This document shows, piece by piece, positions 1-61,787 of a stretch of DNA of 61,787 nucleotides; position 1 is the stretch's first letter; every line of letters begins with the position of its first letter. Source of the DNA: an uncultured Bacteroidota bacterium. GTDB taxonomy: Bacteria > Bacteroidota > Bacteroidia > Flavobacteriales > Flavobacteriaceae. The notes under the pieces are model-generated. The model did not search any database and had not been told where the DNA came from. It saw only the letters and a program-made list of their open reading frames with translations. The DNA lies in the NCBI GenBank assembly GCA_902587325.1, contig CACIKV010000010.1, positions 1-61,787 on the forward strand, in the 5' to 3' direction. Made by a program: the position numbers and the translations under genes.

Positions 1-117
1 ATTCATAGCATCCATTTCAATCTTTTCATCACCTGCTGATATAATTAAAACTAGAAATATTAGAGCAAGCATTCCGATGATAAGGGAAACAATATTTGTT
101 ATTTTTTTAATGTTCAT
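1..117 (-). CDS. Small membrane protein, C-terminus beyond window edge (partial)
   Basis: An open frame starts with ATG at 115-117 and is still open at base 1, so only the first 39 codons are visible. Residues about 8-29 form one hydrophobic segment, followed by a polar stretch beginning AGDEKIE. It starts 8 bases after the stop of the ExbB/TolQ-type gene. In many Bacteroidota a small membrane protein sits between exbB and the exbD genes, so this is probably that protein in a TonB-energising or motility-type proton channel operon. Only the start and the membrane segment are seen; the role comes from context. Confidence 0.55.
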   Translation of the reverse strand, partial: MNIKKITNIVSLIIGMLALIFLVLIISAGDEKIEMDAMN

Positions 118-125
118 TTATTACG

Positions 126-905
126 TTATTTTTTGTAAGAAACTAAAATATCAATTAGAGTTATAGATGAATCTTCCATGTCATTAACAATACTATCAAT
201 TTTAGATACAATATAATTGTAAAAAATTTGTAAAATAATAGCAACGATTAATCCAAATACAGTAGTTAATAAAGCAACCTTAATCCCTCCCGCAACAAGC
301 GAAGGCTGCATATCACCGGCTGCTTGTATCTTATCAAAAGCTTGTATCATACCAATAACTGTTCCCATGAAGCCAAGCATTGGTGCTAGAGCGATAAATA
401 ATGATATCCAAGAAACATTTTTTTCTAACTGACCCATTTGTACACCACCATAGGCAATGACAGCTTTCTCTGCGCTTTCTACACCTTCACCAGCTCTGTC
501 AAGGCCCTGATAGAAAATTGATGCTACAGGTCCTGGAGTATTTCTACAAATTTCTTTCGCAGCATCTGCGCCACCAGATTTTAAAGCACCTTCAACATCT
601 GAGATTAATTTCTCAGTGTTAGTTGTTGCAAAATTTAAATATATAATTCTCTCAATTGCGATTGCAAGTCCAAGAATTAGACATGCAAGTACAATTCCCA
701 TAAATCCTGGACCGCCTTCAATAAATCTATTTTTTAGCTCTTGTGTGAAACCAATAGACTGTGGTTCAGGAGCAACTTCAGCTTCTTGAATCTCAGTTGC
801 TTCAACAACTTCCATTTCTTGCTCCATCTCTTGTTCTTGAGCAAAGTTGATTTGATAAAAGAACAAGAAAGAAAAAATAAAAGTTAGTGATAATATCTTT
901 TTCAT
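126..905 (-). CDS. exbB: MotA/TolQ/ExbB family proton channel protein
   Basis: The 259-residue protein begins with a signal-like hydrophobic stretch (residues 1-22) and a Glu-rich linker (24-48). It has three membrane helices at about 68-90, 165-189 and 205-231. Helices two and three carry the family's small-residue pattern, including LAPMLGFMGTVIGM and LLTTVFGLIVA. ExbB and TolQ proteins form proton-driven stator complexes with ExbD or TolR in the inner membrane and energise outer-membrane transport. The signal-like extension before helix one is common in Bacteroidota members. The next gene, cut by the window edge, is a small membrane protein, and exbD genes are expected beyond it. ExbB is favoured over TolQ by phylum habit, not by a diagnostic residue. 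Confidence 0.85.
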   Translation of the reverse strand: MKKILSLTFIFSFLFFYQINFAQEQEMEQEMEVVEATEIQEAEVAPEPQSIGFTQELKNRFIEGGPGFMGIVLACLILGLAIAIERIIYLNFATTNTEKLISDVEGALKSGGADAAKEICRNTPGPVASIFYQGLDRAGEGVESAEKAVIAYGGVQMGQLEKNVSWISLFIALAPMLGFMGTVIGMIQAFDKIQAAGDMQPSLVAGGIKVALLTTVFGLIVAIILQIFYNYIVSKIDSIVNDMEDSSITLIDILVSYKK

Positions 906-990
906 GTTTAAATGTTTTTAGATCGCTAAATGTATTGAAAATATTTAAAAAAACAAATCTGTAGCTAAGGATTTCAGTTTTAAACTTTTG

Positions 991-1078
991 CAGAGAGGAA
1001 GGGATTCGAACCCTCGATACGCTATTAACGCATACACGCTTTCCAAGCGTGCGCCTTAAACCACTCGGCCACCTCTCT
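991..1078 (-). tRNA. tRNA-Ser (anticodon GGA)
   Basis: Read on the minus strand, 1078 to 991 folds as a class II tRNA. The acceptor AGAGAGG pairs with CCTCTCT and the D-arm starts GCCGAGTGG. The anticodon stem CACGC/GCGTG encloses the loop TTGGAAA, which gives anticodon GGA. A long variable arm follows (about 1021-1036 on the plus strand), and the T-loop is TTCGAAT. The discriminator is G and the CCA end is not encoded. It lies between tatD and exbB on the same strand and may be co-transcribed with them. Confidence 0.97.
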
Positions 1079-1096
1079 AATGAAATCAAAATTAAA

Positions 1097-1870
1097 TTAT
1101 TTATCTAATTTGAAAATAGTGATTGCATTTTTTGTTGTTATATCAGCAATATCTTTATTATTTAAATGGTAAAGTTCACTTAATTTATCTAATACATATA
1201 TTATGTGAGAACTTTCATTTCTTTTTCCTCTGTAGGGAACTGGTGCCAAATAGGGCGAGTCTGTTTCTAATACTATATTCTCAATTGGTATTTTACTTAA
1301 AAATTTATCTATTCCCCCATTTTTAAAAGTAACTACACCACCAATACCTAATTTAAAGTTTAAATCACATATTTTTCTAGCTTGGTCATAATTTCCAGTG
1401 AAACAATGAAAGACACCTTTCAAATTTTTACTCTTATATTTAAATAATATTTGATAAATTATATCAAAAGCTTCTCGGCAATGAATTACAATTGGAAGAT
1501 CGTAATCTAAAGCAATATTAATTTGCTTTTCAAAAACAATTTTTTGCTCATTTAAAAATTTCTTCTCATGATAAAGGTCAATACCAATTTCTCCAACAGC
1601 AACACAATTGTACTTTTCAAGATTTTCATAAACAAGACTAATTTCACAATCATAATCCTTAGTAACATAAGCAGGATGGAGTCCAGCCATCAAAAAACAT
1701 TGATCAATAAATTTTTGATAGCATTTGATCATTAGATTATTATACTTTGAATGAATTGATGGAAAAATAAATTTATAAACTCCAATATTATTAGCATTTT
1801 TAAAAACAGAACCAATGTCATCTTTAAAATGATCAAGGTACAAATGTGTATGAGTATCAATAATTTTCAT
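1097..1870 (-). CDS. tatD: TatD family metal-dependent hydrolase
   Basis: The 257-residue protein is a full-length amidohydrolase-fold TatD DNase. Visible metal and catalytic residues are the HxH pair H7/H9, E94 in GEIGID, H130 in IVIHCRE, H155 in FHCF and D204 in ETDSPYLAP. The C-terminus, with the PYRGKRNE motif, is typical. TatD proteins are cytoplasmic 3'-5' exonucleases or deoxyribonucleases acting in DNA repair and nucleic-acid turnover. It sits just upstream of the tRNA-Ser gene on the same strand. The ATG at 1868-1870 gives a start right at the beta strand preceding HxH, as usual for the family. Confidence 0.93.
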   Translation of the reverse strand: MKIIDTHTHLYLDHFKDDIGSVFKNANNIGVYKFIFPSIHSKYNNLMIKCYQKFIDQCFLMAGLHPAYVTKDYDCEISLVYENLEKYNCVAVGEIGIDLYHEKKFLNEQKIVFEKQINIALDYDLPIVIHCREAFDIIYQILFKYKSKNLKGVFHCFTGNYDQARKICDLNFKLGIGGVVTFKNGGIDKFLSKIPIENIVLETDSPYLAPVPYRGKRNESSHIIYVLDKLSELYHLNNKDIADITTKNAITIFKLDK

Positions 1871-2019
1871 TAATTTTAAATATAAAACATGTTTAATATA
1901 ATTTGCATATTATTTAAAAAAAAAATTATTTGATACTTAAACTACTGGTATACAATATTTTAAAAATAGAATACAAAAAACCGAACTATTTAAATATTAT
2001 TATTTGTATATTCGCATTT

Positions 2020-2067
2020 GGTTTTTAAAACTTAATTATTAATTAATAAAGTTTTAAATAAAAAACC
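2020..2067 (+). promoter_or_regulatory. Long imperfect hairpin in the leader of the SLBB export gene
   Basis: GGTTTTT (2020-2026) pairs with AAAAACC (2061-2067), and AAAACTT (2027-2033) pairs with AAGTTTT (2049-2055). A 5-base bulge (2056-2060) and a 15-base loop remain. The hairpin ends 9 bases before the ATG of the export protein. It could be a leader structure, a protein-binding palindrome or a chance product of AT-rich DNA. No U-tract follows, so it is not a standard terminator. Confidence 0.35.
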
Positions 2068-2076
2068 TTTAAAAAA

Positions 2077-4491
2077 ATGAAAAAATTATTATTAATAATA
2101 GTACTAATACCTTATATCTTGTTTAGTCAGGATATTAATGATTTACAGAATAAAAAATTAAATGATTTAAATGACAGCGAATTACTTAGCTACTGGACAG
2201 AAGCTCAAAAAAACGGATATGACTTAGATCAAATTAAAATACTGGCAAGAGCACAAGGTGTAAGTGAGGTTGAAATTCAAGAATTTGAAAAAAGAATTGA
2301 AAGTTTGAATATTTCTGATGAAAATTTGAAGGAAGAAGTATTTGATAGTTCAAAATTAACCTCAATTTTTGGTAAAAGTATGCAACCTTCATACGATCAA
2401 ACTGATGAGTCAATAAAAATTGGTGATTTACCAATTTTTGGTTCCAACTTTTTTAATAATGAAAATATTAGCCCGGCACCACAATTAAATATTGCTACTC
2501 CATCCTCTTATGAGTTAGGACCTGGAGATGAAATTTTAATCTCTATTTGGGGAGCAGCTGAAAACGAGTATTCTTCTAAAATTTCTAGAGAAGGGTTTAT
2601 TAAAGTTGAAAGAATGGGCCCTGTATATGTAAGTGGTTTAACCATTTCTGAAGCAAAAAATAAATTAATAAGAAGTTTATCAAAAATATATTCTGGATTG
2701 AATTCCTCTAACAGCTCAAGTTTTAAAGTTTTTCTTGATCTTTCATTAATTAACTCTAGATCAATAGTTGTAAATGTTACTGGAAATGTAGTTGCACCAG
2801 ACACCTATACTGTATCTTCTTTGTCATCAACATTAAACGTATTATATGCAGCAGGTGGACCTAATCAATCTGGAACCTACAGAAATATAAAAGTAATCAG
2901 AGGGGGTAAACTAGTAAAAACAATCGATTTATATGAATATTTTTCTACAGGAAAACTTGAAACATTTTCACTAAGAGATCAAGATATTATTAATGTTCCA
3001 AACTATGAAAATAGAGTTTTTGTAAACGGAGAATTTAAAACTACAGGTATTTTCGAAACTAAAGATGATGAAAAAATAAGTGACTTGATCAAATATAGCG
3101 GTGGTATTTCTTCTTTTGGATATAAGGATAAAGTTTTTCTAAAAAGAATTATTGGTTTAAATAGGAAAATTGAGGATATTAATTCAGAAAATTTTAAAAA
3201 TTTTAAATTAAAAGATGGTGATATAATTGAGGCAAGACCTGTAACTAATACATTTACAAATCTAATTACCATTGAAGGCGCAGTTGCTGTTCCAGGTGAA
3301 TATTCGCTTTCTAATGTAAAAAACATTAATGACATTATTGAAAAAGCAGGGGGATTACTTGAATATGCAATTAAGGAAAGAGCATATATTATAAGAAAGT
3401 TAAGTGGAATTGAAGATCAAATCATTTCATTTGATTTTTCAAATTCTCAAAATATCGTTCCAAAAGCAGAAGATAAAATTATTATTAGCTCAAAGATTGA
3501 TTTAACTCGTGCAAAAAATGTAAAAATTCAGGGCGAAGTTTCTGAACCAAATGAATATCCATTCTTTGATGGCATGACATTAATTGATTTAATACTTATT
3601 TCTAAAGGTTTAACATCAAAAGGAGATTTAAAAAATATTTCAATTTACAGATCAACTTATGATGATACAAGACGAAATCCTGTTCAAACTTTAAAAACTT
3701 CATTGGATTCTGATTTTTCTAAAATAGATAATATTAGTAATATTAAGCTCGAAGAAAATGATCTAGTAGTCGTAAGAGAGAAATTAGGTTTTCAAGAAAA
3801 GGAATTTGTTACAGTCGAAGGATTGGTAAAATATCCTGGCACATATGCAATAAAAAATAACAATTATTCTATTTATGATTTATATCAAGATTTCGGTGGA
3901 TTTTTAGATGATGCCTCACTTGATGGTGTAAAAATTATAAGAAAAAACAGACTTGATGATATTTTAGATGAACAAGAAGAAGAAGTAGAAGAAGACACTG
4001 CAAAATTATTTGGAATATCAAATGCAGATTCACAAAATATCAAATTAGAAATTAAGCCCTTCATAGAATTTGGAGTTGATATTAATAATATTTTAAAAAC
4101 TAAAGGATCTAATAATAAATACAATGTAGTTTTAAAATCTCAAGATAAAATTATTGTTCCAAGTAAAGATAATAGTATTGAGATTACTGGTGCAGTACAG
4201 CAATCTTCGGCAGTTACTTATTCAAATTCATTGACAACAATTTCTGCAATAAATAGAGCTGGTGGATTTAGTGAGAATGCAAAGAAAAATAGTGTCTTTG
4301 TAGTTTATCAGAATGGAAATGTTGCAAGTACAAAATCTTTTCTAATATTTAATAATTATCCTAAATTAAAACCAGGTGCCAAGATAGTAGTACCACAAAA
4401 AAGTATTGATAGGGAAAAAACTAGCGTCGGAGAACTTGTTGGATATACAACTAGTTTAGTCTCTATAATTGCTTTAATTAAAAGCTTGTAA
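2077..4491 (+). CDS. Polysaccharide export protein with multiple SLBB domains (Wza-like)
   Basis: The 804-residue protein has a signal peptide (residues 1-18, ending LFSQ). After a Glu/Asn-rich N-terminal region comes a polysaccharide export domain that begins at LGPGDE (147-152). A long series of SLBB-like repeats follows from about residue 230. Typical phrases are VTGNVVAPDTY, VNGEFKTTGIF, IEGAVAVPGEY, IQGEVSEPNEY and VEGLVKYPGTY, each followed by a hydrophobic helix and 'AGG' or 'SGG'. The last residues (about 790-804) are hydrophobic and may anchor the protein. Wza-type proteins form the outer-membrane pore for capsule or exopolysaccharide. This length with many repeats is usual in Bacteroidota. 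No Wzc tyrosine kinase is visible; the Wzz-like protein at 54188-55192 is the plausible inner-membrane partner. Confidence 0.9.
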   Translation: MKKLLLIIVLIPYILFSQDINDLQNKKLNDLNDSELLSYWTEAQKNGYDLDQIKILARAQGVSEVEIQEFEKRIESLNISDENLKEEVFDSSKLTSIFGKSMQPSYDQTDESIKIGDLPIFGSNFFNNENISPAPQLNIATPSSYELGPGDEILISIWGAAENEYSSKISREGFIKVERMGPVYVSGLTISEAKNKLIRSLSKIYSGLNSSNSSSFKVFLDLSLINSRSIVVNVTGNVVAPDTYTVSSLSSTLNVLYAAGGPNQSGTYRNIKVIRGGKLVKTIDLYEYFSTGKLETFSLRDQDIINVPNYENRVFVNGEFKTTGIFETKDDEKISDLIKYSGGISSFGYKDKVFLKRIIGLNRKIEDINSENFKNFKLKDGDIIEARPVTNTFTNLITIEGAVAVPGEYSLSNVKNINDIIEKAGGLLEYAIKERAYIIRKLSGIEDQIISFDFSNSQNIVPKAEDKIIISSKIDLTRAKNVKIQGEVSEPNEYPFFDGMTLIDLILISKGLTSKGDLKNISIYRSTYDDTRRNPVQTLKTSLDSDFSKIDNISNIKLEENDLVVVREKLGFQEKEFVTVEGLVKYPGTYAIKNNNYSIYDLYQDFGGFLDDASLDGVKIIRKNRLDDILDEQEEEVEEDTAKLFGISNADSQNIKLEIKPFIEFGVDINNILKTKGSNNKYNVVLKSQDKIIVPSKDNSIEITGAVQQSSAVTYSNSLTTISAINRAGGFSENAKKNSVFVVYQNGNVASTKSFLIFNNYPKLKPGAKIVVPQKSIDREKTSVGELVGYTTSLVSIIALIKSL

Positions 4492-4525
4492 ATTTCTAAA
4501 TAGAAATTAAATAATTTATTACTAT

Positions 4526-4939
4526 TTGAATAAAAAAACTAATATCAACTTTGAGTTTACAATATCAAATCATATTATTATTGAATGTAAAGTTAATCTA
4601 ATTATGAGCAGATTAATAATTGACACTGGCGCTTCTAATTCATGTATTAATTATTTATCAGCGAAAAAATTAAATATAAATTTCAAAAAATATAACGAAA
4701 ATGCATCTTCAGCAACAAGTATAATAACTGACATTTTTCACTCAAAAAATAATATATTAGAAATTTCTGATTATAAAAATCAAAACTTTGAAGTTGTGCT
4801 TTTTGATATGTCTCAAATTAATAATTTGTTAGAAGACAAAGGAATTAAGAGTGTAGATGGGATAATAGGAGGTGATATTCTTAAAAAATTAAGAGCCAAA
4901 ATTAATTACAAAAAAAATATATTAAGTCTAGAGTTCTAG
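4526..4939 (+). CDS. Retropepsin-like aspartic protease family protein (clan AA), TTG start
   Basis: The 137-residue protein carries the aspartic protease motif DTGAS at residues 33-37. Near its C-terminus [11 protein letters not shown] followed by an 'INY...LSL' strand resembles the closing strands of single-domain retropepsin-like proteins. One Asp-Thr-Gly per chain implies a homodimer if it is an active protease. No in-frame ATG gives the full N-terminal strand, so a TTG at 4526-4528 is the probable start; the first internal ATG (residue 27) would delete the first strands. It has no signal peptide. It follows the export gene by 34 bases and overlaps the convergent sucB end by 12 bases. The substrate is unknown. 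Confidence 0.68.
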
Positions 4940-6148
4940 TGCTTTTTTAATATTGTTATCCATTAAGTTTTGAACAGGATTTTCCAATGACTCTTTAATA
5001 CTAATTAAAAAACCTACAGATTCTTTTCCATCTATAATTCTATGGTCGTAACTCAACGCCAAATACATCATCGGATGGATTTCAACTTTTCCATTGACAG
5101 CTATTGGTCTTTCAATGATATTATGCATTCCTAAGATTGATGATTGAGGAGGATTTAAAATAGGTGTTGAAAGCATAGATCCAAATACACCACCATTTGA
5201 AATTGTAAAAGTCCCACCAGACATATCATCTACAGAGATTTTACCTTCCCTTGCTTTAATGGCAAGTCTTTTAATTTCATTTTCAATCCCAGAAAAAGTT
5301 AAATCTTGAACATTTCTAACAACTGGAACCATTAAGCCCTTAGGGCCTGAAACTGCAATAGAAATATCATAAAAATCAAATTTAATTTGATGATCTCCAT
5401 CAATCATTGAATGAATATCTGGAAAGTCTTTAAGAGCTCTTACTACTGCTTTAGTAAAAAAGCTCATAAATCCTAAACTTACGCCATGCCTTTCTTTAAA
5501 AGTTTCTTTATAATTATCTCTAATTTGAATAATCTGAGACATATTTACTTCATTAAAAGTTGTTAGCATTGCAGTATGGTTCTTAACAGAAACAAGTCTG
5601 TCAGAAACCTTTCTTCTAAGCAATGACATTTTTTTTGAGGTTGTTGACCTATTTTTAGAAATGGCATGTAAATCTATTTTTGGAAGAGCTTTTATTGCAT
5701 CTTCTTTTGAAATTCTGCCCCCTCTAGCACTTCCAGTAACAGAACTCGGATTAATTCCTTTTTCGTCTAAGATTTTTTTTGCTGATGGAGAAGCAATTCC
5801 AGTGTTTAATTTTATTTCAGATTTTACATGATTTTCTGGAACTTCTGATTCTATATTGATTTTTTTATTTTCATCTATTTTATCATTTGAACTATTTTCT
5901 TTAGTTTTTTTTGCTTTAGTATCTATTAAACACACAATATCTCCAACAGCAATAGTATCACCTTCATTAGCCTTTAAGGCTATAACTCCACTTTCCTCAG
6001 CTGGTAGATCCAGTGTAGCTTTATCAGAATCCACTTCTGCTATGGTTTGATCTTTTTCAACATAATCTCCGTCAGAGACCAACCACTGCGCTATTTCAAC
6101 TTCAGAAATAGATTCACCAGGTGATGGCACTTTCATTTCTAAAATCAT
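4928..6148 (-). CDS. sucB: 2-oxoglutarate dehydrogenase E2, dihydrolipoyl succinyltransferase
   Basis: The 406-residue protein has a lipoyl domain (1-77) with lipoylated K43 in DSDKATL. A charged linker follows, then a peripheral subunit-binding domain (about 118-154, [10 protein letters not shown] to GRISKEDAI) and the catalytic acyltransferase domain. The last ends with the active-site motif DHRIIDG (H369, D373). It transfers the succinyl group from lipoate to CoA in the TCA cycle. It lies 9 bases after sucA, in the usual Bacteroidota order. Domain order and length match OdhB/SucB rather than pyruvate E2, which is normally longer with more lipoyl domains. Confidence 0.96.
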
Positions 6149-6157
6149 AATATGATA

Positions 6158-8890
6158 TTATTTAAAATTATCTTTATCCTTATCAAATACATACTCTATT
6201 ACTTGTTTATGTCTTTTTGTAAATCTTGCTGTCGACCCTGATGCAGGGGAGCCATAAAATCTTCTTGAAGCAACTCTAAAAGATTTAGCAATATCCAAAT
6301 GAACCAAAAGATGAGACCATGATCCCATATTTCTTGGTTCTTCTTGGGCCCAAACGATATCATCAGTTTCATACTTTTCTATTGTAGTCATTATTTCTTC
6401 AACAGGAAGGGGAAATAGCTGCTCAATTCTAACTAATGCAACATTATAAAAATCATTTTTTTCTCTAAAATCTAGTAAGTCATAATAAAATTTTCCAGTG
6501 CAAAATACTAACGATTTTACTTTTTTAGCCTTGATATCATCGTCAATAAGAGTCAAAAAATTTCCAGAAATTAAATCTTTTTTAGTAGATACAACTTTTG
6601 GGTGTCTTAGTAAGCTCTTTGGAGTAAACAAAACTAGTGGTTTTCTAAAATTAGTTATAATCTGTCTTCTTAGAATATGAAATAAATTTGATGGCGTGGT
6701 ACAATTAGCAACATAGATATTATCTTTGGCACATAATTGAAGAAATCTTTCCATTCTAGCCGATGAATGTTCGGCACCTTGACCCTCATAACCGTGGGGC
6801 AACATTAAAACTAAACCGTTCTGAAGTTTCCATTTATCTTCAGCCGCTGACAAATATTGATCAATCATAATCTGTGCTCCATTACTGAAATCCCCAAATT
6901 GTGCTTCCCAAATAGTGAGAGTGTTAGGATTAGATAATGCATAGCCATATTCATATCCCATAACTGCATACTCAGATAAGAGAGAATTATATATTTCAAA
7001 GTTACCTTGAAATTTATTTAATTGATTTAAAGGAATGAAATTTTCTTCAGATTCCTCATCTTTCAAAATTGCATGTCTGTGAGAAAACGTACCTCTCTCA
7101 ACATCCTGCCCAGAAATTCTAATATTATATGACTCCATTAAAATTGAACCATAAGCTAATATTTCTCCAATTGCCCAATCAATCTTATCATCTTTAAAAT
7201 ACATTTTTTTTCGATCGTTCATGAGCTTAACAACTTTTTTAAGAAATCTGCTTGGTTCTTTTAAATTAAAAATTGACTCAGCGATGTTATCTAATTTCTT
7301 TTTTTCAACACATGTATCATAATTAATTAGCATTGAGTCTTTTTTAACTCGTTTCATACCCACCCACTCATGCTGCATAAATGGAGTAATTATAACATTT
7401 TTATTCTTCTTAGAAATTTCTAAATCTTCATCAAGACTTTTTTTATATTCCAATTCCATAACCTCAAAATCATCTTTTGAAATTACTTTTTCGCTAATTA
7501 ATTTATTGGCATATATAGTTTTAACATTAAGATGTTTAGATATAGATTTATAAAGTTTTGGTTGAGTGAATCTTGGCTCATCGCCTTCGTTATGCCCAAA
7601 TTTTCTATATCCAAGTAAATCAATAAATACATCCCTTTTATACTTCATCCTGTATTCTAAGGCAAAGTTTGAAGCATGAACAACAGCTTCAACATCATCA
7701 GCATTTACATGCAAAATTGGACAAAGATTAACTTTTCCAACATCGGTACAATAAGTCGAAGACCTACCATCAATATAATTAGTCGTAAAGCCAATTTGAT
7801 TATTAACAACAATATGTATAGTTCCATTAGTCTTGTAACCCCTTAATCTTTCCATTTGAACTACTTCATATACTACACCTTGAGCTGCCAAAGCAGCATC
7901 ACCATGTATTAAAATAGGCAGAACTTTTTGACCCTCTCCTCTGTGATATTTGTCTTGCTTGGCTCTTGCAATACCTTGTACTACTGGTCCTACTGATTCA
8001 AGATGTGATGGATTTGGTGCTAAATTTAAAAACAGATTAAATCCTTTAGAAGATTTCTTTTGAGATGTCCAACCTAAATGATATTTTACATCTCCATCAA
8101 ATATTTGTTCCTTATAGTCTTTCCCATCAAATTCACTAAATATTTCTTTAGCAGGTTTTCCAAAAATATTTGAGAGAGTATTTAGTCTTCCTCTGTGCGT
8201 CATACCAACAACAAGTTCTTTTACCCCCATTTCAGAAGCATTCTCAAAAATAGAGTCTAAAGCTGGAATTAGAGATTCCCCGCCTTCGAGAGAAAATCTT
8301 TTCTGACCAACATATTTTTTATGAAGAAAAGTTTCAAAATTATTTGCTTGAACTAATTTATTGAGAATATGTATCTTTTGATCATTAGAAAATTTTGCAT
8401 GATTGTCGTTTAAATTTAATTTACTTTGAACCCATTTTATTCTATCTGGCGTTCTAATATACATATACTCTATTCCAATTGAATCACAATAAATTTTTTC
8501 TAGTTGTATTAATATATCTTGCAAAGAAGATGGTCCTAAACCTAAAATTTCACCTGCATCAAATATTTCATTTAAATCGTCTGATGAAAGTTCAAAATTT
8601 TCTAATTCTAAAGTTGGCACATATGTTCTTCGATTTCTAACAGGGTTAGTTTTGGTAAATAAATGGCCTCTAGTTCTGTAACCATTAATAAGTTTAACAA
8701 CTTTAAACTCTTTTAAGATATTTTCTGGAACATCCAACTCTCCTTTTTCAGCTTTATCAATACCAAATTCAAAGCCTTGAAAAAAAGCTCTCCATGATGG
8801 CTCAACGGATTTAGGATTAACAAGATATTGGTCATAAAGTTCAGCGAAATATGCTGAATGAGCTGTATTTAAAAAAGAATATGGATCCAT
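6158..8890 (-). CDS. sucA: 2-oxoglutarate dehydrogenase E1 component
   Basis: The 910-residue thiamine-diphosphate enzyme begins DPYSFLNTAHSAYFAELYDQ, a start typical of Bacteroidota SucA. A short N-terminal segment (to about residue 50) resembles the E2-binding region. The ThDP and metal site is seen around GDAALAAQGVVYE and VNNQIGFTT (about residues 330-370). The C-terminal transketolase-like half holds EAQFGDFSNGAQIMIDQ and LPHGYEGQGAEHSSARMERFLQ. It decarboxylates 2-oxoglutarate and passes the succinyl unit to the lipoyl arm of SucB, encoded 9 bases downstream. All the long conserved blocks are intact. Confidence 0.97.
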   Translation of the reverse strand: MDPYSFLNTAHSAYFAELYDQYLVNPKSVEPSWRAFFQGFEFGIDKAEKGELDVPENILKEFKVVKLINGYRTRGHLFTKTNPVRNRRTYVPTLELENFELSSDDLNEIFDAGEILGLGPSSLQDILIQLEKIYCDSIGIEYMYIRTPDRIKWVQSKLNLNDNHAKFSNDQKIHILNKLVQANNFETFLHKKYVGQKRFSLEGGESLIPALDSIFENASEMGVKELVVGMTHRGRLNTLSNIFGKPAKEIFSEFDGKDYKEQIFDGDVKYHLGWTSQKKSSKGFNLFLNLAPNPSHLESVGPVVQGIARAKQDKYHRGEGQKVLPILIHGDAALAAQGVVYEVVQMERLRGYKTNGTIHIVVNNQIGFTTNYIDGRSSTYCTDVGKVNLCPILHVNADDVEAVVHASNFALEYRMKYKRDVFIDLLGYRKFGHNEGDEPRFTQPKLYKSISKHLNVKTIYANKLISEKVISKDDFEVMELEYKKSLDEDLEISKKNKNVIITPFMQHEWVGMKRVKKDSMLINYDTCVEKKKLDNIAESIFNLKEPSRFLKKVVKLMNDRKKMYFKDDKIDWAIGEILAYGSILMESYNIRISGQDVERGTFSHRHAILKDEESEENFIPLNQLNKFQGNFEIYNSLLSEYAVMGYEYGYALSNPNTLTIWEAQFGDFSNGAQIMIDQYLSAAEDKWKLQNGLVLMLPHGYEGQGAEHSSARMERFLQLCAKDNIYVANCTTPSNLFHILRRQIITNFRKPLVLFTPKSLLRHPKVVSTKKDLISGNFLTLIDDDIKAKKVKSLVFCTGKFYYDLLDFREKNDFYNVALVRIEQLFPLPVEEIMTTIEKYETDDIVWAQEEPRNMGSWSHLLVHLDIAKSFRVASRRFYGSPASGSTARFTKRHKQVIEYVFDKDKDNFK

Positions 8891-8952
8891 CTATCCTTTA
8901 TTATTACAAAATTACAACTTAAATATCATATGATAATGAGTTTTTTAATGTT

Positions 8953-9435
8953 TTATCTACCATAATCATCTGATAATCTAACTATATCATCCTCATCTGA
9001 TGGATCGTCATCATCTATGTGTTGCCATATTTCAGAAATAATCCCAAAATTATCTAAACCAATTAATCTATGTCTTTCTCCGAGTTTTAACTTAATCTGA
9101 TCTCCTTCATTCAAAATTAATATTGGTTGTTCTTTATCATCCATACTTTTTGAAACACCAACAGTACCCTTATAAACACTCCAAATTTCTTCTCGTCTGT
9201 TGTGATATTGCCATGACAATTTTGAATTAGGATTCACAATCAAAATTTTAGGACTTAATTTTCCACTTATTTTTATTGAATCTATATTTAATCCATCAAA
9301 AAATTGATTTGCAAAATCTTGTGCCTGAGATTCATTTATTACTAAAAATCCTCCCCAAGGTCTTTCAAAGTCTTTGAATATAATTTCAAATCCAAAACTA
9401 GTAATTTCTTTTTCTATTTCTTGAAAATAATTCAT
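8953..9435 (-). CDS. Stand-alone phosphomannose isomerase type II-like cupin
   Basis: This 160-residue protein matches only the C-terminal cupin half of bifunctional GMP/PMI (ManC/AlgA) proteins. It shows ERPWG(GF), SWQYHNRREEIWSV (metal-binding His and Glu), GERHRLIG and the closing EDDIVRLSDDYGR, a strong family signature. No nucleotidyltransferase half is present. Stand-alone versions are annotated as mannose-6-phosphate isomerase or phosphoheptose isomerase-like in Bacteroidota, so a sugar-phosphate isomerase role is likely. It is 62 bases upstream of sucA on the same strand and faces umuC divergently. It may feed mannose metabolism for the nearby polysaccharide locus, but no GDP-mannose gene is in the window. 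Confidence 0.8.
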   Translation of the reverse strand: MNYFQEIEKEITSFGFEIIFKDFERPWGGFLVINESQAQDFANQFFDGLNIDSIKISGKLSPKILIVNPNSKLSWQYHNRREEIWSVYKGTVGVSKSMDDKEQPILILNEGDQIKLKLGERHRLIGLDNFGIISEIWQHIDDDDPSDEDDIVRLSDDYGR

Positions 9436-9470
9436 AGTTCAAAACTATTTAAATTTTAACATTTTTAGTC

Positions 9471-9491
9471 TTGAATTAAGAATTAATTCAA
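9471..9491. promoter_or_regulatory. Perfect inverted repeat upstream of umuCD, candidate operator
   Basis: TTGAATTAA (9471-9479), spacer GAA, TTAATTCAA (9483-9491) is a perfect 9-bp palindrome ending 15 bases before the umuC ATG. Its first TTG lies 20 bases upstream of TAATTTTA (9494-9501), one mismatch from the Bacteroidota -7 element TAnnTTTG, so it would overlap a plausible -33 region. That placement fits an operator for damage-inducible control. Chance is possible in DNA this AT-rich. Confidence 0.4.
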
Positions 9492-9506
9492 TGTAATTTT
9501 AAAATA

Positions 9507-10766
9507 ATGTTTGCTCTTATAGATTGTAATAATTTTTATGTGTCTTGTGAAAGAGTTTTCAATCCAAAACTTAATAAAAAGCCTGTTGTGGTACTATCAA
9601 ATAACGATGGATGTGCAATATCAAGAAGCAATGAAGCAAAGGCGCTCGGTATACCAATGGGAGCGCCTGCATTTAAATATGAAAATATATTCAAAGAAAA
9701 TGATGTTGAAGTTTTTTCTTCAAATTTCCCATTGTACGGCGATATGAGTAGCAGGGTAATGAATATACTTTCAAAATTTACCCCAAATATTGAAATATAT
9801 AGTATTGATGAAGCTTTTTTAAAATTTGAAGGATTTGAAAACTATGATTTAGAATCTTACTGTCAAGAAATAAAGCATATGGTACTGAAATGGACAGGAA
9901 TACCCATTAGTGTAGGAATTGCCTCAACAAAAGCACTTGCAAAAGTTGCCAATCGAATTGCTAAGAAATTTCCAAGTCAAACAAAAGGAGTTTATTTGAT
10001 AAACTCAGAAGAAAAGAGGATTAACGCATTAAAATGGCTAAAGATTCAAGATGTTTGGGGAATAGGTTTTAGACATGCGGAAAGATTAAAAAATATTAAA
10101 GTAAATACAGCATATAATTTTATAAGTCTTGAAGATGGTTGGGTGAGGAAAAATATGAGTGTAGTGGGTTTAAGATTAAAAAAAGAACTAGAAGGAAAAT
10201 CTGTGTTAAACTTAGAAGAACATAGATCTCCAAAAAAGGCAATTGCTACAACTAGAAGTTTTGAAGGAACAATTACTGATTATGAAAAAATAAAGGAAAG
10301 AATATTGACTTTTGCTGTATGCTGCGCTGAAAAACTAAGAGCTCAAAATACTAATTGTAACTCTGTGTATGTATTTGTTAGAAGCAATAAGTTTCAAAAA
10401 AATAAAACACAATATAGAAATGGAATATTGGTAACAATTCCTTTTTCAACAAACTCAAATATGGTAATTGGTAAACATGCCATTGAAGGCCTAAAAAAGA
10501 TATTTAAAAAAGGTATCCACTACAAAAAAGCAGGAACCGTAGTAATGGGTTTAGATTCATCGAATAACCATCAACTGAATTTATTTGAAAATGAAGATCC
10601 AAGGCATAAGTATCTAATGAAAACTATAGATTTTATCCAGAAAAAAGAAGGTCAAAATAAAATTAAACTTGCCTCTCAAGATTTAAGAAGAAGGTGGAAG
10701 ATGAAGCAGGAAAAATTAAGCCCCAACTATACTTGCAGATTAAGTGAAATTATAAAAGTGAAATGA
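9507..10766 (+). CDS. umuC: Y-family DNA polymerase, UmuC (Pol V catalytic subunit)
   Basis: The 419-residue protein starts [17 protein letters not shown], the UmuC palm motif with metal-binding D6. It has the second acidic pair D101/E102 in YSIDEAF. The region [23 protein letters not shown] follows, then the helix-hairpin-helix part near [13 protein letters not shown] little-finger domain and a DUF4113-like C-terminus ([12 protein letters not shown] to [17 protein letters not shown]) complete it. It performs error-prone translesion synthesis together with cleaved UmuD. It overlaps umuD by 4 bases (ATGA), so the two are co-translated. Usually umuD comes first; here umuC does. Confidence 0.95.
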
Positions 10767-11197
10767 AAAAAGAAAAGCTAATTTTTTTAAAACCAAAGAA
10801 AGGGGATTCAATGGGGCAATGGTTAGTTGAACAAGGTATTTCAGCAGGATTTCCTTCACCGGCTGACGACTTTAAGGAAATCAGAATAAGTTTAGATCGA
10901 GAACTTGTAAAAAATAGCGAGTCAACATTTTACGCTAGAGTAAATGGTAATTCAATGATTGATGCAGGTATATCAGATGGTGACATGATTGTAATTGATA
11001 GGAGTTTAATGGCAGAAAACAATAAAATTGCAGTATGTTTCCTAGATGGTGAATTCACAGTAAAAAGAATAGTAAAGAGGGCAAAAAAGCTTTTTCTAAA
11101 GCCCGAAAACAGTAATTATAAAGAAATAGAAATAGAAAAAGAAAACAACCTTATAGTTTGGGGAATTGTAACTTATGTAATAAAATCATTAAACTAA
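10763..11197 (+). CDS. umuD: UmuD, S24 family self-cleaving translesion subunit
   Basis: The 144-residue protein has the LexA-like peptidase fold without a DNA-binding domain. The motif AGFPSPA places the predicted self-cleavage bond between A28 and G29 (E. coli UmuD has Cys-Gly at this point). The catalytic Ser is S64 in [10 protein letters not shown] and the catalytic Lys is K101 in [10 protein letters not shown]. RecA-filament-stimulated cleavage would yield UmuD' to activate UmuC. It overlaps umuC by 4 bases and converges on the sugar transferase gene with a 4-base overlap, which leaves no room for a normal terminator. Confidence 0.94.
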
Positions 11198-11862
11198 AAA
11201 TCTCTTTCTGGAAGATTGATAAATAATTTATTATAAATTTTACTGGACGGAAAGATTATAATCCATGCTGTAACAAAAATAATTTTAAGGTCTGTACAAA
11301 AGGATTTATTTTTTTGATACCACATTTCCAATTCACCTTTGTGTGGCGATATAGCTCTTTTGTAAAAAATAAATGGATCTTCATTTTTTACAGATGAAAT
11401 AATAGATTCTTCGTCTCTAAAAACTATAGAACCAATTCCAGTTATTCCAGGTTTGATTTGATATATTTTAGATTGAATTTTATGAGAATACATTGCAAAT
11501 GTTTTTTGAACTAAAGGTCTTGGCCCCACAATGCTAATATCACCTTTGACTACATTAATTATTTGAGGAAGTTCGTTAATTTTTGTTTTTCTTAAAAACT
11601 TCCCAAATGACGTTACTCTGTAGTCATTTTTTAGAGTGATACTTCCTGTACCCATATTAATTGAATCTTTTAACATTGTCGCAAATTTTATTATGTAAAA
11701 AGATTTATTTTTATGACCGATTCTTTTTTGAAAATAGAAAATTTCACCTTCAGCAGTAAACTTTAAAATTATTATCACTATTATAAATACTGGCGATAAT
11801 AGAATTATAGATATTAAACTAAGCAATAAGTCAAGTAATCTCTTACTAAATAAATAAATCAT
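11194..11862 (-). CDS. Initiating sugar-phosphate transferase (monotopic phosphoglycosyl transferase)
   Basis: The 222-residue protein belongs to the bacterial sugar transferase family (PglC/WcaJ catalytic core). It has an N-terminal hydrophobic re-entrant helix (about 8-34), FYFQKRIGH (43-50), KFATM (59-63), FGKFLRKTKINELPQI and KGDISIVGPRP. It would move a sugar-1-phosphate from a UDP-sugar to undecaprenyl phosphate in the inner membrane, starting repeat-unit assembly. The usual catalytic Asp-Glu pair reads N96-E97. It is the last gene of the long minus-strand run and touches the 4,6-dehydratase gene. With two UDP-HexNAc-modifying SDRs just upstream, a QuiNAc or FucNAc donor is likely. Confidence 0.9.
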   Translation of the reverse strand: MIYLFSKRLLDLLLSLISIILLSPVFIIVIIILKFTAEGEIFYFQKRIGHKNKSFYIIKFATMLKDSINMGTGSITLKNDYRVTSFGKFLRKTKINELPQIINVVKGDISIVGPRPLVQKTFAMYSHKIQSKIYQIKPGITGIGSIVFRDEESIISSVKNEDPFIFYKRAISPHKGELEMWYQKNKSFCTDLKIIFVTAWIIIFPSSKIYNKLFINLPERDF

Positions 11863-13043
11863 TACATCTTTGAATCTAAATTTTTCCCTTTCTCAATATG
11901 ATTAAAATTTGGAAGTAACTTATTAATTACTCTAATGATATCATTTTTTGTGGCTTTTAAACTTTCGAAGACTTGATCAAAGTCATTTTTTAATCCTTCT
12001 AAATTAAGGTCATTAACTTTATTTTTTATAATCCCTAATGATGAGAAATTATCTAAAACAAGTTTATCATTATCAGAATAGAATTCTTCGAACTTTTTTT
12101 CACCGGATGTGTCTGAATTGAATATAAGTATTGGATATTGTTTTGGATTTTCTTTTTTAAAATTTTTTGCTTGTTTCTCAGTACGAACAATAACCGGCTC
12201 ATATCCATTATTCTCTAAAAAATTAATTGCTATATCCTTAAAATAAATTTGATGCTTACTGGAATTAAGTTTTGGAAAAAATATATCACCTGATTCTCCC
12301 AAAAATGTAGATAATAAACATATTTTTCCAGATTGTTCTTCAGAAACAAAAAACCTTTTAATATCTGCTGGACATGATAAAGGCTGATTTTTTTTTAATC
12401 TATTTACAAAACCATCTAACAAACTTCCATTTGAAAATGAAACATTTGCAAATCTTGCAGTTGAAACCCGAAATTTATTTTTATGAGATATAATTATTTT
12501 TTCCATAATTAATTTTGAAGCGCCCATTATATTGACGGGGTTTGTTGCTTTGTCTGTTGAAACACTAAATAAAAATTTAGGTGGTTTTTTTACACATAAT
12601 TCTAATAGCTTTATTGCACCATAAATATTATTTTTAATTAAAGCTTCTACTGAAATAATATCTTTTTCAGATCTGACATGTTTTAAAGCAGAAAAATTAG
12701 AAATTATATCAAAACTATTTTTTTCAAAGAGTCTTTCAAAAGTTTTGCTCAACAGGTTTACTGGATAAGTTAAATACTCTGGATTATAATCTAAATAATT
12801 TGAACTTCTCAAATCTCTAGTCAGTTCCGTCAATCCATTTTCATTGTGATCTACAACAAAAATAGAGCTAGGCTTAAAAGCTAAAATTTGTTTTATGTAG
12901 TTTGATCCAATAGTTCCTGCTCCTCCAATTACTAATATTCTTTTGTTTTTAATACAATTTGATAGCAGTCCAAAGTTTTGTTGTATGTCCAAGTCAAAAA
13001 AATCTGAAGAGACTGATGAATTATATTTAATAAAATTTTTCAT
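11862..13043 (-). CDS. UDP-GlcNAc 4,6-dehydratase-like SDR (WbpM/CapD class)
   Basis: The 393-residue SDR has its NAD(P) motif at GGAGTIGSNY (40-49) and SALKHVRSEKD (118-128). Its active-site region STDKATNPVNIMGASK holds T163-D164-K165 and MxxxK (M173, K177), the Met-for-Tyr exchange typical of 4,6-dehydratases of the FlaA1/CapD/WbpM kind. A C-terminal extension (about 290-393) carries no clear motif. It lacks the four-helix membrane domain of full-length WbpM. The probable reaction is UDP-GlcNAc to a UDP-4-keto-6-deoxy-GlcNAc. It is flanked by a reductase-like SDR and the initiating transferase, suggesting a three-gene module that makes and loads the first sugar. Confidence 0.8.
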   Translation of the reverse strand: MKNFIKYNSSVSSDFFDLDIQQNFGLLSNCIKNKRILVIGGAGTIGSNYIKQILAFKPSSIFVVDHNENGLTELTRDLRSSNYLDYNPEYLTYPVNLLSKTFERLFEKNSFDIISNFSALKHVRSEKDIISVEALIKNNIYGAIKLLELCVKKPPKFLFSVSTDKATNPVNIMGASKLIMEKIIISHKNKFRVSTARFANVSFSNGSLLDGFVNRLKKNQPLSCPADIKRFFVSEEQSGKICLLSTFLGESGDIFFPKLNSSKHQIYFKDIAINFLENNGYEPVIVRTEKQAKNFKKENPKQYPILIFNSDTSGEKKFEEFYSDNDKLVLDNFSSLGIIKNKVNDLNLEGLKNDFDQVFESLKATKNDIIRVINKLLPNFNHIEKGKNLDSKM

Positions 13044-13924
13044 TCAAAATTGATTTTTTTATTATTAGGATTACAATCTAAAGAACTATAAACTAAATTA
13101 TTACAAAGCACTTTATGAAATTTAATTTTTAAAATAAGTTTCTTTTTTGAAAAGAAGAAAATCAAATATAATTTAGATATCAACTTAATTAAAAACAAAG
13201 GTAAATTAATTCTGAAAGATTTAGTATTCTTAACTAATTTTGGTATTTCTTTAGATTTATAAATATTTCCGTCCGTTACATTAAATGTTTTAGTAATTGG
13301 TTTAGTGCTAAGAAAGTATTTAATAATATTTAGAAAGTTCGATATATGACAAAAATTGTGTAATTGATTTCCGCCAAATGTAACATAAAATAGATTGTTA
13401 TATAAAACTCTTTTTTTTATATCAACTAAAAATTCATCAGAAAAAATTGGAGAACATCTTAATATTAAACTATTTTTCATTACTAACTTAATAAAATTTT
13501 CAGCTAGAACTTTAGATTTGGAATAATCATCAATAGGATTAACAGCCGTACTTTCTAAAATTATTTCGTTATCTAAAATAGATTTTCCATATACACCAAT
13601 AGTACTTAAAAAAATTAAATATGTTTCTTTGTCAATTAATTCAATTAAGTTTTTGGTTGCATTAAAATTTGATTGATAAATTTCTTCTTTTGAATAGTTA
13701 TTAAAGTTATGGGCTAATCCGGCAGTATGAATTACTATATCAAATTTTCTATTTTTAAGTTTGGATTTTAATTTATCCTTTTGTCTTAAATCACATTTAA
13801 TAAAGTTTTTAAAATTATAAGTATTTGACATATCCAAGCCGTACAAATTATAATTCTTGTAGAATAGATTATAAACTTTGCTACCAATTAATCCAGAAAC
13901 TCCAGTTATTAATACTGTTTTCAT
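13040..13924 (-). CDS. NAD-dependent epimerase/dehydratase, candidate UDP-4-keto-HexNAc reductase
   Basis: The 294-residue extended SDR starts with the Rossmann motif GVSGLIGSKV. It has HTAGLAHNF and the catalytic YSKSK (YxxxK) about residue 139. Its C-terminus (about 235-294) is Lys-rich and hydrophobic, which may mean membrane association. Overlaps of 4 bases on both sides show tight coupling to the deacetylase and the 4,6-dehydratase. In comparable loci (WbpV/WreQ type) such an SDR reduces UDP-4-keto-6-deoxy-GlcNAc to UDP-QuiNAc or UDP-FucNAc. That assignment rests on context; the SDR fold itself is clear. Confidence 0.75.
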   Translation of the reverse strand: MKTVLITGVSGLIGSKVYNLFYKNYNLYGLDMSNTYNFKNFIKCDLRQKDKLKSKLKNRKFDIVIHTAGLAHNFNNYSKEEIYQSNFNATKNLIELIDKETYLIFLSTIGVYGKSILDNEIILESTAVNPIDDYSKSKVLAENFIKLVMKNSLILRCSPIFSDEFLVDIKKRVLYNNLFYVTFGGNQLHNFCHISNFLNIIKYFLSTKPITKTFNVTDGNIYKSKEIPKLVKNTKSFRINLPLFLIKLISKLYLIFFFSKKKLILKIKFHKVLCNNLVYSSLDCNPNNKKINFE

Positions 13925-14751
13925 AAAATATCATTAATTTTTTTAAAGGAAATTTTACTGTTTTGTAGAAATATAACGAGTCTTTTAAATCTATTCATAT
14001 TGTTTTTTCTATTATATTGAAATCTTATTTTATTAAAAAAACTTAATTTATTAAGCTCGATTTTTGATGAGTTAAGCTCAAATGGATGAATGTAAAAAAT
14101 AAAATTCTTATTTGTTTTATAAAAACTTTTAATTAAGAATTTGGTTAATAATAATGGTAAAAATCTAAAATATGCTCCACCTGAAATTGGCAAATTAATT
14201 TTTTTTGTAATCTTGTAGGTTGGAACCTCAAATTCTTTAAATTTATCTTTTATATAAATCAAATTATCAAAAAGTCTATATCCTTTTAAACTTAATTTAT
14301 TATATAATTTATGAGAATCAAAATTCACATAACTTGAATCGTATTGAAAACCTAACTTCGATAGTAATTCCAATTTATTATCTGTTAGGCTGAAACATGG
14401 CGATCTGTATCCCGAAACTTTTTTACCACATATATCTTCCAAAATATTCTTAGCATAATTTAGGTCTGAAATAAATTTTTTATCAGTTTTATTATAGTCT
14501 AATTTATGATCGAGACCATGGCAAGCTATTTCATGACCTCGTGATGAAATATCTTTTATTATGTCAGGATATTTTTTTGCTAACTCAGCAACAACAAATA
14601 CAGTGATTTTTATTTTTCTTGAATCTAAAAAATCAAAGAAATCATTTAATTTAAAAATAAAAACATCCTTTTTATCAGTTTCATTTAAATCATTAAAATA
14701 GTCTAAATGATACCATTCTTCTAAGTCAAGTGTCAAAAAAAAATTTTTCAT
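13921..14751 (-). CDS. Polysaccharide deacetylase (NodB homology), XrtA-locus type
   Basis: The 276-residue protein begins FFLTLDLEEWYHLDYF, in which the Asp pair is the NodB metal and catalytic site. It carries GHEIACHGLDHKLDY (metal-binding histidines) and SGYRSPCFS. A C-terminal DUF3473-like part includes FYIHPFEL. These family members are often found in exosortase (XrtA/EpsH) exopolysaccharide loci and probably remove N-acetyl groups from polymer or lipid-linked glycan. No signal peptide is seen, so the side of the membrane is uncertain. It overlaps the FemAB-like gene by one base, a pairing also common in XrtA loci. No exosortase is in the window. Confidence 0.87.
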   Translation of the reverse strand: MKNFFLTLDLEEWYHLDYFNDLNETDKKDVFIFKLNDFFDFLDSRKIKITVFVVAELAKKYPDIIKDISSRGHEIACHGLDHKLDYNKTDKKFISDLNYAKNILEDICGKKVSGYRSPCFSLTDNKLELLSKLGFQYDSSYVNFDSHKLYNKLSLKGYRLFDNLIYIKDKFKEFEVPTYKITKKINLPISGGAYFRFLPLLLTKFLIKSFYKTNKNFIFYIHPFELNSSKIELNKLSFFNKIRFQYNRKNNMNRFKRLVIFLQNSKISFKKINDIL

Positions 14752-15716
14752 TAATAAATTCTGTTAGCTATGATTGAACCAAATTTAATTGCAATTTTGA
14801 ATGGAATTTTTTTATAAAAAAAACTAAATAAATTTTTTAAAATTTTAAGATTGTAGAATTTATTAGAATTTAATTTCAAAATATTTGTTTGAGTTTTTGA
14901 CCACTGTGTTTTAAATTTAAATTGAGTAGAACTATAATTACATCTACCAAAAGAAAAGAAAACTATATCTTTTGAAATTGAATACTTAATCATTTCCCAA
15001 TACATAAACATATTTGAAGATAAATAATTATACTCACGAAGAGAGGAGGCTAAAATTACTTCAATATTTTTTTTATTTATCAAACATAAAGAGCATGCAA
15101 TGTATTGCTTATTATACTCGACTAGAAAAATTACTGCATCATTTTGATATGAATTCATAAAATCTTCAAAAAAAGATTTTGAATAAGATGGTGAGCCTAG
15201 TGAGTGCATGTGTTTTGAGTAAATTGAATAAAAAGAATCAATTAATACATTACTTCCAGATATGATTTTCAATTTATTTTTTATTGACTTTTTTATTTGA
15301 CTTCTAATTTTAGATTTAAAAAATGAAAGTTGATTATTAATATTATTTTGAAGTTTCAAATAAACCGATGTTTTATAGTTGTCACTAAATGATGAATTAT
15401 ATGAGAATACTCTTACATAATAATTTCTAAATTTTTTTTTAAAAAGAGTATTTAAACTTTGTAGAATTTGTTTATCTGGTGGGTTAATTAAATATAAACC
15501 GTATGAGAAATAAGGAATTGAGAAATAGAGGTTATTTTTTTTTGCAATTGGAAGAAATCCTTTTAGTTCACCATTTTTTTTCAGGTGAAAGAAAAACATT
15601 TTAAATCCTTGTTTTTCCAAAAAAATATCAACGTTACTATTATAAGAAATTGGTAATTGATTAAATCTATCAATCTCATCAAAAAAAATACTTTTTTTTA
15701 CACTAATTAATTCCAC
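14751..15716 (-). CDS. FemAB-like GNAT-fold acyl/aminoacyl transferase
   Basis: The 321-residue protein resembles FemAB-related proteins of exopolysaccharide loci. It has two GNAT-like halves, a basic central region (SQIKKSIKNKLKI), and a C-terminal half with LASSLREYNYLSSNMFMYWE and FSFGRCNYSSTQFKFKTQWS, the usual FemAB-like ending. Family members transfer amino acids or acyl groups to peptidoglycan or glycans. It overlaps the deacetylase by one base, so it may acylate amines freed by the deacetylase. That link is inference; the substrate is not visible. Confidence 0.72.
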   Translation of the reverse strand: MELISVKKSIFFDEIDRFNQLPISYNSNVDIFLEKQGFKMFFFHLKKNGELKGFLPIAKKNNLYFSIPYFSYGLYLINPPDKQILQSLNTLFKKKFRNYYVRVFSYNSSFSDNYKTSVYLKLQNNINNQLSFFKSKIRSQIKKSIKNKLKIISGSNVLIDSFYSIYSKHMHSLGSPSYSKSFFEDFMNSYQNDAVIFLVEYNKQYIACSLCLINKKNIEVILASSLREYNYLSSNMFMYWEMIKYSISKDIVFFSFGRCNYSSTQFKFKTQWSKTQTNILKLNSNKFYNLKILKNLFSFFYKKIPFKIAIKFGSIIANRIY

Positions 15717-16930
15717 AATATTTTATTTATTTCAGAATATAATTTCTTAAAAGTTTTTTCTTTTGAGAATTTATCTAGATAATATTTATTTGCATTAGAA
15801 CCCATTCTTTTTAGCTGAGAATATTTCAAAGCTTTAATCTTAATAATATTATTCGAAAACGATTTATATTCACCTGATTTAACACAATATCCACATTGTG
15901 ACTCATTAATTATTGATGCAGCCTCACCATCAATCATACCTAAAATTGGTTTTTCAAAAGCCATATAGGATTGCAATTTAGCTGGAATTGTTTTTGCATA
16001 TGCTGATCCTTTGGCTAATGTTATTACCATTGCATCTGCCTTTTTATAAAATTCAGGCATTTTATTTAAAGGATTTGAACCATATATAATAACGTTACCT
16101 TGAATTTTATGTTTTTCAACTTTTGATTTTAACCAATTTAGCATTCTTCCATCACCAACAATTAACCATCTTATCTTTCTATCAAGACTAATTGTTTCTT
16201 TGATAGCATTAAATAAATTTTCAATGTCTTGACCTTTTCCAATGTTCCCAGCAAACATTAAATTAAAATATTTTCCAATTTTTTTATTTTTTTTAGGTTT
16301 TAAAAATAAATCTTCAGCCCAATTAGGAAAAAAAATTACATCTTTAGTGTAACCCATACTTTTAGCATGATTCTTAAAGCTCTTAGAGCTAATTAAAAGA
16401 ACATCAATATTCTGATAAATAAATTTTACAACTATTTTTAAAACATAACCAATAATTTTTTTAAAAAATAAATTTCTAATGTAGTGAGTAACAGCTTCAG
16501 GCCATAAGTCTAGATTCCAAAAAATAATTTTTATTTTTTGAATTTTTTTTAAAAAAATAGCTGGTAAGGCTACAAAAATCGGCGAAACATGATGTACAAA
16601 AATGAGATCAAATTTTTTAAAAAATGATATATAAAAACAATAAATGAATAAACTAATCAAATATGATATATAGTTTAATACCAACCTTAATTTTGAACCA
16701 TTTCCCCTTGGAATTTGTGGAATACGATGAATCTTAACATTATTTAATATCTCATGATTATTTTTACAAAATCCATAACCATCATAAAATTTTCCAGCAG
16801 GATAATTAGGAACCCCAGTTACCACAGTTACATCATAATTATTGGTAGATAGATCAAAAGCTATGTCATTTATTTTAAAATTTTCAGGATAAAAATAATT
16901 TGTGATTATTATTATTTTCTTTTTTTCCAA
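15707..16930 (-). CDS. wbuB: WbuB-like family 4 glycosyltransferase, candidate L-FucNAc transferase
   Basis: The 407-residue GT-B enzyme has the WbuB-like N-terminus ITNYFYPENFKINDIA followed by VVTGVPNYPAGKFYDGYG. WNLDLWPEAV lies at about 143-152 and the donor site is at MFAGNIGKGQDIENL. In E. coli O26 the wbuB gene follows fnlABC and its product is the L-FucNAc transferase. Here it directly follows capG and overlaps it by 19 bases, the same gene order. It therefore probably adds L-FucNAc to the lipid-linked repeat unit at the cytoplasmic face. The specificity is inferred from order and family, not from residues. Confidence 0.82.
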   Translation of the reverse strand: MEKKKIIIITNYFYPENFKINDIAFDLSTNNYDVTVVTGVPNYPAGKFYDGYGFCKNNHEILNNVKIHRIPQIPRGNGSKLRLVLNYISYLISLFIYCFYISFFKKFDLIFVHHVSPIFVALPAIFLKKIQKIKIIFWNLDLWPEAVTHYIRNLFFKKIIGYVLKIVVKFIYQNIDVLLISSKSFKNHAKSMGYTKDVIFFPNWAEDLFLKPKKNKKIGKYFNLMFAGNIGKGQDIENLFNAIKETISLDRKIRWLIVGDGRMLNWLKSKVEKHKIQGNVIIYGSNPLNKMPEFYKKADAMVITLAKGSAYAKTIPAKLQSYMAFEKPILGMIDGEAASIINESQCGYCVKSGEYKSFSNNIIKIKALKYSQLKRMGSNANKYYLDKFSKEKTFKKLYSEINKILWN

Positions 16931-18048
16931 ACGTTTTGATTTACATAGTCAGTATATGACAAAATTATTCTTGGAATCTTCTCAGATATATTCTCATATG
17001 AATAATCTTTAACAATATTTAGGGTTCTTTCTTCTCCAATTTTTTGATTTGATAATAAATTTATTGCTTGCTCTATTCTATCTAAAGATAAACCAACCAT
17101 CATGACGGAGCCTTCTTCCATAGCTTCAGGTCTCTCATGAGCTTCCCTTATATTTAAAGCTTTAAAATTTAGTATTGATGATTCTTCAGAAATTGTTCCG
17201 CTGTCAGACAGAACAACTTTAGCATTCATTTGTAGAAAATTATAATCTGTAAAGCTTAATGGTTTTTCAAATAAAATGTTTTTATTAAAATTTATGCCAG
17301 ATGAATCAATTTTTTTTCTAGTTCTTGGGTGAGTAGAAACTACAGTAGGAATTTTATAGTTTTCGGACAAGTAATTTAAAATCTCTACAAATTTTTTAAA
17401 ATTATTTGATGAAATATTTTCTTCTCTGTGAGCTGAAATTAGGAAAAATTTAAATTTCTCTAATTTAAGCTTATTAAGAATTTTTGATTTTTTTATTTTA
17501 CTTAAATTAAAATCTAATACCTCTTTCATAGGACTTCCTGTCTTAATAATTGAATCGGGGGAAATACCCTCTCTTATCAAATATTGCCTAGAAATATCAC
17601 TGTATGTTAGATTAATATCTGATATGTGATCAACAATCTTTCTATTTGTTTCTTCAGGTACCCTTTGATCAAAACATCTATTACCAGCTTCCATATGAAA
17701 TATAGGAATTTGTCTTTTTTTAGCTGCTATTGCACATAAACATGAATTGGTGTCGCCTAAAATTAATATTGCATCAGGTTTTTCTTTTTCAAAAATTGGA
17801 TCAATATTAATTAAAATCTTGCCAGATGTCTGGGTGCCATTTTTTTCTGCCGCATTTAAAAAATAGTTAGGCTTTTTAATATTTAAATCATTAAAAAACA
17901 CTTCATTTAATTCATAATCATAATTTTGACCAGTGTGTACTACAATATGGTTGAAAATTTCTAATGAATTTATTTTATTTATAATTCTTGATAGCCTTAT
18001 AATTTCAGGCCTCGTACCAATTACTGTAATTAATTTAAATTTTTTCAT
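16912..18048 (-). CDS. capG: UDP-N-acetyl hexosamine 2-epimerase of the CapG/FnlC type
   Basis: The 378-residue non-hydrolysing epimerase starts ITVIGTRPEIIRLSR. It carries HTGQNYDYELNEVFF, GDTNSC, MEAGNRCFDQRVPEETNR, the SAHREEN motif and SDSGTISEE. These phrases fit the CapG/FnlC/WbpI subgroup more closely than WecB. CapG epimerises C2 of UDP-L-6-deoxy-talosamine-type sugar to give UDP-L-FucNAc. It follows capF by one base and precedes the WbuB-like transferase. The length is normal and all catalytic regions are intact. Confidence 0.88.
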   Translation of the reverse strand: MKKFKLITVIGTRPEIIRLSRIINKINSLEIFNHIVVHTGQNYDYELNEVFFNDLNIKKPNYFLNAAEKNGTQTSGKILINIDPIFEKEKPDAILILGDTNSCLCAIAAKKRQIPIFHMEAGNRCFDQRVPEETNRKIVDHISDINLTYSDISRQYLIREGISPDSIIKTGSPMKEVLDFNLSKIKKSKILNKLKLEKFKFFLISAHREENISSNNFKKFVEILNYLSENYKIPTVVSTHPRTRKKIDSSGINFNKNILFEKPLSFTDYNFLQMNAKVVLSDSGTISEESSILNFKALNIREAHERPEAMEEGSVMMVGLSLDRIEQAINLLSNQKIGEERTLNIVKDYSYENISEKIPRIILSYTDYVNQNVWKKRK

Positions 18049-18049
18049 G

Positions 18050-19177
18050 TTATTTTATTTCTACTAATTCGTGAAATGTATCATGATCTTCCTCATCATA
18101 ATGTTCATTAATCCAAAATAAGGTTATTAAGTCATTATTACCAATGTTTTTTATATTATGAGTTGACCATACTGGAATATCAATGTATGATGGTCTACTA
18201 TCATCAATTAAGAATTTTTTTATTTTTTTTTCGTTAACTCTCCTAATTTTTATTTCGGCTTTACCGCTAATAACAATAAATCTTTCAATTTTTCGTGTAT
18301 GAAAATGCTCTCCTCTAATAACACCACTCTTTGTAATGGAATATGAAAATTGACCTTTACTTTTTGATCTCACAACTTCGGAGAATGAACCTCTATCATC
18401 CTTATAAACATCAAAGGATCTTGGAAAAAAATTATCATCTAGATATGAAAAAAAAGTTATAAATAAATTTTTTTCAAAATCATTTGTTAGTTTAGGTATA
18501 ATACCATTATCAATATAATTTTTCTTAAACTTTTTCATTTTTTCTAATATTTTAGAAACTAGAATTAGTTTATCAAATTTTATGTCAATTTGGTTACTGA
18601 AAACACTTGTACTTAAATTAAGCCTCGTAATCTTGTCAAATTCAACCACTAGGTTTTGGACATAAACTAACTCCAGGCTGTTATCTTTAATTACTGAGGG
18701 ATTTATATTATTAATTAATTGATGAGCAAATGTTGATACGACAGAGTTATAATGAGGTTTACAATATGGTCCGAATACATTAGGTATTATTAAATTCGTA
18801 AAGTATTTTGAGTTATTTTCTGCCCATTTAGAAAATAATTCTTGAGATTTACGTTTAGATTTTCCATAAGAATTTTCTCTGGATTCCTGAGTAGATGAAG
18901 AAAATATTAGGTGTTTAATTTTTTCAGACTTTTCTAAGGCAATAATTAATTTTTTTGTTAAATCTACATTAGTATCAAAAATAACTTTACTATCATTATG
19001 TCTGTTCAAGCCAGCTAAGTGAATAATTACATCACACTCACTAACTTTTTCATGTAGTTTATGATTATTAAAATCATCCTTATGAATTTGAATATAATTA
19101 AGTTTACTGATTTTTGAAAAATAATTAACCAGGTGAGTTCCTATAAAACCATTCGATCCAGTAATCCCGACTAACAT
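18050..19177 (-). CDS. capF: CapF-type bifunctional SDR reductase with C-terminal cupin
   Basis: The 375-residue protein has an N-terminal SDR domain (GITGSNGFIGTHLV; catalytic YGKSK, Y104/K108). A C-terminal cupin (about 255-375) contains the metal-binding GEHFHTRK (H291, H293) and ends ...HELVEIK. In Staphylococcus CapF the cupin epimerises C3 of the CapE product and the SDR reduces C4. It shares one base with capE upstream and is one base from capG downstream, so capEFG forms the complete UDP-L-FucNAc set. The middle (about 190-250) is more divergent than the two domains. Confidence 0.87.
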   Translation of the reverse strand: MLVGITGSNGFIGTHLVNYFSKISKLNYIQIHKDDFNNHKLHEKVSECDVIIHLAGLNRHNDSKVIFDTNVDLTKKLIIALEKSEKIKHLIFSSSTQESRENSYGKSKRKSQELFSKWAENNSKYFTNLIIPNVFGPYCKPHYNSVVSTFAHQLINNINPSVIKDNSLELVYVQNLVVEFDKITRLNLSTSVFSNQIDIKFDKLILVSKILEKMKKFKKNYIDNGIIPKLTNDFEKNLFITFFSYLDDNFFPRSFDVYKDDRGSFSEVVRSKSKGQFSYSITKSGVIRGEHFHTRKIERFIVISGKAEIKIRRVNEKKIKKFLIDDSRPSYIDIPVWSTHNIKNIGNNDLITLFWINEHYDEEDHDTFHELVEIK

Positions 19178-20184
19178 TAATTAATATCTTGTTTAATAAA
19201 ATCTAACTTTAATAATAAATTCTTCATTTGCTTAACATCTAATCTTTCGGTATTGTGAGAGTGATACTCGTCAGAGACAGATTTATTAATATTGCCCTCA
19301 TCAAAAAATTTATTATAATTTAAATCTCTATTATCAGAGGGAATTCTATAAAAATTTGTAAGATCCTCTGCTTTGGCCATTTCTTCTCTATTAACTAAAG
19401 TTTCATAAATTTTCTCACCATGCCTTGTTCCAATATATTTTATTTTTGATTTTGAAGAATAAAGTTCTATTAATGCTTGCGCTAAAACCTCAATTGTTGC
19501 AGCAGGAGCCTTGTGTACAAAAATGTCACCAGATTTACCATTTTCAAAAGCAAACATAACTAAATCCACAGCATCTTCAAGTGTCATCATGAATCTTGTC
19601 ATTTTTGGATCAGTAATTGTTATAGGTTTTTTATTTTTAATCGCATCTACAAATAATGGTATTACAGAACCTCTAGAACCCATTACATTTCCATATCTTG
19701 TTCCACAAAAAATAATTTTGGGATTGGTTAAATTTCTTGCTTTTGCAATCATAACTTTTTCTAACATAGCTTTGGTCATTCCCATTACATTTATTGGATA
19801 AACAGCTTTATCAGTACTAAGTACAATAACTTTAGAAACATTATTTTCTTCAGCTGCTGATAGGACATTATTTGTGCCATATATATTTGTTTTTACAGCT
19901 TCCATAGGGAAAAATTCACACGATGGTACTTGTTTTAAAGCTGCAGCATGAAAAATATAATCTACTCCTTTGGTTACCTTTTTAACACTTTCAAAATCTC
20001 TAACATCACCAATGTGAAACTTAACTTTATTAGACTTTATTTTTTTTCTTAAATCATCTTGTTTCTTCTCGTCTCTACTAAAAATCCTAATTTCATAGAG
20101 ATCTGACATTACAAACTTTTTAAGGACAGCATTACCAAAAGATCCTGTTCCTCCAGTAATTAAAAGGGTTTTATTTTTAAACAT
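19177..20184 (-). CDS. capE: CapE/FnlA-type UDP-GlcNAc 4,6-dehydratase (C5-inverting)
   Basis: The 335-residue SDR has GGTGSFGNAVL, FHAAALKQVPSCE, STDKAVYPINVMGMTK (MxxxK active site) and RYGNVMGSRGSVIPLF. The closing region with HSHNTERLDV and KNLLLKL is typical of CapE/FnlA. It converts UDP-GlcNAc to UDP-2-acetamido-2,6-dideoxy-beta-L-arabino-hexos-4-ulose, the first step of UDP-L-FucNAc synthesis. The same 4-keto sugar is the substrate of PseC, so this enzyme could also serve the pseudaminic acid genes at 41418-45329, which lack a pseB. It is adjacent to capF (one-base overlap) and follows a glycosyltransferase gene. Confidence 0.92.
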   Translation of the reverse strand: MFKNKTLLITGGTGSFGNAVLKKFVMSDLYEIRIFSRDEKKQDDLRKKIKSNKVKFHIGDVRDFESVKKVTKGVDYIFHAAALKQVPSCEFFPMEAVKTNIYGTNNVLSAAEENNVSKVIVLSTDKAVYPINVMGMTKAMLEKVMIAKARNLTNPKIIFCGTRYGNVMGSRGSVIPLFVDAIKNKKPITITDPKMTRFMMTLEDAVDLVMFAFENGKSGDIFVHKAPAATIEVLAQALIELYSSKSKIKYIGTRHGEKIYETLVNREEMAKAEDLTNFYRIPSDNRDLNYNKFFDEGNINKSVSDEYHSHNTERLDVKQMKNLLLKLDFIKQDIN

Positions 20185-21306
20185 TTAATCTTTATTTATT
20201 TGTTTAGCGCATATTTCCAAATATTTAATGGCTCTTTGACGTGAACTAGGAAATGTTTTTAAACGTTTTTTTCCCAATTCTACTAAAGAATTATATCTGT
20301 TAGCATCGGAATATAAATTTATAATTTTTTTAGATATATCATTTGGGTCCAAGGGATTAAAATATTCGGCTGAAGATTTACACAAATCTCTTGAAAATGG
20401 TAAATCCGAAGTAAGAATTGGCTTATTCATTTTCATTGCCTCAAGATATGAAGCAGAAAAGGTTTCAAGTAAAGTAGGAAGAAATACCACATCACAATAG
20501 AAATATAGTTTAGGGCAATTCTCTATTTTTTGAGGACCTAGATTAATAATCCTACTACTTTTTTTAAATTTTTTTAAAAAAACACTTTGCTCAATTGTGA
20601 GATAAAACTTAATATCATATTCTTTAGGAATAACCTTTACTAAATTATTAATAATATCCAAATTCTTATGATTATAATAAGACGATATAGTTATTAACTT
20701 AAATGAGTTGTTTTTAAATATTGAAGGTGTTTTTAATTGATAAATTTTTTTATTAAAAACTGAATTATACGTATTTGACACTACACTGATTTTATGGGAA
20801 CTAAGGTTTAAATACTTACTAAACCTGTTTTTAGCATCTTCTGTTTCTAAAATAAAATGTGATGATTCTTTTTTTAGCCTATATATTTTGTATTTATTAA
20901 ATAATTTTCTTTTAGCTCTGGATAAAAAATTTAATCTTGAATAAACAATAGAATCTGGGTTGTAAACCCAGCCATCGGCAAAACCGCATATATGTTTTGA
21001 TTTTGGAATCCAATATGACGGTCCAAATAAAGTAAAAACTATATCTGGGTTAAAATCACTTTCAATTCTATTCAGCTCATTCAAAATTCTAATACGACTT
21101 AAGACTTTAACTGGAGAGGAATTAATAGTTGAAAATGTAAAATTTTCAGTAAAGGAACTTTTATCAAAATTTTTTAAAATGGATTTATTAGTACAAATTA
21201 AATATTTATTTGAAGAGCTAATTTTTTTTAGTTCAAAAAGGAAACTATGCGCTACCTGAATAGATCCGCCCATAACTAAATTTGATATATTGATAAATAA
21301 TTTCAT
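20185..21306 (-). CDS. Family 4-like glycosyltransferase
   Basis: The 373-residue GT-B protein has an N-terminal acceptor domain starting LFINISNLVMGGSIQVAHSF. Its C-terminal donor domain holds KLITISSYYNHKNLDII and the E-x7-E site in LLETFSASYLEAM. The end PILTSDLPFSRDLC to SSAEYFNPLDP is typical of the GT1/GT4 superfamily. It abuts capE. It probably adds a sugar to the lipid-linked repeat unit in the cytoplasm; donor and linkage cannot be read from the sequence. Confidence 0.83.
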   Translation of the reverse strand: MKLFINISNLVMGGSIQVAHSFLFELKKISSSNKYLICTNKSILKNFDKSSFTENFTFSTINSSPVKVLSRIRILNELNRIESDFNPDIVFTLFGPSYWIPKSKHICGFADGWVYNPDSIVYSRLNFLSRAKRKLFNKYKIYRLKKESSHFILETEDAKNRFSKYLNLSSHKISVVSNTYNSVFNKKIYQLKTPSIFKNNSFKLITISSYYNHKNLDIINNLVKVIPKEYDIKFYLTIEQSVFLKKFKKSSRIINLGPQKIENCPKLYFYCDVVFLPTLLETFSASYLEAMKMNKPILTSDLPFSRDLCKSSAEYFNPLDPNDISKKIINLYSDANRYNSLVELGKKRLKTFPSSRQRAIKYLEICAKQINKD

Positions 21307-21323
21307 ATTATAAATAGTAAAAA

Positions 21324-22211
21324 TTATTTATCATAATTATCCACATAAATAAATGAATTTAAATTGAAAACATTTGAGAAATATCCTAAAAATTTAATTT
21401 TATAAATTAAAAAAAATTGTATAACATTATTAATTAGTATAAAAATTAAATTCTCTTTAAAAAATCTAATTTCATACTTATCATTTGGATCTAGTTGTTT
21501 TTTTATCCCTCTCAACTTGAATAATTTCTGTTTTCTATATTTATCATCTATTCCAGATTTAGAAACAGAACCTGCATGAAATCTATAATAGATTAAAAAC
21601 TTTTTAATTAAAACAAAATTTCCTAAATCAAATATTCTTAAGTATAGATCATAATCTTCAACTGCAATCAAATTTTTATTTTCAGAAAATCCACCAACTT
21701 TTTTTAATACTTCAGATTTGATGAGTGTCGAGGATAAAACTATTGGATTATAAATTAATAAAGATTTATAATCTAACTTGATTCTATTATATAAAAATCC
21801 GTAATTCTTTGAAAAAAAATTTGTGTCAGCACCAAAGTTTAAGGCTAAACTTGAAACTAAAATTGTATCAAAACTTTGAAAAACTTTAATTTGATCAAAT
21901 AATTTATTTTTATCCCAATAATCATCGTCATCACAAAATGCTATATATTTTCCTCTAGACTTTTTGATACCAAAATTTCGGTTAACTGCGATTATTCCAT
22001 TATTATTATTCTGAAATGATTTGATTCTAGAATCATTAAAAGAATTGATGAAATTTATAAAATCGTAATTTGAAAAATTATCAATAATCAGAAGTTCAAA
22101 TTGAGAAAAGGTTTGGTTTAAAATAGACTCAATAGTAGTTTTTAACATATCTTTCCTATTGAACGTTGTCACAATTACAGAAACAACAGGAAAATTATTT
22201 TTTTCAATCAT
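21324..22211 (-). CDS. Family 2 glycosyltransferase
   Basis: The 295-residue GT-A protein begins VSVIVTTFNRKDMLKTTIESIL. It has the nucleotide-binding ELLIIDN and the metal-binding acidic motif FCDDDDYWDKNKL (about residues 93-105). VEDYDLYLRIFDLG then marks the acceptor-side motif. The C-terminal 40 residues are hydrophobic. It shares one base with the SDR gene upstream. It likely transfers one of the sugars made by the adjacent CDP-, UDP-xylose or FucNAc modules. Confidence 0.87.
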   Translation of the reverse strand: MIEKNNFPVVSVIVTTFNRKDMLKTTIESILNQTFSQFELLIIDNFSNYDFINFINSFNDSRIKSFQNNNNGIIAVNRNFGIKKSRGKYIAFCDDDDYWDKNKLFDQIKVFQSFDTILVSSLALNFGADTNFFSKNYGFLYNRIKLDYKSLLIYNPIVLSSTLIKSEVLKKVGGFSENKNLIAVEDYDLYLRIFDLGNFVLIKKFLIYYRFHAGSVSKSGIDDKYRKQKLFKLRGIKKQLDPNDKYEIRFFKENLIFILINNVIQFFLIYKIKFLGYFSNVFNLNSFIYVDNYDK

Positions 22212-23173
22212 TAATTTTTTTCAAAATAATTAAATATTTCATTGATTCCATCATCAATACTTAAATCAGGCTTGAAACCTAAATTTCTGATTTTTTTGTT
22301 GGAAATTTTATATTTTTTTAATTGCTTATTTTTTCTATGTGAAGTATGATTTTCTCCTAATTCAATATTGATGGAACTTGAATATCTTTTTTTATAAGTA
22401 TTTTTAATTACTTGAGCAATTTCCAATATTGACAAAACATTTTCAGATGAAATATTATAAGTGTTACTTTTAGATTTTTGAAGATTGTTATCTAATAAAA
22501 ATTCTAAAGATTTTAAAATGTCATTGTAGTGAATAAAATCTCTTAAGGGTGTACCATCAGATTTTAAAACAATTTTTTTGTTGTAATAAGCTTCCTTACA
22601 TAACTCATTAATCACCAACCACCAACAATCACAATCTTTAAAAACAGGACTTCCATAACTATTTGATAATCTCACATTAAGACAATTAATCGAAGAGATT
22701 TGATTATAATAATTAATTATATTTTCTGCCATCAAATGAGTTAATGCATATTGATTTTGAGGTTGAGGTTCGGTATCTTCATCGATTATTTTAAAATCTA
22801 GATTACCGTATATCTGGACAGTTGAAAAGTATATAAATTTTCTTACAGAGTTTTTATTCTCAAAACTGTTAAGTAATTCCCAAACTGGAAGAACATTAAT
22901 TGAATTAACTAATGATGGATTTTTCTTTGAATCATGATGATTTAAAGAAACGAGATAAATAACAGAATCATATAATTCGGATGTTAGTTCGTCAATAATA
23001 GAACTAGATCTAATATCACCAACTATTACTTTTTTCATAGATGAGCACCATTCTTTATCGTTAGGCAAATGTGGAAAACATAATGCAGTTATATTTTTTC
23101 CTTTTTTTGCTAATTGATAAGAAATTCTAGAACCTAGATAGCCGGATGCACCAACAATTAAAATATTATTCAT
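22211..23173 (-). CDS. NAD-dependent epimerase/dehydratase with YxxxH in the active site
   Basis: The 320-residue extended SDR has the NAD motif GASGYLGSRIS (8-18), the Ser region YFSTVQIYG and RLSNSYGSP. The position of the catalytic YxxxK reads Y142-A-L-T-H146. The exact swap of Lys for His, with intact flanks, fits a recognisable SDR subgroup more than random damage. It is the last of four genes of the CDP-sugar module (rfbF, rfbG, 3,5-epimerase-like, this). It would then be the 4-keto reductase or epimerase that finishes the CDP-6-deoxyhexose. That role is inference from position. Confidence 0.78.
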   Translation of the reverse strand: MNNILIVGASGYLGSRISYQLAKKGKNITALCFPHLPNDKEWCSSMKKVIVGDIRSSSIIDELTSELYDSVIYLVSLNHHDSKKNPSLVNSINVLPVWELLNSFENKNSVRKFIYFSTVQIYGNLDFKIIDEDTEPQPQNQYALTHLMAENIINYYNQISSINCLNVRLSNSYGSPVFKDCDCWWLVINELCKEAYYNKKIVLKSDGTPLRDFIHYNDILKSLEFLLDNNLQKSKSNTYNISSENVLSILEIAQVIKNTYKKRYSSSINIELGENHTSHRKNKQLKKYKISNKKIRNLGFKPDLSIDDGINEIFNYFEKN

Positions 23174-23622
23174 TAAGAACTCCAGTTGAATTTAAAAGCA
23201 TTCATATTATCTCTGACAATTTCATTTGGATCATGGTTAAGATTTGCCAAGTTAAGAAGAAGATTTATTTCTTTTCCAATTCCCTTAAAACATACCCAAA
23301 CATTAGGTGGAATAGTCAATCTTTGATAATTTTTTTTTGATAATGTAACATCTAAAAAATTTTTATATGATTTACTGTTTTCTCTTTCATCATATAAAAC
23401 AAACCGAATTTCACCAACAGGTACAATTAAATTTAAAGTCATTTTTAAATGCTTTTTCCAGGGTTTTACTTGATTATAATTTATTGTTGAAAAATATGCT
23501 TCATTGAAACCTGAATAACCAGAGTCTGAACTTTTCATCCCATGATAAATATTTCCTAAAGGATTCTCAATAATTTTAAGAGGAGAAAGAATAACTCCGT
23601 CAATTAAGTTTAATTTGTCCAC
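23173..23622 (-). CDS. dTDP-4-dehydrorhamnose 3,5-epimerase family cupin
   Basis: The 149-residue cupin shows KPWKKHLKMTLNLIVPVG (H58 in the metal or catalytic position), IRFVLYDER, NYQRLTIPPNVWVCF and the late NHDPNEIVR. These are features of RmlC-like proteins found beside CDP-glucose genes rather than of true RmlC. It overlaps rfbG by 13 bases and shares one base with the SDR. Acting on CDP-4-keto-6-deoxyglucose, it would epimerise C3 and/or C5. The product is therefore probably an epimerised, possibly L-configured, CDP-6-deoxyhexose. Stereochemistry cannot be read from sequence. Confidence 0.8.
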   Translation of the reverse strand: MDKLNLIDGVILSPLKIIENPLGNIYHGMKSSDSGYSGFNEAYFSTINYNQVKPWKKHLKMTLNLIVPVGEIRFVLYDERENSKSYKNFLDVTLSKKNYQRLTIPPNVWVCFKGIGKEINLLLNLANLNHDPNEIVRDNMNAFKFNWSS

Positions 23623-24710
23623 TTTAAATTTTTGGATTTTGCAATCTCTTGGTATTTGCTAATCTGTTCAAAAGTGTATTCAAGCATATCAATTTTTGAA
23701 TTATAATAATTATTATACCATTTTCCAGTAAACTCTATTAGTTTATCATATTCGAGAGTTGGTTGCCATTTCAAATAAAAATGTGCTTTATCAATATTTA
23801 ATTTTAACAAACCTGCCTCATGAAACTCAGAAGTTGAATCAGGAATAAAGTAAGGAGCATTTTTTAAATTCCAATGTAAACTTAAATCTTTTATCAAATC
23901 TTTAACAGATTTTGTATAATCAGATTTTGGACCAAAATTAAAGCTTTCTCCAGTTAATTTAATATTTGAATATAATTGTTCTGCACAAGTCAAATAGCCA
24001 CTAAGAGGCTCTAAAACATGTTGCCATGGTCTAGTTGCATCAGGACTTCTAATTTCAACACTTTCATTTTTTGCCCAAGCTTTAGAACAATCTGGAACTA
24101 TTCTATAATCTGCCCAATCTCCCCCTCCAATAACATTTCCTGCTCTTACAGAAATTATTCTCACATTAGATTTCGCTTTATCTTTAAAATAGGAATGATA
24201 ATATGATTTAAAAATTAATTCAGCTGCACCTTTTGAGCCACTGTATATATCTTTTCCTCCCAATGAATCAGATTCTTTGTAACCCCAGACCCATTCTACA
24301 TTATCATAACATTTATCACTAGTAATTATGAGAGTAGAACATTTATGATTGATTAATCTCAAAGCCTCTAAAACATTTGTAGTTCCAATTACATTCGATG
24401 TAATTGTTTCAAGTGGCTCCAAATATGAAGTGACAACGAGTGGTTGAGCAGCCATATGAAATAAAAAATCTGGTTTAACATCCCGAATTATTTTTTCTAC
24501 TTTATCATAATTTCTTATATCCTCATTAAAATGATTTATTTTGTCTGAAAGATTCAATATTTCAAACATTGAAGGGCTTGTTGGTACATTATTTGAAATT
24601 CCATAAACTTTTGCACCTAATTCTAAAAGCCAAGAAGTTAACCATGATCCTTTAAATCCTGTATTCCCAGTAATTAAAACTCTTTTATTTTTATATACGC
24701 TTTTGAACAT
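23610..24710 (-). CDS. rfbG: CDP-glucose 4,6-dehydratase
   Basis: The 366-residue SDR starts YKNKRVLITGNTGFKGSWL, the RfbG signature with its NAD motif. It has FHMAAQPLVVTSY, TSDKCYDN, GYKESDSLGG and the active-site YSGSKGAAELI. It then shows VRAGNVIGGGDWADYRIVPD and RPWQHVLEPLSGYL. It converts CDP-glucose to CDP-4-keto-6-deoxyglucose. It is 3 bases after rfbF and overlaps the cupin. There is no rfbH (3-dehydrase) near it, so the 3-hydroxyl is probably kept, unlike in the abequose, paratose and tyvelose pathways. Confidence 0.95.
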   Translation of the reverse strand: MFKSVYKNKRVLITGNTGFKGSWLTSWLLELGAKVYGISNNVPTSPSMFEILNLSDKINHFNEDIRNYDKVEKIIRDVKPDFLFHMAAQPLVVTSYLEPLETITSNVIGTTNVLEALRLINHKCSTLIITSDKCYDNVEWVWGYKESDSLGGKDIYSGSKGAAELIFKSYYHSYFKDKAKSNVRIISVRAGNVIGGGDWADYRIVPDCSKAWAKNESVEIRSPDATRPWQHVLEPLSGYLTCAEQLYSNIKLTGESFNFGPKSDYTKSVKDLIKDLSLHWNLKNAPYFIPDSTSEFHEAGLLKLNIDKAHFYLKWQPTLEYDKLIEFTGKWYNNYYNSKIDMLEYTFEQISKYQEIAKSKNLKWTN

Positions 24711-24713
24711 TAT

Positions 24714-25490
24714 TTACCATATTATCCAAGGGGCTTTACCTTGCTTTGTTAATTTATCAAGAAAATCTCTTTCTCTAACATTATCCATACATTGCCAAAA
24801 ACCAGTATGTTTATATGCTTTTAGTTGTTTATTTTTAACGATTTCTTGAAGAGGACCAAATTCAAAATCACAATTCTCATTTTCTGTTAGATATTTCATT
24901 ATTTTTTTATTTAAAACAAAAAAACCTCCATTTATATAGCCTGTATGCATCTGTGATTTTTCATCAAAATTTTTAACATCATCATTATCTATGATCATCT
25001 CTCCAAATCTCGAAGGTGGTCTAACTGCACTAACTGTAGCTAATTTACCATGCTCATTATGAAATTTAACAAGTTTCTCTAAGTCTATATTACTAACACC
25101 ATCACCATATGTAAGATGAAAATTATTAGACTTTAAATATTTCTCTATTCTTTTTATTCTTCCACCTTTAAGAGTTTCTAATCCAGTATCAATAAATGTT
25201 ATTTCCCAATTACTTTCATTTCCTGAGTTATGAAAAATCGGAGGAGTTTCAGGTGATAAATTTAAAGTAAAATCAGTATTAGTTGTTTTGTAGTTGTAGA
25301 AATACTCTTTTATGTAATCTTGTTTGTAGCCTAAAGCCAAAATAAAACGATTAAATCCGAATGAACTGTAATACTTCATTATATGCCATAATATAGGTTT
25401 TGCTCCAATCTCGACCATAGGTTTTGGTCTCAGACTGGTTTCCTCACTTAATCTAGTACCTTTTCCACCACATAAAATAACTACATCCAT
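24714..25490 (-). CDS. rfbF: Glucose-1-phosphate cytidylyltransferase
   Basis: The 258-residue nucleotidyltransferase begins VVILCGGKGTRLSEETSLRP followed by KPMVEIGAKPILWHIMKYY, the RfbF signature. Other family features are the YGDGVSNID metal site and INGGFFVL. The C-terminus reads HTGFWQCMDNVRERDFLDKL. It makes CDP-glucose from CTP and glucose-1-phosphate. It opens the CDP-6-deoxyhexose module and is followed after 3 bases by rfbG. The length is standard. Confidence 0.96.
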   Translation of the reverse strand: MDVVILCGGKGTRLSEETSLRPKPMVEIGAKPILWHIMKYYSSFGFNRFILALGYKQDYIKEYFYNYKTTNTDFTLNLSPETPPIFHNSGNESNWEITFIDTGLETLKGGRIKRIEKYLKSNNFHLTYGDGVSNIDLEKLVKFHNEHGKLATVSAVRPPSRFGEMIIDNDDVKNFDEKSQMHTGYINGGFFVLNKKIMKYLTENENCDFEFGPLQEIVKNKQLKAYKHTGFWQCMDNVRERDFLDKLTKQGKAPWIIW

Positions 25491-25495
25491 ATTTT

Positions 25496-25558
25496 TTATT
25501 TAACTGTATATAAATTTAACAATCTTTCTAAATCATCTTTAGATTTTTTTTTTCAAAA
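25496..25558 (-). other. Possible lost C-terminal tail of the upstream decarboxylase (stops and homopolymers)
   Basis: After the uxs stop, the same frame passes a second stop and then reads KKKSKDDLERLLNLYTVK to a TAA at 25496-25498, only 5 bases before the rfbF start. Removing one A from AAAA just before the uxs stop and adding one A to the run of ten (25544-25553) would make one unbroken tail: QTFKPSNFEKK, then KSKDDLERLLNLYTVK. The rest of the locus is tightly packed, so a 68-base gap is odd. It could be an assembly error, a recent decay, or chance. Confidence 0.3.
25527..25553 (+). terminator. Terminator-like hairpin plus T-run on the plus strand
   Basis: TCTAAA (25527-25532), loop TCATC, TTTAGA (25538-25543) is followed directly by ten T (25544-25553). 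This has the form of an intrinsic terminator for plus-strand transcription, although all neighbouring genes are on the minus strand. The stem is short and AT-rich, so it is weak at best. It overlaps the possible decayed coding tail. Confidence 0.3.
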
Positions 25559-26527
25559 TTAGAAGGTTTTAAATGTTTGCATTAATTGTTCTCTTGAGAA
25601 GGTTAAAAAATACTCATATGTTTTTTTTAAACCATCAAATCTTGATATTTTAGGTTTCCAACCAAGAGTTTTATTAGCCAATGTAATGTCTGGTTTTCGT
25701 CTTTTTGGATCATCTTTGGGTAGCTTAAAAAATTTAATTTTTGAAGATGAATTAGTGAGTTTAATTATTTCCTTTGCAAAATCTTTTAAAGATATCTCAT
25801 CAGGATTTCCCAAATTTACAGGCAAATTATAATCACTATTTAATAATTTATCAATTCCTAAAATAAGATCATCAACATAACAAAAGGATCTTGTCTGATT
25901 TCCATCTCCAAACACTGTTAAATCTCTATTTGTTAAGGCTTGACTAAAAAAAGTTGATAATGCTCTACCATCATTTATTCGCATTCTAGGGCCATAAGTA
26001 TTAAATATTCTAACAATTCTTGTTTTTAATTTAAATTTTTGATTATAAGCTGTAGTTATTGCTTCCATATATCTTTTACCCTCATCATAAGCGCTCCTTT
26101 TACCAATAGGATTAACATTTCCCCAATAATCCTCTGTTTGTGGATGAATCAAAGGATCACCATAAACCTCACTGGTTGATGCAACTAATATTGTTGCTCC
26201 TTTATCTAAAGCCAATTCTAAACAATTTTGTGAGCCTTTAGAACCAACCTCTAAAGTTTTAATTGGTATTTTTAAATGATCAATTGGACTTGCGGGGGAT
26301 GCAAAATTTAAAATATAATTAATATCATCTTTGACTCTTATATTGTTTGTGATGTCATGATTAATGAATTCAAAATTGGTTTCTGACTTAAGACTGTTTA
26401 AATTATTAATATCACCAGTTAATAAATTATCTAAACCAAATACCTTAAAGCCCTTGTTAATATAATATTCGCACAAGTGAGATCCAAGAAATCCAGCAGC
26501 ACCTGTAATTAAAATTGTTTTATTCAT
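25559..26527 (-). CDS. uxs: UDP-glucuronate decarboxylase (UDP-xylose synthase)
   Basis: The 322-residue SDR has GAAGFLGSHLCEYY and NFASPASP. The catalytic set is TSEVYGDP (T118-S119-E120) with SAYDEGKRYME (Y147, K151). It also shows RIFNTYGPRMRINDGR and GDGNQTRSFCYVDDL, all hallmarks of UXS. It decarboxylates UDP-glucuronate to UDP-xylose. It overlaps ugd by 4 bases; together they make UDP-xylose from UDP-glucose. The last residues after YEYF may be disturbed by homopolymer frameshifts (see 25496-25558). The first 310 residues are complete, so activity is not in doubt from sequence. Confidence 0.93.
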   Translation of the reverse strand: MNKTILITGAAGFLGSHLCEYYINKGFKVFGLDNLLTGDINNLNSLKSETNFEFINHDITNNIRVKDDINYILNFASPASPIDHLKIPIKTLEVGSKGSQNCLELALDKGATILVASTSEVYGDPLIHPQTEDYWGNVNPIGKRSAYDEGKRYMEAITTAYNQKFKLKTRIVRIFNTYGPRMRINDGRALSTFFSQALTNRDLTVFGDGNQTRSFCYVDDLILGIDKLLNSDYNLPVNLGNPDEISLKDFAKEIIKLTNSSSKIKFFKLPKDDPKRRKPDITLANKTLGWKPKISRFDGLKKTYEYFLTFSREQLMQTFKTF

Positions 26528-27831
26528 TTAATTTTTCTGCCAATTGATATATATTTAAATTGATTAATTGACATAAGTTTTGTATCAAAAATATTTCTTC
26601 CATCAAAAATAGTTTTAGATTTAAGTTTTGTTTTAACCTTTTTAATATTAATATTTTTAAATTCATCCCATTCAGTACAAATAATTAGAGCATCTATTTT
26701 ATCCAACATTTCGTAAGGCCCACCACTGTATGATATTTTATTTCCTAAAATTTTTTTTATCGATGGAGAAGCAACTGGATCGTAGGCAGTAATTTCAGAA
26801 TTTAATTCAAGTAAGTTTTTAATAATTTCTAAAGATGGTGCCTCTCTAATATCATCAGTTTCTGGTTTGAATGATAACCCCCAAATCCCAAAGTGTTTTC
26901 CATTAATATCATTGTTAAAGAAATTTTGGATTTTAGAAATGATATGCACTTTTTGTAATTCATTAATTTTTTCAACCGATTTTAGAATTTTAAAATCATA
27001 GTTAATATTATTGGTATAACTAATTAATGCTTTAACGTCTTTTGGTAAACAGCTTCCGCCATAACCGATTCCAGCATTTAAAAATTTTTTACCAATTCTA
27101 GAGTCTGATGAAAGTCCTAATTTTACTTTATCAATATCTGCGTCTGTCAAATCACAAATCTGAGAAATTTCATTAATAAATGAGATTTTAGTAGCTAAAA
27201 ATGAATTAGCTGCATACTTTGTGAGTTCCGCTGACTCTTCATTCATAAAATAAATCTTAGTTCCTTTTTTTGAAAATGGTTGGTACAACTGACTGACAAT
27301 TTTAATAGCTTTTTTTGATTGAGTTCCAACAATAATTCTTTCTGGATTCATAAAATCTTTTACTGCTACACCTTCACGTAAAAATTCTGGATTACTGATT
27401 ACATCAATATTAATTTTTGAATTTTTTTTAAAAATATTTGAAATCTTCTTGGTTGTACCTATAGGAACAGTACTTTTATTTATTATGATCTTATATGAAT
27501 TGATTATTTCTGATAAATTTTTAGCAACATTCAGAACATGTTTTAAGTCTGCAGAACCATCCTCATTTGGAGGAGTAGGCAACGCTAAAAAAATTATTTC
27601 TGATTCATTAATTTTATGATTTATTTTATTGGCAAAAGATAAATTTCCATTACTCACATTTTTTTTAAAAATAATTTCTAACCCAGGTTCATATATTGTT
27701 AAAATACCACTTTTTAAACTTTTAATTTTACTTTTATCTATATCTATACATGTTACTTTATTGCCATAATCTGAAAGGCAAGTTCCTGTAACTAATCCAA
27801 CATAACCAGTACCTATGACTGTAATATTCAT
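26524..27831 (-). CDS. ugd: UDP-glucose 6-dehydrogenase
   Basis: The 435-residue protein starts NITVIGTGYVGLVTGTCLSD. It has INKSTVPIGT and NPEFLREGVAV. The catalytic Cys is C261 in GIGYGGSCLPKDV. The C-terminal NAD/UDP domain contains GLSFKPETDDIREAPS. It oxidises UDP-glucose twice to UDP-glucuronate. Its partner uxs follows with a 4-base overlap, so the module feeds UDP-xylose (and possibly glucuronate) into the polymer. The length and motifs are standard. Confidence 0.96.
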   Translation of the reverse strand: MNITVIGTGYVGLVTGTCLSDYGNKVTCIDIDKSKIKSLKSGILTIYEPGLEIIFKKNVSNGNLSFANKINHKINESEIIFLALPTPPNEDGSADLKHVLNVAKNLSEIINSYKIIINKSTVPIGTTKKISNIFKKNSKINIDVISNPEFLREGVAVKDFMNPERIIVGTQSKKAIKIVSQLYQPFSKKGTKIYFMNEESAELTKYAANSFLATKISFINEISQICDLTDADIDKVKLGLSSDSRIGKKFLNAGIGYGGSCLPKDVKALISYTNNINYDFKILKSVEKINELQKVHIISKIQNFFNNDINGKHFGIWGLSFKPETDDIREAPSLEIIKNLLELNSEITAYDPVASPSIKKILGNKISYSGGPYEMLDKIDALIICTEWDEFKNINIKKVKTKLKSKTIFDGRNIFDTKLMSINQFKYISIGRKIK

Positions 27832-27846
27832 AGCATTAAATTTATA

Positions 27847-28491
27847 TTATGAAAAAGATAAAATAGAACATGGACTACCATCAGTACCCTTTACATACCA
27901 TGGACTAACAACTATTTTTTTAATATTTTTATCTTTCAAACTTAGTAAGTTCATATCTTCAATTATTAGAATTTTATACTCACACAAAAATTTTTCATGA
28001 ATTCTTTTTCCTTCTTCTCTATCTAATTTACTAGTAAGTGAAATCATATCAAAACCAAATATTTTTAAATTCTTAAATTTTTTACAAATAATATCGGCAA
28101 ATGAAGATGGTATAACTGGCTGTGATTCCCAATACTGTCTGCGTTCTCTATTTATACCAAATCCGCTTTTCCATATTAGAAATTCGATATCATCATTAAC
28201 CTTCAATAATTCATTTTCAAAATTAGTGATGTCTGTATCAATAATTCCAATTTTTTCAAATACCCAATCAGATGGCTTATAATCATCAATAGTATTTCCA
28301 TTTATTGAAAAATGTCTAGGGAAATCAATATGAGTTCCAATATGATTTGTTTCAAAAATCCATTTGGATGAATTCGCAGTATCACCATTTTTTATACTTG
28401 TCAAAGGCTGAATTTTTAATTTATTTCTATTTCCGTAAGTTGGAGTTTTTTCGGAGATAGGATATGAAAGTAAATTAATTTTATTTAACAT
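27847..28491 (-). CDS. Cyclase family metal hydrolase (kynurenine formamidase-like fold)
   Basis: The 214-residue protein has the cyclase-family metal motif: H50 and HxGTHxDxPxH-type spacing in GTHIDFPRH (H54, D56, H60). A later region reads FGFDMISLTSKLDREEGKRIHEKF. Family members are Zn/Mn hydrolases of amides and lactones such as N-formylkynurenine, or polyketide cyclases. It overlaps the GT-like gene upstream by 7 bases and lies 15 bases before ugd, so it belongs to the polysaccharide operon. A role such as hydrolysing a formyl or acyl amide or a sugar lactone is possible but not shown. Confidence 0.8.
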   Translation of the reverse strand: MLNKINLLSYPISEKTPTYGNRNKLKIQPLTSIKNGDTANSSKWIFETNHIGTHIDFPRHFSINGNTIDDYKPSDWVFEKIGIIDTDITNFENELLKVNDDIEFLIWKSGFGINRERRQYWESQPVIPSSFADIICKKFKNLKIFGFDMISLTSKLDREEGKRIHEKFLCEYKILIIEDMNLLSLKDKNIKKIVVSPWYVKGTDGSPCSILSFS

Positions 28492-30173
28492 TTTTTATTA
28501 ATATTAATTAGGTTATTAAAGTCTTCTAAATTTGGTTTTGTATTTAATTCATTTTTGGTTTTTTTAAAATCTTTAATTATTTTTTTTGATTTGGGTTTAA
28601 ATTTATATTTAAAATAAACTAAACTTTTCTCTAATTCATTTTTTGAATAAACAACTTTAAAAAGTGATTTTGATACTTGTATTGGTATTGGGTTCTGGAG
28701 TAAACTAAATTTTCCCCCAATAATAATTACTGGGATACCAAGTGAAAGTGAATCTAGAATTGTAGTTGAGTTTGAACTAATTAAAAGATCAACTTTATTA
28801 ATTATACTTTCTAGTGATGATGAAACTAAATTGAAATTATTGGGCCATTTTTTTTTAAATGATTTTTTTACTGAATTTATGTTATCCGCAGGGTGTAATT
28901 TCACTAAAAAATTAAATGAATTGATTTGGCTAATCAAATTTAAAACATCATTTCTGTAAACATCAACGCCAGATAATGTAACCAAAATTGTAAAATTTTT
29001 ATTTTTCACATTATTTTTTTCAAAATCCCAAATAAACTGATTTCTAAATGATGTGATTGTACCTGTTTTTAAATCTTTACAATACTCTTTTATTGAATTA
29101 GCAAAGAGTGAAGATGAAGTAAAAATTTTATTTGGTAATAAGTTGTTATTTTTTTCATTTTGTGTTGGATATAAACTTGTATAAAATTTAGAATCAAAAA
29201 ACACCATAAAACCAGATCTAAAAACCTTAGGATAATATTTTGATAATGCAAGATTGTAACATTTATCGCAAGACTGATTTTCAAACCAATTTAAAAAACA
29301 ATTAATTTTAATTTTATTTTTTTTGAGCTGTTTTATAAAAAAATAATTTAAAATTGAATTCATCGATGAAAGTGATGACAAATTCTTATACCAATTATCT
29401 TCAAATAGAGTTGTAAAATCAATATCTCTAATAAAAATATTTGTCGGTTTGAAATTCAATAATTTTAGAGGTAAAAATATTGCCTTTAAATAATCAAAAA
29501 AATTGAGATAGTCTTCTTTAAAAAAAAATTTATGTTCAGATTTTCTTAAAGTCATAAATGTCTTGTAATGATTATTAATTCCAACAAATGAGGGTAAATA
29601 ATAGTAATTTAAATTTTTGAAATAGCCTAGAAAATTTTTATAATATAAGTCATTAAATCCATTTTTATTAAGGCTTGACTTTACAATAAAAGTATCAACT
29701 AATATCAAATTATCTTTATTTTTTTTCTTATCACATATTAAATGTGTAAATCTTGAAATTATAAAAGTCTTTAATAATAAATAACTATTAAAAAAAAATT
29801 TTAGGATTGGGTACAAATAAATTATTAGAATTTTATTATAACTAGATCGTAATACAATCTTGATGTTATAATTTTTTAAATTTTTCTTCAAAACTTTATA
29901 GATTGAATAGTCTGAAACTATAATCTGAGTAATTTTTTTATTTGTTGTAACCAGATTTATTATGTATGTAGAGAAAACTATATTCTTGAAAATATCATTA
30001 TCATTAGAATTTCTACTTGGAAGCTCACTTGACCAAAAATAATGATTTGAACCATAAGCTTTTGAATAATTATCTACTACAATATTGTAATCTTTTATTA
30101 AATCAAGACCTAGTATATTTAAATCTTTTAACTGATTAGCACTAAAGTTATTATTTGAAATATTTAAAACCAT
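28485..30173 (-). CDS. Unrecognised 562-residue protein, possible GT-B transferase
   Basis: I do not recognise the family. The N-terminal part is rich in Asn, Phe and Lys, with a hydrophobic segment near LIIYLYPILKFFFNSYLLL (about 125-145). The C-terminal third looks like a GT-B donor domain. It has ILVTLSGVDVYRNDV, FLVKLHPADN, VDLLISSNSTTILDSLSLGIPVIIIGG and a late segment with SKNELEKSL. That pattern resembles capsule and CDP-glycerol-type transferases. It overlaps the SGNH hydrolase gene upstream by 23 bases. A transferase acting on surface glycan is the best guess. Confidence 0.55.
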   Translation of the reverse strand: MVLNISNNNFSANQLKDLNILGLDLIKDYNIVVDNYSKAYGSNHYFWSSELPSRNSNDNDIFKNIVFSTYIINLVTTNKKITQIIVSDYSIYKVLKKNLKNYNIKIVLRSSYNKILIIYLYPILKFFFNSYLLLKTFIISRFTHLICDKKKNKDNLILVDTFIVKSSLNKNGFNDLYYKNFLGYFKNLNYYYLPSFVGINNHYKTFMTLRKSEHKFFFKEDYLNFFDYLKAIFLPLKLLNFKPTNIFIRDIDFTTLFEDNWYKNLSSLSSMNSILNYFFIKQLKKNKIKINCFLNWFENQSCDKCYNLALSKYYPKVFRSGFMVFFDSKFYTSLYPTQNEKNNNLLPNKIFTSSSLFANSIKEYCKDLKTGTITSFRNQFIWDFEKNNVKNKNFTILVTLSGVDVYRNDVLNLISQINSFNFLVKLHPADNINSVKKSFKKKWPNNFNLVSSSLESIINKVDLLISSNSTTILDSLSLGIPVIIIGGKFSLLQNPIPIQVSKSLFKVVYSKNELEKSLVYFKYKFKPKSKKIIKDFKKTKNELNTKPNLEDFNNLININKKC

Positions 30174-30957
30174 TTAATTTGATATGCTCAGCTAATTTTG
30201 AGTAAAATAATTTATGTCCATATATTGAAAAGTGAACACCATCGTGAGCAATTTCTTTCATATTAATTGTCTGCCTATAAATTGGAGTATAGAAGTTTAT
30301 ATTTGAGCTCAAAGAGGCAATTTTTTTAATAAAATGGTTAGACACACTCAATTGTTCAAAAAAACTATCAGGTCTTTTTCTACTAATAGATATTTTTTTT
30401 GAAAATAACATTGTTCCTAGCAAAATACAACTTTTAAATTTTTTTGAGAGATAAGATGATATATCTCTTTCTATATCTCCAAAATTATATGAATATAAAA
30501 ATTCAGATTTTCCATTTGAAAGTGTATACTTTTCTTTTTTAAAAGGCAAAAGATTTAAATCATAAATTGTGTTGGATATTTGCTTTTTGATATCATTTAT
30601 AAAGAAGAGTTTTGATGGAGTATGTTCAGCATAGCCTACATTAGTTATTAAGTATTTAAATTCAATTTTATTAAGTTCCAGAAAGTTAATTAGCGTAATA
30701 AATGTTGTCATCTCTTTTGGTCTACTTATAAACAAAACTTTGTAATTGAAACTAAATAAAAAATGAAATAATAAATCTGTCCAGCAATCATAATTTTGAT
30801 CATCTAGGGTTGAACCTTTAGAATCAGTAAATATTAAAAAATCATAATTATTTTCAATTTTTTTTGAGGAAGAAACAACTCTAAAATCCTTTTTACTTCT
30901 ATCATATCCGGGTCCAAAATTAAATCTGTCTTTAATTTTGTGAAGATTATACTTCAT
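30151..30957 (-). CDS. SGNH/GDSL-type hydrolase-like protein
   Basis: The 268-residue protein shows a Ser motif FTDSKGS (D45, S46) where block I of SGNH enzymes lies. A C-terminal HDGVHFSIYGH gives the catalytic D239-x-x-H242 pair. A middle stretch YLITNVGYAEHT could supply the Asn/Gly oxyanion blocks. SGNH proteins in glycan loci are O-acetyl esterases or acyltransferase partners. There is no signal peptide. It overlaps the inositol-phosphatase-like gene by 11 bases and the following gene by 23 bases. Specificity is unknown. Confidence 0.65.
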   Translation of the reverse strand: MKYNLHKIKDRFNFGPGYDRSKKDFRVVSSSKKIENNYDFLIFTDSKGSTLDDQNYDCWTDLLFHFLFSFNYKVLFISRPKEMTTFITLINFLELNKIEFKYLITNVGYAEHTPSKLFFINDIKKQISNTIYDLNLLPFKKEKYTLSNGKSEFLYSYNFGDIERDISSYLSKKFKSCILLGTMLFSKKISISRKRPDSFFEQLSVSNHFIKKIASLSSNINFYTPIYRQTINMKEIAHDGVHFSIYGHKLFYSKLAEHIKLNGFKYFK

Positions 30958-31687
30958 CTAAATTTGTTTTGGCATTAACACTTAAAACAAAATCTTTGTT
31001 ATAATCTGTAAATTCTATGTCTCCACCTGCACTTTTTGCAATTGCAATACCAGCAGCAGCATCCCAAAGCTTAATATTCTTTTCATAATAGCTATCAACC
31101 TTTCCACACGAATAATATGCTAGTGATAATGATGCTGCACCAAAAAGTCTTACTTTTTTATATTTTTGTAGAAAATCTAACAAAGTATTTAGATTATTTC
31201 TAGAAAAGTCAGAGGATACCGGAAAGCCGGTTGCTATGATTGAATCTGAAATATTTTTTTTAAAACTAACTTTAATCCTTTTATTATTTAACCACGCACC
31301 ATCTCCTACGATTCCAGAGTATATGTCATTACTATTTAAATCTTTAATAACTCCTAAAATCGGATTTTTATTATTCCATAATGCTATTGATATTGCTGAG
31401 AAAGGTATATTCCTAGAATAATTTAAAGTACCATCAATCGGATCAATAATCCAAGTATAATTTTCATTTTTGTTAGGGATAAAGCCTGATTCTTCAGATA
31501 TTACTGAGAAAAAGGTTTGTTTTGTTAAAAAATCAATAATTAGCTTTTCAGATTCTTTATCTCCTTTAATTTTCACATCTCTAATTATATCATGAAGAAC
31601 TTCTTTACTATCATGACTTTTTTTCAAAAAATTAGATGCAATTAAAGCAGCTTTTTTTGCAATGTCCAGTAATTGTTTATTTTCCAA
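30947..31687 (-). CDS. Inositol monophosphatase family protein
   Basis: The 246-residue protein carries the metal-binding motif IDPIDGTLNYSRNIPF (about 84-99) after an SEESG motif. A C-terminal LWDAAAGIAIAKSAGG follows. These are diagnostic of the lithium-sensitive phosphatase family (inositol phosphatase, CysQ, histidinol- and sugar phosphatases). It starts 1 base after the SIS-domain isomerase gene. A sugar-phosphate phosphatase acting after that isomerase, for example on a heptose or other ketose/aldose phosphate, is plausible. The substrate is not determined by the motifs. Confidence 0.85.
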   Translation of the reverse strand: MENKQLLDIAKKAALIASNFLKKSHDSKEVLHDIIRDVKIKGDKESEKLIIDFLTKQTFFSVISEESGFIPNKNENYTWIIDPIDGTLNYSRNIPFSAISIALWNNKNPILGVIKDLNSNDIYSGIVGDGAWLNNKRIKVSFKKNISDSIIATGFPVSSDFSRNNLNTLLDFLQKYKKVRLFGAASLSLAYYSCGKVDSYYEKNIKLWDAAAGIAIAKSAGGDIEFTDYNKDFVLSVNAKTNLDEV

Positions 31688-31688
31688 T

Positions 31689-32297
31689 TTATTTTTTTGG
31701 TTGGATTTTTAAAAACTCATTGTCCGTTGACAAATAATTGATAATAAAGTGATTAAATATCAAATGTAAATCTTCAATTGGTCCATAGTCCTTAACTTGG
31801 TTAGGTGTGAATAACGAGACTGAGCTAATCTTCAACAATTTACCACCATCAAATCCTATAAAACTTATTGTTTTCATTTTATTATTATTAGCATAGTTTA
31901 CTGCATTAATCAAATTTTTTGAATTTCCACTTGCTGAAATACATATTAAAGCATCTCCTTCAGTGATGTTACCCCTCAATTGTTCAACAAATATATCTTC
32001 AAAGTTATTATCATTACTAATTGCTGATATTAATGCATTATTATCACATAAAGATTTTACTTTTGGTCTAAAATCTGAAAAGTATCTTGTGAAAAATGAA
32101 AAATCGGCTTGCATGTGAGTTGCAGTTGAGGCACTTCCACCATTCCCGCATACAAAAACAGTTTTTTCATTTTTAAAACATTCTATCATTATGTCAATAA
32201 CTTTGGTTAAATCGTCAAAATTCACAGATTTAATTAATTTATCAAGCCTTGAATTATAATTCTTAAAATACTTTATTATATTACTTTTTCTATCCAT
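31689..32297 (-). CDS. gmhA: SIS domain sugar-phosphate isomerase (GmhA-like)
   Basis: The protein has a SIS fold with the phosphate-binding CGNGGSASTATHMQADF and the second motif ICISASGNSKNLINAV. The C-terminal DLHLIFNHFI is typical of phosphoheptose isomerases. I place the start at the ATG at 32295-32297 (MDRKSNIIKYF). The in-frame ATG at 32324 would add nine residues and overlap the methyltransferase by 20 bases. GmhA turns sedoheptulose-7-phosphate into D-glycero-D-manno-heptose-7-phosphate. No HddA, HddC or HldE is present here, so heptose activation would need genes elsewhere, or the substrate is another sugar phosphate. Confidence 0.78.
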   Translation of the reverse strand: MDRKSNIIKYFKNYNSRLDKLIKSVNFDDLTKVIDIMIECFKNEKTVFVCGNGGSASTATHMQADFSFFTRYFSDFRPKVKSLCDNNALISAISNDNNFEDIFVEQLRGNITEGDALICISASGNSKNLINAVNYANNNKMKTISFIGFDGGKLLKISSVSLFTPNQVKDYGPIEDLHLIFNHFIINYLSTDNEFLKIQPKK

Positions 32298-32304
32298 AGT
32301 ACAA

Positions 32305-33258
32305 TTATTTTTTCCAAAATCCACGAACTAAATCCCCATAATTTTTTTCGTCAATTAATTTTTGGAGTTCTAAAATTATTTCCTGATTAACTTGAATATT
32401 ATTTATATTCATTATTGTTCCATAATCTAGTCCATTTGTTTTTACTTGAATTTTTTTAAACCCTGATTTTAAATGTAATTCCTCATATGCTTCAACAGAA
32501 TATAGCATAATATGTTGTTCTCCTTGAAGAATCCTAAGCGGATCTTTACCTGAATTACGACAATAATCAACCAAAAATGAATTACCATTAGGAACTTCAC
32601 TGACGAAAATTCCACCCGGTTTCAATAATTGAAAAGCTTTTTTGACAAAATCTTTTGGGTCTAAAACATGTTCAATTACATTCCAAGCCATCACAACATC
32701 ATATTTAATATCAGAATTAAAATCAGCAAAATGTACTTCATGAACATTATGCCCTCTACTTTCAAGCCACTTGATTGCCGCTGGATTTAATTCAACAACA
32801 TCGCAATCCCAATCATTATCTTTAAATACATCAATTAATTCACCAACACCACATCCGATATCTAAAATTTTTCCTTTAGTGACAGAATAATTTAATATTT
32901 GAGAGTATTTTTTTTCACCCAATAATTTCTTTCTTTTATCAAAAAAGGGAATCATACTTTTTGTAAACATTTCAGAATAATATGAGTCCGTATATAGTTT
33001 ATCAATATATTCATCCTTTAATCTAGGTGTAACATATACAGAATTACAATTTTTACATTTAACATGAATGAAACCATTTAACTTAAAATATTTATGTTTT
33101 TGATTAGAGTAGCAATGTGGACAATTCACATCTTCTGTGTATTCTTCTTTCAAATCACCTGAGCCATTGTAATAACTTGATATAATTTCAGCCCAAGCTT
33201 TTTTAACCTCTTTAAAATCAGGCTTAACATCACTAGCGTGTACTATTTTATCTTTCAT
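32305..33258 (-). CDS. SAM-dependent methyltransferase with N-terminal zinc ribbon
   Basis: The 317-residue protein has a zinc-ribbon-like module CPHC...CKNC (C46, C49, C68, C71). A class I methyltransferase domain follows, with the SAM motif LDIGCGVGELIDVF (about 132-145), a VVELNPAAIKW acidic loop and AWNVIEHVLDPKDFV. This architecture is common among C- or O-methyltransferases of deoxysugars in surface glycan loci. The SAM supply genes metK and ahcY head the same gene run. It lies 5 bases after the Gfo/Idh-type gene. The methylated atom is not known. Confidence 0.82.
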   Translation of the reverse strand: MKDKIVHASDVKPDFKEVKKAWAEIISSYYNGSGDLKEEYTEDVNCPHCYSNQKHKYFKLNGFIHVKCKNCNSVYVTPRLKDEYIDKLYTDSYYSEMFTKSMIPFFDKRKKLLGEKKYSQILNYSVTKGKILDIGCGVGELIDVFKDNDWDCDVVELNPAAIKWLESRGHNVHEVHFADFNSDIKYDVVMAWNVIEHVLDPKDFVKKAFQLLKPGGIFVSEVPNGNSFLVDYCRNSGKDPLRILQGEQHIMLYSVEAYEELHLKSGFKKIQVKTNGLDYGTIMNINNIQVNQEIILELQKLIDEKNYGDLVRGFWKK

Positions 33259-33263
33259 ATTTT

Positions 33264-34343
33264 TTATTTATCAGAACTGTAGATGTCGTGAACTAATTTC
33301 ATAACATTTAAAGCATCTTCACTACTTCCAATTTCTACTTTTTTATTTTCTAAAATACATTTAACAAAATCATCAATTTCATTTTTCCATGATTCATCTC
33401 TTAAATAATTAATTTCTTCTTTACCTAAAGATCCTACATTTGAGTTAGGAATTTTTTTAATTATTATTAATCTTTCTCTTCCATAGCTTTTAGATCCTGA
33501 TAATATACCACTCAATTCTAAATAACCTTTCTCAAATGAAATTTCTAATCTAAAACGATGTTGCCAAAGAGTTCCTGACGAATGAATCATGGCTACAGTT
33601 CCATTTTTACTCTTCATGATTGAATATGCATTATCTTCAACATCATGATTCCAGTAGTCATTCGATACAAAACTTTTAATTTCGTCGAAATCTCCACAAA
33701 AAAATCTGAATAAATCTAACATGTGAATTCCCTGATCTAAAAGAATTCCACCTCCAGAGTATTTACTCATTGACCTCCACTCTTTTTTAACCGGAACAAT
33801 TGAACTTTTTCCATAAACACCTTTCATATTTATTATTTTACCAAAGATTTCACTATCAATAATTTTTTTTGCTTTAATCACTGAGCCATGATAGCGATGA
33901 TTAAATCCGTACTTTAACTTTAAACTTTTATATTTATTTTCAACTTTAATGACTTCCTCAATATCTTGAACAGTCCTTCCAGGTGGCTTTTCACAAAAGA
34001 CATGAGCACCATTTGATAATGCAATCATAGTAACTTTTGGTGCTAGATAATTTGGTAGAGATACAAATACAATATCATATTCAATATTCTCTAGTAAATC
34101 AGCGTAATCACTAAAGTACATTACACCGTTAATCATTTTTCCAGATTCTTTTTTCTTTTTTGACATTTTTTCAATGTCATCATAGTTATTATATATACTT
34201 CCATTGCCATCCCTAAATTCCTTATCTAAAAATCTAACATCACAAACTGCAACAACATTTAAATTTTTATGTAAATCTATATAGTGATGTCTTCTTTTAC
34301 CCACAATTCCATATCCTATAATTGCAACTTTAAACTTTTTCAT
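33264..34343 (-). CDS. Gfo/Idh/MocA family sugar oxidoreductase
   Basis: The 359-residue protein begins FKVAIIGYGIVGKRRHHYID (NAD(P)-binding Rossmann motif). It has the family's CEKPPGRTVQDIEEV motif (EKP with cofactor- and substrate-contacting Lys) near residue 120. GVYGKSSIVPV and GGGILLDQGIHMLDLFRFFCG follow in the C-terminal alpha/beta domain. It would oxidise or reduce a sugar or sugar nucleotide hydroxyl/ketone. It overlaps the upstream 2-hydroxyacid dehydrogenase by 4 bases and belongs to the HpaI-KdsB block, so it may tailor the ulosonic acid or its precursor. The exact substrate is unknown. Confidence 0.87.
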   Translation of the reverse strand: MKKFKVAIIGYGIVGKRRHHYIDLHKNLNVVAVCDVRFLDKEFRDGNGSIYNNYDDIEKMSKKKKESGKMINGVMYFSDYADLLENIEYDIVFVSLPNYLAPKVTMIALSNGAHVFCEKPPGRTVQDIEEVIKVENKYKSLKLKYGFNHRYHGSVIKAKKIIDSEIFGKIINMKGVYGKSSIVPVKKEWRSMSKYSGGGILLDQGIHMLDLFRFFCGDFDEIKSFVSNDYWNHDVEDNAYSIMKSKNGTVAMIHSSGTLWQHRFRLEISFEKGYLELSGILSGSKSYGRERLIIIKKIPNSNVGSLGKEEINYLRDESWKNEIDDFVKCILENKKVEIGSSEDALNVMKLVHDIYSSDK

Positions 34344-35266
34344 TTTGTGAAATATTTAACTAAGTGATCAATAGATGCCATACCCATTCCTTTTACTGAT
34401 TCAATTGAATTTCCAGCTATGTGAGGGGTACATATCAAGTTTCTAATTTGACATAATTTTTTAAATGGTTTGGGTTCATCAATATAAACATCTAATGCGG
34501 CACCACTTATTAATTTATTTTTGAGAGCATAATACAATGCATTTTCTTCAATAATACCCCCTCTTGATGTATTGATAATAAATGAAGTGTCTTTCATCAA
34601 ATTAAACTCCTTATTTGAAATCATATTAATGGTTGAATTATTCAATGGAGTATGAATAGTAATGATATCACAAGATTTTAGAATAGTTTCTTTACTTACT
34701 AATTTTATACCATTAGCTTTAGCATAGTTTGATAAATCAACTATGTCGTTAGCCAAAATTTCGCAATTGAAAGGTTTTAAAAGGTTTACTACTTCTTTTC
34801 CAATAAAGCCCAATCCAATAATACCAATTTTCTTATTTCTAATTTGAAAACCTCCATTTTTAACCCAACTATAGTTATACTTAAGTTCATTTGAAGAAAT
34901 ATATAGATTTCTAGCTAGCATAATCATAAAACATACAGTTTGTTCAGCTACAGAATATCTATTAACACCACCAACCCAACCGATTTTAACATTTCTATTT
35001 TTACATGAATCAATATCAATATTATTCAGACCAACGCCATATTTAGAAATAAATTTTAATTTTGGTAATTGCTTTAACACATTATCATTAATATCTTCCA
35101 CTCCAATAATAGCACCATCAGCATCAGAAAGATAATTTATCAAATCATCATCCTTAAATCTTATAAATTTTTCATTAACCAACGAATTAGGAAAAAAATT
35201 TTTTAATTCAGAAACTAAAAATTCGTTTTTTGAGAATGATATGCTAGTTACTTTAATTTTATACAT
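34340..35266 (-). CDS. D-isomer-specific 2-hydroxyacid dehydrogenase (SerA-like)
   Basis: The protein of about 308 residues has a lid/catalytic domain with ISKYGVGLNNIDID and an NAD domain with KIGIIGLGFIGKEV. It contains INTSRGGIIEE and the catalytic Arg/Glu/His regions, ending in CTPHIAGNS. It is shorter than SerA and has no ACT domain. I prefer the ATG at 35264-35266 (MYKIKVTSIS). A longer form from 35290 overlaps the KdsB-like gene by 32 bases. Members interconvert 2-keto acids and D-2-hydroxy acids. Beside an HpaI-type aldolase and a KdsB-like enzyme it may make or trim a hydroxy- or keto-acid building block. Confidence 0.85.
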   Translation of the reverse strand: MYKIKVTSISFSKNEFLVSELKNFFPNSLVNEKFIRFKDDDLINYLSDADGAIIGVEDINDNVLKQLPKLKFISKYGVGLNNIDIDSCKNRNVKIGWVGGVNRYSVAEQTVCFMIMLARNLYISSNELKYNYSWVKNGGFQIRNKKIGIIGLGFIGKEVVNLLKPFNCEILANDIVDLSNYAKANGIKLVSKETILKSCDIITIHTPLNNSTINMISNKEFNLMKDTSFIINTSRGGIIEENALYYALKNKLISGAALDVYIDEPKPFKKLCQIRNLICTPHIAGNSIESVKGMGMASIDHLVKYFTK

Positions 35267-36029
35267 TGTAGGAAATAAATATTTCATCATCTTTCATGAG
35301 AGAATCAACTTCAAGAAAGTCTTCATAAGTATCAACACCTTTACTCTCATGTGTGGTTTGAACTAACTTTATTTTAATATTATTTTCAATTAATCTATTC
35401 ATGTCAACAGATTCAATAATTTCAAGATTAGTGGGATTTAGTTTAATAAAATTCAAAATAGATTTTCTTGAAAAGGAGATTAATCCTAGTTGCTTGTAAT
35501 AACTAATCATTTTTTTATACATCTTATTAGATGGAATTGGTTCCCTAGAAAAGTATATTGCATTTGAATCAACATCCATAACAGTCTTCACTACATTTCT
35601 GTTCTCGATTTCACTCTTTTTTTGAATTTCATTAATTAAATTACAAACTTGCAGATTATTGTCGTTTAAAAATGGGTTAACAAGAGAATCTAGCATTTGA
35701 GGATGAATCAAAGGTTCATCACCTTGAATCATAACTATAACATCAAATTTTTTTTTTCTTATTTTTTCAATTTCAATTAATGCTTCAGCACAGCGTTCGG
35801 TTGCTCTTTCATGACTGTTTTTTGTTAAAATAACATTTAAATTCAATGATTTACAAAAATCTATAATTTCTTTATCACAAGTAGCTATGAAAACTTCATC
35901 AATTTTTTTTGATAAAAGAGACCTTAAATATATATGTTCAATCATCGCTTTTCCTTGTATTTTTACAAGAGGTTTATTAGGAAATCTTGATGATGCCATC
36001 CGACATGGAATTATAGCTAAAACATTCAT
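35259..36029 (-). CDS. KdsB-type CMP-ulosonate cytidylyltransferase
   Basis: The 256-residue nucleotidyltransferase has IIPCRMASSRFPNKPLVKIQGKA (written here as two overlapping KdsB motifs: PCRMASSRFPNKPL and IQGKAMIEH). Others are VIVMIQGDEPLIHPQM, YFSREPIPSN, a helix with IESVDMNRLIENN and GVDTYEDFLEVDSL. All align in order with KdsB, which makes CMP-Kdo from Kdo and CTP. Because it lies inside a polysaccharide operon next to an HpaI-type aldolase, it may activate a Kdo-like acid other than core Kdo. It overlaps the aldolase gene by 4 bases. A housekeeping kdsB elsewhere is expected but cannot be seen. Confidence 0.85.
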   Translation of the reverse strand: MNVLAIIPCRMASSRFPNKPLVKIQGKAMIEHIYLRSLLSKKIDEVFIATCDKEIIDFCKSLNLNVILTKNSHERATERCAEALIEIEKIRKKKFDVIVMIQGDEPLIHPQMLDSLVNPFLNDNNLQVCNLINEIQKKSEIENRNVVKTVMDVDSNAIYFSREPIPSNKMYKKMISYYKQLGLISFSRKSILNFIKLNPTNLEIIESVDMNRLIENNIKIKLVQTTHESKGVDTYEDFLEVDSLMKDDEIFISYNV

Positions 36030-36748
36030 TTTTTAAATTGATCTTTTATTGCTGATCCAAAAAATAAAATATCTGAACTAAATGCTATAAAATTATAACC
36101 TTCAGAAAATCTTTTATAAACCTCCGATATTTTGGGCTCTATGACATGAATACCTATATATTTTTTATGATTTTTAGCAACATTAATGTAGTGCTTTAAC
36201 ACATTTTGAACATCATCATCATTATAATCTCCAGGTTTACCCATCGATCCTGATAAATCATATGGACCAATAAAAGTACCTGAAACACCATTATATGAAA
36301 TTATATCCTCCAGAATATTAATTGCATCAATATGTTCAATTTGCAAAATTAATTTTACTTCATCATTAATCCTATTTTTATAATTTTCAAAATTTAAACC
36401 AAAAGATTGGGCTCTAGCTAATCCAACTCCTCTTTGTCCTTTTGGAGGATAATAAACTGAGTTAACAGCTTGTTTCACATCACTCATGGTTCTGATCATA
36501 GGAACAATAATTCCATCTGCACCTGCATCTAATGCTCTTTTAATTATTAAACCACTATTTTCGCCAACCCTAACATAAGCTTTTTTATTTTTACCCTGAA
36601 TTATAGATATTAAAATTTGCATATTACGGTAATCAATTACAGAATGCTCTAAATCAATACAAATCCAATCAAAATCAAATTCACATATTATTTCGGTTAT
36701 AGAAGGTTCAGGTAGTGTTACCCATGTGCCTAAATTTTTTTTATTCAT
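36026..36748 (-). CDS. HpaI-type class II pyruvate aldolase
   Basis: The 240-residue TIM-barrel protein matches HpaI/GarL aldolases. It has DLEH (32-35, catalytic His H35), R60 in AYVRVGEN, the flexible KGQRGVG loop (103-109), metal-binding E138 in LQIEHIDA and D164 in GPYDLSGSMG (161-170). These enzymes reversibly join pyruvate with an aldehyde to give 4-hydroxy-2-keto-3-deoxy acids. It overlaps the KdsB-like gene by 4 bases and follows the LIC12162-family gene by one base. Making a 2-keto-3-deoxy sugar acid for CMP activation is the attractive reading. HpaI proteins are usually catabolic, so their presence in this operon is notable. Confidence 0.85.
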   Translation of the reverse strand: MNKKNLGTWVTLPEPSITEIICEFDFDWICIDLEHSVIDYRNMQILISIIQGKNKKAYVRVGENSGLIIKRALDAGADGIIVPMIRTMSDVKQAVNSVYYPPKGQRGVGLARAQSFGLNFENYKNRINDEVKLILQIEHIDAINILEDIISYNGVSGTFIGPYDLSGSMGKPGDYNDDDVQNVLKHYINVAKNHKKYIGIHVIEPKISEVYKRFSEGYNFIAFSSDILFFGSAIKDQFKK

Positions 36749-36749
36749 T

Positions 36750-38405
36750 TTAATCTAAATTACTAACAAAATTACTCCATTGTTTAAAAAAATTAGAATC
36801 CTTTAAGGCATAATTCTTATTAAATTTTTCAAGACTCACTTGTAAATTTCTATCATTCCACCAGAATTCTATACTATCATAAATTTCATTCAATTTTTTT
36901 ACTGCATTTTCAGCAGAATTTTGAATTATGCCATGTCCTTTTAATTCTTCGATTATTTCTAAAATATTTTCATCAAAAAAATTACAATCATAATTCCAAA
37001 ATGCAATAGTAGGTATTTTTGCTGAAAACAATATATTCATAGTTGTACCTGGACCATCAATAAGAATTATCTTTGACTTCATCGTTTCAATGTGTAAATC
37101 CCCTTTAATAATATCAATTTTTTCTTTAAACTTTCTTTCAAATTCTAAAGATAATGCTCCACCTCCTGATTGAGAAAGTGGTGGTCTATATTTAAAGTAT
37201 TTTTTTAATTTTTTATCTAAAGAATTATAGATTCTAAAAAGATTATTTTGACGATCAACGTTTTCTGAACTTAAATTGATTGAATTAATTCTGAATGAGT
37301 ATGGATTTACATTAGATTCAATAAAAATTATATTATTATTTTGATTTGAAAAATTGAATTTTGAAAGATATGGTGAAGGAAGTGGAACAACATTATCAGT
37401 ATACCTGTTTTTTTTCCATCCCCAGCTAATATATTGCAGTGAATTAGAATATTCTACAGAGTTAACTGCAGCATGAACAGCAACTGAACCGTATACTCCT
37501 CCATGCTGAGATAAAATCAATGAATTTCCTAACTCCACCTTTTCGGCAATTTTTTGTTTTAACTTTTCATTATAATACATGTTTGAACCACAGCATATTA
37601 TATATCCATTTTCTTTTCTTGATTTATTTCTTAAATTTATTTTTTTAAAACAGTTTGGTAATAATTTTTTAGCATAAATTTCCCAATCAAATTCTGAATT
37701 AAGTTTAAGTTGACTTTCTTTTTTAGCTAAATTTTCTACACTAAAATTTTTATTTTTCTTAAAATATAATTTGCATTGCAAAAAAATTGAGTTTTTTAAA
37801 CCTAAACCTTTAACAGAGTAAAATGGAATTAATTCAATTAAATAATTATAAATTTTTTCCTTAAAAGAAAGGTCTCTTTCAATTTTATTATATTTATTTT
37901 TTTTGGATATGTATTCAACGTTCCAATTATCTGGCTTTAATTTCTCAATAATTCTAGAAATTATCCAAAAATTAAATATCTTATTCATTGATCCATTTCT
38001 TATAAAATCTAAAGTATCTTCAAATTCCCAGTTAATATCATCTTTCATTAGAACTACATCAAACTCTTTATTTTTATGATTTTTTATAATATTTTTTAAG
38101 CTATCTATCCTTAATATTATAAGATGAACAAATGCGTTTATCCAAGGGTTTAATACGATCTTTAAATATTTTTTTGAAAATTTTTTGCTGTTATTGGGTT
38201 TAAGATTAAGTAAGAAGAAATCTAATAAGTATTCAATAATATCGTTTGCATTATTTTCTAAAGATCGAATATCGTTCAATGATAAATATTCTGAGATTTC
38301 ACTAAGATTATAATCTTTAGGATTTTCAAAACACCAAGGACCAAAAAAGATATCATTTGAGGTTGGTTTTAATGGTGAATCGATTATCCATAATCTATTT
38401 CTCAT
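36750..38405 (-). CDS. LIC12162 family putative transferase
   Basis: The 551-residue protein matches the LIC12162 family from Leptospira O-antigen loci. It has an early FFGPWCF (20-26) and a C-terminal half containing IICCGSNMYYN (269-279), LSQHGGVYGS (298-307) and YISWGW (325-330). A late region reads SAKIPTIAFWNYD. The C-terminal half looks GT-B-like. No member's function is firmly known to me; a transferase acting on a CMP- or UDP-sugar is the usual suggestion. It sits between the HpaI aldolase (1 base away) and an AAC(3)-type gene (6 bases), so it may be the transferase for the acid made by that block. Confidence 0.82.
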   Translation of the reverse strand: MRNRLWIIDSPLKPTSNDIFFGPWCFENPKDYNLSEISEYLSLNDIRSLENNANDIIEYLLDFFLLNLKPNNSKKFSKKYLKIVLNPWINAFVHLIILRIDSLKNIIKNHKNKEFDVVLMKDDINWEFEDTLDFIRNGSMNKIFNFWIISRIIEKLKPDNWNVEYISKKNKYNKIERDLSFKEKIYNYLIELIPFYSVKGLGLKNSIFLQCKLYFKKNKNFSVENLAKKESQLKLNSEFDWEIYAKKLLPNCFKKINLRNKSRKENGYIICCGSNMYYNEKLKQKIAEKVELGNSLILSQHGGVYGSVAVHAAVNSVEYSNSLQYISWGWKKNRYTDNVVPLPSPYLSKFNFSNQNNNIIFIESNVNPYSFRINSINLSSENVDRQNNLFRIYNSLDKKLKKYFKYRPPLSQSGGGALSLEFERKFKEKIDIIKGDLHIETMKSKIILIDGPGTTMNILFSAKIPTIAFWNYDCNFFDENILEIIEELKGHGIIQNSAENAVKKLNEIYDSIEFWWNDRNLQVSLEKFNKNYALKDSNFFKQWSNFVSNLD

Positions 38406-38411
38406 TAAAGA

Positions 38412-39224
38412 TTATTTCTGATAAGGTTTAATTTTAGGTTCATACTCCAAATAATTATATATGTCATCATTGAAAAAGGTAATAGCCTCTTTATAAAAAT
38501 CTTTCATTTTAAAACACCATAACTTCAATCCAGTTTCATGGATGTTTTCGTAAAGTAATTTTTTTTCTTTTAAAGAATCAAAATAATGTTCATTAAGTAA
38601 AACTCTTTTTTTTATATCAGAACCTACATACATAACTGACTGATAAAAAAAATCTTTTGTAATCTTCCCATTTTTTAAAATAGGATGGCAAAATTCTTTG
38701 GTATATCTGTATGGTACACCATAAATTGTTTCAATATGGTGGATTAAAGTCACAGCTTTAGAAGGATGTAAGCCAAAGTTTAATTGTTTTACATCCATAT
38801 CTAAAAAATGGCTCCAAGGAGATTCTATTCCAAATGCATGTTTTGAAACTTTTTTTAAGATATTTGCATCTTTTCCAATACCAGAAACTGACCAAAACGG
38901 ATGATTACTTCTAACAGAATCTGGTAATTTCCTTAAATATTCTGCAAAAGCCCCCATTCTATCAGAGGGAGTTTTTTTTATATCAAATGGGATTGAGGTA
39001 TTACAAAGATTCATGGACGCAGATGGTGAAAAAATTGTTGAATCTTTACCAATGACACTAAAAATAGAATCTAATAAAATTTCCATTTTTCTATTTTTAA
39101 ATATCCTTAAGCGACCTAAAGATGCAAGGTTTCCAGTTACAAATACTTTATCTCCATGAGATAAACCTAAATTTTTAAGTAATTGAACTAATTCATTCTT
39201 GAATTTTTTTTCTATTTCACTCAT
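38412..39224 (-). CDS. AAC(3)-family N-acyltransferase
   Basis: The 270-residue protein belongs to the antibiotic N-acetyltransferase fold. It has the N-terminal GDKVFVTGNLASLGR (24-38) and FSPSASMN (65-72), then RSNHPFWSVSGIG (105-117). The catalytic-region IHHIE (161-165) is followed by GVPYRYTKEF. In polysaccharide loci such proteins acylate amino sugars rather than drugs. The gene overlaps the CitE-like gene by 8 bases. With a CoA-ester lyase-like neighbour, an unusual acyl-CoA donor is possible. It should not be read as an antibiotic resistance gene. Confidence 0.82.
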   Translation of the reverse strand: MSEIEKKFKNELVQLLKNLGLSHGDKVFVTGNLASLGRLRIFKNRKMEILLDSIFSVIGKDSTIFSPSASMNLCNTSIPFDIKKTPSDRMGAFAEYLRKLPDSVRSNHPFWSVSGIGKDANILKKVSKHAFGIESPWSHFLDMDVKQLNFGLHPSKAVTLIHHIETIYGVPYRYTKEFCHPILKNGKITKDFFYQSVMYVGSDIKKRVLLNEHYFDSLKEKKLLYENIHETGLKLWCFKMKDFYKEAITFFNDDIYNYLEYEPKIKPYQK

Positions 39225-40143
39225 TTTCGTCTAAATATTTTTTTGCTGCTAAAAATTGATGTGGTGCAATAAATCTATGACTACTAACCCCAAAGGATCT
39301 TTTATTTGATCTACCTTCGATAAAATCATTAATAATATTTTTAGCAATTTTAATTTTTTCGGAATTACTAAAATCATATTTAATCAACTCTAATTTAGAA
39401 TATTTTAATCTATAAGATAATGCTAGAGTTGAATTAACACAACAATGCCAAATTTCTTTTAAATCTGCTATTTTTTCTGTATAAAAATTACATTGCCAAA
39501 ATAATTTTTCGTTGTGAGGAAATGGGAATGGAGATCCAACAAACGATTTTTTATATTTTTTTAAAAGAGTTGTAATATCATTTATAATCTCCCAATATTT
39601 ATCATGATTTGGATCTAGAAAAGGCCAAAATTCACAACTGTAAGAAAAATCAAAATTTCCATAGTGAACTCTCTTTATTAAATTTTCTTTATCATGACTT
39701 AAGATATTTTCTAGATTTTTAAATCCCTCTTTTGTTTCAATCATAGGAACAATCTCAATATTATTGAAGTATTCATTTAAATTGGCTATTTCATCAAATG
39801 ATTCAGTCATCGGCAAAAAAATTCCATCAATTTTAAAATTATTCTTAATTACTATTTTAATGATTGATAAATCCAAATTATAAAATTCGGTTTTTGGAGA
39901 ATTGATTCTTACATATAATTTAGAGTTGGTAATTGGTAACTTATAGTTAGATATTGTCAAAAGACCATCACGTGCAATTTTTTTTAATTCTAAATTATGT
40001 TTACTGTCAAAAATATCCTGAGCGCTATCCTCTAAGTCCAAAATAACATTTCTATTTTTTGAAAATAATTTTTTGGTTAAAGCGTATGATGCCAGTGGCC
40101 TTGTTAAAGGTAAATATTGAATTAAAGTAATGTTATTATCCAT
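39217..40143 (-). CDS. HpcH/HpaI family, CitE-like lyase
   Basis: The 308-residue TIM-barrel protein has VILDLEDSAQD (about 33-43), YVRINSP, the metal-ligand IPMIETKEGF and VHYGNFDFSYS in place of the usual 'GxxDL' motif. That fits the citrate lyase beta/malyl-CoA lyase branch rather than HpaI. Members cleave or form 3-hydroxyacyl-CoA or keto-acid bonds. It overlaps the AAC(3) gene by 8 bases and the DUF4910 gene by 8 bases. A role in making the acyl group used by the AAC(3)-type enzyme is my inference. The altered GNFDF motif may signal a changed substrate. Confidence 0.75.
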   Translation of the reverse strand: MDNNITLIQYLPLTRPLASYALTKKLFSKNRNVILDLEDSAQDIFDSKHNLELKKIARDGLLTISNYKLPITNSKLYVRINSPKTEFYNLDLSIIKIVIKNNFKIDGIFLPMTESFDEIANLNEYFNNIEIVPMIETKEGFKNLENILSHDKENLIKRVHYGNFDFSYSCEFWPFLDPNHDKYWEIINDITTLLKKYKKSFVGSPFPFPHNEKLFWQCNFYTEKIADLKEIWHCCVNSTLALSYRLKYSKLELIKYDFSNSEKIKIAKNIINDFIEGRSNKRSFGVSSHRFIAPHQFLAAKKYLDENE

Positions 40144-41425
40144 CTACTTTTTCAATTAATTTAGCTTTGACTAGTTTTTCAGTTAAACTATATAATTCCC
40201 AAATTGGTACATTCATAATATCAGCAATTTCAAGCAAACTGTTATGACCATCTGAATAGGCAATAAGATTTTTTAAGTTTTTTACTTCGTTAATAGTTTT
40301 CTTTGTAGAAATTTGTGGATAGAGACCCCTTTTACCAAGCTGAGGCTCACACAAAACTAAATTTTTATAAGTGTTATTTTTTTCAAAAATATCAATAATT
40401 TTTGTATATAAATCGAATGATCCCTGAAATCCAGTTGGGCTTATAAAATCTAAATTGTCTAATGATGTATGATATTCATCAAACTCTCCATATTTCGATC
40501 TCATTACAGAACAAAAAGGTATGTCAATACCAGGTGATGAATATTGTCTTTCATCACTTCCTCTATCAAGAAAAGAATATAATTTATACTCAATATTCAT
40601 TTTGTCTAAAACATGTCTTGCAACTTGATCAGCTATTGAGTTTTTAAATTTTGATTCTAAAAATGAATAACACAAATCATCTCCAACGCAAGTCAAAATA
40701 AAACCTGCTTTAGTTCTTCTTCTCATTAATTCTAAATTTTTATGTAAATAAGCAACAGCTCCAATTGTTTCTGGAATAAAAATAAATCTATATGAGTATT
40801 TAGGTTTTTTAGCTTTTTCTAAATATTTAATCAAAAATGTTGCAAGTGATGGACCAGATAAATTATCATTTGCTAGAGATGGATGACATATATACGTAGA
40901 AAAAACAATTTCTTTTTTGCTTTTACCGCTAATTAAAACCTCTCCATAAGTTAATGATCCTTTTTCTAATGATGCATCAATTTTTACATGATAGAAATCT
41001 TCATTAATATTTTTTCTCTGATTTTCAGAAATACAAAAACCCCAATTTTTTTGATAATATGATGTTATGTATGGAATTGCATTAGGCATATCACTTATAG
41101 AATACAAGTGGTTTTTTAATTCAGTTAAACTTATTTTTTTATCTACTGGAATTGAATAGCCCATTAAGTGGACATTGTTTTTTTTAAAATCAATAATTCT
41201 ATTTCCACTCAAATCTTCGATAAAAGCATCTTTCACATTCCACTCTAAAGGGATGTGCCAATCAAAGCATTTTGTCTTTGATTCAATTTCTGTTACATCT
41301 AAATTACTTTGAATTTGTTTTTGAATTAACCCCAAAGTTTGTCTAACACCATCACCAGTTATACTTCTGTTTATACCAAACAAAGAACTGCAAAAGTCGT
41401 AAATTTTTTTACCTTCTTTACTCAT
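40136..41425 (-). CDS. DUF4910 aminopeptidase-like protein with C-terminal winged helix
   Basis: The 429-residue protein begins with the DUF4910 signature SLFGINRSITGDGVRQTL. It has an inserted beta domain (about 60-165). The M28-like metal site then reads CHPSLANDNLSG (H181, D187) with FIPETIGA (E219) and SSPGIDIPFCSVMRS further on. The last 80 residues form a winged-helix-like tail (SDGHNSLLEIADIMN). Such proteins are frequent in surface glycan loci, often beside nonulosonic acid genes, but their reaction is not established. An amide hydrolase acting on an N-acylated or aminoacylated sugar is plausible. It overlaps pseI by 8 bases. Confidence 0.83.
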   Translation of the reverse strand: MSKEGKKIYDFCSSLFGINRSITGDGVRQTLGLIQKQIQSNLDVTEIESKTKCFDWHIPLEWNVKDAFIEDLSGNRIIDFKKNNVHLMGYSIPVDKKISLTELKNHLYSISDMPNAIPYITSYYQKNWGFCISENQRKNINEDFYHVKIDASLEKGSLTYGEVLISGKSKKEIVFSTYICHPSLANDNLSGPSLATFLIKYLEKAKKPKYSYRFIFIPETIGAVAYLHKNLELMRRRTKAGFILTCVGDDLCYSFLESKFKNSIADQVARHVLDKMNIEYKLYSFLDRGSDERQYSSPGIDIPFCSVMRSKYGEFDEYHTSLDNLDFISPTGFQGSFDLYTKIIDIFEKNNTYKNLVLCEPQLGKRGLYPQISTKKTINEVKNLKNLIAYSDGHNSLLEIADIMNVPIWELYSLTEKLVKAKLIEKVDG

Positions 41426-42479
41426 CTAAATTTATTTGTTCTAATGAAACTCTTGTTCCTCTCAAAACATCCAAGTTAATTTTTTTTCCAATTATTTTAT
41501 TTAAAAACTTTGGATGTAAACCAAAACCCGGTCTAATAGACTTTATATCTTTTGCAGAAATAATTTGATTTTTTTTTAAATCATTTACAAAATATAAAGA
41601 TCTACTAAAATTTCTTCCTTTTTGTTGTTTTTTAGTTAAATCAAATGTTTTAATTCCTACTGACTTTGAAGCTTTTCTGACATTATCAACCATAAGTTTA
41701 AATTCGTTCTCATTTAAAGAAAAAGAAGAATCTGGACCACCTATACTCTTATCAATAATAAAATGTTTTTCAATTACTTTTGCTCCAAGTGAAGTTGCAA
41801 CAATTGGTGCAACATAACCCTCCGTATGATCAGATAAACCAGTAAAATATCCATATTTTTCTCTTAGATGTTTTATCATTGTAAGATTAGCTTCATCAAT
41901 TGGAGCTGGATAACTTGATGTACATTTAAGTAAAATTATTTGATTATTACCAGCCTTAATGCATGTTTCTATTGCTAAATCGATATCATTTTCGGTTGCG
42001 ATTCCTGTTGAAATTATAATAGGTTTTCCTTTTTTTGCAATATATTCAATCAAGTTAACATCAGTTATTTCAAATGATGCGATTTTGTAGGCAGGAGAAT
42101 TAAGAGTTTCTAATAGATCAACAGCTGAGTTATCAAATGGAGAAGAAAAGCATACTAAACCTTCATCCTTAGCAACTTTGAATAATTTCTCATGCCAATC
42201 CCAGGGTGTATATGCTTCTCTATATAAATCATGTAATTTTCTTCCATTCCAAATTGTTCCTTTGATAATAAAATCTTTACTATCACAATCTAATGTAATG
42301 GTATCTGGTGTATATGTTTGTAATTTTATACAATCAGCTCCAGCTCTTTTTGCTGACTTAATAGTATTGATTGCATAATCTAATGAACCGTTATGATTTG
42401 CTGACATCTCTGCTATTATAAAAACATCACTTTGAGCATTAATCTCAAAATCACTTATTCTAATTGAATCACTTTTCAT
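41418..42479 (-). CDS. pseI: Pseudaminic acid synthase
   Basis: The 353-residue NeuB-family synthase matches the PseI branch. It has MSANHNGSLDYAINTI, DLYREAYTPWDWHEKLF and FSSPFDNSAVDLLE. YKIASFEITDVNLIEY, LKCTSSYPAP and GGPDSSFSL follow. The C-terminal SAF domain (about 285-353) contains IRPGFGLHPKFLNKIIGKK. PseI condenses PEP with 2,4-diacetamido-2,4,6-trideoxy-L-altrose to give pseudaminic acid. The gene overlaps the GNAT gene by 11 bases. The PEP and metal-binding regions are intact. Confidence 0.93.
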   Translation of the reverse strand: MKSDSIRISDFEINAQSDVFIIAEMSANHNGSLDYAINTIKSAKRAGADCIKLQTYTPDTITLDCDSKDFIIKGTIWNGRKLHDLYREAYTPWDWHEKLFKVAKDEGLVCFSSPFDNSAVDLLETLNSPAYKIASFEITDVNLIEYIAKKGKPIIISTGIATENDIDLAIETCIKAGNNQIILLKCTSSYPAPIDEANLTMIKHLREKYGYFTGLSDHTEGYVAPIVATSLGAKVIEKHFIIDKSIGGPDSSFSLNENEFKLMVDNVRKASKSVGIKTFDLTKKQQKGRNFSRSLYFVNDLKKNQIISAKDIKSIRPGFGLHPKFLNKIIGKKINLDVLRGTRVSLEQINLDE

Positions 42480-42924
42480 ATTGGAATATTTTATAATTAT
42501 TTTTTTTAATCAATTTGATAAATTTAAAACCAGCGTTTTCAAAAATTTTTACTGATTTTTTATTTTCTTGTTTTATTAATGCAATTAAAGTCACATTCTG
42601 AAAACTATTTTGAAAAAAAGTTACTGATTTTTTTAAAATTTCCGATGCCAAACCCTTGCCACGGAATTCACTTGCAATAGAAATACTAACAATATATTTT
42701 TTTTCTTTACTTGGCTCAAATCTAACCTGGGCACATGGCTCTTTAAAATAATTAAATATTAAAATTAGATATTGTTTGTTATTAATTCTTTTTTCAAACC
42801 AGAATCGGTGTGTTTCAAATTCGATTGGTTTATCATTAAAAGAATTTTTACGCGTTAATTCATCATTTGACCAGCCAAATAATAAGTTTATGTCTTCATG
42901 ATTAGCTGGCCTGAATGAAATCAT
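42469..42924 (-). CDS. GNAT acetyltransferase of the PseG-tail/PseH type
   Basis: The 151-residue GNAT protein has FRPANHEDINLLFGWSNDE, then NSFNDKPIEFETHRFWFEKR. The acetyl-CoA loop is EFRGKGLASEIL and the end is FENAGF. The NSF...I...H..WF pattern is the one seen in the GNAT domain fused to PseG in many bacteria. Here it stands alone and no PseG hydrolase domain precedes it. It overlaps its upstream GNAT neighbour by 4 bases and pseI by 11 bases. It probably N-acetylates an amino sugar intermediate or the finished acid. Confidence 0.8.
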   Translation of the reverse strand: MISFRPANHEDINLLFGWSNDELTRKNSFNDKPIEFETHRFWFEKRINNKQYLILIFNYFKEPCAQVRFEPSKEKKYIVSISIASEFRGKGLASEILKKSVTFFQNSFQNVTLIALIKQENKKSVKIFENAGFKFIKLIKKNNYKIFQYEK

Positions 42925-43481
42925 TTTTGGTGTTTTGTATAAGTCCTGATATCATAGAATCTATTTCCATGATTATAACCATCTTTTAAATGACTTTCCA
43001 AATAATAATTACTTGATTCAATTATTGGATATAATTTAGGTCTTAAATCATAGACGACTAAATATAATTTCTGTAGACTTAATTCGAAAAAACCTACTTT
43101 TTCAATTAAAATTAAAAAATGAGTCCAATATGTCTCAAAATAAGTTTTTTCTAATTTGGTACTCATCAAAAAAGATATTTCAGATTTTTTACTTTTCCAA
43201 TCAATATGAACAAGTCCACCATATCCCACAAAAACATCTTTATGAAAAAAAGAAAATAATATTTGATCTGGCTTTGACTGACTAAATTGTTTTTCAATTA
43301 CCTCATTGAAATACAGGTCTTGTGCTGATGTTGTAAGTTTTTTCTTTTGCCTCAAGTGGTATATTTGTTCATTTCGCCAATTCATAATTTTGAAACGATC
43401 TGAAACTCTGATTGGAATTATTCTAAACTCATTCTCACTAAATATTTGTTTATTCAAACATTTATATCTACTTGTTTTCAA
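42921..43481 (-). CDS. GNAT-family acetyltransferase, candidate PseH
   Basis: The 186-residue protein begins with the pattern RIIPIRVSDRFKIMNWRNE followed by HLRQKKKLT, seen in acetyltransferases of pseudaminic acid loci. It continues with YGGLVHIDWKSKKSEISFLM and FELSLQKLYLVVYDLRP, a GNAT-like core whose acetyl-CoA loop is less clear than in its neighbour. It lies between pseF (14-base overlap) and the second GNAT (4-base overlap). PseH acetylates the 4-amino group of the PseC product; either GNAT could do this. Confidence 0.72.
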   Translation of the reverse strand: MKTSRYKCLNKQIFSENEFRIIPIRVSDRFKIMNWRNEQIYHLRQKKKLTTSAQDLYFNEVIEKQFSQSKPDQILFSFFHKDVFVGYGGLVHIDWKSKKSEISFLMSTKLEKTYFETYWTHFLILIEKVGFFELSLQKLYLVVYDLRPKLYPIIESSNYYLESHLKDGYNHGNRFYDIRTYTKHQK

Positions 43482-44157
43482 AACTTAGTTTATATTTTAT
43501 TTCAGCAAGCCTCCAATCACTGTGATTGTCAATATCCTGCGACATATTTTTATCAATTATTATAGCCTCAGTATTATCAGTTAAAATCGTTTTACTTTTT
43601 ATAAATTTTTCCACATTTATTGTATAAAACATACCGGCATCATGAAAATTAATTGAGAAATCCTGAGTTCTTTTTGTAATTAAATTATCAGAAAATTTAA
43701 TTTTATTGTTATTAGTAACTGAAAAACTTCTTTGAATTGGATGTGAAAATTCTACAATAGGCAAAACTGTATCAACATCTTTTTTTTGAATGATTTTTAA
43801 TGATTTTTTTAGTAAATCAATAGTTACAAAAGGTGAACATGGGTAAATACATGTTAAATACTTTATTTTACCAATTTTGTTAGAAAATTTTGATATAAAT
43901 TCAAGTAATGCATCAGATGTTGTTGCTAAGTCATTACTATTTTCTAGTGATCTAGTAAATGGAGTTTTTGCGCCAAATTTATTAGCTATATCTTTAATTT
44001 GTTTTGAATCAGAAGAAACATAAACACCATCAAACAGATTCGACTTTAAAGCAATATTAATGGGATAAAAAATTATTGGCTTCCCCAAAAAATCTTTAAT
44101 ATTTTTATTTGGTATTCGTTTACTTCCTCCTCTAGCAATAATTACAGCAATTTTCAT
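43468..44157 (-). CDS. pseF: Pseudaminic acid cytidylyltransferase
   Basis: The 229-residue protein has the CMP-NulO synthetase motif IIARGGSKRIPNKNI at its N-terminus. FLGKPIIFYPI, VSSDSKQIKDIA, the LATTSDALLEF region and CIYPCSPFVTIDLL follow. It activates pseudaminic acid as CMP-Pse5Ac7Ac using CTP. It overlaps pseC by 4 bases, which fits PseF rather than NeuA or LegF. A second CMP-transferase domain exists at 49833-50987, so the two probably serve different acids. Confidence 0.88.
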   Translation of the reverse strand: MKIAVIIARGGSKRIPNKNIKDFLGKPIIFYPINIALKSNLFDGVYVSSDSKQIKDIANKFGAKTPFTRSLENSNDLATTSDALLEFISKFSNKIGKIKYLTCIYPCSPFVTIDLLKKSLKIIQKKDVDTVLPIVEFSHPIQRSFSVTNNNKIKFSDNLITKRTQDFSINFHDAGMFYTINVEKFIKSKTILTDNTEAIIIDKNMSQDIDNHSDWRLAEIKYKLSFENK

Positions 44158-45329
44158 TTGCTTTTTTTTATGTAATCTTTGATGATTTTTATTGTTGAGT
44201 AAATTTGATCATTTGTCAAAGATGGATAAAATGGAATAGAGATTGTTCTATCATAATATTTTTCACAATTTGGAAAATCTCCTCTTTTATATCCATAATT
44301 TTCACTGTAAAACTTTAATAAGTGAACTGGAATATAATGAATCATTGGTAAATAATTTTTTTCTCTCAAGAACTTAAAAAAATCATATCTGTCGAAAAAA
44401 TTATTTTTCTTTATTTGAAGAACATAGATATGAAAGTTACTGTCAACAAAATCAGATTCAAATGGTAAAATTAATTCATCAATATCTTTAAGTTCTTCAT
44501 TATATATATTTACAATCTCTCTTCTTCTCTTCTTAAATTTTTCCAATTTCTTTAATTGACTCAGGCCTAGAGCCGCCTGAAACTCATTCATTCGATAGTT
44601 ATAACCTAAACTTTCCATTTCATAAAACCATTCTCCAATTCTTTTTTTACTTGAAAACATTTCCTCCCTTCTATCTATGCCATGTTTCCTTAGAGACTGT
44701 AATTTTTTAAAAAGTTTTTTATCATTTGTTAATACAGCACCTCCCTCTCCAGTGGTAATATGCTTTACAGGATGAAAACTAAAAGTAGTCATATCAGCGT
44801 GAACACCATCCCCACAATAATGTGTTTTATCATTATATCTGTAGCATGAGCCTATTGAGTGAGAACCATCTTGAATTATCTTTAATTTATATTTATCTGC
44901 GATCCTTTTTATTTCAACAATGTCACATGGATGACCTCTAAAATCGATTGGCATTATTGCTTTAGTATTCTTGGTAATCTTCTCTTCAATTTTAGTTACA
45001 TCAATATTAAGTGTGTTTAAATCTATATCAACAAAAACAGGTTTTGCTTTTTGATATAAAATTGCATTTGATGTTGCACAAAAAGTCATTGGACATGTAA
45101 TTATTTCATCACCTTCTCCTATATCCAATGCTGCTAATGCAATATGTAGTGCAGCTGTACCACTAGAAACAGCAACTCCAAAATTTGCACCTGTGTAAGA
45201 TGCAAGTTCACTTCCAAAATCTTCACAGAGTTGACCTTGTGTAATAGAGTATCTTTTTAATGATTTAACTACACAATCAATGTCATTATTATCTAGATAA
45301 TGATATCCATATGGTATTTTATTTTTCAT
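44154..45329 (-). CDS. pseC: UDP-4-amino-4,6-dideoxy-N-acetyl-L-altrosamine transaminase
   Basis: The 391-residue DegT/DnrJ-type PLP aminotransferase opens PYGYHYLDNNDIDCVVKSL, typical of PseC. SSGTAALHIAL (55-65) binds the cofactor phosphate. TCPMTFCATSNAI, QDGSHSIGS and the Schiff-base lysine K189 in FHPVKHITTGEGG follow. It aminates C4 of the PseB/CapE product. It overlaps wzx by 4 bases and pseF by 4 bases. With no pseB beside it, its 4-keto substrate most likely comes from CapE (19177-20184) or from a pseB outside the window. Confidence 0.93.
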   Translation of the reverse strand: MKNKIPYGYHYLDNNDIDCVVKSLKRYSITQGQLCEDFGSELASYTGANFGVAVSSGTAALHIALAALDIGEGDEIITCPMTFCATSNAILYQKAKPVFVDIDLNTLNIDVTKIEEKITKNTKAIMPIDFRGHPCDIVEIKRIADKYKLKIIQDGSHSIGSCYRYNDKTHYCGDGVHADMTTFSFHPVKHITTGEGGAVLTNDKKLFKKLQSLRKHGIDRREEMFSSKKRIGEWFYEMESLGYNYRMNEFQAALGLSQLKKLEKFKKRRREIVNIYNEELKDIDELILPFESDFVDSNFHIYVLQIKKNNFFDRYDFFKFLREKNYLPMIHYIPVHLLKFYSENYGYKRGDFPNCEKYYDRTISIPFYPSLTNDQIYSTIKIIKDYIKKSK

Positions 45330-46786
45330 TTAAGATTCAATTTTGATTTTATAATATTAAGTAACTCTTTATCATGTTTAAGTACTAAATAATAATAGAT
45401 TGAAGATGTAATGATTAAAAATATAATATTTAAAAATATTGACTCTACTTTTAAAAACTTAAATATTATGAAAGAAATAATAATGATTGAGATTATTTTA
45501 CTATAATATTTTACTCTTTTGAACAATGTCAAAAATTTCAGATTAATTTGTTTCATTAAAATTTTAGTTATAATAAGTATTGATAAAGAACCCAAAACAG
45601 AATATAATATAAAAGAATAAAGATAGTTATCAAAATAGCTGCCAAAATAAAATGATACAACTGTGACTGATATTTCAGCAATCCTTCTTATTAAATTTAG
45701 TTCCTGTTTTTGAACTATGGCAGTTAATGATAAAATTGGAGTAGTAACAACTTCGAATAGTGATCTTATAGCAAGAATTTGAGCCAAAACACCTGCAATA
45801 ATCCATGAACTTCCAAAAACAAAAGAAAATAATTTATCTCCAAAAAATATTAATACTACAAAAATCAAAAATGTTGTAGAAAATATTCTTTCGTAAACTT
45901 CCTCTAAAACTTTTAAGTGAGTTTTAGAATGTATTGCCTGGGCAACTCTTGGACTAAATGCCTCAATTATAGAGCTCGTAAAAAAGACTGTTGGAACTGC
46001 AAGAACACTCATTGTTAGTGAGTAATTACCTAATAAACCTGAATCAAAAAAATTTAATACAAAAAAAACAATTAATAAGGCTGGTACTCGGCTTAATAAT
46101 TCACTAGGTAGTGAAAAAATTGGAAATTTCTTATACTTTGAAAGTACAGTAAAAATTTTTTCAATCTGAATATTAAAAAAAATATATTTTAAATTTTTAA
46201 TAGAAAAAAGTAAAAATAGGTTCTTTATTATTGAAGCTATTAATAAACTATATATTAATCCTCCTACATTGTTAAGTACTACAAGTCCATATCCAATTGA
46301 AAAGGATTTGTTAGAAATTACTTCAGATATTTTTGATTGTGCAATTTTTTTAAAATTTTTTATTCTGCTATTCCAATACCTCATAGTTTGAAAAAAACCA
46401 TGTAAAAAAATGAAAATCGGAATTAAAAAGATATAAGCCTCTAGATCTTCAATTTTAAAAAATAAAATAATTTTATTATAAAAAAATACTATTAATATTA
46501 AAACAAATAGAGAAAATAAAACTGATGAAAACAGACATGAAATTAAGATTGATGAAGCACTTTCATCTTTCTTTGGCAGCAGAATGGAACTGTGATATGC
46601 TAATGTTGAAAATACACCTAAAAATGCTACAATAGCGGAAAATGTATTAAAAAGTCCAAAATCACTTGGACTATAAATCCTTGTTATAACTGGTAACAAT
46701 AAAAGTCCTACCAATTGAGATATTAATGGTACTACTGAAAGCGTCAATACATCGTTTATAAAATGTTTTTTTGAAGAACTAGTCAT
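45326..46786 (-). CDS. wzx: Wzx-type oligosaccharide flippase
   Basis: The 486-residue integral membrane protein has about 12-14 hydrophobic segments. It begins with the family-typical LTLSVVPLISQLVGLLLLP followed by RIYSPSDFGLFNTFSAIV. A long loop with FSPRVAQAIHSKTHL sits mid-protein. It belongs to the MOP superfamily and would flip undecaprenyl-linked repeat units to the periplasm. It overlaps wzy by 8 bases and pseC by 4 bases. Its presence with wzy and a Wzz-like gene indicates the Wzy-dependent pathway rather than ABC export. Confidence 0.9.
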   Translation of the reverse strand: MTSSSKKHFINDVLTLSVVPLISQLVGLLLLPVITRIYSPSDFGLFNTFSAIVAFLGVFSTLAYHSSILLPKKDESASSILISCLFSSVLFSLFVLILIVFFYNKIILFFKIEDLEAYIFLIPIFIFLHGFFQTMRYWNSRIKNFKKIAQSKISEVISNKSFSIGYGLVVLNNVGGLIYSLLIASIIKNLFLLFSIKNLKYIFFNIQIEKIFTVLSKYKKFPIFSLPSELLSRVPALLIVFFVLNFFDSGLLGNYSLTMSVLAVPTVFFTSSIIEAFSPRVAQAIHSKTHLKVLEEVYERIFSTTFLIFVVLIFFGDKLFSFVFGSSWIIAGVLAQILAIRSLFEVVTTPILSLTAIVQKQELNLIRRIAEISVTVVSFYFGSYFDNYLYSFILYSVLGSLSILIITKILMKQINLKFLTLFKRVKYYSKIISIIIISFIIFKFLKVESIFLNIIFLIITSSIYYYLVLKHDKELLNIIKSKLNLK

Positions 46787-48005
46787 TGACTCTATTCATT
46801 TTTTTAATTGATAATGAGTATATAGCATAAAAAATAAATATACTAGTTGACCTAAATAAAGATCCATAATGCCATAAAGTTAAAATTGCTATTGAAACAG
46901 CTATTACATTGTATAAATTATTGTGGCCAGAATTATTCTTAAGATAATTATATATTGGATATAGCAGTAAAAGCATCAATGTTATAAAAGGAATAATTCC
47001 TAGGTTTGATAATAGAACTACAAATGCTGCCTCGGAAAAATATCCAATATTTGAAATGTTGGTTAAATTTTCATGTCCAAAAATGAAACTTATAATGTTT
47101 TGAATCGCTGTTGATGAACCAGTATTTAACATAGCTTGAAATTTAACACCAGTCGGATCTAATTGTGGCAAAACATACTCAAAAAGATTGAAATTTGAAT
47201 TAAAGAAAAATAAGATTACATAAATAAAACCAAATGAAAGAATTGTTCTTGCAATTAAATATTTAGTTGCAGAAAAATTTATAATAAGTAATCCAACAAA
47301 AAACGCAATTACATTAGCAAGAGATAAAGTTGTAATTAATGCAAATATTCCTAAAAATATTAACAACATGTTTAAAATTTTTGAAGATTTTTTTTCAAAA
47401 AAATCTCCAATTAAAAAAATTAAAGTAAATGTCAAAATATTAGCCGAATCATGATAACTACCAGTAATACCATGAGATCTTACAAGGTTACCAATTCTTG
47501 CCGGAACTATATCGGTTTCTGGAGGAGTAATTTTCATTAGATAATAATTTTTAATTTCAGCCCCAATTATTCCACCTGGAAAAAAATTACTTACAGTGAA
47601 ATCTAATAAACATGATAATGAAATAATTAATACTATAAATTTAACAGTATTACATATTGTTGATTTATTGACATTCAAAAAAATTAAAATTGAAAATGGA
47701 GCCACAAAAATCATTAAAAATTCTCTAATAGAACCAGTAGAAAATCCATTAATTAAACAGCTTGTAGTGAACCATATAATACCCGCTGCAAAATTAATTA
47801 AGATAATTTGATATAAATTATTTGTATTTCTTTCAAAAAATACAATAACAGGTTTAGAAAAAATTATTATTAAAATAAAAAGTATTATTGTGGATGAATA
47901 ATTTATTGATGAACTTGCATTGATATTTAAAGCAAATAGAATTAAAGATCTCAAGCTTGAAATAGTAAGAATTAAAACAGATATAATTTTTAAAATATTA
48001 TTCAT
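46779..48005 (-). CDS. wzy: Wzy-like O-antigen/polysaccharide polymerase
   Basis: The 408-residue protein has about ten to twelve membrane segments and a larger loop around residues 145-190 (VPARIGNLVRSHGITGSYHDSA). Another lies around 280-310 (LPQLDPTGVKFQAML). Conserved sequence is scarce, as usual for Wzy proteins, so the call rests on topology and on position next to wzx. RSHGITGSYHDSAN resembles the RxxGxxxxP/N-type loop seen in polymerases. It abuts the methyltransferase gene with no gap and overlaps wzx by 8 bases. Confidence 0.75.
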   Translation of the reverse strand: MNNILKIISVLILTISSLRSLILFALNINASSSINYSSTIILFILIIIFSKPVIVFFERNTNNLYQIILINFAAGIIWFTTSCLINGFSTGSIREFLMIFVAPFSILIFLNVNKSTICNTVKFIVLIISLSCLLDFTVSNFFPGGIIGAEIKNYYLMKITPPETDIVPARIGNLVRSHGITGSYHDSANILTFTLIFLIGDFFEKKSSKILNMLLIFLGIFALITTLSLANVIAFFVGLLIINFSATKYLIARTILSFGFIYVILFFFNSNFNLFEYVLPQLDPTGVKFQAMLNTGSSTAIQNIISFIFGHENLTNISNIGYFSEAAFVVLLSNLGIIPFITLMLLLLYPIYNYLKNNSGHNNLYNVIAVSIAILTLWHYGSLFRSTSIFIFYAIYSLSIKKMNRVND

Positions 48006-48908
48006 CTATTTACTTTTAAAAATTGCTCTCAAATAAACTCCAGTAGGATTTATATTGTGATGAATTGGCTGTTTTGAATTAAGTTCTAAATATGACGGAC
48101 CTAGGACATCCATTTTGACAATTTCAAAATTGTAATTTTTAAATAATTTTTCAAGTGATTTTCTTGTAAAAAAATGAATGTGTGGAGTATCGTCTATATC
48201 CCTATCCCAATAGTTAAATTCTGTATTAGGTACTTCGACAAAAATAAAACCCCCTTTATTAATATTATTTCTAAACCAATTTAGTGTTGATTTAATTTCT
48301 CTAACATGTTCTAGCCAATGACTAGTATGTATATAATCGTACTTAATTTTAGATTTAAAGGGGAAAAAATCTGAAACTTTATTAATTTTAGCTTCTTGAT
48401 AATAACTCCCCCAAACTTGACCAGCTTCAACTGTATGTAAATTTATTGTTTTTTCAGTGATTTTATCTCTAATATTCAAAATTGCCCAAGCCCCAGCTGC
48501 ACCGATATCTAAAAAATTTAAGTTATTAGACTTTAATTTTTTTATGATCTCAAGTGAAAATAAGCTTTGACTTAATCCTCTTAAGTTTTTTTTATATAGT
48601 TTTTTAAATTTTGGTACTGTAGAATCTCTTTTATTCCAATATTCTAAATTATAGTATTTAATCAATTTTTTTTCAGTCGGGATGGTATCAAGAATTCCAT
48701 ATCCACAATCAGTACACACATTTACAAATCCAGAAAAACCATATCTATTCCTAGAACTTATAGACTTTAATTTTATGAGTTTATTGGGAATGAAAAAATC
48801 AATCTTAATTAAAAAGAATTTTATTAATTTTTTAAGATTAAATTTATTAGTGTGAAAGTCATATCTAAATTTTTTAAAATTTTTGTTTCCGCAGATAGAA
48901 CATTTCAT
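48006..48908 (-). CDS. SAM-dependent methyltransferase with N-terminal zinc ribbon
   Basis: The 300-residue protein starts MKCSICGNKNF and has a later CTDCGYG, a split zinc-ribbon pair. A class I methyltransferase domain follows with LNFLDIGAAGAWAI (SAM motif), HTVEAGQVWG and HTSHWLEHVREIKS. It resembles the sugar methyltransferase at 32305-33258 in architecture but is clearly distinct in sequence. It overlaps the DUF115-like gene by 4 bases. It probably methylates a sugar of the repeat unit or its precursor. Confidence 0.8.
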   Translation of the reverse strand: MKCSICGNKNFKKFRYDFHTNKFNLKKLIKFFLIKIDFFIPNKLIKLKSISSRNRYGFSGFVNVCTDCGYGILDTIPTEKKLIKYYNLEYWNKRDSTVPKFKKLYKKNLRGLSQSLFSLEIIKKLKSNNLNFLDIGAAGAWAILNIRDKITEKTINLHTVEAGQVWGSYYQEAKINKVSDFFPFKSKIKYDYIHTSHWLEHVREIKSTLNWFRNNINKGGFIFVEVPNTEFNYWDRDIDDTPHIHFFTRKSLEKLFKNYNFEIVKMDVLGPSYLELNSKQPIHHNINPTGVYLRAIFKSK

Positions 48909-49846
48909 TGATTAAGTATTTTTTTAATATCAAATGATTTTAATTCAGTGTATATAGGACTTGAAAAATTTTTAGGTGTTACATTAAAAATTGAAACCCC
49001 TAAATTATCAGCAAATTCTTTTACTTTCTTATGAAAAATATAGTGACTATCATTACTTTTTCTGTTTTCAAAAAATAGTCCGTAATGTCTATTAAATTTT
49101 GAAACATGATTCATATATCCGATATCTTTATCACTAATTATTTTTCTTTTTTTAATAAATTCTTTTGCTTTCTTATTGAAAAGATTTATTGTAATGTCAC
49201 TAGATTCGGAAAAAGAGTCATAAAAATGATATAAATTAACTGGAGAATAGGTATAACCTGAGCCCAACATATATATTTCTTTAAAACCCATAGATATTGC
49301 AATTTGGATTGTAGTAACAATTGTACTTGGAAAAGTTTTAAATCTTTTATTTAATAAAGTATGTTCAATTTCATTCTCATTTGGATTTACTTTAAAATAA
49401 AAAGAATCATCAAATTTATTCCCAAATATTTTTTTTAAAATTTTTCGATTTTTATAATTAATAAAAAGATTTGGAATTTCTAAATCTAATACGTAATTGT
49501 AGAAAGAGTATGCCTTATCACAATCTTTTTTAATTATTTGTTGTGGAAAATTAATATTTTCATTGTTGTTAAAATAGTTATCTAGAAATACATAAGAATC
49601 TAAAAAACCTTTTTTAATTTGAGGATGTAAAAAACAAAAGCCAAAACCTATTTTAAATTCATTTTCAATTAAATCTAAATCAAAGTCTAAAAGAGATGCA
49701 CCTGTAGCAATTAAAAAACACCTGTCTTTTTTAAGTTTTAAATTTTTGTTCTTTGCTAATATTGATTTTGAATTAAAATCAAATATATCATAAGTTTTTA
49801 GATAGAAGTTTTTTAATTTTGAATAAAAACTTTTATTCATTTTCAA
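48905..49846 (-). CDS. DUF115-like protein, candidate nonulosonic acid transferase
   Basis: The 313-residue protein has CFLIATGASLLDFDLDLIE followed by KIGFGFCFLHP and YVFLDNYF. Later come TIVTTIQIAISMGFKEIYML, GSGYTYSP and KSNDSHYIFHKKVKEF. The 'GxSL...D' start and the 'GFKEIYLLG' strand resemble DUF115/motility accessory proteins and GT42-like sialyltransferases. The gene lies directly after the CMP-transferase/phosphatase fusion (14-base overlap), so a transferase of that CMP-acid is reasonable. The family is not certain. The start could also be the ATG two codons downstream. Confidence 0.5.
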   Translation of the reverse strand: MKMNKSFYSKLKNFYLKTYDIFDFNSKSILAKNKNLKLKKDRCFLIATGASLLDFDLDLIENEFKIGFGFCFLHPQIKKGFLDSYVFLDNYFNNNENINFPQQIIKKDCDKAYSFYNYVLDLEIPNLFINYKNRKILKKIFGNKFDDSFYFKVNPNENEIEHTLLNKRFKTFPSTIVTTIQIAISMGFKEIYMLGSGYTYSPVNLYHFYDSFSESSDITINLFNKKAKEFIKKRKIISDKDIGYMNHVSKFNRHYGLFFENRKSNDSHYIFHKKVKEFADNLGVSIFNVTPKNFSSPIYTELKSFDIKKILNQ

Positions 49847-50987
49847 GTAAATATTCTACATATTCACGTACTACACCATCACCTCCACTTTTACTAAGAA
49901 TATGGATGTTAGGAATTTGTTTTATGCTATCAATTGCATCATTGGGACATGCTTTAAATTTTAGTGCTGATAACAACTTTAAATCATTAACATCATCCCC
50001 AATAAATCCAATTGAATTAATATCTACATTATTGTCATTACAAAATTTATTAATTAATTGTAGTTTATCCTTAACACCTTGAAAAAGGAAATCTAACTTT
50101 AATTTTTTTGCTCTCTTTTCGACAATTTTAGTTTTTTCGCCAGTAATTATTCCAGTTTTAATACCTTTTTTGGAAAGTATTTCAAAAGCATAACCATCTC
50201 TAGTATTAAATTTTTTTGATTCGTCATTAGAATTAAAATAATACATACCTGAATCTGTTAATACTCCATCTACGTCACTAAATAAAAATTTAATTTTAGA
50301 GTTAAAAGTATTTTTAATACAATATTTCTTCATTAAAGTCTCGGCTATAATCCAATCATGAATTTCATCGACTTCAACTTTAGTAAATTCAGGCATGATA
50401 TAACTTCCAATCTTTCCTGAAATTCTATTCTCTGATTCTATAATATTTTTAATTGTAGATATATAAAAAGCACCATTCTCTAGCAATACTCCATCAAAAT
50501 CTTGTCTTCTTGGTCTTAATTTAAAATCATAATTAATTGGTTTTGAGTTTTTATTCCACAGGAACCTTTTAAATTCAACACAGCTAAAAATTGAATCTAA
50601 TTTATCCTGATTCATTTTTATCAAAGCTTTATCAAAATCCTCTGGCTGAGTGAATGGTGAAGTTACTTGAGTTAAAATAATCTTATCATTTGGATTATCT
50701 TTTTTTAAACTTAAGTATTCTAATAAAACGGATTCAGTTGTAGAGTCATCTTGAGCATTTTGTTCTGATCTTTCAAAATATTCTAACTTGGAAAAATTAA
50801 ATTCAGAAATAATATCTTTTACTTCATCAATATTTGAAGCTAAAACAATTTTATCAACCGATTTAGATTTTTCTAAAGAATTAATAACCCAATAAAAAAG
50901 CGGTTTTCCACAAAAAAGTTTTAAATTTTTTTGTGGAATTGACTTACTTCCGCTTCTAATTGGAACAAAGGCAATATTATTGCCCAT
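49833..50987 (-). CDS. neuA: CMP-nonulosonate cytidylyltransferase fused to KdsC-type HAD phosphatase
   Basis: The 384-residue protein has two domains. Residues 1-225 are a CMP-acid synthetase with VPIRSGSKSIPQKNLKLFCGK, QVTSPFTQPED and ENGAFYIS. Residues about 228-384 are a HAD phosphatase with LFSDVDGVLTDSG (nucleophile Asp), GIITGEKT and GFIGDDVNDLKLL. The HAD part is of the KDO-8-P/KDN-9-P phosphatase type. Mammalian CMAS has a similar layout. The fusion suggests an acid-9-phosphate is made first, dephosphorylated and then CMP-activated. It overlaps the synthase gene by 11 bases. Confidence 0.88.
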   Translation of the reverse strand: MGNNIAFVPIRSGSKSIPQKNLKLFCGKPLFYWVINSLEKSKSVDKIVLASNIDEVKDIISEFNFSKLEYFERSEQNAQDDSTTESVLLEYLSLKKDNPNDKIILTQVTSPFTQPEDFDKALIKMNQDKLDSIFSCVEFKRFLWNKNSKPINYDFKLRPRRQDFDGVLLENGAFYISTIKNIIESENRISGKIGSYIMPEFTKVEVDEIHDWIIAETLMKKYCIKNTFNSKIKFLFSDVDGVLTDSGMYYFNSNDESKKFNTRDGYAFEILSKKGIKTGIITGEKTKIVEKRAKKLKLDFLFQGVKDKLQLINKFCNDNNVDINSIGFIGDDVNDLKLLSALKFKACPNDAIDSIKQIPNIHILSKSGGDGVVREYVEYLLENE

Positions 50988-51864
50988 ATTTTTTTTGTTT
51001 AAGTTTATTTCTTTGAACCATTTCTATGTCTAAAATTTCTTTACTTTTTAAATTTAGTGATTCATAAGTTGCTATTAAATTTCGTGCTAATTTTCTCAAT
51101 CCTTCTGGCTCTAATGAAGCTGAGTGATCAGTCCCTTTCCATGTTCTATCCAGAGTAAAGTGTCTTTCAATATATGAAGCTCCAAGCGTATAAGCAGCAA
51201 CATCGATCGCTATACCTAGATGATGACCACTAAAACCAATTTCTTTTACTTTGTCACCATATTTTTCAATTAAGCCTGTAATCTCTAATAAACAAACATC
51301 TTGAAAAGGTACAGGATACCCAGACGTACAATTATAAATAACTAAATCTTTATTTCTTTCCCTTTCAAAAAATAGTTTAAACACTTCATCTAATTCATTT
51401 TTAGTTGTCATTCCTGTTGATATATGAATTTCTCCAAAATAATTCTCGCAAAGCCATTCTAGCATTGGATAATTATTATTACATGCTGAAGGGATTTTAA
51501 TTAATTTAGGACTTATTGATGTTATTTCTTTGGCAGAAATAATATCCCATACAGACGTAGAATATTCGATATCTAAGTCATTACAAAAGCTTTGAAGATC
51601 TTTATGTTGATCCAAATTAAATTCTAAAAATTCGCGGTGTTCACCATACGAATTACCATAAGAATTTATAGGGTTAGGATGTGGTGCATTATACTGTTCC
51701 TTAGTAAGTAATTCTTTGTTATTTCTTTTTTGAAATTTTGCTACATCTGCATTTGAATATATTTTAGCAACCTTGATTAGCTCTTTTGCAATTTCAATTT
51801 CTCCTTTGTGATTACAACCTATCTCTGCAATTAATTTTGGTGTTTTATAATTTATATTTTTCAT
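50977..51864 (-). CDS. neuB: NeuB-family nonulosonic acid synthase, NANS-like, without SAF domain
   Basis: The TIM-barrel synthase starts KTPKLIAEIGCNHKGEIEIA. It has AKFQKRNNKELL, STSVWDIISAKEI, ISTGMTTKNELDEVF and NCTSGYPVP. The phrase RTWKGTDHSASLEPEGLRKL closely resembles animal sialic acid-9-phosphate synthase. The chain ends just after IEMVQRNKLK, where other synthases continue into the SAF (antifreeze-like) domain. I start it at the ATG at 51862-51864 (295 residues), one base from the previous stop. A start at 51909 would overlap the reductase by 44 bases. The downstream phosphatase fusion supports a 9-phosphate product. Confidence 0.87.
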   Translation of the reverse strand: MKNINYKTPKLIAEIGCNHKGEIEIAKELIKVAKIYSNADVAKFQKRNNKELLTKEQYNAPHPNPINSYGNSYGEHREFLEFNLDQHKDLQSFCNDLDIEYSTSVWDIISAKEITSISPKLIKIPSACNNNYPMLEWLCENYFGEIHISTGMTTKNELDEVFKLFFERERNKDLVIYNCTSGYPVPFQDVCLLEITGLIEKYGDKVKEIGFSGHHLGIAIDVAAYTLGASYIERHFTLDRTWKGTDHSASLEPEGLRKLARNLIATYESLNLKSKEILDIEMVQRNKLKQKKYGQ

Positions 51865-51865
51865 T

Positions 51866-52759
51866 TTAAAATCCTTTATTATCTGCTTGATAAAAATTAT
51901 TATTTTCAAGCTGAATTATTTTTTCTATTGTTGAATTATCCAATTCTTTCGAGTTAATGTCATCCATTATATCATTAATATGACTTGCTTTCTTAACTCC
52001 AAAAATAACCCAATCAATTTTATTGTTAAATAATAAAAACTTTCTTGCTAAAGATGGCAAAGTTAAGTGTGGTATATTCTCCTTTATTACATTTAATCTA
52101 TTTAAAATTCCATCCAATCTAGTACCATCTAACCAACCGCTTCTATAATCAGATTTATGAAATTTGGTATTAGATTTAAGTTTTCCAGATAAAATCCCTG
52201 AGGCTAAGGGAGATCTTGCAAAAATTTCTTGATTTTTACCTGCATATTTATTAAAGTCTTTTAAATACAATAAATTACAATCAAGTTGAATTCCACTGAA
52301 TTTCGATATATCATGATAATTAAAGTCTTTAGCAACACTAATTCCATAATTATTTATCAAATTATCTGATTTAAGAAGTTCCATAAAATTTATTATTTCT
52401 TCAAAATCTTTTACTTCATTTCTGGGATTATGTAAAAAAATGTAATTTAATTTATCTACTCTCAATCTTTTTAAAGAATTTTCAAAAGATTTTTTTAAAT
52501 CATCTATACCAAATTTTTTAACTCCAAATGGAAGAGATCCAAACTTTGTATTAATATTGATATTTTTTACGCCCTGAAGGATTAAGCCCAAAGCACTTTC
52601 AGAGTATCCGTTACCATAATTAGGAGCAGTATCAAATGATTTTATGCCTAAATCCAAAGCGCGATTAACGCTTCTTTCATAATCCGATGGCATAACTGGA
52701 CCAAAATCACCACTTAATGGCCACACTCCTACTATAATCTTTGAAATTTTACTAATCAA
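51866..52759 (-). CDS. Aldo/keto reductase family protein
   Basis: The 297-residue TIM-barrel protein shows the aldo/keto reductase tetrad. This is D and Y in SFDTAPNYGNGYSESALG, K in INTKFGSLP and H in YIFLHNPRNE. Later regions include QLDCNLLYLKDF and FARSPLASGILSGKL. The ending WVIFGVKKASHIND carries the cofactor-site pattern. It is one base from the synthase gene and overlaps the radical SAM gene by 4 bases. It may reduce a sugar or keto intermediate in the same nonulosonic acid route. Substrate unknown. Confidence 0.85.
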   Translation of the reverse strand: MISKISKIIVGVWPLSGDFGPVMPSDYERSVNRALDLGIKSFDTAPNYGNGYSESALGLILQGVKNININTKFGSLPFGVKKFGIDDLKKSFENSLKRLRVDKLNYIFLHNPRNEVKDFEEIINFMELLKSDNLINNYGISVAKDFNYHDISKFSGIQLDCNLLYLKDFNKYAGKNQEIFARSPLASGILSGKLKSNTKFHKSDYRSGWLDGTRLDGILNRLNVIKENIPHLTLPSLARKFLLFNNKIDWVIFGVKKASHINDIMDDINSKELDNSTIEKIIQLENNNFYQADNKGF

Positions 52760-54195
52760 TTTTTTAATACTAAATCAACAAAATTTTCTTTATAATAATT
52801 TAGTTTATCTAGATCAACTAGAGAATGTTTGGACAATGACCTTAGCTGTCCATCAACATCATTTTCATAATCACTAAAATATTCTTTTTCTGATGCGGTT
52901 ATTTGTTGTGCTGTTCCAATATATGGAGAATAAAAAGCTACAGTTACATTATCAGGTTTTAACATTTTATTAAATTGGATTGTTTCAATAATTGAATCTT
53001 CTTCTTGATCTGGAAGTCCAATTATGTTATAGGTTGTTCTTTTAATTTTTGCTTCCTTTAACAATTTAAAAGCCCGAATTATTTTTTCAGTATCAGCGAA
53101 TCTGTTTAATTTGTCTTCTCTAAAATCTTGAGATGAAAGTTCAATTCCCATTCCAATTCCATCAACCTTTAATTTTTTTAATAAATTTATCGAGGCTGGA
53201 TTAATTCCTTCAGGTCTAGTCTCTATATAGAGCATTATGTCTAATTCTGAATTATTAATCATTTCTGAAAGTTCAATAAGCATTTTTCTATTAATAGATA
53301 AAAAATTAGTATCCTGACATCTGAATAACTTAATTCCAAATTCATTATGTATCTGAGAAATTTCATTAAACACACGTTTAGCTGACTTATTTCTTAAATA
53401 ATTTTTAGCATCAATCAATGTTCCCCTAGAGGAAACTTCTTTAAATCCATAATATCTTTGAATAACAGTTTCAACGCAATAATCACATGCAAACATGCAT
53501 CCTCTTGACATTTCATAATCAATTGCCTTGACTACTTCACCATTATAAGGTCTCAAAAAAACTTGAGGATCAAAAATAGAATAATCATAAGGTGGAATGA
53601 CATCCATATCTTTGATAATAGCTTGTGGTTTATTTGATTGACATTTTCCATCTTTTAAGTACGATAATCCTCTAATACTACTGATTAAATCTAAATTTTT
53701 AAATTTTAAAGAAAATTCATTTAATACAAGCTCAGATTCACCTCTAATTATATAATTCAATTCTGGCATTAATTCAAAAATTTTCTTTGGAACAGCTGTT
53801 GCTTGTAATCCACCGGTAATTAACACGGCATTATTATAATTTTTAGCTATCTCATATCCATATTGAATATTTACATACTCACCCTCACCGTGAATGTGAG
53901 AGGATATAGCTGACCAAAAAATAATTTCAGGTTCAAAATCACTACACAATTTTCTGAAATCATCAACTAGTTGATTGTCATTAAATTTTATATCATCTAA
54001 ATATTCGGTTGGTCTATATTGCTTGTTATTAGTATTGTAAGCTGTTTCATTGAATGTCCATTTAGAATAGAATGTTGCATCAAAAAATTTAACAGTATGT
54101 TGATTAGATTTTAAAATAGATGAATGAGAAGCAACCCATATTGGTGTTATACCTCTACCCCACTTGCTTGGGTTAATAAATAAAATTTTAGCCAT
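52756..54195 (-). CDS. B12-binding domain radical SAM protein
   Basis: The 479-residue protein has an N-terminal Rossmann-like B12-binding domain (about 1-160). The radical SAM cluster motif CMFACDYC follows (C233, C237, C240) in EMSRGCMFACDYCVE. YIETRPEGIN, GIGMGIELSSQDFREDKLN and YNIIGLPDQEEDS complete the barrel. The Fe-S cysteines are intact. The canonical B12-ligand DxHxxG is not evident, so cobalamin may bind without it or be absent. Relatives perform methylations, ring changes or epimerisations. It overlaps the reductase by 4 bases and the Wzz-like gene by 8 bases. Its target in this operon is unknown. Confidence 0.85.
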   Translation of the reverse strand: MAKILFINPSKWGRGITPIWVASHSSILKSNQHTVKFFDATFYSKWTFNETAYNTNNKQYRPTEYLDDIKFNDNQLVDDFRKLCSDFEPEIIFWSAISSHIHGEGEYVNIQYGYEIAKNYNNAVLITGGLQATAVPKKIFELMPELNYIIRGESELVLNEFSLKFKNLDLISSIRGLSYLKDGKCQSNKPQAIIKDMDVIPPYDYSIFDPQVFLRPYNGEVVKAIDYEMSRGCMFACDYCVETVIQRYYGFKEVSSRGTLIDAKNYLRNKSAKRVFNEISQIHNEFGIKLFRCQDTNFLSINRKMLIELSEMINNSELDIMLYIETRPEGINPASINLLKKLKVDGIGMGIELSSQDFREDKLNRFADTEKIIRAFKLLKEAKIKRTTYNIIGLPDQEEDSIIETIQFNKMLKPDNVTVAFYSPYIGTAQQITASEKEYFSDYENDVDGQLRSLSKHSLVDLDKLNYYKENFVDLVLKN

Positions 54196-55192
54196 TTTTT
54201 TTCAATAATTTATTTTTTAACATTGTAAGTAAAATAAAAATGATCCCTGATAGTATACCAAATGAAAACCATAATCTAACTATTTTTGTTCTAACTGGTT
54301 TTGATCTTTCAATAGGTATAAAGCTTGGTTCAATTATACTAAATACGGGTGTTTCTTTCTTTACTTTAATTTTTTGAGATTCAAGTTCCTGAGAAATTTG
54401 CTTGTAAACCTCGTCAATCAAATCAAAGTCATTTTGAAGATCCTTTAACATTATTTTAGTTGTATTGGTAACAAGATTTAGATTTTTATCTTCAAATTCA
54501 ATTAAAAGATTTTTTTTCATTTCTCTTTGCAAAAAAATCTCATCCTTTCTTTCCTTTAAAAAATTTAACTCGTCTTTAGATTTTTTTGTTTGAAAATCAA
54601 TTATAATACTTTGAAGATTAGAACTAGCTATATTAGTTAGTTGAGAAGAAATTTCAGGATGCTTAGTAGTTGAAGAAATTAAAACCAATCCCTTTCTTTC
54701 ATCAACGTTTATTGAAACTAAATTTGAAATCAATTCATGTAAATTTTTTTCAATAGAACTTAATTTAAAACTATTATTTTCTTCTAGGTAAAACTCAAAA
54801 TTATTATTGAAATTTGAATCCATATATTCATTAAACAAATATTCTCTAACGGTGATATTCGATTCATTAAATTCTAAATAAGAATTTGAAAGATTAATTT
54901 TAAAAGGTATACTTTGAGCTATTTCTGGGAACAATTGTGATGGAATATTTTCATCAGAACCAAGACCATTTAATAAATTAAATCCAGTAAAATTAGCTAA
55001 TCCACTTATGGATGAGGATGTTGAGCTATTTGTTTTGGGTAATAATTTTGTCGATGATGTAAACTCAATTGGAGCAATTAAGCTAATAGTAACTCCAATT
55101 AGAGAGAATACAACAGTAAACATAAAAATGGTTTTCCATTTTTTCTTTATTTCATTAAAAATTTCATCAATATCAAATAATTTTTTTTCCAT
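54188..55192 (-). CDS. wzz: Wzz-like polysaccharide chain-length determinant
   Basis: The 334-residue protein has an N-terminal cytoplasmic part (MEKKLFDIDEIFNEIKKKW) and a first membrane helix (about 21-43, MFTVVFSLIGVTISLIAP). A periplasmic domain with coiled-coil stretches follows (about 215-270). Before the second helix (about 303-325) comes PSFIPIERSKPVRTK, the Pro-rich Wzz motif. There is no C-terminal kinase. I choose the ATG at 55190-55192, 4 bases after the ahcY stop; a longer form from 55246 would overlap ahcY by 50 bases. It controls polymer length with Wzy and may contact the SLBB export protein. Confidence 0.88.
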   Translation of the reverse strand: MEKKLFDIDEIFNEIKKKWKTIFMFTVVFSLIGVTISLIAPIEFTSSTKLLPKTNSSTSSSISGLANFTGFNLLNGLGSDENIPSQLFPEIAQSIPFKINLSNSYLEFNESNITVREYLFNEYMDSNFNNNFEFYLEENNSFKLSSIEKNLHELISNLVSINVDERKGLVLISSTTKHPEISSQLTNIASSNLQSIIIDFQTKKSKDELNFLKERKDEIFLQREMKKNLLIEFEDKNLNLVTNTTKIMLKDLQNDFDLIDEVYKQISQELESQKIKVKKETPVFSIIEPSFIPIERSKPVRTKIVRLWFSFGILSGIIFILLTMLKNKLLKKNG

Positions 55193-55196
55193 AATT

Positions 55197-56504
55197 TCAA
55201 TATCTGTAATATTCTGGTTTATATGGTCCACTAATTTCAACTCCAATATACTTAGCCTGATCAGAGGATAATTCTTCTAATTCTACTCCAAGTCTATCTA
55301 GATGAAGTTTTGCTACTTTTTCATCTAAATGCTTTGGAAGCATGTAAACTTCATTTTTATAATCTTTATAATTTTGCCATAACTCAATTTGAGCCAAAGT
55401 TTGATTAGTAAAAGAATTACTCATTACAAAACTCGGATGGCCAGTAGCGCATCCCAAATTAACTAATCTACCCTCAGCTAAAATTATAATATCTTTACCA
55501 TCAATATTATACATATCAACTTGAGGTTTAATTTCAATTTTAGTGGATCCATAGTTTTTATTTAGCCAAGCCATATCTATTTCATTATCAAAATGTCCAA
55601 TATTACATACAATAGCTTTATCTTTCATCATTCTAAAATGTTCTTCCCTCAAAATATCTTTGTTTCCTGTTGCAGTAACTATTATATCAGCATTTTTTGC
55701 TACAGTTTTCATTTTTTTTACTTCATATCCGTCCATTGATGCTTGTAAAGCACAAATTGGGTCAATCTCAACAACTGTAACTATTGCTCCAGCACCACGA
55801 AAAGATGCTACTGTACCTTTTCCCACATCACCATAACCTGCTACTACAACTCTTTTTCCTGCCATCATTATATCAGTTGCTCGTCTGACAGCATCAACAG
55901 CACTTTCTTGACAACCATACTTATTATCAAATTTAGATTTTGTAACAGAATCATTAACATTAATTGCAGGTAAAGGAAGGGTGCCTTTTTTAACTCTTTC
56001 ATAAAGCCTATGAACACCAGTTGTTGTTTCCTCAGATAGACCTCTGATATTTTCTACCAATTTAGGATACGTGTCCAAAACTAAATTTGTGAGATCACCT
56101 CCATCATCTAAAATCATGTTTAAAGGTTTCTGGGCGTTACCAAAAAACAATGTTTGTTCAATACACCAATCGAATTCTTCTTCATTCATGCCTTTCCAAG
56201 CATAAACTGAAATACCGGCTGCAGCAATTGCAGCTGCAGCGTGATCTTGAGTTGAAAAAATATTGCAAGAGCTCCAAGTTACTTCCGCTCCGAGTTCAAC
56301 TAAAGTTTCAATTAGTACTGCTGTTTGAATTGTCATGTGTAAACAACCCGCTATTCTTGCTCCTTTTAATGGCTTAGAATCGGAGTATTCTTTCCTAATT
56401 GACATTAATCCTGGCATTTCAGCTTCAGCTAGTCTAATTTCATTTCTTCCCCACTCAGCCAGTGAGATATCTTTAACTTTATATTTTATGTATTTTCTAT
56501 TCAT
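55197..56504 (-). CDS. ahcY: Adenosylhomocysteinase
   Basis: The 435-residue protein has [20 protein letters not shown] and [16 protein letters not shown]. The NAD-binding [18 protein letters not shown] and a C-terminus ending KPEYYRY mark it as S-adenosylhomocysteine hydrolase. It removes the methyltransferase product inhibitor S-adenosylhomocysteine. It overlaps metK by 4 bases and is 4 bases from the Wzz-like gene, so it appears to be co-transcribed with the polysaccharide locus. That placement is unusual for this housekeeping gene. Confidence 0.97.
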
Positions 56505-57754
56505 GATAAATTAAAATGATTTTTTATTTTTTCTACGTAGTCTAACTTTTCCCATGTAAAAAGTTCGACTTCTTTTTCAATTACATCTCCATTTAAATTT
56601 TTAAAACTTTTTTTTATAATCTTTGATTCTCTTCCCATGTGACCATATGATGCTGTTTCAGAATAAATTGGATTCCTTAACCTTAATCTCTTTTCAATGT
56701 GATAAGGTCTCATATCAAATATTTTTAAAACTTTTTCAGCAATTTCAGAATCACTTAATTTAATTTTGGATGTACCGTAAGTATTTACATAAATACCCAT
56801 AGGAAAGGCTATACCAATTGCATAACCAACTTGTACTAAGCATTGATCAGCAATTCCTGATGCAACTAAGTTTTTTGCAATATGACGAGCAGCATAAGCA
56901 GCACTTCTATCAACTTTACTTGGATCTTTTCCTGAAAATGCACCTCCACCATGAGCGCCTTTACCACCATATGTGTCAACTATTATTTTTCTTCCGGTCA
57001 AACCAGTATCTCCATGTGGACCACCGATAACAAATTTTCCAGTTGGATTAATGTAATAATTGATTTTTTCGTGAAAGAGTTTCTTGAAATATGAATACTT
57101 ATTTAATATTCTAGGTACTAAGATTGATAACATATCCAGCTTTATTTTTTTTAGCATTATATCTTCTTGATCAAAATCATCATGCTGTGTTGAAATTACA
57201 ATATCTGTTATTTTTTCTGGTTTATTATCATTCGAATATTTTAATGTAACTTGAGCTTTTGAGTCGGGTCTTAAATATTTTATTTCATTATTTTCACGTC
57301 TAATAATAGCAAGTTCTTCTAAAATTTTGTGAGATAAATCCAAAGCAATTGGAATATAACTTTTTGTTTCATTACAAGCATATCCAAACATAATTCCTTG
57401 ATCACCAGCACCTTGATCTTCAGCATTGTTTTTTTCAACACCTTGATTTATATCAGGAGATTGCTCATGTAAATACGACTCTACTTTACAAGATTTATGA
57501 TCAAAAAGGTAGTCTGGATTATCATAACCAATTTTCTTAATTTTTTCTCTCGCTATTTGTATTTCGTCAATTTTTGATTTAGACTTTACCTCGCCTGCTA
57601 AAATTACAAGATTTGTTGTAACTAATGTTTCACAAGCAACTTTTGAGGATGGATCAAAAGCAAGATAATTATCTATAATTGAATCACTAATTTGATCACA
57701 TATTTTATCTGGATGACCTTCACTGACTGATTCTGAAGTAAAAAAATAGGACAT
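56501..57754 (-). CDS. metK: S-adenosylmethionine synthetase
   Basis: The 417-residue protein starts [20 protein letters not shown] (H14, D16). It has [29 protein letters not shown] and [19 protein letters not shown], all complete. It makes S-adenosylmethionine from methionine and ATP. With ahcY (4-base overlap) it forms a methyl-cycle pair at the head of the long minus-strand run, which holds two methyltransferases and a radical SAM enzyme. The 76-base upstream gap contains two small inverted repeats; I saw no SAM riboswitch fold there. Confidence 0.97.
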
Positions 57755-57773
57755 AATTTATATTAAGGTATAT

Positions 57774-57801
57774 AATAGCTTCGCTATTTGTGTAACACAA
57801 A
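57774..57801. promoter_or_regulatory. Two adjacent inverted repeats upstream of metK
   Basis: AATAGC-TTC-GCTATT (57774-57788) is a 6-bp stem with a 3-base loop. It overlaps TTTGTG-TAA-CACAAA (57787-57801), a 6-bp palindrome. Both lie between the winged-helix gene and metK in the leader of the polysaccharide run. They are candidate operator or attenuator elements. The CACAAA arms recall the ACAAAAT/ATTTTGT repeat at 58409-58427. Confidence 0.4.
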
Positions 57802-57830
57802 GTAATTTAAGTAAATATCATAAAATAAAT

Positions 57831-58340
57831 TTATTGACTATTATAAATCAATAAATCAAATTCCTCTTTAATCAACTTTTCAGTAGAAAACTTAACTTTT
57901 CTGTTAATTATTTTTTCAATTTTAAATGAAATTTCTTCTAAAAAATTATTGTTGATGTTAGTTCCTAAAATTAAAATCTCAATAAGACCTGAATCCACAC
58001 CTTTAGCTGAATCTCCAAGAAGATATATTTTATCAATATGACCTATTTTATCAAAAATCACTTCAAGGGCACGCTCAATACCTAAGTGCTGTCTAACTAT
58101 TTTCTGTAATGTATTAAAAAGTGGATGTTTTTGATTTGCTGAATATATAATTTTGTTATTAGATGATGATTTTATTAAATATCCTGCTTTAGATAAATTA
58201 TTAAGTTCTTTTCTAATTGAATTTGTTGATTCACCAAATTCTGATGCAAGTCCATTTAAATAACCTGTATTACTAATATTAATAAAAAATTTTATTAGCA
58301 ATTTTAAACGTGTTTTAGACTTAATTAAATGTTCTAACAT
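57831..58340 (-). CDS. Winged-helix regulator with degenerate nucleotidyltransferase-like domain
   Basis: The 169-residue protein has an N-terminal winged helix (about 1-65). Its recognition part is EFGESTNSIRKELNNLSKAGYL and its wing is SNNKIIYSANQ. A C-terminal domain (about 88-169) reads IDKIYLLGDSAKGVDSGLIEILILG. This resembles a nucleotidyltransferase fold, but the usual catalytic Asp pair is changed. Similar proteins occur beside surface polysaccharide loci in Bacteroidota. It lies upstream of metK on the same strand and is divergent from the lipoprotein-wzi pair. It may control both directions; that is inference. Confidence 0.78.
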   Translation of the reverse strand: MLEHLIKSKTRLKLLIKFFINISNTGYLNGLASEFGESTNSIRKELNNLSKAGYLIKSSSNNKIIYSANQKHPLFNTLQKIVRQHLGIERALEVIFDKIGHIDKIYLLGDSAKGVDSGLIEILILGTNINNNFLEEISFKIEKIINRKVKFSTEKLIKEEFDLLIYNSQ

Positions 58341-58345
58341 AAATT

Positions 58346-58362
58346 AAGTAACAAAATTACTT
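58346..58362 (-). promoter_or_regulatory. Inverted repeat with embedded -7-like element upstream of the regulator
   Basis: AAGTAA (58346-58351), spacer CAAAA, TTACTT (58357-58362). On the minus strand it contains TAATTTTG (58352-58359), matching the Bacteroidota -7 consensus TAnnTTTG, 11 bases from the regulator ATG. An operator overlapping the promoter would suit autoregulation. No good -33 TTG is visible at the usual distance. Confidence 0.4.
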
Positions 58363-58408
58363 GTTTTTTTTATTTATTAAAATAATTTTAATAAAATTAT
58401 GCATAATC

Positions 58409-58427
58409 ACAAAATAATTAATTTTGT
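58409..58427 (+). promoter_or_regulatory. Inverted repeat with embedded -7-like element upstream of the lipoprotein-wzi pair
   Basis: ACAAAAT (58409-58415), spacer AATTA, ATTTTGT (58421-58427) is a perfect 7-bp inverted repeat. On the plus strand TAATTTTG (58419-58426) matches TAnnTTTG and ends 20 bases before the ATG at 58447. A palindrome over a promoter suggests regulator binding. A clear -33 element is lacking. Confidence 0.42.
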
Positions 58428-58446
58428 AATTCAGAATTAATAATTT

Positions 58447-59142
58447 ATGAAAAAACATTTTTTTATCATTTTTATATTCCTTTTGTATAATTCATGTTCT
58501 TACCCTGAAATCATTAGCGATATTTTGGTGTTTGATGAAAACTTTGAAAATAAAATCCCAAATGAAATTGATGGTGGAAACTTATCGAAATATAATAACA
58601 ATTATGTGTTAGGAGATTTTAACAATGATGGTTTTATTTTACATATTCCAGAGCCGGGAAATCACGATTATGTTTTTGTTTCTTTTGATTTATATGTCCA
58701 CGGATCCTGGGACGGGAATAGAAATGGATTTGAAAAAAATGATAAACCTGATAAATGGATATTAGAATTTAAACCTGATATGGACTTACATAAAGATCCT
58801 GATTATGATAAATTTGAAACTACTTTCTCAAATTCACCATGCTATTCAAACTATTGCCTAAGACAATCCTTTCCCCAACCATATCCATTTGAAAATAATC
58901 CAACAACTGGACATCTTTTAACTAATTTGGAAACAAAATGTGAAAATAATTTTTTTGGCGGTCCAACCACTTTATATAAAATTGAAAAAGGATTCAATAG
59001 TTCAGGAGGTTCTGTTATTATAAGATTTTATGATGAATTATATCAACCTAATGCTATAGATAAAGATGGTATTCCTCAGCAAAAATGTGATGAAAGTTGG
59101 TCGATAGATAATATCAAAATAAGAGTGGTTAAATATAATTAA
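58447..59142 (+). CDS. Secreted lipoprotein with beta-jelly-roll-like domain, unknown function
   Basis: The 231-residue protein has a short lipoprotein-type signal ending LLYNSC (C17). It is followed by LVFDENFEN, a common start of concanavalin-like jelly-roll domains. Aromatic and Asp-rich strands (FVSFDLYVHGSWDGNRNGF, KWILEFKPD) continue, with the late SWSIDNIKIRVV that is typical of such folds. Four Cys in the second half (SPCYSNYC and later) could form disulfides. It overlaps wzi by one base (TAATG), so a role at the cell surface with capsule is likely. It may bind or cleave the polysaccharide; no catalytic residues are recognised. Confidence 0.6.
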   Translation: MKKHFFIIFIFLLYNSCSYPEIISDILVFDENFENKIPNEIDGGNLSKYNNNYVLGDFNNDGFILHIPEPGNHDYVFVSFDLYVHGSWDGNRNGFEKNDKPDKWILEFKPDMDLHKDPDYDKFETTFSNSPCYSNYCLRQSFPQPYPFENNPTTGHLLTNLETKCENNFFGGPTTLYKIEKGFNSSGGSVIIRFYDELYQPNAIDKDGIPQQKCDESWSIDNIKIRVVKYN

Positions 59143-60815
59143 TGAAATATATATATATATTCATTATTATTCCATTAGTAATAAATTCTCAAACTATTAG
59201 CTTGAATGAATCTCATATTGAGAATTATATAAGAACAATGCAATTGGCTGGGAAGTTAAAAACTAAGACCTCTTTAACTATTAGACCTATATCTTCTACC
59301 ATAATTAAAGATGAAGATGATTTTTTTAAAAAAAATTACAGCTATTCTCTTTTAAACTTTAATGACAAAATTGAATTAAAACTACTACCAATTGATTATA
59401 ACATTGAATATAATGAAAAACACCCCTATAATAGAAATAATGGGAGCATGATACCCAATAGTGGGTATCAACATATTTTAAGCGCTGGATTTTTTATAAA
59501 ACTTGGGCCTATTTCTCTACAACTAAAACCAGAACATTTGTATGCTGAAAATAATGATTATGATGGTTTTTGGGAAGGTCATTATGAAGAAATTTGGGCA
59601 GAAAGATATAGCACATGGAATAATATTGACATGCCTGAGAGATTTGGTTATAATTCACACAGTAAATTTCTTTTTGGACAATCAAATATCAAATTAAATT
59701 TTAGGTCACTTTCTATTGGTTTTTCTAATGAAAATATATGGTGGGGTCCATCGCAAAGAAATGGTATTATGATGAGTAATAATGCAAGAGGTTTTAGGCA
59801 CATTACATTTAATACAATCAAACCAATTAAAACATTTGCTGGAAATTTTGAGTGGCAAATTATTTCAGGAAGACTAGAACCATCAGGATATACTCCACCA
59901 AATATTGACAAAACATACAATGGTGTTAAACTTTATATACCAAAAGAAAATGAAATTAGAGAAGTTGATTGGAGATATTTTCAAGGCATGATATTAGTTT
60001 ACAGTCCCAAATGGGTTAATGGACTACATTTAGGTGCCATTAGGTGGGCTCAAATGTATAGCGCTCTTGCTGATGGAAGATATTCATGGTTAGGAAAATC
60101 AAATTATTTTCCAATATTTACAAATCTTTTTAGGAAAAATGACCTAAATTCTGATATCCAAGAACAAATAGATCAAGGAGCTGGAGTTTTCTTTAGGTGG
60201 GTTTGGGAAAAAGAAAAGACTGAAATTTATGCAGAATATAACTATGATGATTCAAAACTTAACCTTAGAGATTTATTATTAGATGATGATTCTGCCAGAG
60301 GATCTACAATGGGCATAAAAAAAATTATTGAGAATAGTAAAAATATTTACGAGATAGCATGGGAATGGACAAAAATGGAACAAAGTGGATCCAGATTGCT
60401 GAGAGGTGGGGGATCCTGGTATCGTCATGCTTTTGTCAGACACGGTTATACTAATAAGGGAGAGATTTTAGGTGCCAGCATTGGTCCAGGGAGCAATTCA
60501 CATTATCTATCGATCAAAAAATTGAATGATAAGAGTCAAATAGGATTAGCACTTGAAATTGTTGAAAATGATAATGATTTTTATTATGCTGCATTTCAAG
60601 ATGCTAGAGATTTTAGAAGGTATTGGAAAGATTTTAATTTACACTTAACTTTTACAAAAAGATATAAAAACTTCTGGCTATCGTCAAGATTAGCTTACTT
60701 AAGATCATTAAATTACCAATGGGAATTAGAAGATTTTGCTAATGATTATTATCATCCAGGGAGAGACATTTCTAATTTTCATTTGAGCATTAATCTCTCT
60801 TATTTTGTGAAATAA
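59142..60815 (+). CDS. wzi: Wzi-family capsule assembly outer-membrane protein
   Basis: The 557-residue protein has a short signal peptide (1-16, ending NSQ). An N-terminal helical part (about 20-50) precedes a beta-barrel with many alternating aromatic strands. The conserved Wzi phrase is ENIWWGPSQRNGIMMSNNARGF (given here as ENIWWGPSQRNG and MMSNNARGF). Late strands include WLSSRLAYLRSLNYQW and a C-terminal aromatic ending INLSYFVK, typical of outer-membrane proteins. Wzi proteins help hold or assemble capsule at the cell surface. It overlaps the convergent glycosyltransferase end by 26 bases. Confidence 0.85.
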   Translation: MKYIYIFIIIPLVINSQTISLNESHIENYIRTMQLAGKLKTKTSLTIRPISSTIIKDEDDFFKKNYSYSLLNFNDKIELKLLPIDYNIEYNEKHPYNRNNGSMIPNSGYQHILSAGFFIKLGPISLQLKPEHLYAENNDYDGFWEGHYEEIWAERYSTWNNIDMPERFGYNSHSKFLFGQSNIKLNFRSLSIGFSNENIWWGPSQRNGIMMSNNARGFRHITFNTIKPIKTFAGNFEWQIISGRLEPSGYTPPNIDKTYNGVKLYIPKENEIREVDWRYFQGMILVYSPKWVNGLHLGAIRWAQMYSALADGRYSWLGKSNYFPIFTNLFRKNDLNSDIQEQIDQGAGVFFRWVWEKEKTEIYAEYNYDDSKLNLRDLLLDDDSARGSTMGIKKIIENSKNIYEIAWEWTKMEQSGSRLLRGGGSWYRHAFVRHGYTNKGEILGASIGPGSNSHYLSIKKLNDKSQIGLALEIVENDNDFYYAAFQDARDFRRYWKDFNLHLTFTKRYKNFWLSSRLAYLRSLNYQWELEDFANDYYHPGRDISNFHLSINLSYFVK

Positions 60816-61787
60816 CTTCTTTAAATATATTTAAGTATTGAGTACAAATAATATCCCAATTATACTTTTTCGGGAGTATATACTTATAATTTGATTTTAA
60901 TATTTTTTGATAGTTTTTTTCAAAATATAAAAAAGAATTAATACTTGATTTTAAATTTTTTTCAAAGAAAACAACTTTTTTATTAGCCAACATTTCTATA
61001 TTAAAATTAGTCTTTAAAGATAATATTTGGCAATTAAAATCAAGTGCATTAATCATAGTAGGATTTGTACCTCCAAATTCGTGACCATGTATATATGCAA
61101 AACAAAACTTGTATAGTGAACTTAAAGTTTCATTACAATTAAGATATCCAGTAAATATTATTTTATCACAAGCCATTTTTTTTATTTTTTTGGCATAATT
61201 ATCTTTATATGGTACGTCACCAACTACAACAAGTTTTTTTTTAGAAAAGGATTTTAAAAAACTAGTAATTATCAATTCTGAATTGTTATCTGGAATAAGT
61301 CTTCCAACTATCAAATAATAATTATACTTTTCTAAATTTAAAAAATCAATTTTATTTTTATTGACATCTTTATTCATCGTTGAACCATATGCTATTGTTT
61401 TAGAATTCTTTAAAAACTTTTTCTCATAAATTTTCTTCATTTCAATTGAATCAGTAATTATCTCGTCAAATAAAATAATGGACAATTTGGATGCAAATTT
61501 AAAGTAAATAGATCCTAAGCCTTTCCACTTTGGTCTTAGCCACTCTAACCCATCGACATTAATACAGGTTTTTTTTCTGAACATTTTTGTAAACAATCCA
61601 AATGGTCCATTTGCAGAATTAACAACTAATACTACATCTACATTTGAAAAACATACATGTAAAAAAGAAAAAAAAGAATTAAATAACTGTGAAAAAATTT
61701 TAGATTTTATTGAAGGTGTATATACTAATTCGATTCCATTAGTATGTTTTGGTTTTATTTTAAATAGTGATCGATGACAATATACTC
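60790..61787 (-). CDS. DUF1972-type family 4 glycosyltransferase, N-terminus beyond window (partial)
   Basis: The frame is open from its stop at 60790 to the window end, so the gene starts beyond 61787 and about 332 codons are visible. Upstream of a TTG at 61594-61596 the frame continues without stops through KHTNGIELVYTPSIKSK, VDVVLVVNSANGPFGLF and TCINVDGLEWLRPKWKG. That is the DUF1972 signature of Bacteroidota glycosyltransferases. The donor domain holds YYLIVGRLIPDNNSELII and YIHGHEFGGTNPTMINAL. A TTG start at 61596 would be an artefact. It probably belongs to a further polysaccharide gene set beyond the window. Confidence 0.85.
   Translation of the reverse strand, partial: VYCHRSLFKIKPKHTNGIELVYTPSIKSKIFSQLFNSFFSFLHVCFSNVDVVLVVNSANGPFGLFTKMFRKKTCINVDGLEWLRPKWKGLGSIYFKFASKLSIILFDEIITDSIEMKKIYEKKFLKNSKTIAYGSTMNKDVNKNKIDFLNLEKYNYYLIVGRLIPDNNSELIITSFLKSFSKKKLVVVGDVPYKDNYAKKIKKMACDKIIFTGYLNCNETLSSLYKFCFAYIHGHEFGGTNPTMINALDFNCQILSLKTNFNIEMLANKKVVFFEKNLKSSINSFLYFEKNYQKILKSNYKYILPKKYNWDIICTQYLNIFKEVISQNKRD

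Follow-up and report, generated by a model that had tools for sequence, protein, structure and literature searches.

A recurrent gene pair of an HpaI-type aldolase and a KdsB-like CMP-transferase suggests an aldolase-based route to CMP-activated ulosonic acids

The locus

The window, the whole stretch of 61,787 nucleotides analysed here from an uncultured Flavobacteriaceae bacterium, carries a set of genes in which an HpaI-type aldolase is directly coupled to a KdsB-type CMP-transferase (Table 1). The first-pass annotation had described the 4-base overlap between these two genes without naming a strand, and the gene coordinates confirm it on the minus strand. The similar overlaps reported downstream hold for the Gfo/Idh and D-2-hydroxyacid dehydrogenase (HADH) genes, which share 4 bp, but not for the HADH and CMP-transferase genes, which overlap by 32 bp as called. 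The block drawn in that annotation stands as far as it went but is too small, since the lactonase-like gene, the phosphatase and the isomerase recur with it. The HADH scores 211.7 bits against the phosphoglycerate dehydrogenase model TIGR01327, under the cut-off of 454, and in relatives' loci Gfo/Idh genes recur together with HADH and SIS genes.

Table 1. Features of the aldolase/CMP-transferase cassette and its surroundings in the window
Feature	Position	Strand	Basis and remarks
KynF/cyclase-family hydrolase, proposed lactonase slot	27847-28491	-	PF04199 38.9 bits; TIGR03035 32.2 bits, under cut-off
IMPase-family phosphatase	30947-31687	-	PF00459 158.9 bits
GmhA-like SIS sugar-phosphate isomerase	31689-32324	-	PF13580; TIGR00441 109.5 bits, under cut-off 209.45
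SAM methyltransferase, possible tailoring enzyme	32305-33258	-	PF13489 87.5 bits
Gfo/Idh/MocA oxidoreductase, filling the dehydrogenase slot in window-type cassettes	33264-34343	-	PF22725, PF01408
D-2-hydroxyacid dehydrogenase (HADH), phosphoglycerate-dehydrogenase-like	34340-35290	-	PF02826 163.7 bits; recurrent cassette member
KdsB-type CMP-transferase, partnered branch, 256 aa	35259-36029	-	PF02348; proposed activator of aldol product
Aldolase stop/CMP-transferase start overlap, 4 bp	36026-36029	-	ORF coordinates
HpcH/HpaI-type class II aldolase, 240 aa	36026-36748	-	PF03328 105.5 bits; proposed ulosonate-making carboligase
LIC12162-family surface-carbohydrate transferase, context	36750-38405	-	TIGR04331 225.0 bits, at cut-off 225
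Pseudaminic-type synthase PseI	41418-42479	-	497.4 bits, above cut-off; own CMP-transferase is PseF
PseF, CMP-transferase of PseI	43468-44157	-	241.3 bits, above cut-off; pair (41418-44157) separate from cassette
CMP-transferase/KdsC-type phosphatase fusion	49833-50987	-	TIGR01670 125.9 bits, above cut-off; separate pair with second NeuB-type synthase (49833-51909)
Second NeuB-type synthase	50977-51909	-	PF03102; TIGR03569 187.1 bits, under cut-off

The two enzymes

Both its fold and a PF03328 match above cut-off place the aldolase in the HpcH/HpaI class II family. It falls under the equivalog cut-off for HpaI (TIGR02311, 174.2 bits against 368.8) and likewise under those for GarL (160.4 and 159.8 bits against model cut-offs of 393 and 406.75) and RhmA (133.9 bits against 441). 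The AlphaFold model (pLDDT 93.8) lies nearest to PDB entry 4mf4, HpaI (4b5w) and GarL (1dxe), with TMq of 0.88-0.90. The motifs named in the first-pass annotation, DLEH (E34, H35), R60, E138 and GPYDLSGSMG (D164), are all present; E34, H35, R60 and E138 are invariant in 81/81 aligned aldolases and D164 is kept in 80/81 (80/80 intact), the one gap arising because the protein at locus L037 is shortened by an in-frame stop. By the roles assigned to class II aldolase residues in an excerpt of PMC8560999, the metal ligands Glu and Asp (E138, D164) and the catalytic His and Arg (H35, R60) are thus all retained.

In fold, metal ligands and active-site His and Arg the protein resembles HpaI, GarL, YfaU/RhmA and SwHKA, and we propose that it acts as a pyruvate aldolase. 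Unlike those enzymes, cassette aldolases adjoin a CMP-transferase in glycan loci, a setting on which we set aside a catabolic role. Two sequence differences were also seen: Leu214, which lines the aldehyde pocket of AbHpaI, is replaced by His201 in 80/80 intact sequences, and in the alignment the loop following RGVG is 1-2 residues shorter than in known HpcH/HpaI aldolases. The HpcH/HpaI fold also holds non-aldolases, such as the citrate synthase SbnG, which counts against an aldolase reading.

The KdsB-like protein scores above cut-off against PRK13368 (268.6 bits; cut-off 255), TIGR00466 (159.5 bits; cut-off 155.2) and PF02348, and its model (pLDDT 95.0) is nearest to 1h6j/1gqc, the E. coli capsule CMP-Kdo synthetase. 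Fold, family score and CTP/Mg residues of a KdsB cytidylyltransferase are all present. The tree sets 59 partnered KdsBs on one side of a branch and 30 housekeeping KdsBs on the other (SH-aLRT 100), and the partnered enzymes do not group with the housekeeping KdsBs of their own genomes; the window genome's housekeeping KdsB entered this tree as a 241-aa protein, and a version with a 41-aa fragment gave the same split. The two groups differ in the region of the substrate motif, described in an excerpt of PMC7717453 as RHIGVYAYR, with its His and Tyr, in P. aeruginosa KdsB. In 38/38 partnered sequences the His/Tyr motif is lost, with Q180 in place of H and I184 in place of Y (both 29/29 in housekeeping enzymes); D209 and M210, likewise in 38/38, stand where housekeeping enzymes have E (29/29) and Q (27/29). 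In the aligned sequences, then, CTP/Mg residues are kept while the described substrate-motif residues are replaced.

Recurrence of the pair

The pairing is widespread. Among the best-scoring 80 of at least 505 confirmed HpaI relatives on genome contigs, family-representative probes found that 79 loci encode a CMP-transferase of KdsB or NeuA type on the strand of the aldolase. The adjacency recurs across phyla, and the linkage that had been suggested as a check is conserved. With probes from the window itself, 58/80 loci have a same-strand KdsB no more than 2.5 kb from the aldolase (within 250 bp in 52), 13 have a NeuA/PseF-like gene within 2.5 kb, 2 have a match at 3.2 kb, and 7 have none. Pairwise distances of HpaI and KdsB correlate over 35 rows (r 0.50, a value reached in 0 of 5000 permutations), and this correlation may partly reflect shared descent.

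Synthases are scarce in these loci. KdsA was found in none of the same best 80 of at least 505. NeuB-type genes occur in 10/80, in no case closer to the aldolase than 2.5 kb. A KdsA-like synthase paired with this kdsB in relatives, named beforehand as evidence against an aldolase route, was therefore not seen (0/80), an absence that carries little weight because only 4/29 housekeeping KdsBs have KdsA within 1.5 kb. As a control, eight loci of distant HpaI proteins (26-35% identity, 1.5-kb flanks) were probed with the window KdsB and PseF, and 7/8 gave no CMP-transferase match. The remaining locus, L012, has a CMP-transferase with a HAD gene behind it; the partnership therefore extends to more distant relatives, which means that this control does not separate cleanly.

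Synthases and Kdo genes elsewhere in the genomes

The similarity to CMP-Kdo synthetases raises the alternative that the aldolase makes Kdo itself from pyruvate and D-arabinose, the cassette being a second route to CMP-Kdo. The KdsB fold and conserved CTP-site residues, with CMP-Kdo synthetases as the nearest structures, would fit this, as would the isomerase and phosphatase in the window: like the Kdo pathway (KpsF/KdsD, KdsA, KdsC, KdsB, WaaA), the window combines isomerase, carboligase, phosphatase and CMP-transferase and uses KdsB-type activation. The proposed carboligase, however, is an HpaI-type aldolase where the Kdo pathway has the PEP-dependent KdsA, and the partnered KdsB sits on its own branch, with residues invariant in 29 housekeeping KdsBs replaced. 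The genomes argue in the same direction. Each of 25 Nitrosomonas-type genomes has a single KdsB match, and none of the 25 has WaaA, KpsF above cut-off, or a KdsA above cut-off that could serve that KdsB; an excerpt of a survey (PMC3087551) reports that, out of nine genes for Kdo2-lipid A, lpxK alone was found in N. europaea. The window genome, for its part, already has KdsA, KpsF, WaaA and a housekeeping KdsB elsewhere. We regard Kdo synthesis as unlikely because the Nitrosomonas-type genomes are without WaaA and above-cut-off KpsF and the window genome has this separate Kdo set.

A second alternative is that the KdsB-like enzyme activates an ulosonate from a NeuB-type synthase, while the aldolase provides the same glycan with a side group or intermediate unrelated to that step. 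Cassettes do share surface-glycan loci with the NeuB-type nonulosonate pathways (Neu, Pse, Leg, Kdn), and some use a PseF/NeuA-like CMP-transferase. The NeuB-type genes in 10/80 loci would suit this reading, as would a strong NeuB match in 6/25 Nitrosomonas-type genomes. Another 11 of these genomes have weak NeuB matches only and 8 have none, so that a clear NeuB is missing in 19/25. The weak matches exceed the Pfam gathering cut-off and coincide with weak KdsA-family matches (100-109 bits), and we read them as probable DAHP synthases; three genomes (G203, G218, G222) have no KdsA- or NeuB-family match at 1e-5. Given also that NeuB is absent within 2.5 kb of the aldolase and that each of the window's two NeuB-type synthases has its own CMP-transferase, this alternative is quite improbable.

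Two Balneola genomes with a NeuA-aldolase cassette (G173, G209) have no KdsA, KdsB, NeuB or WaaA match. Synthases encoded elsewhere in the genomes count against an aldolase route: KdsA above cut-off occurs outside the cassette in 42/81 genomes, and many genomes outside the Nitrosomonas type also have a NeuB-type synthase. Gene absence in metagenome-assembled genomes may reflect incompleteness, yet the absence repeats in isolates.

Companion genes

The genes around the pair look like fillers of interchangeable slots. The dehydrogenase is an SDR or a Gfo/Idh protein, the SDR class being defined at 70 bits, which may take in unrelated epimerases from the same loci. The phosphatase is of HAD or IMPase type. 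Among the best 80 of at least 505 loci, the lactonase slot holds a KynF-like protein in 24 and a 6-phosphogluconolactonase in 29, never both, and HADH lies on the same strand in 67. Dehydrogenase, lactonase-like gene, HADH, phosphatase and CMP-transferase are all present in 21/25 Nitrosomonas-type loci and in 18 of the 40 loci outside this type whose flanks reach 8 kb or more on each side. That the ulosonate comes from the HADH branch, which would lead from a sugar phosphate through lactone and aldonate to a 2-keto-aldonate, with the aldolase only editing or recycling it, would accord with these full sets and with the two 6-phosphogluconolactonases checked, both above cut-off, but is very improbable, as aldolase and CMP-transferase form the most constant pair (79/80) and at least one companion class is missing in 22/40 of the non-Nitrosomonas loci. 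The HADH is not simply explained by a reaction of pyruvate with an aldehyde, and counts against an aldolase route.

A proposed pathway

The side-by-side recurrence of aldolase and CMP-transferase in many distant microbes looks like an undescribed route to activated acidic sugars. We favour, at a probability of roughly 0.7, the reading that the cassette serves an aldolase-based pathway to a CMP-activated 2-ulosonic acid that goes into a surface glycan, and that this is not Kdo synthesis. The pairing, its recurrence, the absence of synthases in some genomes, the conserved catalytic residues and the altered KdsB motif residues are observed; from them we infer which reaction takes place and in which direction, how the steps are ordered and what is made. 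The HpaI-type metal-dependent aldolase would build the carbon skeleton by joining pyruvate, or a closely related compound, with a polyhydroxy aldehyde, a task that KdsA- and NeuB-like PEP-dependent synthases perform in other pathways, and the adjoining KdsB-type enzyme would then attach CMP to the aldol product. Dehydrogenase, lactonase-like hydrolase, HADH and phosphatase most likely provide the aldehyde or complete the product, in steps that would start from a phosphorylated sugar; window-type cassettes would add the sugar-phosphate isomerase. The pyruvate-aldolase route put forward in the first-pass annotation thus gains genomic support from the 79/80 linkage, the lack of KdsA in the 80 loci, the lack of NeuB within 2.5 kb and the 25/25 Nitrosomonas-type genomes in which the single KdsB has no above-cut-off KdsA to go with it.

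More tentatively, the cassettes may form a class of CMP-ulosonate pathways free of PEP synthases that is found in numerous bacterial phyla and in some archaea. In this class a class II aldolase would make an undescribed ulosonic acid, with HADH and phosphatase perhaps supplying hydroxypyruvate. With hydroxypyruvate as nucleophile the sugar acid would retain its 3-hydroxyl and would not be a 3-deoxy acid.

Implications

In the CMP-ulosonate pathways known to us, a PEP-dependent synthase forms the sugar acid. We found no description of the aldolase/CMP-transferase pairing among the listed titles and abstract openings from the open-licence PMC literature. The aldolase and the KdsB-like enzyme make a directly testable pair. 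If the proposed route is real, genes called CMP-Kdo synthetase by family models would be misnamed, for example in ammonia oxidisers that have no Kdo pathway, and many cell surfaces would carry an acidic sugar that has gone unrecognised.

Organization of the aldolase–CMP-transferase cassette

The genes discussed here all lie on the minus strand of the window, which belongs to a draft genome of 1,475,136 bp with an estimated completeness of 84.8%. In the order of transcription, a pseudaminic-type set is followed by several other genes, a LIC12162-family transferase and then the gene of an HpcH/HpaI-type class II aldolase (HpaI). The first-pass annotation had described a 4-bp overlap of this gene with that of a KdsB-type CMP-transferase, with a D-2-hydroxyacid dehydrogenase (HADH) and a Gfo/Idh oxidoreductase downstream, and the ORF coordinates bear out both the overlap and the gene order. 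Behind Gfo/Idh lie, in order, a methyltransferase, a GmhA-like sugar-phosphate isomerase (SIS) and an IMPase-family phosphatase.

Coordinates of the cassette and of associated genes in the window
Feature	Position	Strand	Remark
PseC-like	44154-45329	minus	over cut-off; pseudaminic-type set
PseF	43468-44157	minus	over cut-off; pseudaminic-type set
PseI	41418-42479	minus	over cut-off; pseudaminic-type set
HpaI aldolase	36026-36748	minus	
KdsB	35259-36029	minus	directly after HpaI
HADH	34340-35290	minus	after KdsB
Gfo/Idh	33264-34343	minus	after HADH
KynF/cyclase-family hydrolase	27847-28491	minus	farther downstream than IMPase-family phosphatase

Just upstream of the cassette lies a second HpcH/HpaI-superfamily gene (39217-40143; PF03328, 28.8 bits; weak RipC match), whose neighbours at 38412-39224 and 40136-41425 are an Antibiotic_NAT-family gene and one for which the sole match, to PbfA, is weak and partial. 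The window aldolase had no match at 1e-20 in any of the 20 same-genus genomes listed (55-85% complete), so the cassette locus seems to be variable within the genus.

The aldolase and its active site

The aldolase and KdsB proteins both look intact, and their predicted structures have mean pLDDT values of 93.8 and 95.0, respectively. The aldolase model matches the HpcH/HpaI aldolases 4mf4, HpaI 4b5w and GarL 1dxe (TMq 0.88-0.90); the family members in the hit list of the structure search share 22-32% identity with it. Because the protein scores far under the HpaI, GarL and RhmA equivalog cut-offs, annotation gives no substrate. In the alignment, E34, H35, R60, E138 and D164 correspond to Glu46, His47, Arg72, Glu151 and Asp177 of AbHpaI, the active-site residues of which have described roles (PMC8560999). 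The aldehyde pocket of AbHpaI is mainly nonpolar and includes Leu214 (PMC8560999), the position of which is occupied by His201 in 80/80 intact rows; this histidine would fit a polyhydroxy aldehyde. The Val236 position adds nothing to the case, since the window protein has Ser there and most relatives have Leu. In AbHpaI, the loop following RGVG is contributed by the adjacent subunit and touches the aldehyde (PMC8560999); in the alignments this loop is 1-2 residues shorter here, and the monomer model gives it low confidence (blocks of 80 and 63).

Recurrence of the pair

A five-protein alignment, used to scan genome_contigs, yielded at least 505 confirmed HpaI relatives, and the counts below refer to the best 80 of these. 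With the window KdsB and PseF as probes, a same-strand KdsB was found within 2.5 kb in 58 loci (within 250 bp in 52) and a NeuA/PseF-like gene instead in 13, with 2 at 3.2 kb and 7 without either. With probes from each neighbour family, a same-strand CMP-transferase of either type was detected in 79/80 loci, confirming the conserved linkage that had been put forward for checking; the sole exception is a locus (L027) of a Wildermuthbacteria MAG. By row label, KdsB copies beside the aldolase ("partnered") occur in Bacteroidota, Chlorobiota, Ignavibacteriota, Kryptoniota, Nitrospirota, Pseudomonadota, Campylobacterota, Elusimicrobiota, Omnitrophota, Bacillota and Aminicenantes and, among archaea, in Woesearchaeota, Hadarchaeum and Methanoperedens, many of these rows being MAGs in which misbinning is possible. 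Named strains are also represented, however, including Nitrosomonas europaea ATCC 25978, Syntrophomonas wolfei JCM 14075 and Hydrogenovibrio sp. SC-1.

Partner type tracks the HpaI tree (59 rows), in which the kdsB label requires 5 changes versus 17.8 in shuffles; KdsB- and NeuA-type partners have therefore been swapped a few times. The distances of HpaI are correlated with those of KdsB (r 0.50 over 35 rows, with one Nitrosomonas and the cut-short row L037 included; 0/5000 permutations as high), as expected of partner enzymes, with a contribution from shared descent. The L037 aldolase (10001-10708, on a MAG chromosome) carries an in-frame stop. Among distant HpaI relatives, 1/8 (L012) has an adjoining CMP-transferase: at 1453-3538, an HpaI of 27% identity overlaps a PseF-like CMP-transferase that itself overlaps a HAD-family gene, and the trio sits behind a long ORF resembling, by eye, a DmpG/HMGL-type aldolase. 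L012 may hold a separately arisen cassette of this type.

The usual synthases

KdsA, which the first-pass annotation had named as the partner that would speak against an aldolase route, was found in 0/80 loci; for comparison, it lies within 1.5 kb of 4/29 housekeeping KdsBs (30 loci probed, less L158, the partnered copy of L068). Alternatively, KdsB might be fed by NeuB, which is present in 10/80 loci, in none of them within 2.5 kb of the aldolase; both NeuB-type synthases of the window have their own CMP-transferase. A third CMP-ulosonate set of the window (49833-51909) consists of a NeuB-type synthase and, overlapping it, a fusion of a CMP-transferase with a KdsC/KDN-9-phosphatase-like domain.

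KdsA exceeds its cut-off in 42/81 genomes, and the window genome holds KdsA, a second KdsB, WaaA and KpsF, all on other contigs. The 25 Nitrosomonas-type genomes comprise, by title, 23 Nitrosomonas, one Nitrosospira and one Proteobacteria MAG, the KdsB of which groups among theirs in the tree. In none of them was KdsA found over its cut-off, WaaA at 1e-5 or KpsF over its cut-off (weak partial KpsF matches in 5). A single KdsB match at 1e-20 was found in every one of the 25 and, since a KdsB is present in each of their loci, is taken as the partnered copy. NeuB matches are strong (at least 238 bits) in 6, weak only in 11 and absent in 8; the 11 weak matches, which at 28.6-44.0 bits still exceed the 22.1 bits of the Pfam cut-off, all coincide with KdsA-family matches of 100-109 bits (KdsA cut-off 314) and are read as putative DAHP synthase. 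In three genomes (G203, G218 and G222) neither the KdsA nor the NeuB family was matched at 1e-5, and two Balneola genomes whose cassette pairs NeuA with the aldolase (G173 and G209) have no KdsA, KdsB, NeuB or WaaA match, KdsA in G173 having been sought at 1e-20 only. In a published survey, N. europaea was found to have lpxK alone out of nine Kdo2-lipid A genes (PMC3087551). Isolates are among the genomes with such absences, but so are drafts and MAGs.

Partnered and housekeeping KdsB

Judged by sequence, the cassette KdsB is not the housekeeping KdsB. In a quick tree search without bootstrap, one branch (SH-aLRT 100) splits 59 partnered from 30 housekeeping sequences, the latter being 29 from a listing headed by the best family matches, plus the window genome's own copy. 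One rival reading is that ordinary Kdo is made from arabinose. The KdsB model matches the E. coli capsule CMP-Kdo synthetase (1h6j, 1gqc), and R10, R15, K19 and D104 (of QGDEP) occur in 38/38 partnered and 29/29 housekeeping sequences, D233 in 38/38 and 28/29; for these and the following counts, 21/25 Nitrosomonas-type rows were removed to thin near-copies, and the housekeeping copy of the window genome is not among the rows. By our reading of the motifs, D104, D233 and K19 would be the Aquifex metal and phosphate residues D95, D219 and K19 (PMC3149649). The substrate motif RHIGVYAYR was named from docking and alignment (PMC7717453). Its His and Tyr positions are Gln180 and Ile184 in 38/38 partnered sequences versus His and Tyr in 29/29 housekeeping ones, while D209 (38/38) stands for E (29/29) and M210 (38/38) for Q (27/29). 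In E. coli KdsB, the positions of D209 and M210 are in contact with Kdo.

Companion genes and working model

A further rival has the ulosonate produced by an HADH branch. A same-strand HADH is present in 67/80 loci. Of the non-Nitrosomonas loci, 40 extend for 8 kb or more to either side; 25 of these have an SDR without Gfo/Idh, 9 Gfo/Idh without SDR and 3 both. A full set of dehydrogenase, lactonase-like gene, phosphatase, HADH and CMP-transferase is found in 18 of these 40 and in 21/25 Nitrosomonas-type loci. A KynF-like hydrolase occurs in 24/80 loci and a 6-phosphogluconolactonase in 29/80 (21 of them Nitrosomonas-type, hence near-copies), with both in none and neither in 27; the slot behind the SDR is taken by the one or the other in several loci of Bacteroidota, Balneola and Bacteriovoracaceae. 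Two phosphogluconolactonases checked score 159.2 and 142.8 bits, over the TIGR01198 cut-off of 124.45. The companions suggest that a phosphorylated sugar may be oxidised, opened and dephosphorylated, though not necessarily in that order. An AroB-related putative phospholyase (L023, 14447-15535, and ten other loci) also recurs with the pair, accompanied by HADH, Gfo/Idh and a FabG-like SDR and in most cases by SIS; the one member checked exceeds the TIGR04425 cut-off, and the 10 of the 80 loci with this gene are all without HAD and IMPase phosphatases.

The enzyme families of the cassette are already known; no description of their partnership was found in the portion of the open-licence literature searched. 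The most likely working model is that the aldolase would couple pyruvate, or hydroxypyruvate, which some HpcH/HpaI-family enzymes accept (PMC7610986), to a sugar-derived aldehyde. The resulting 2-keto acid would form a ring, the KdsB-like enzyme would link its anomeric hydroxyl to CMP, and the activated product would be used for a surface glycan.
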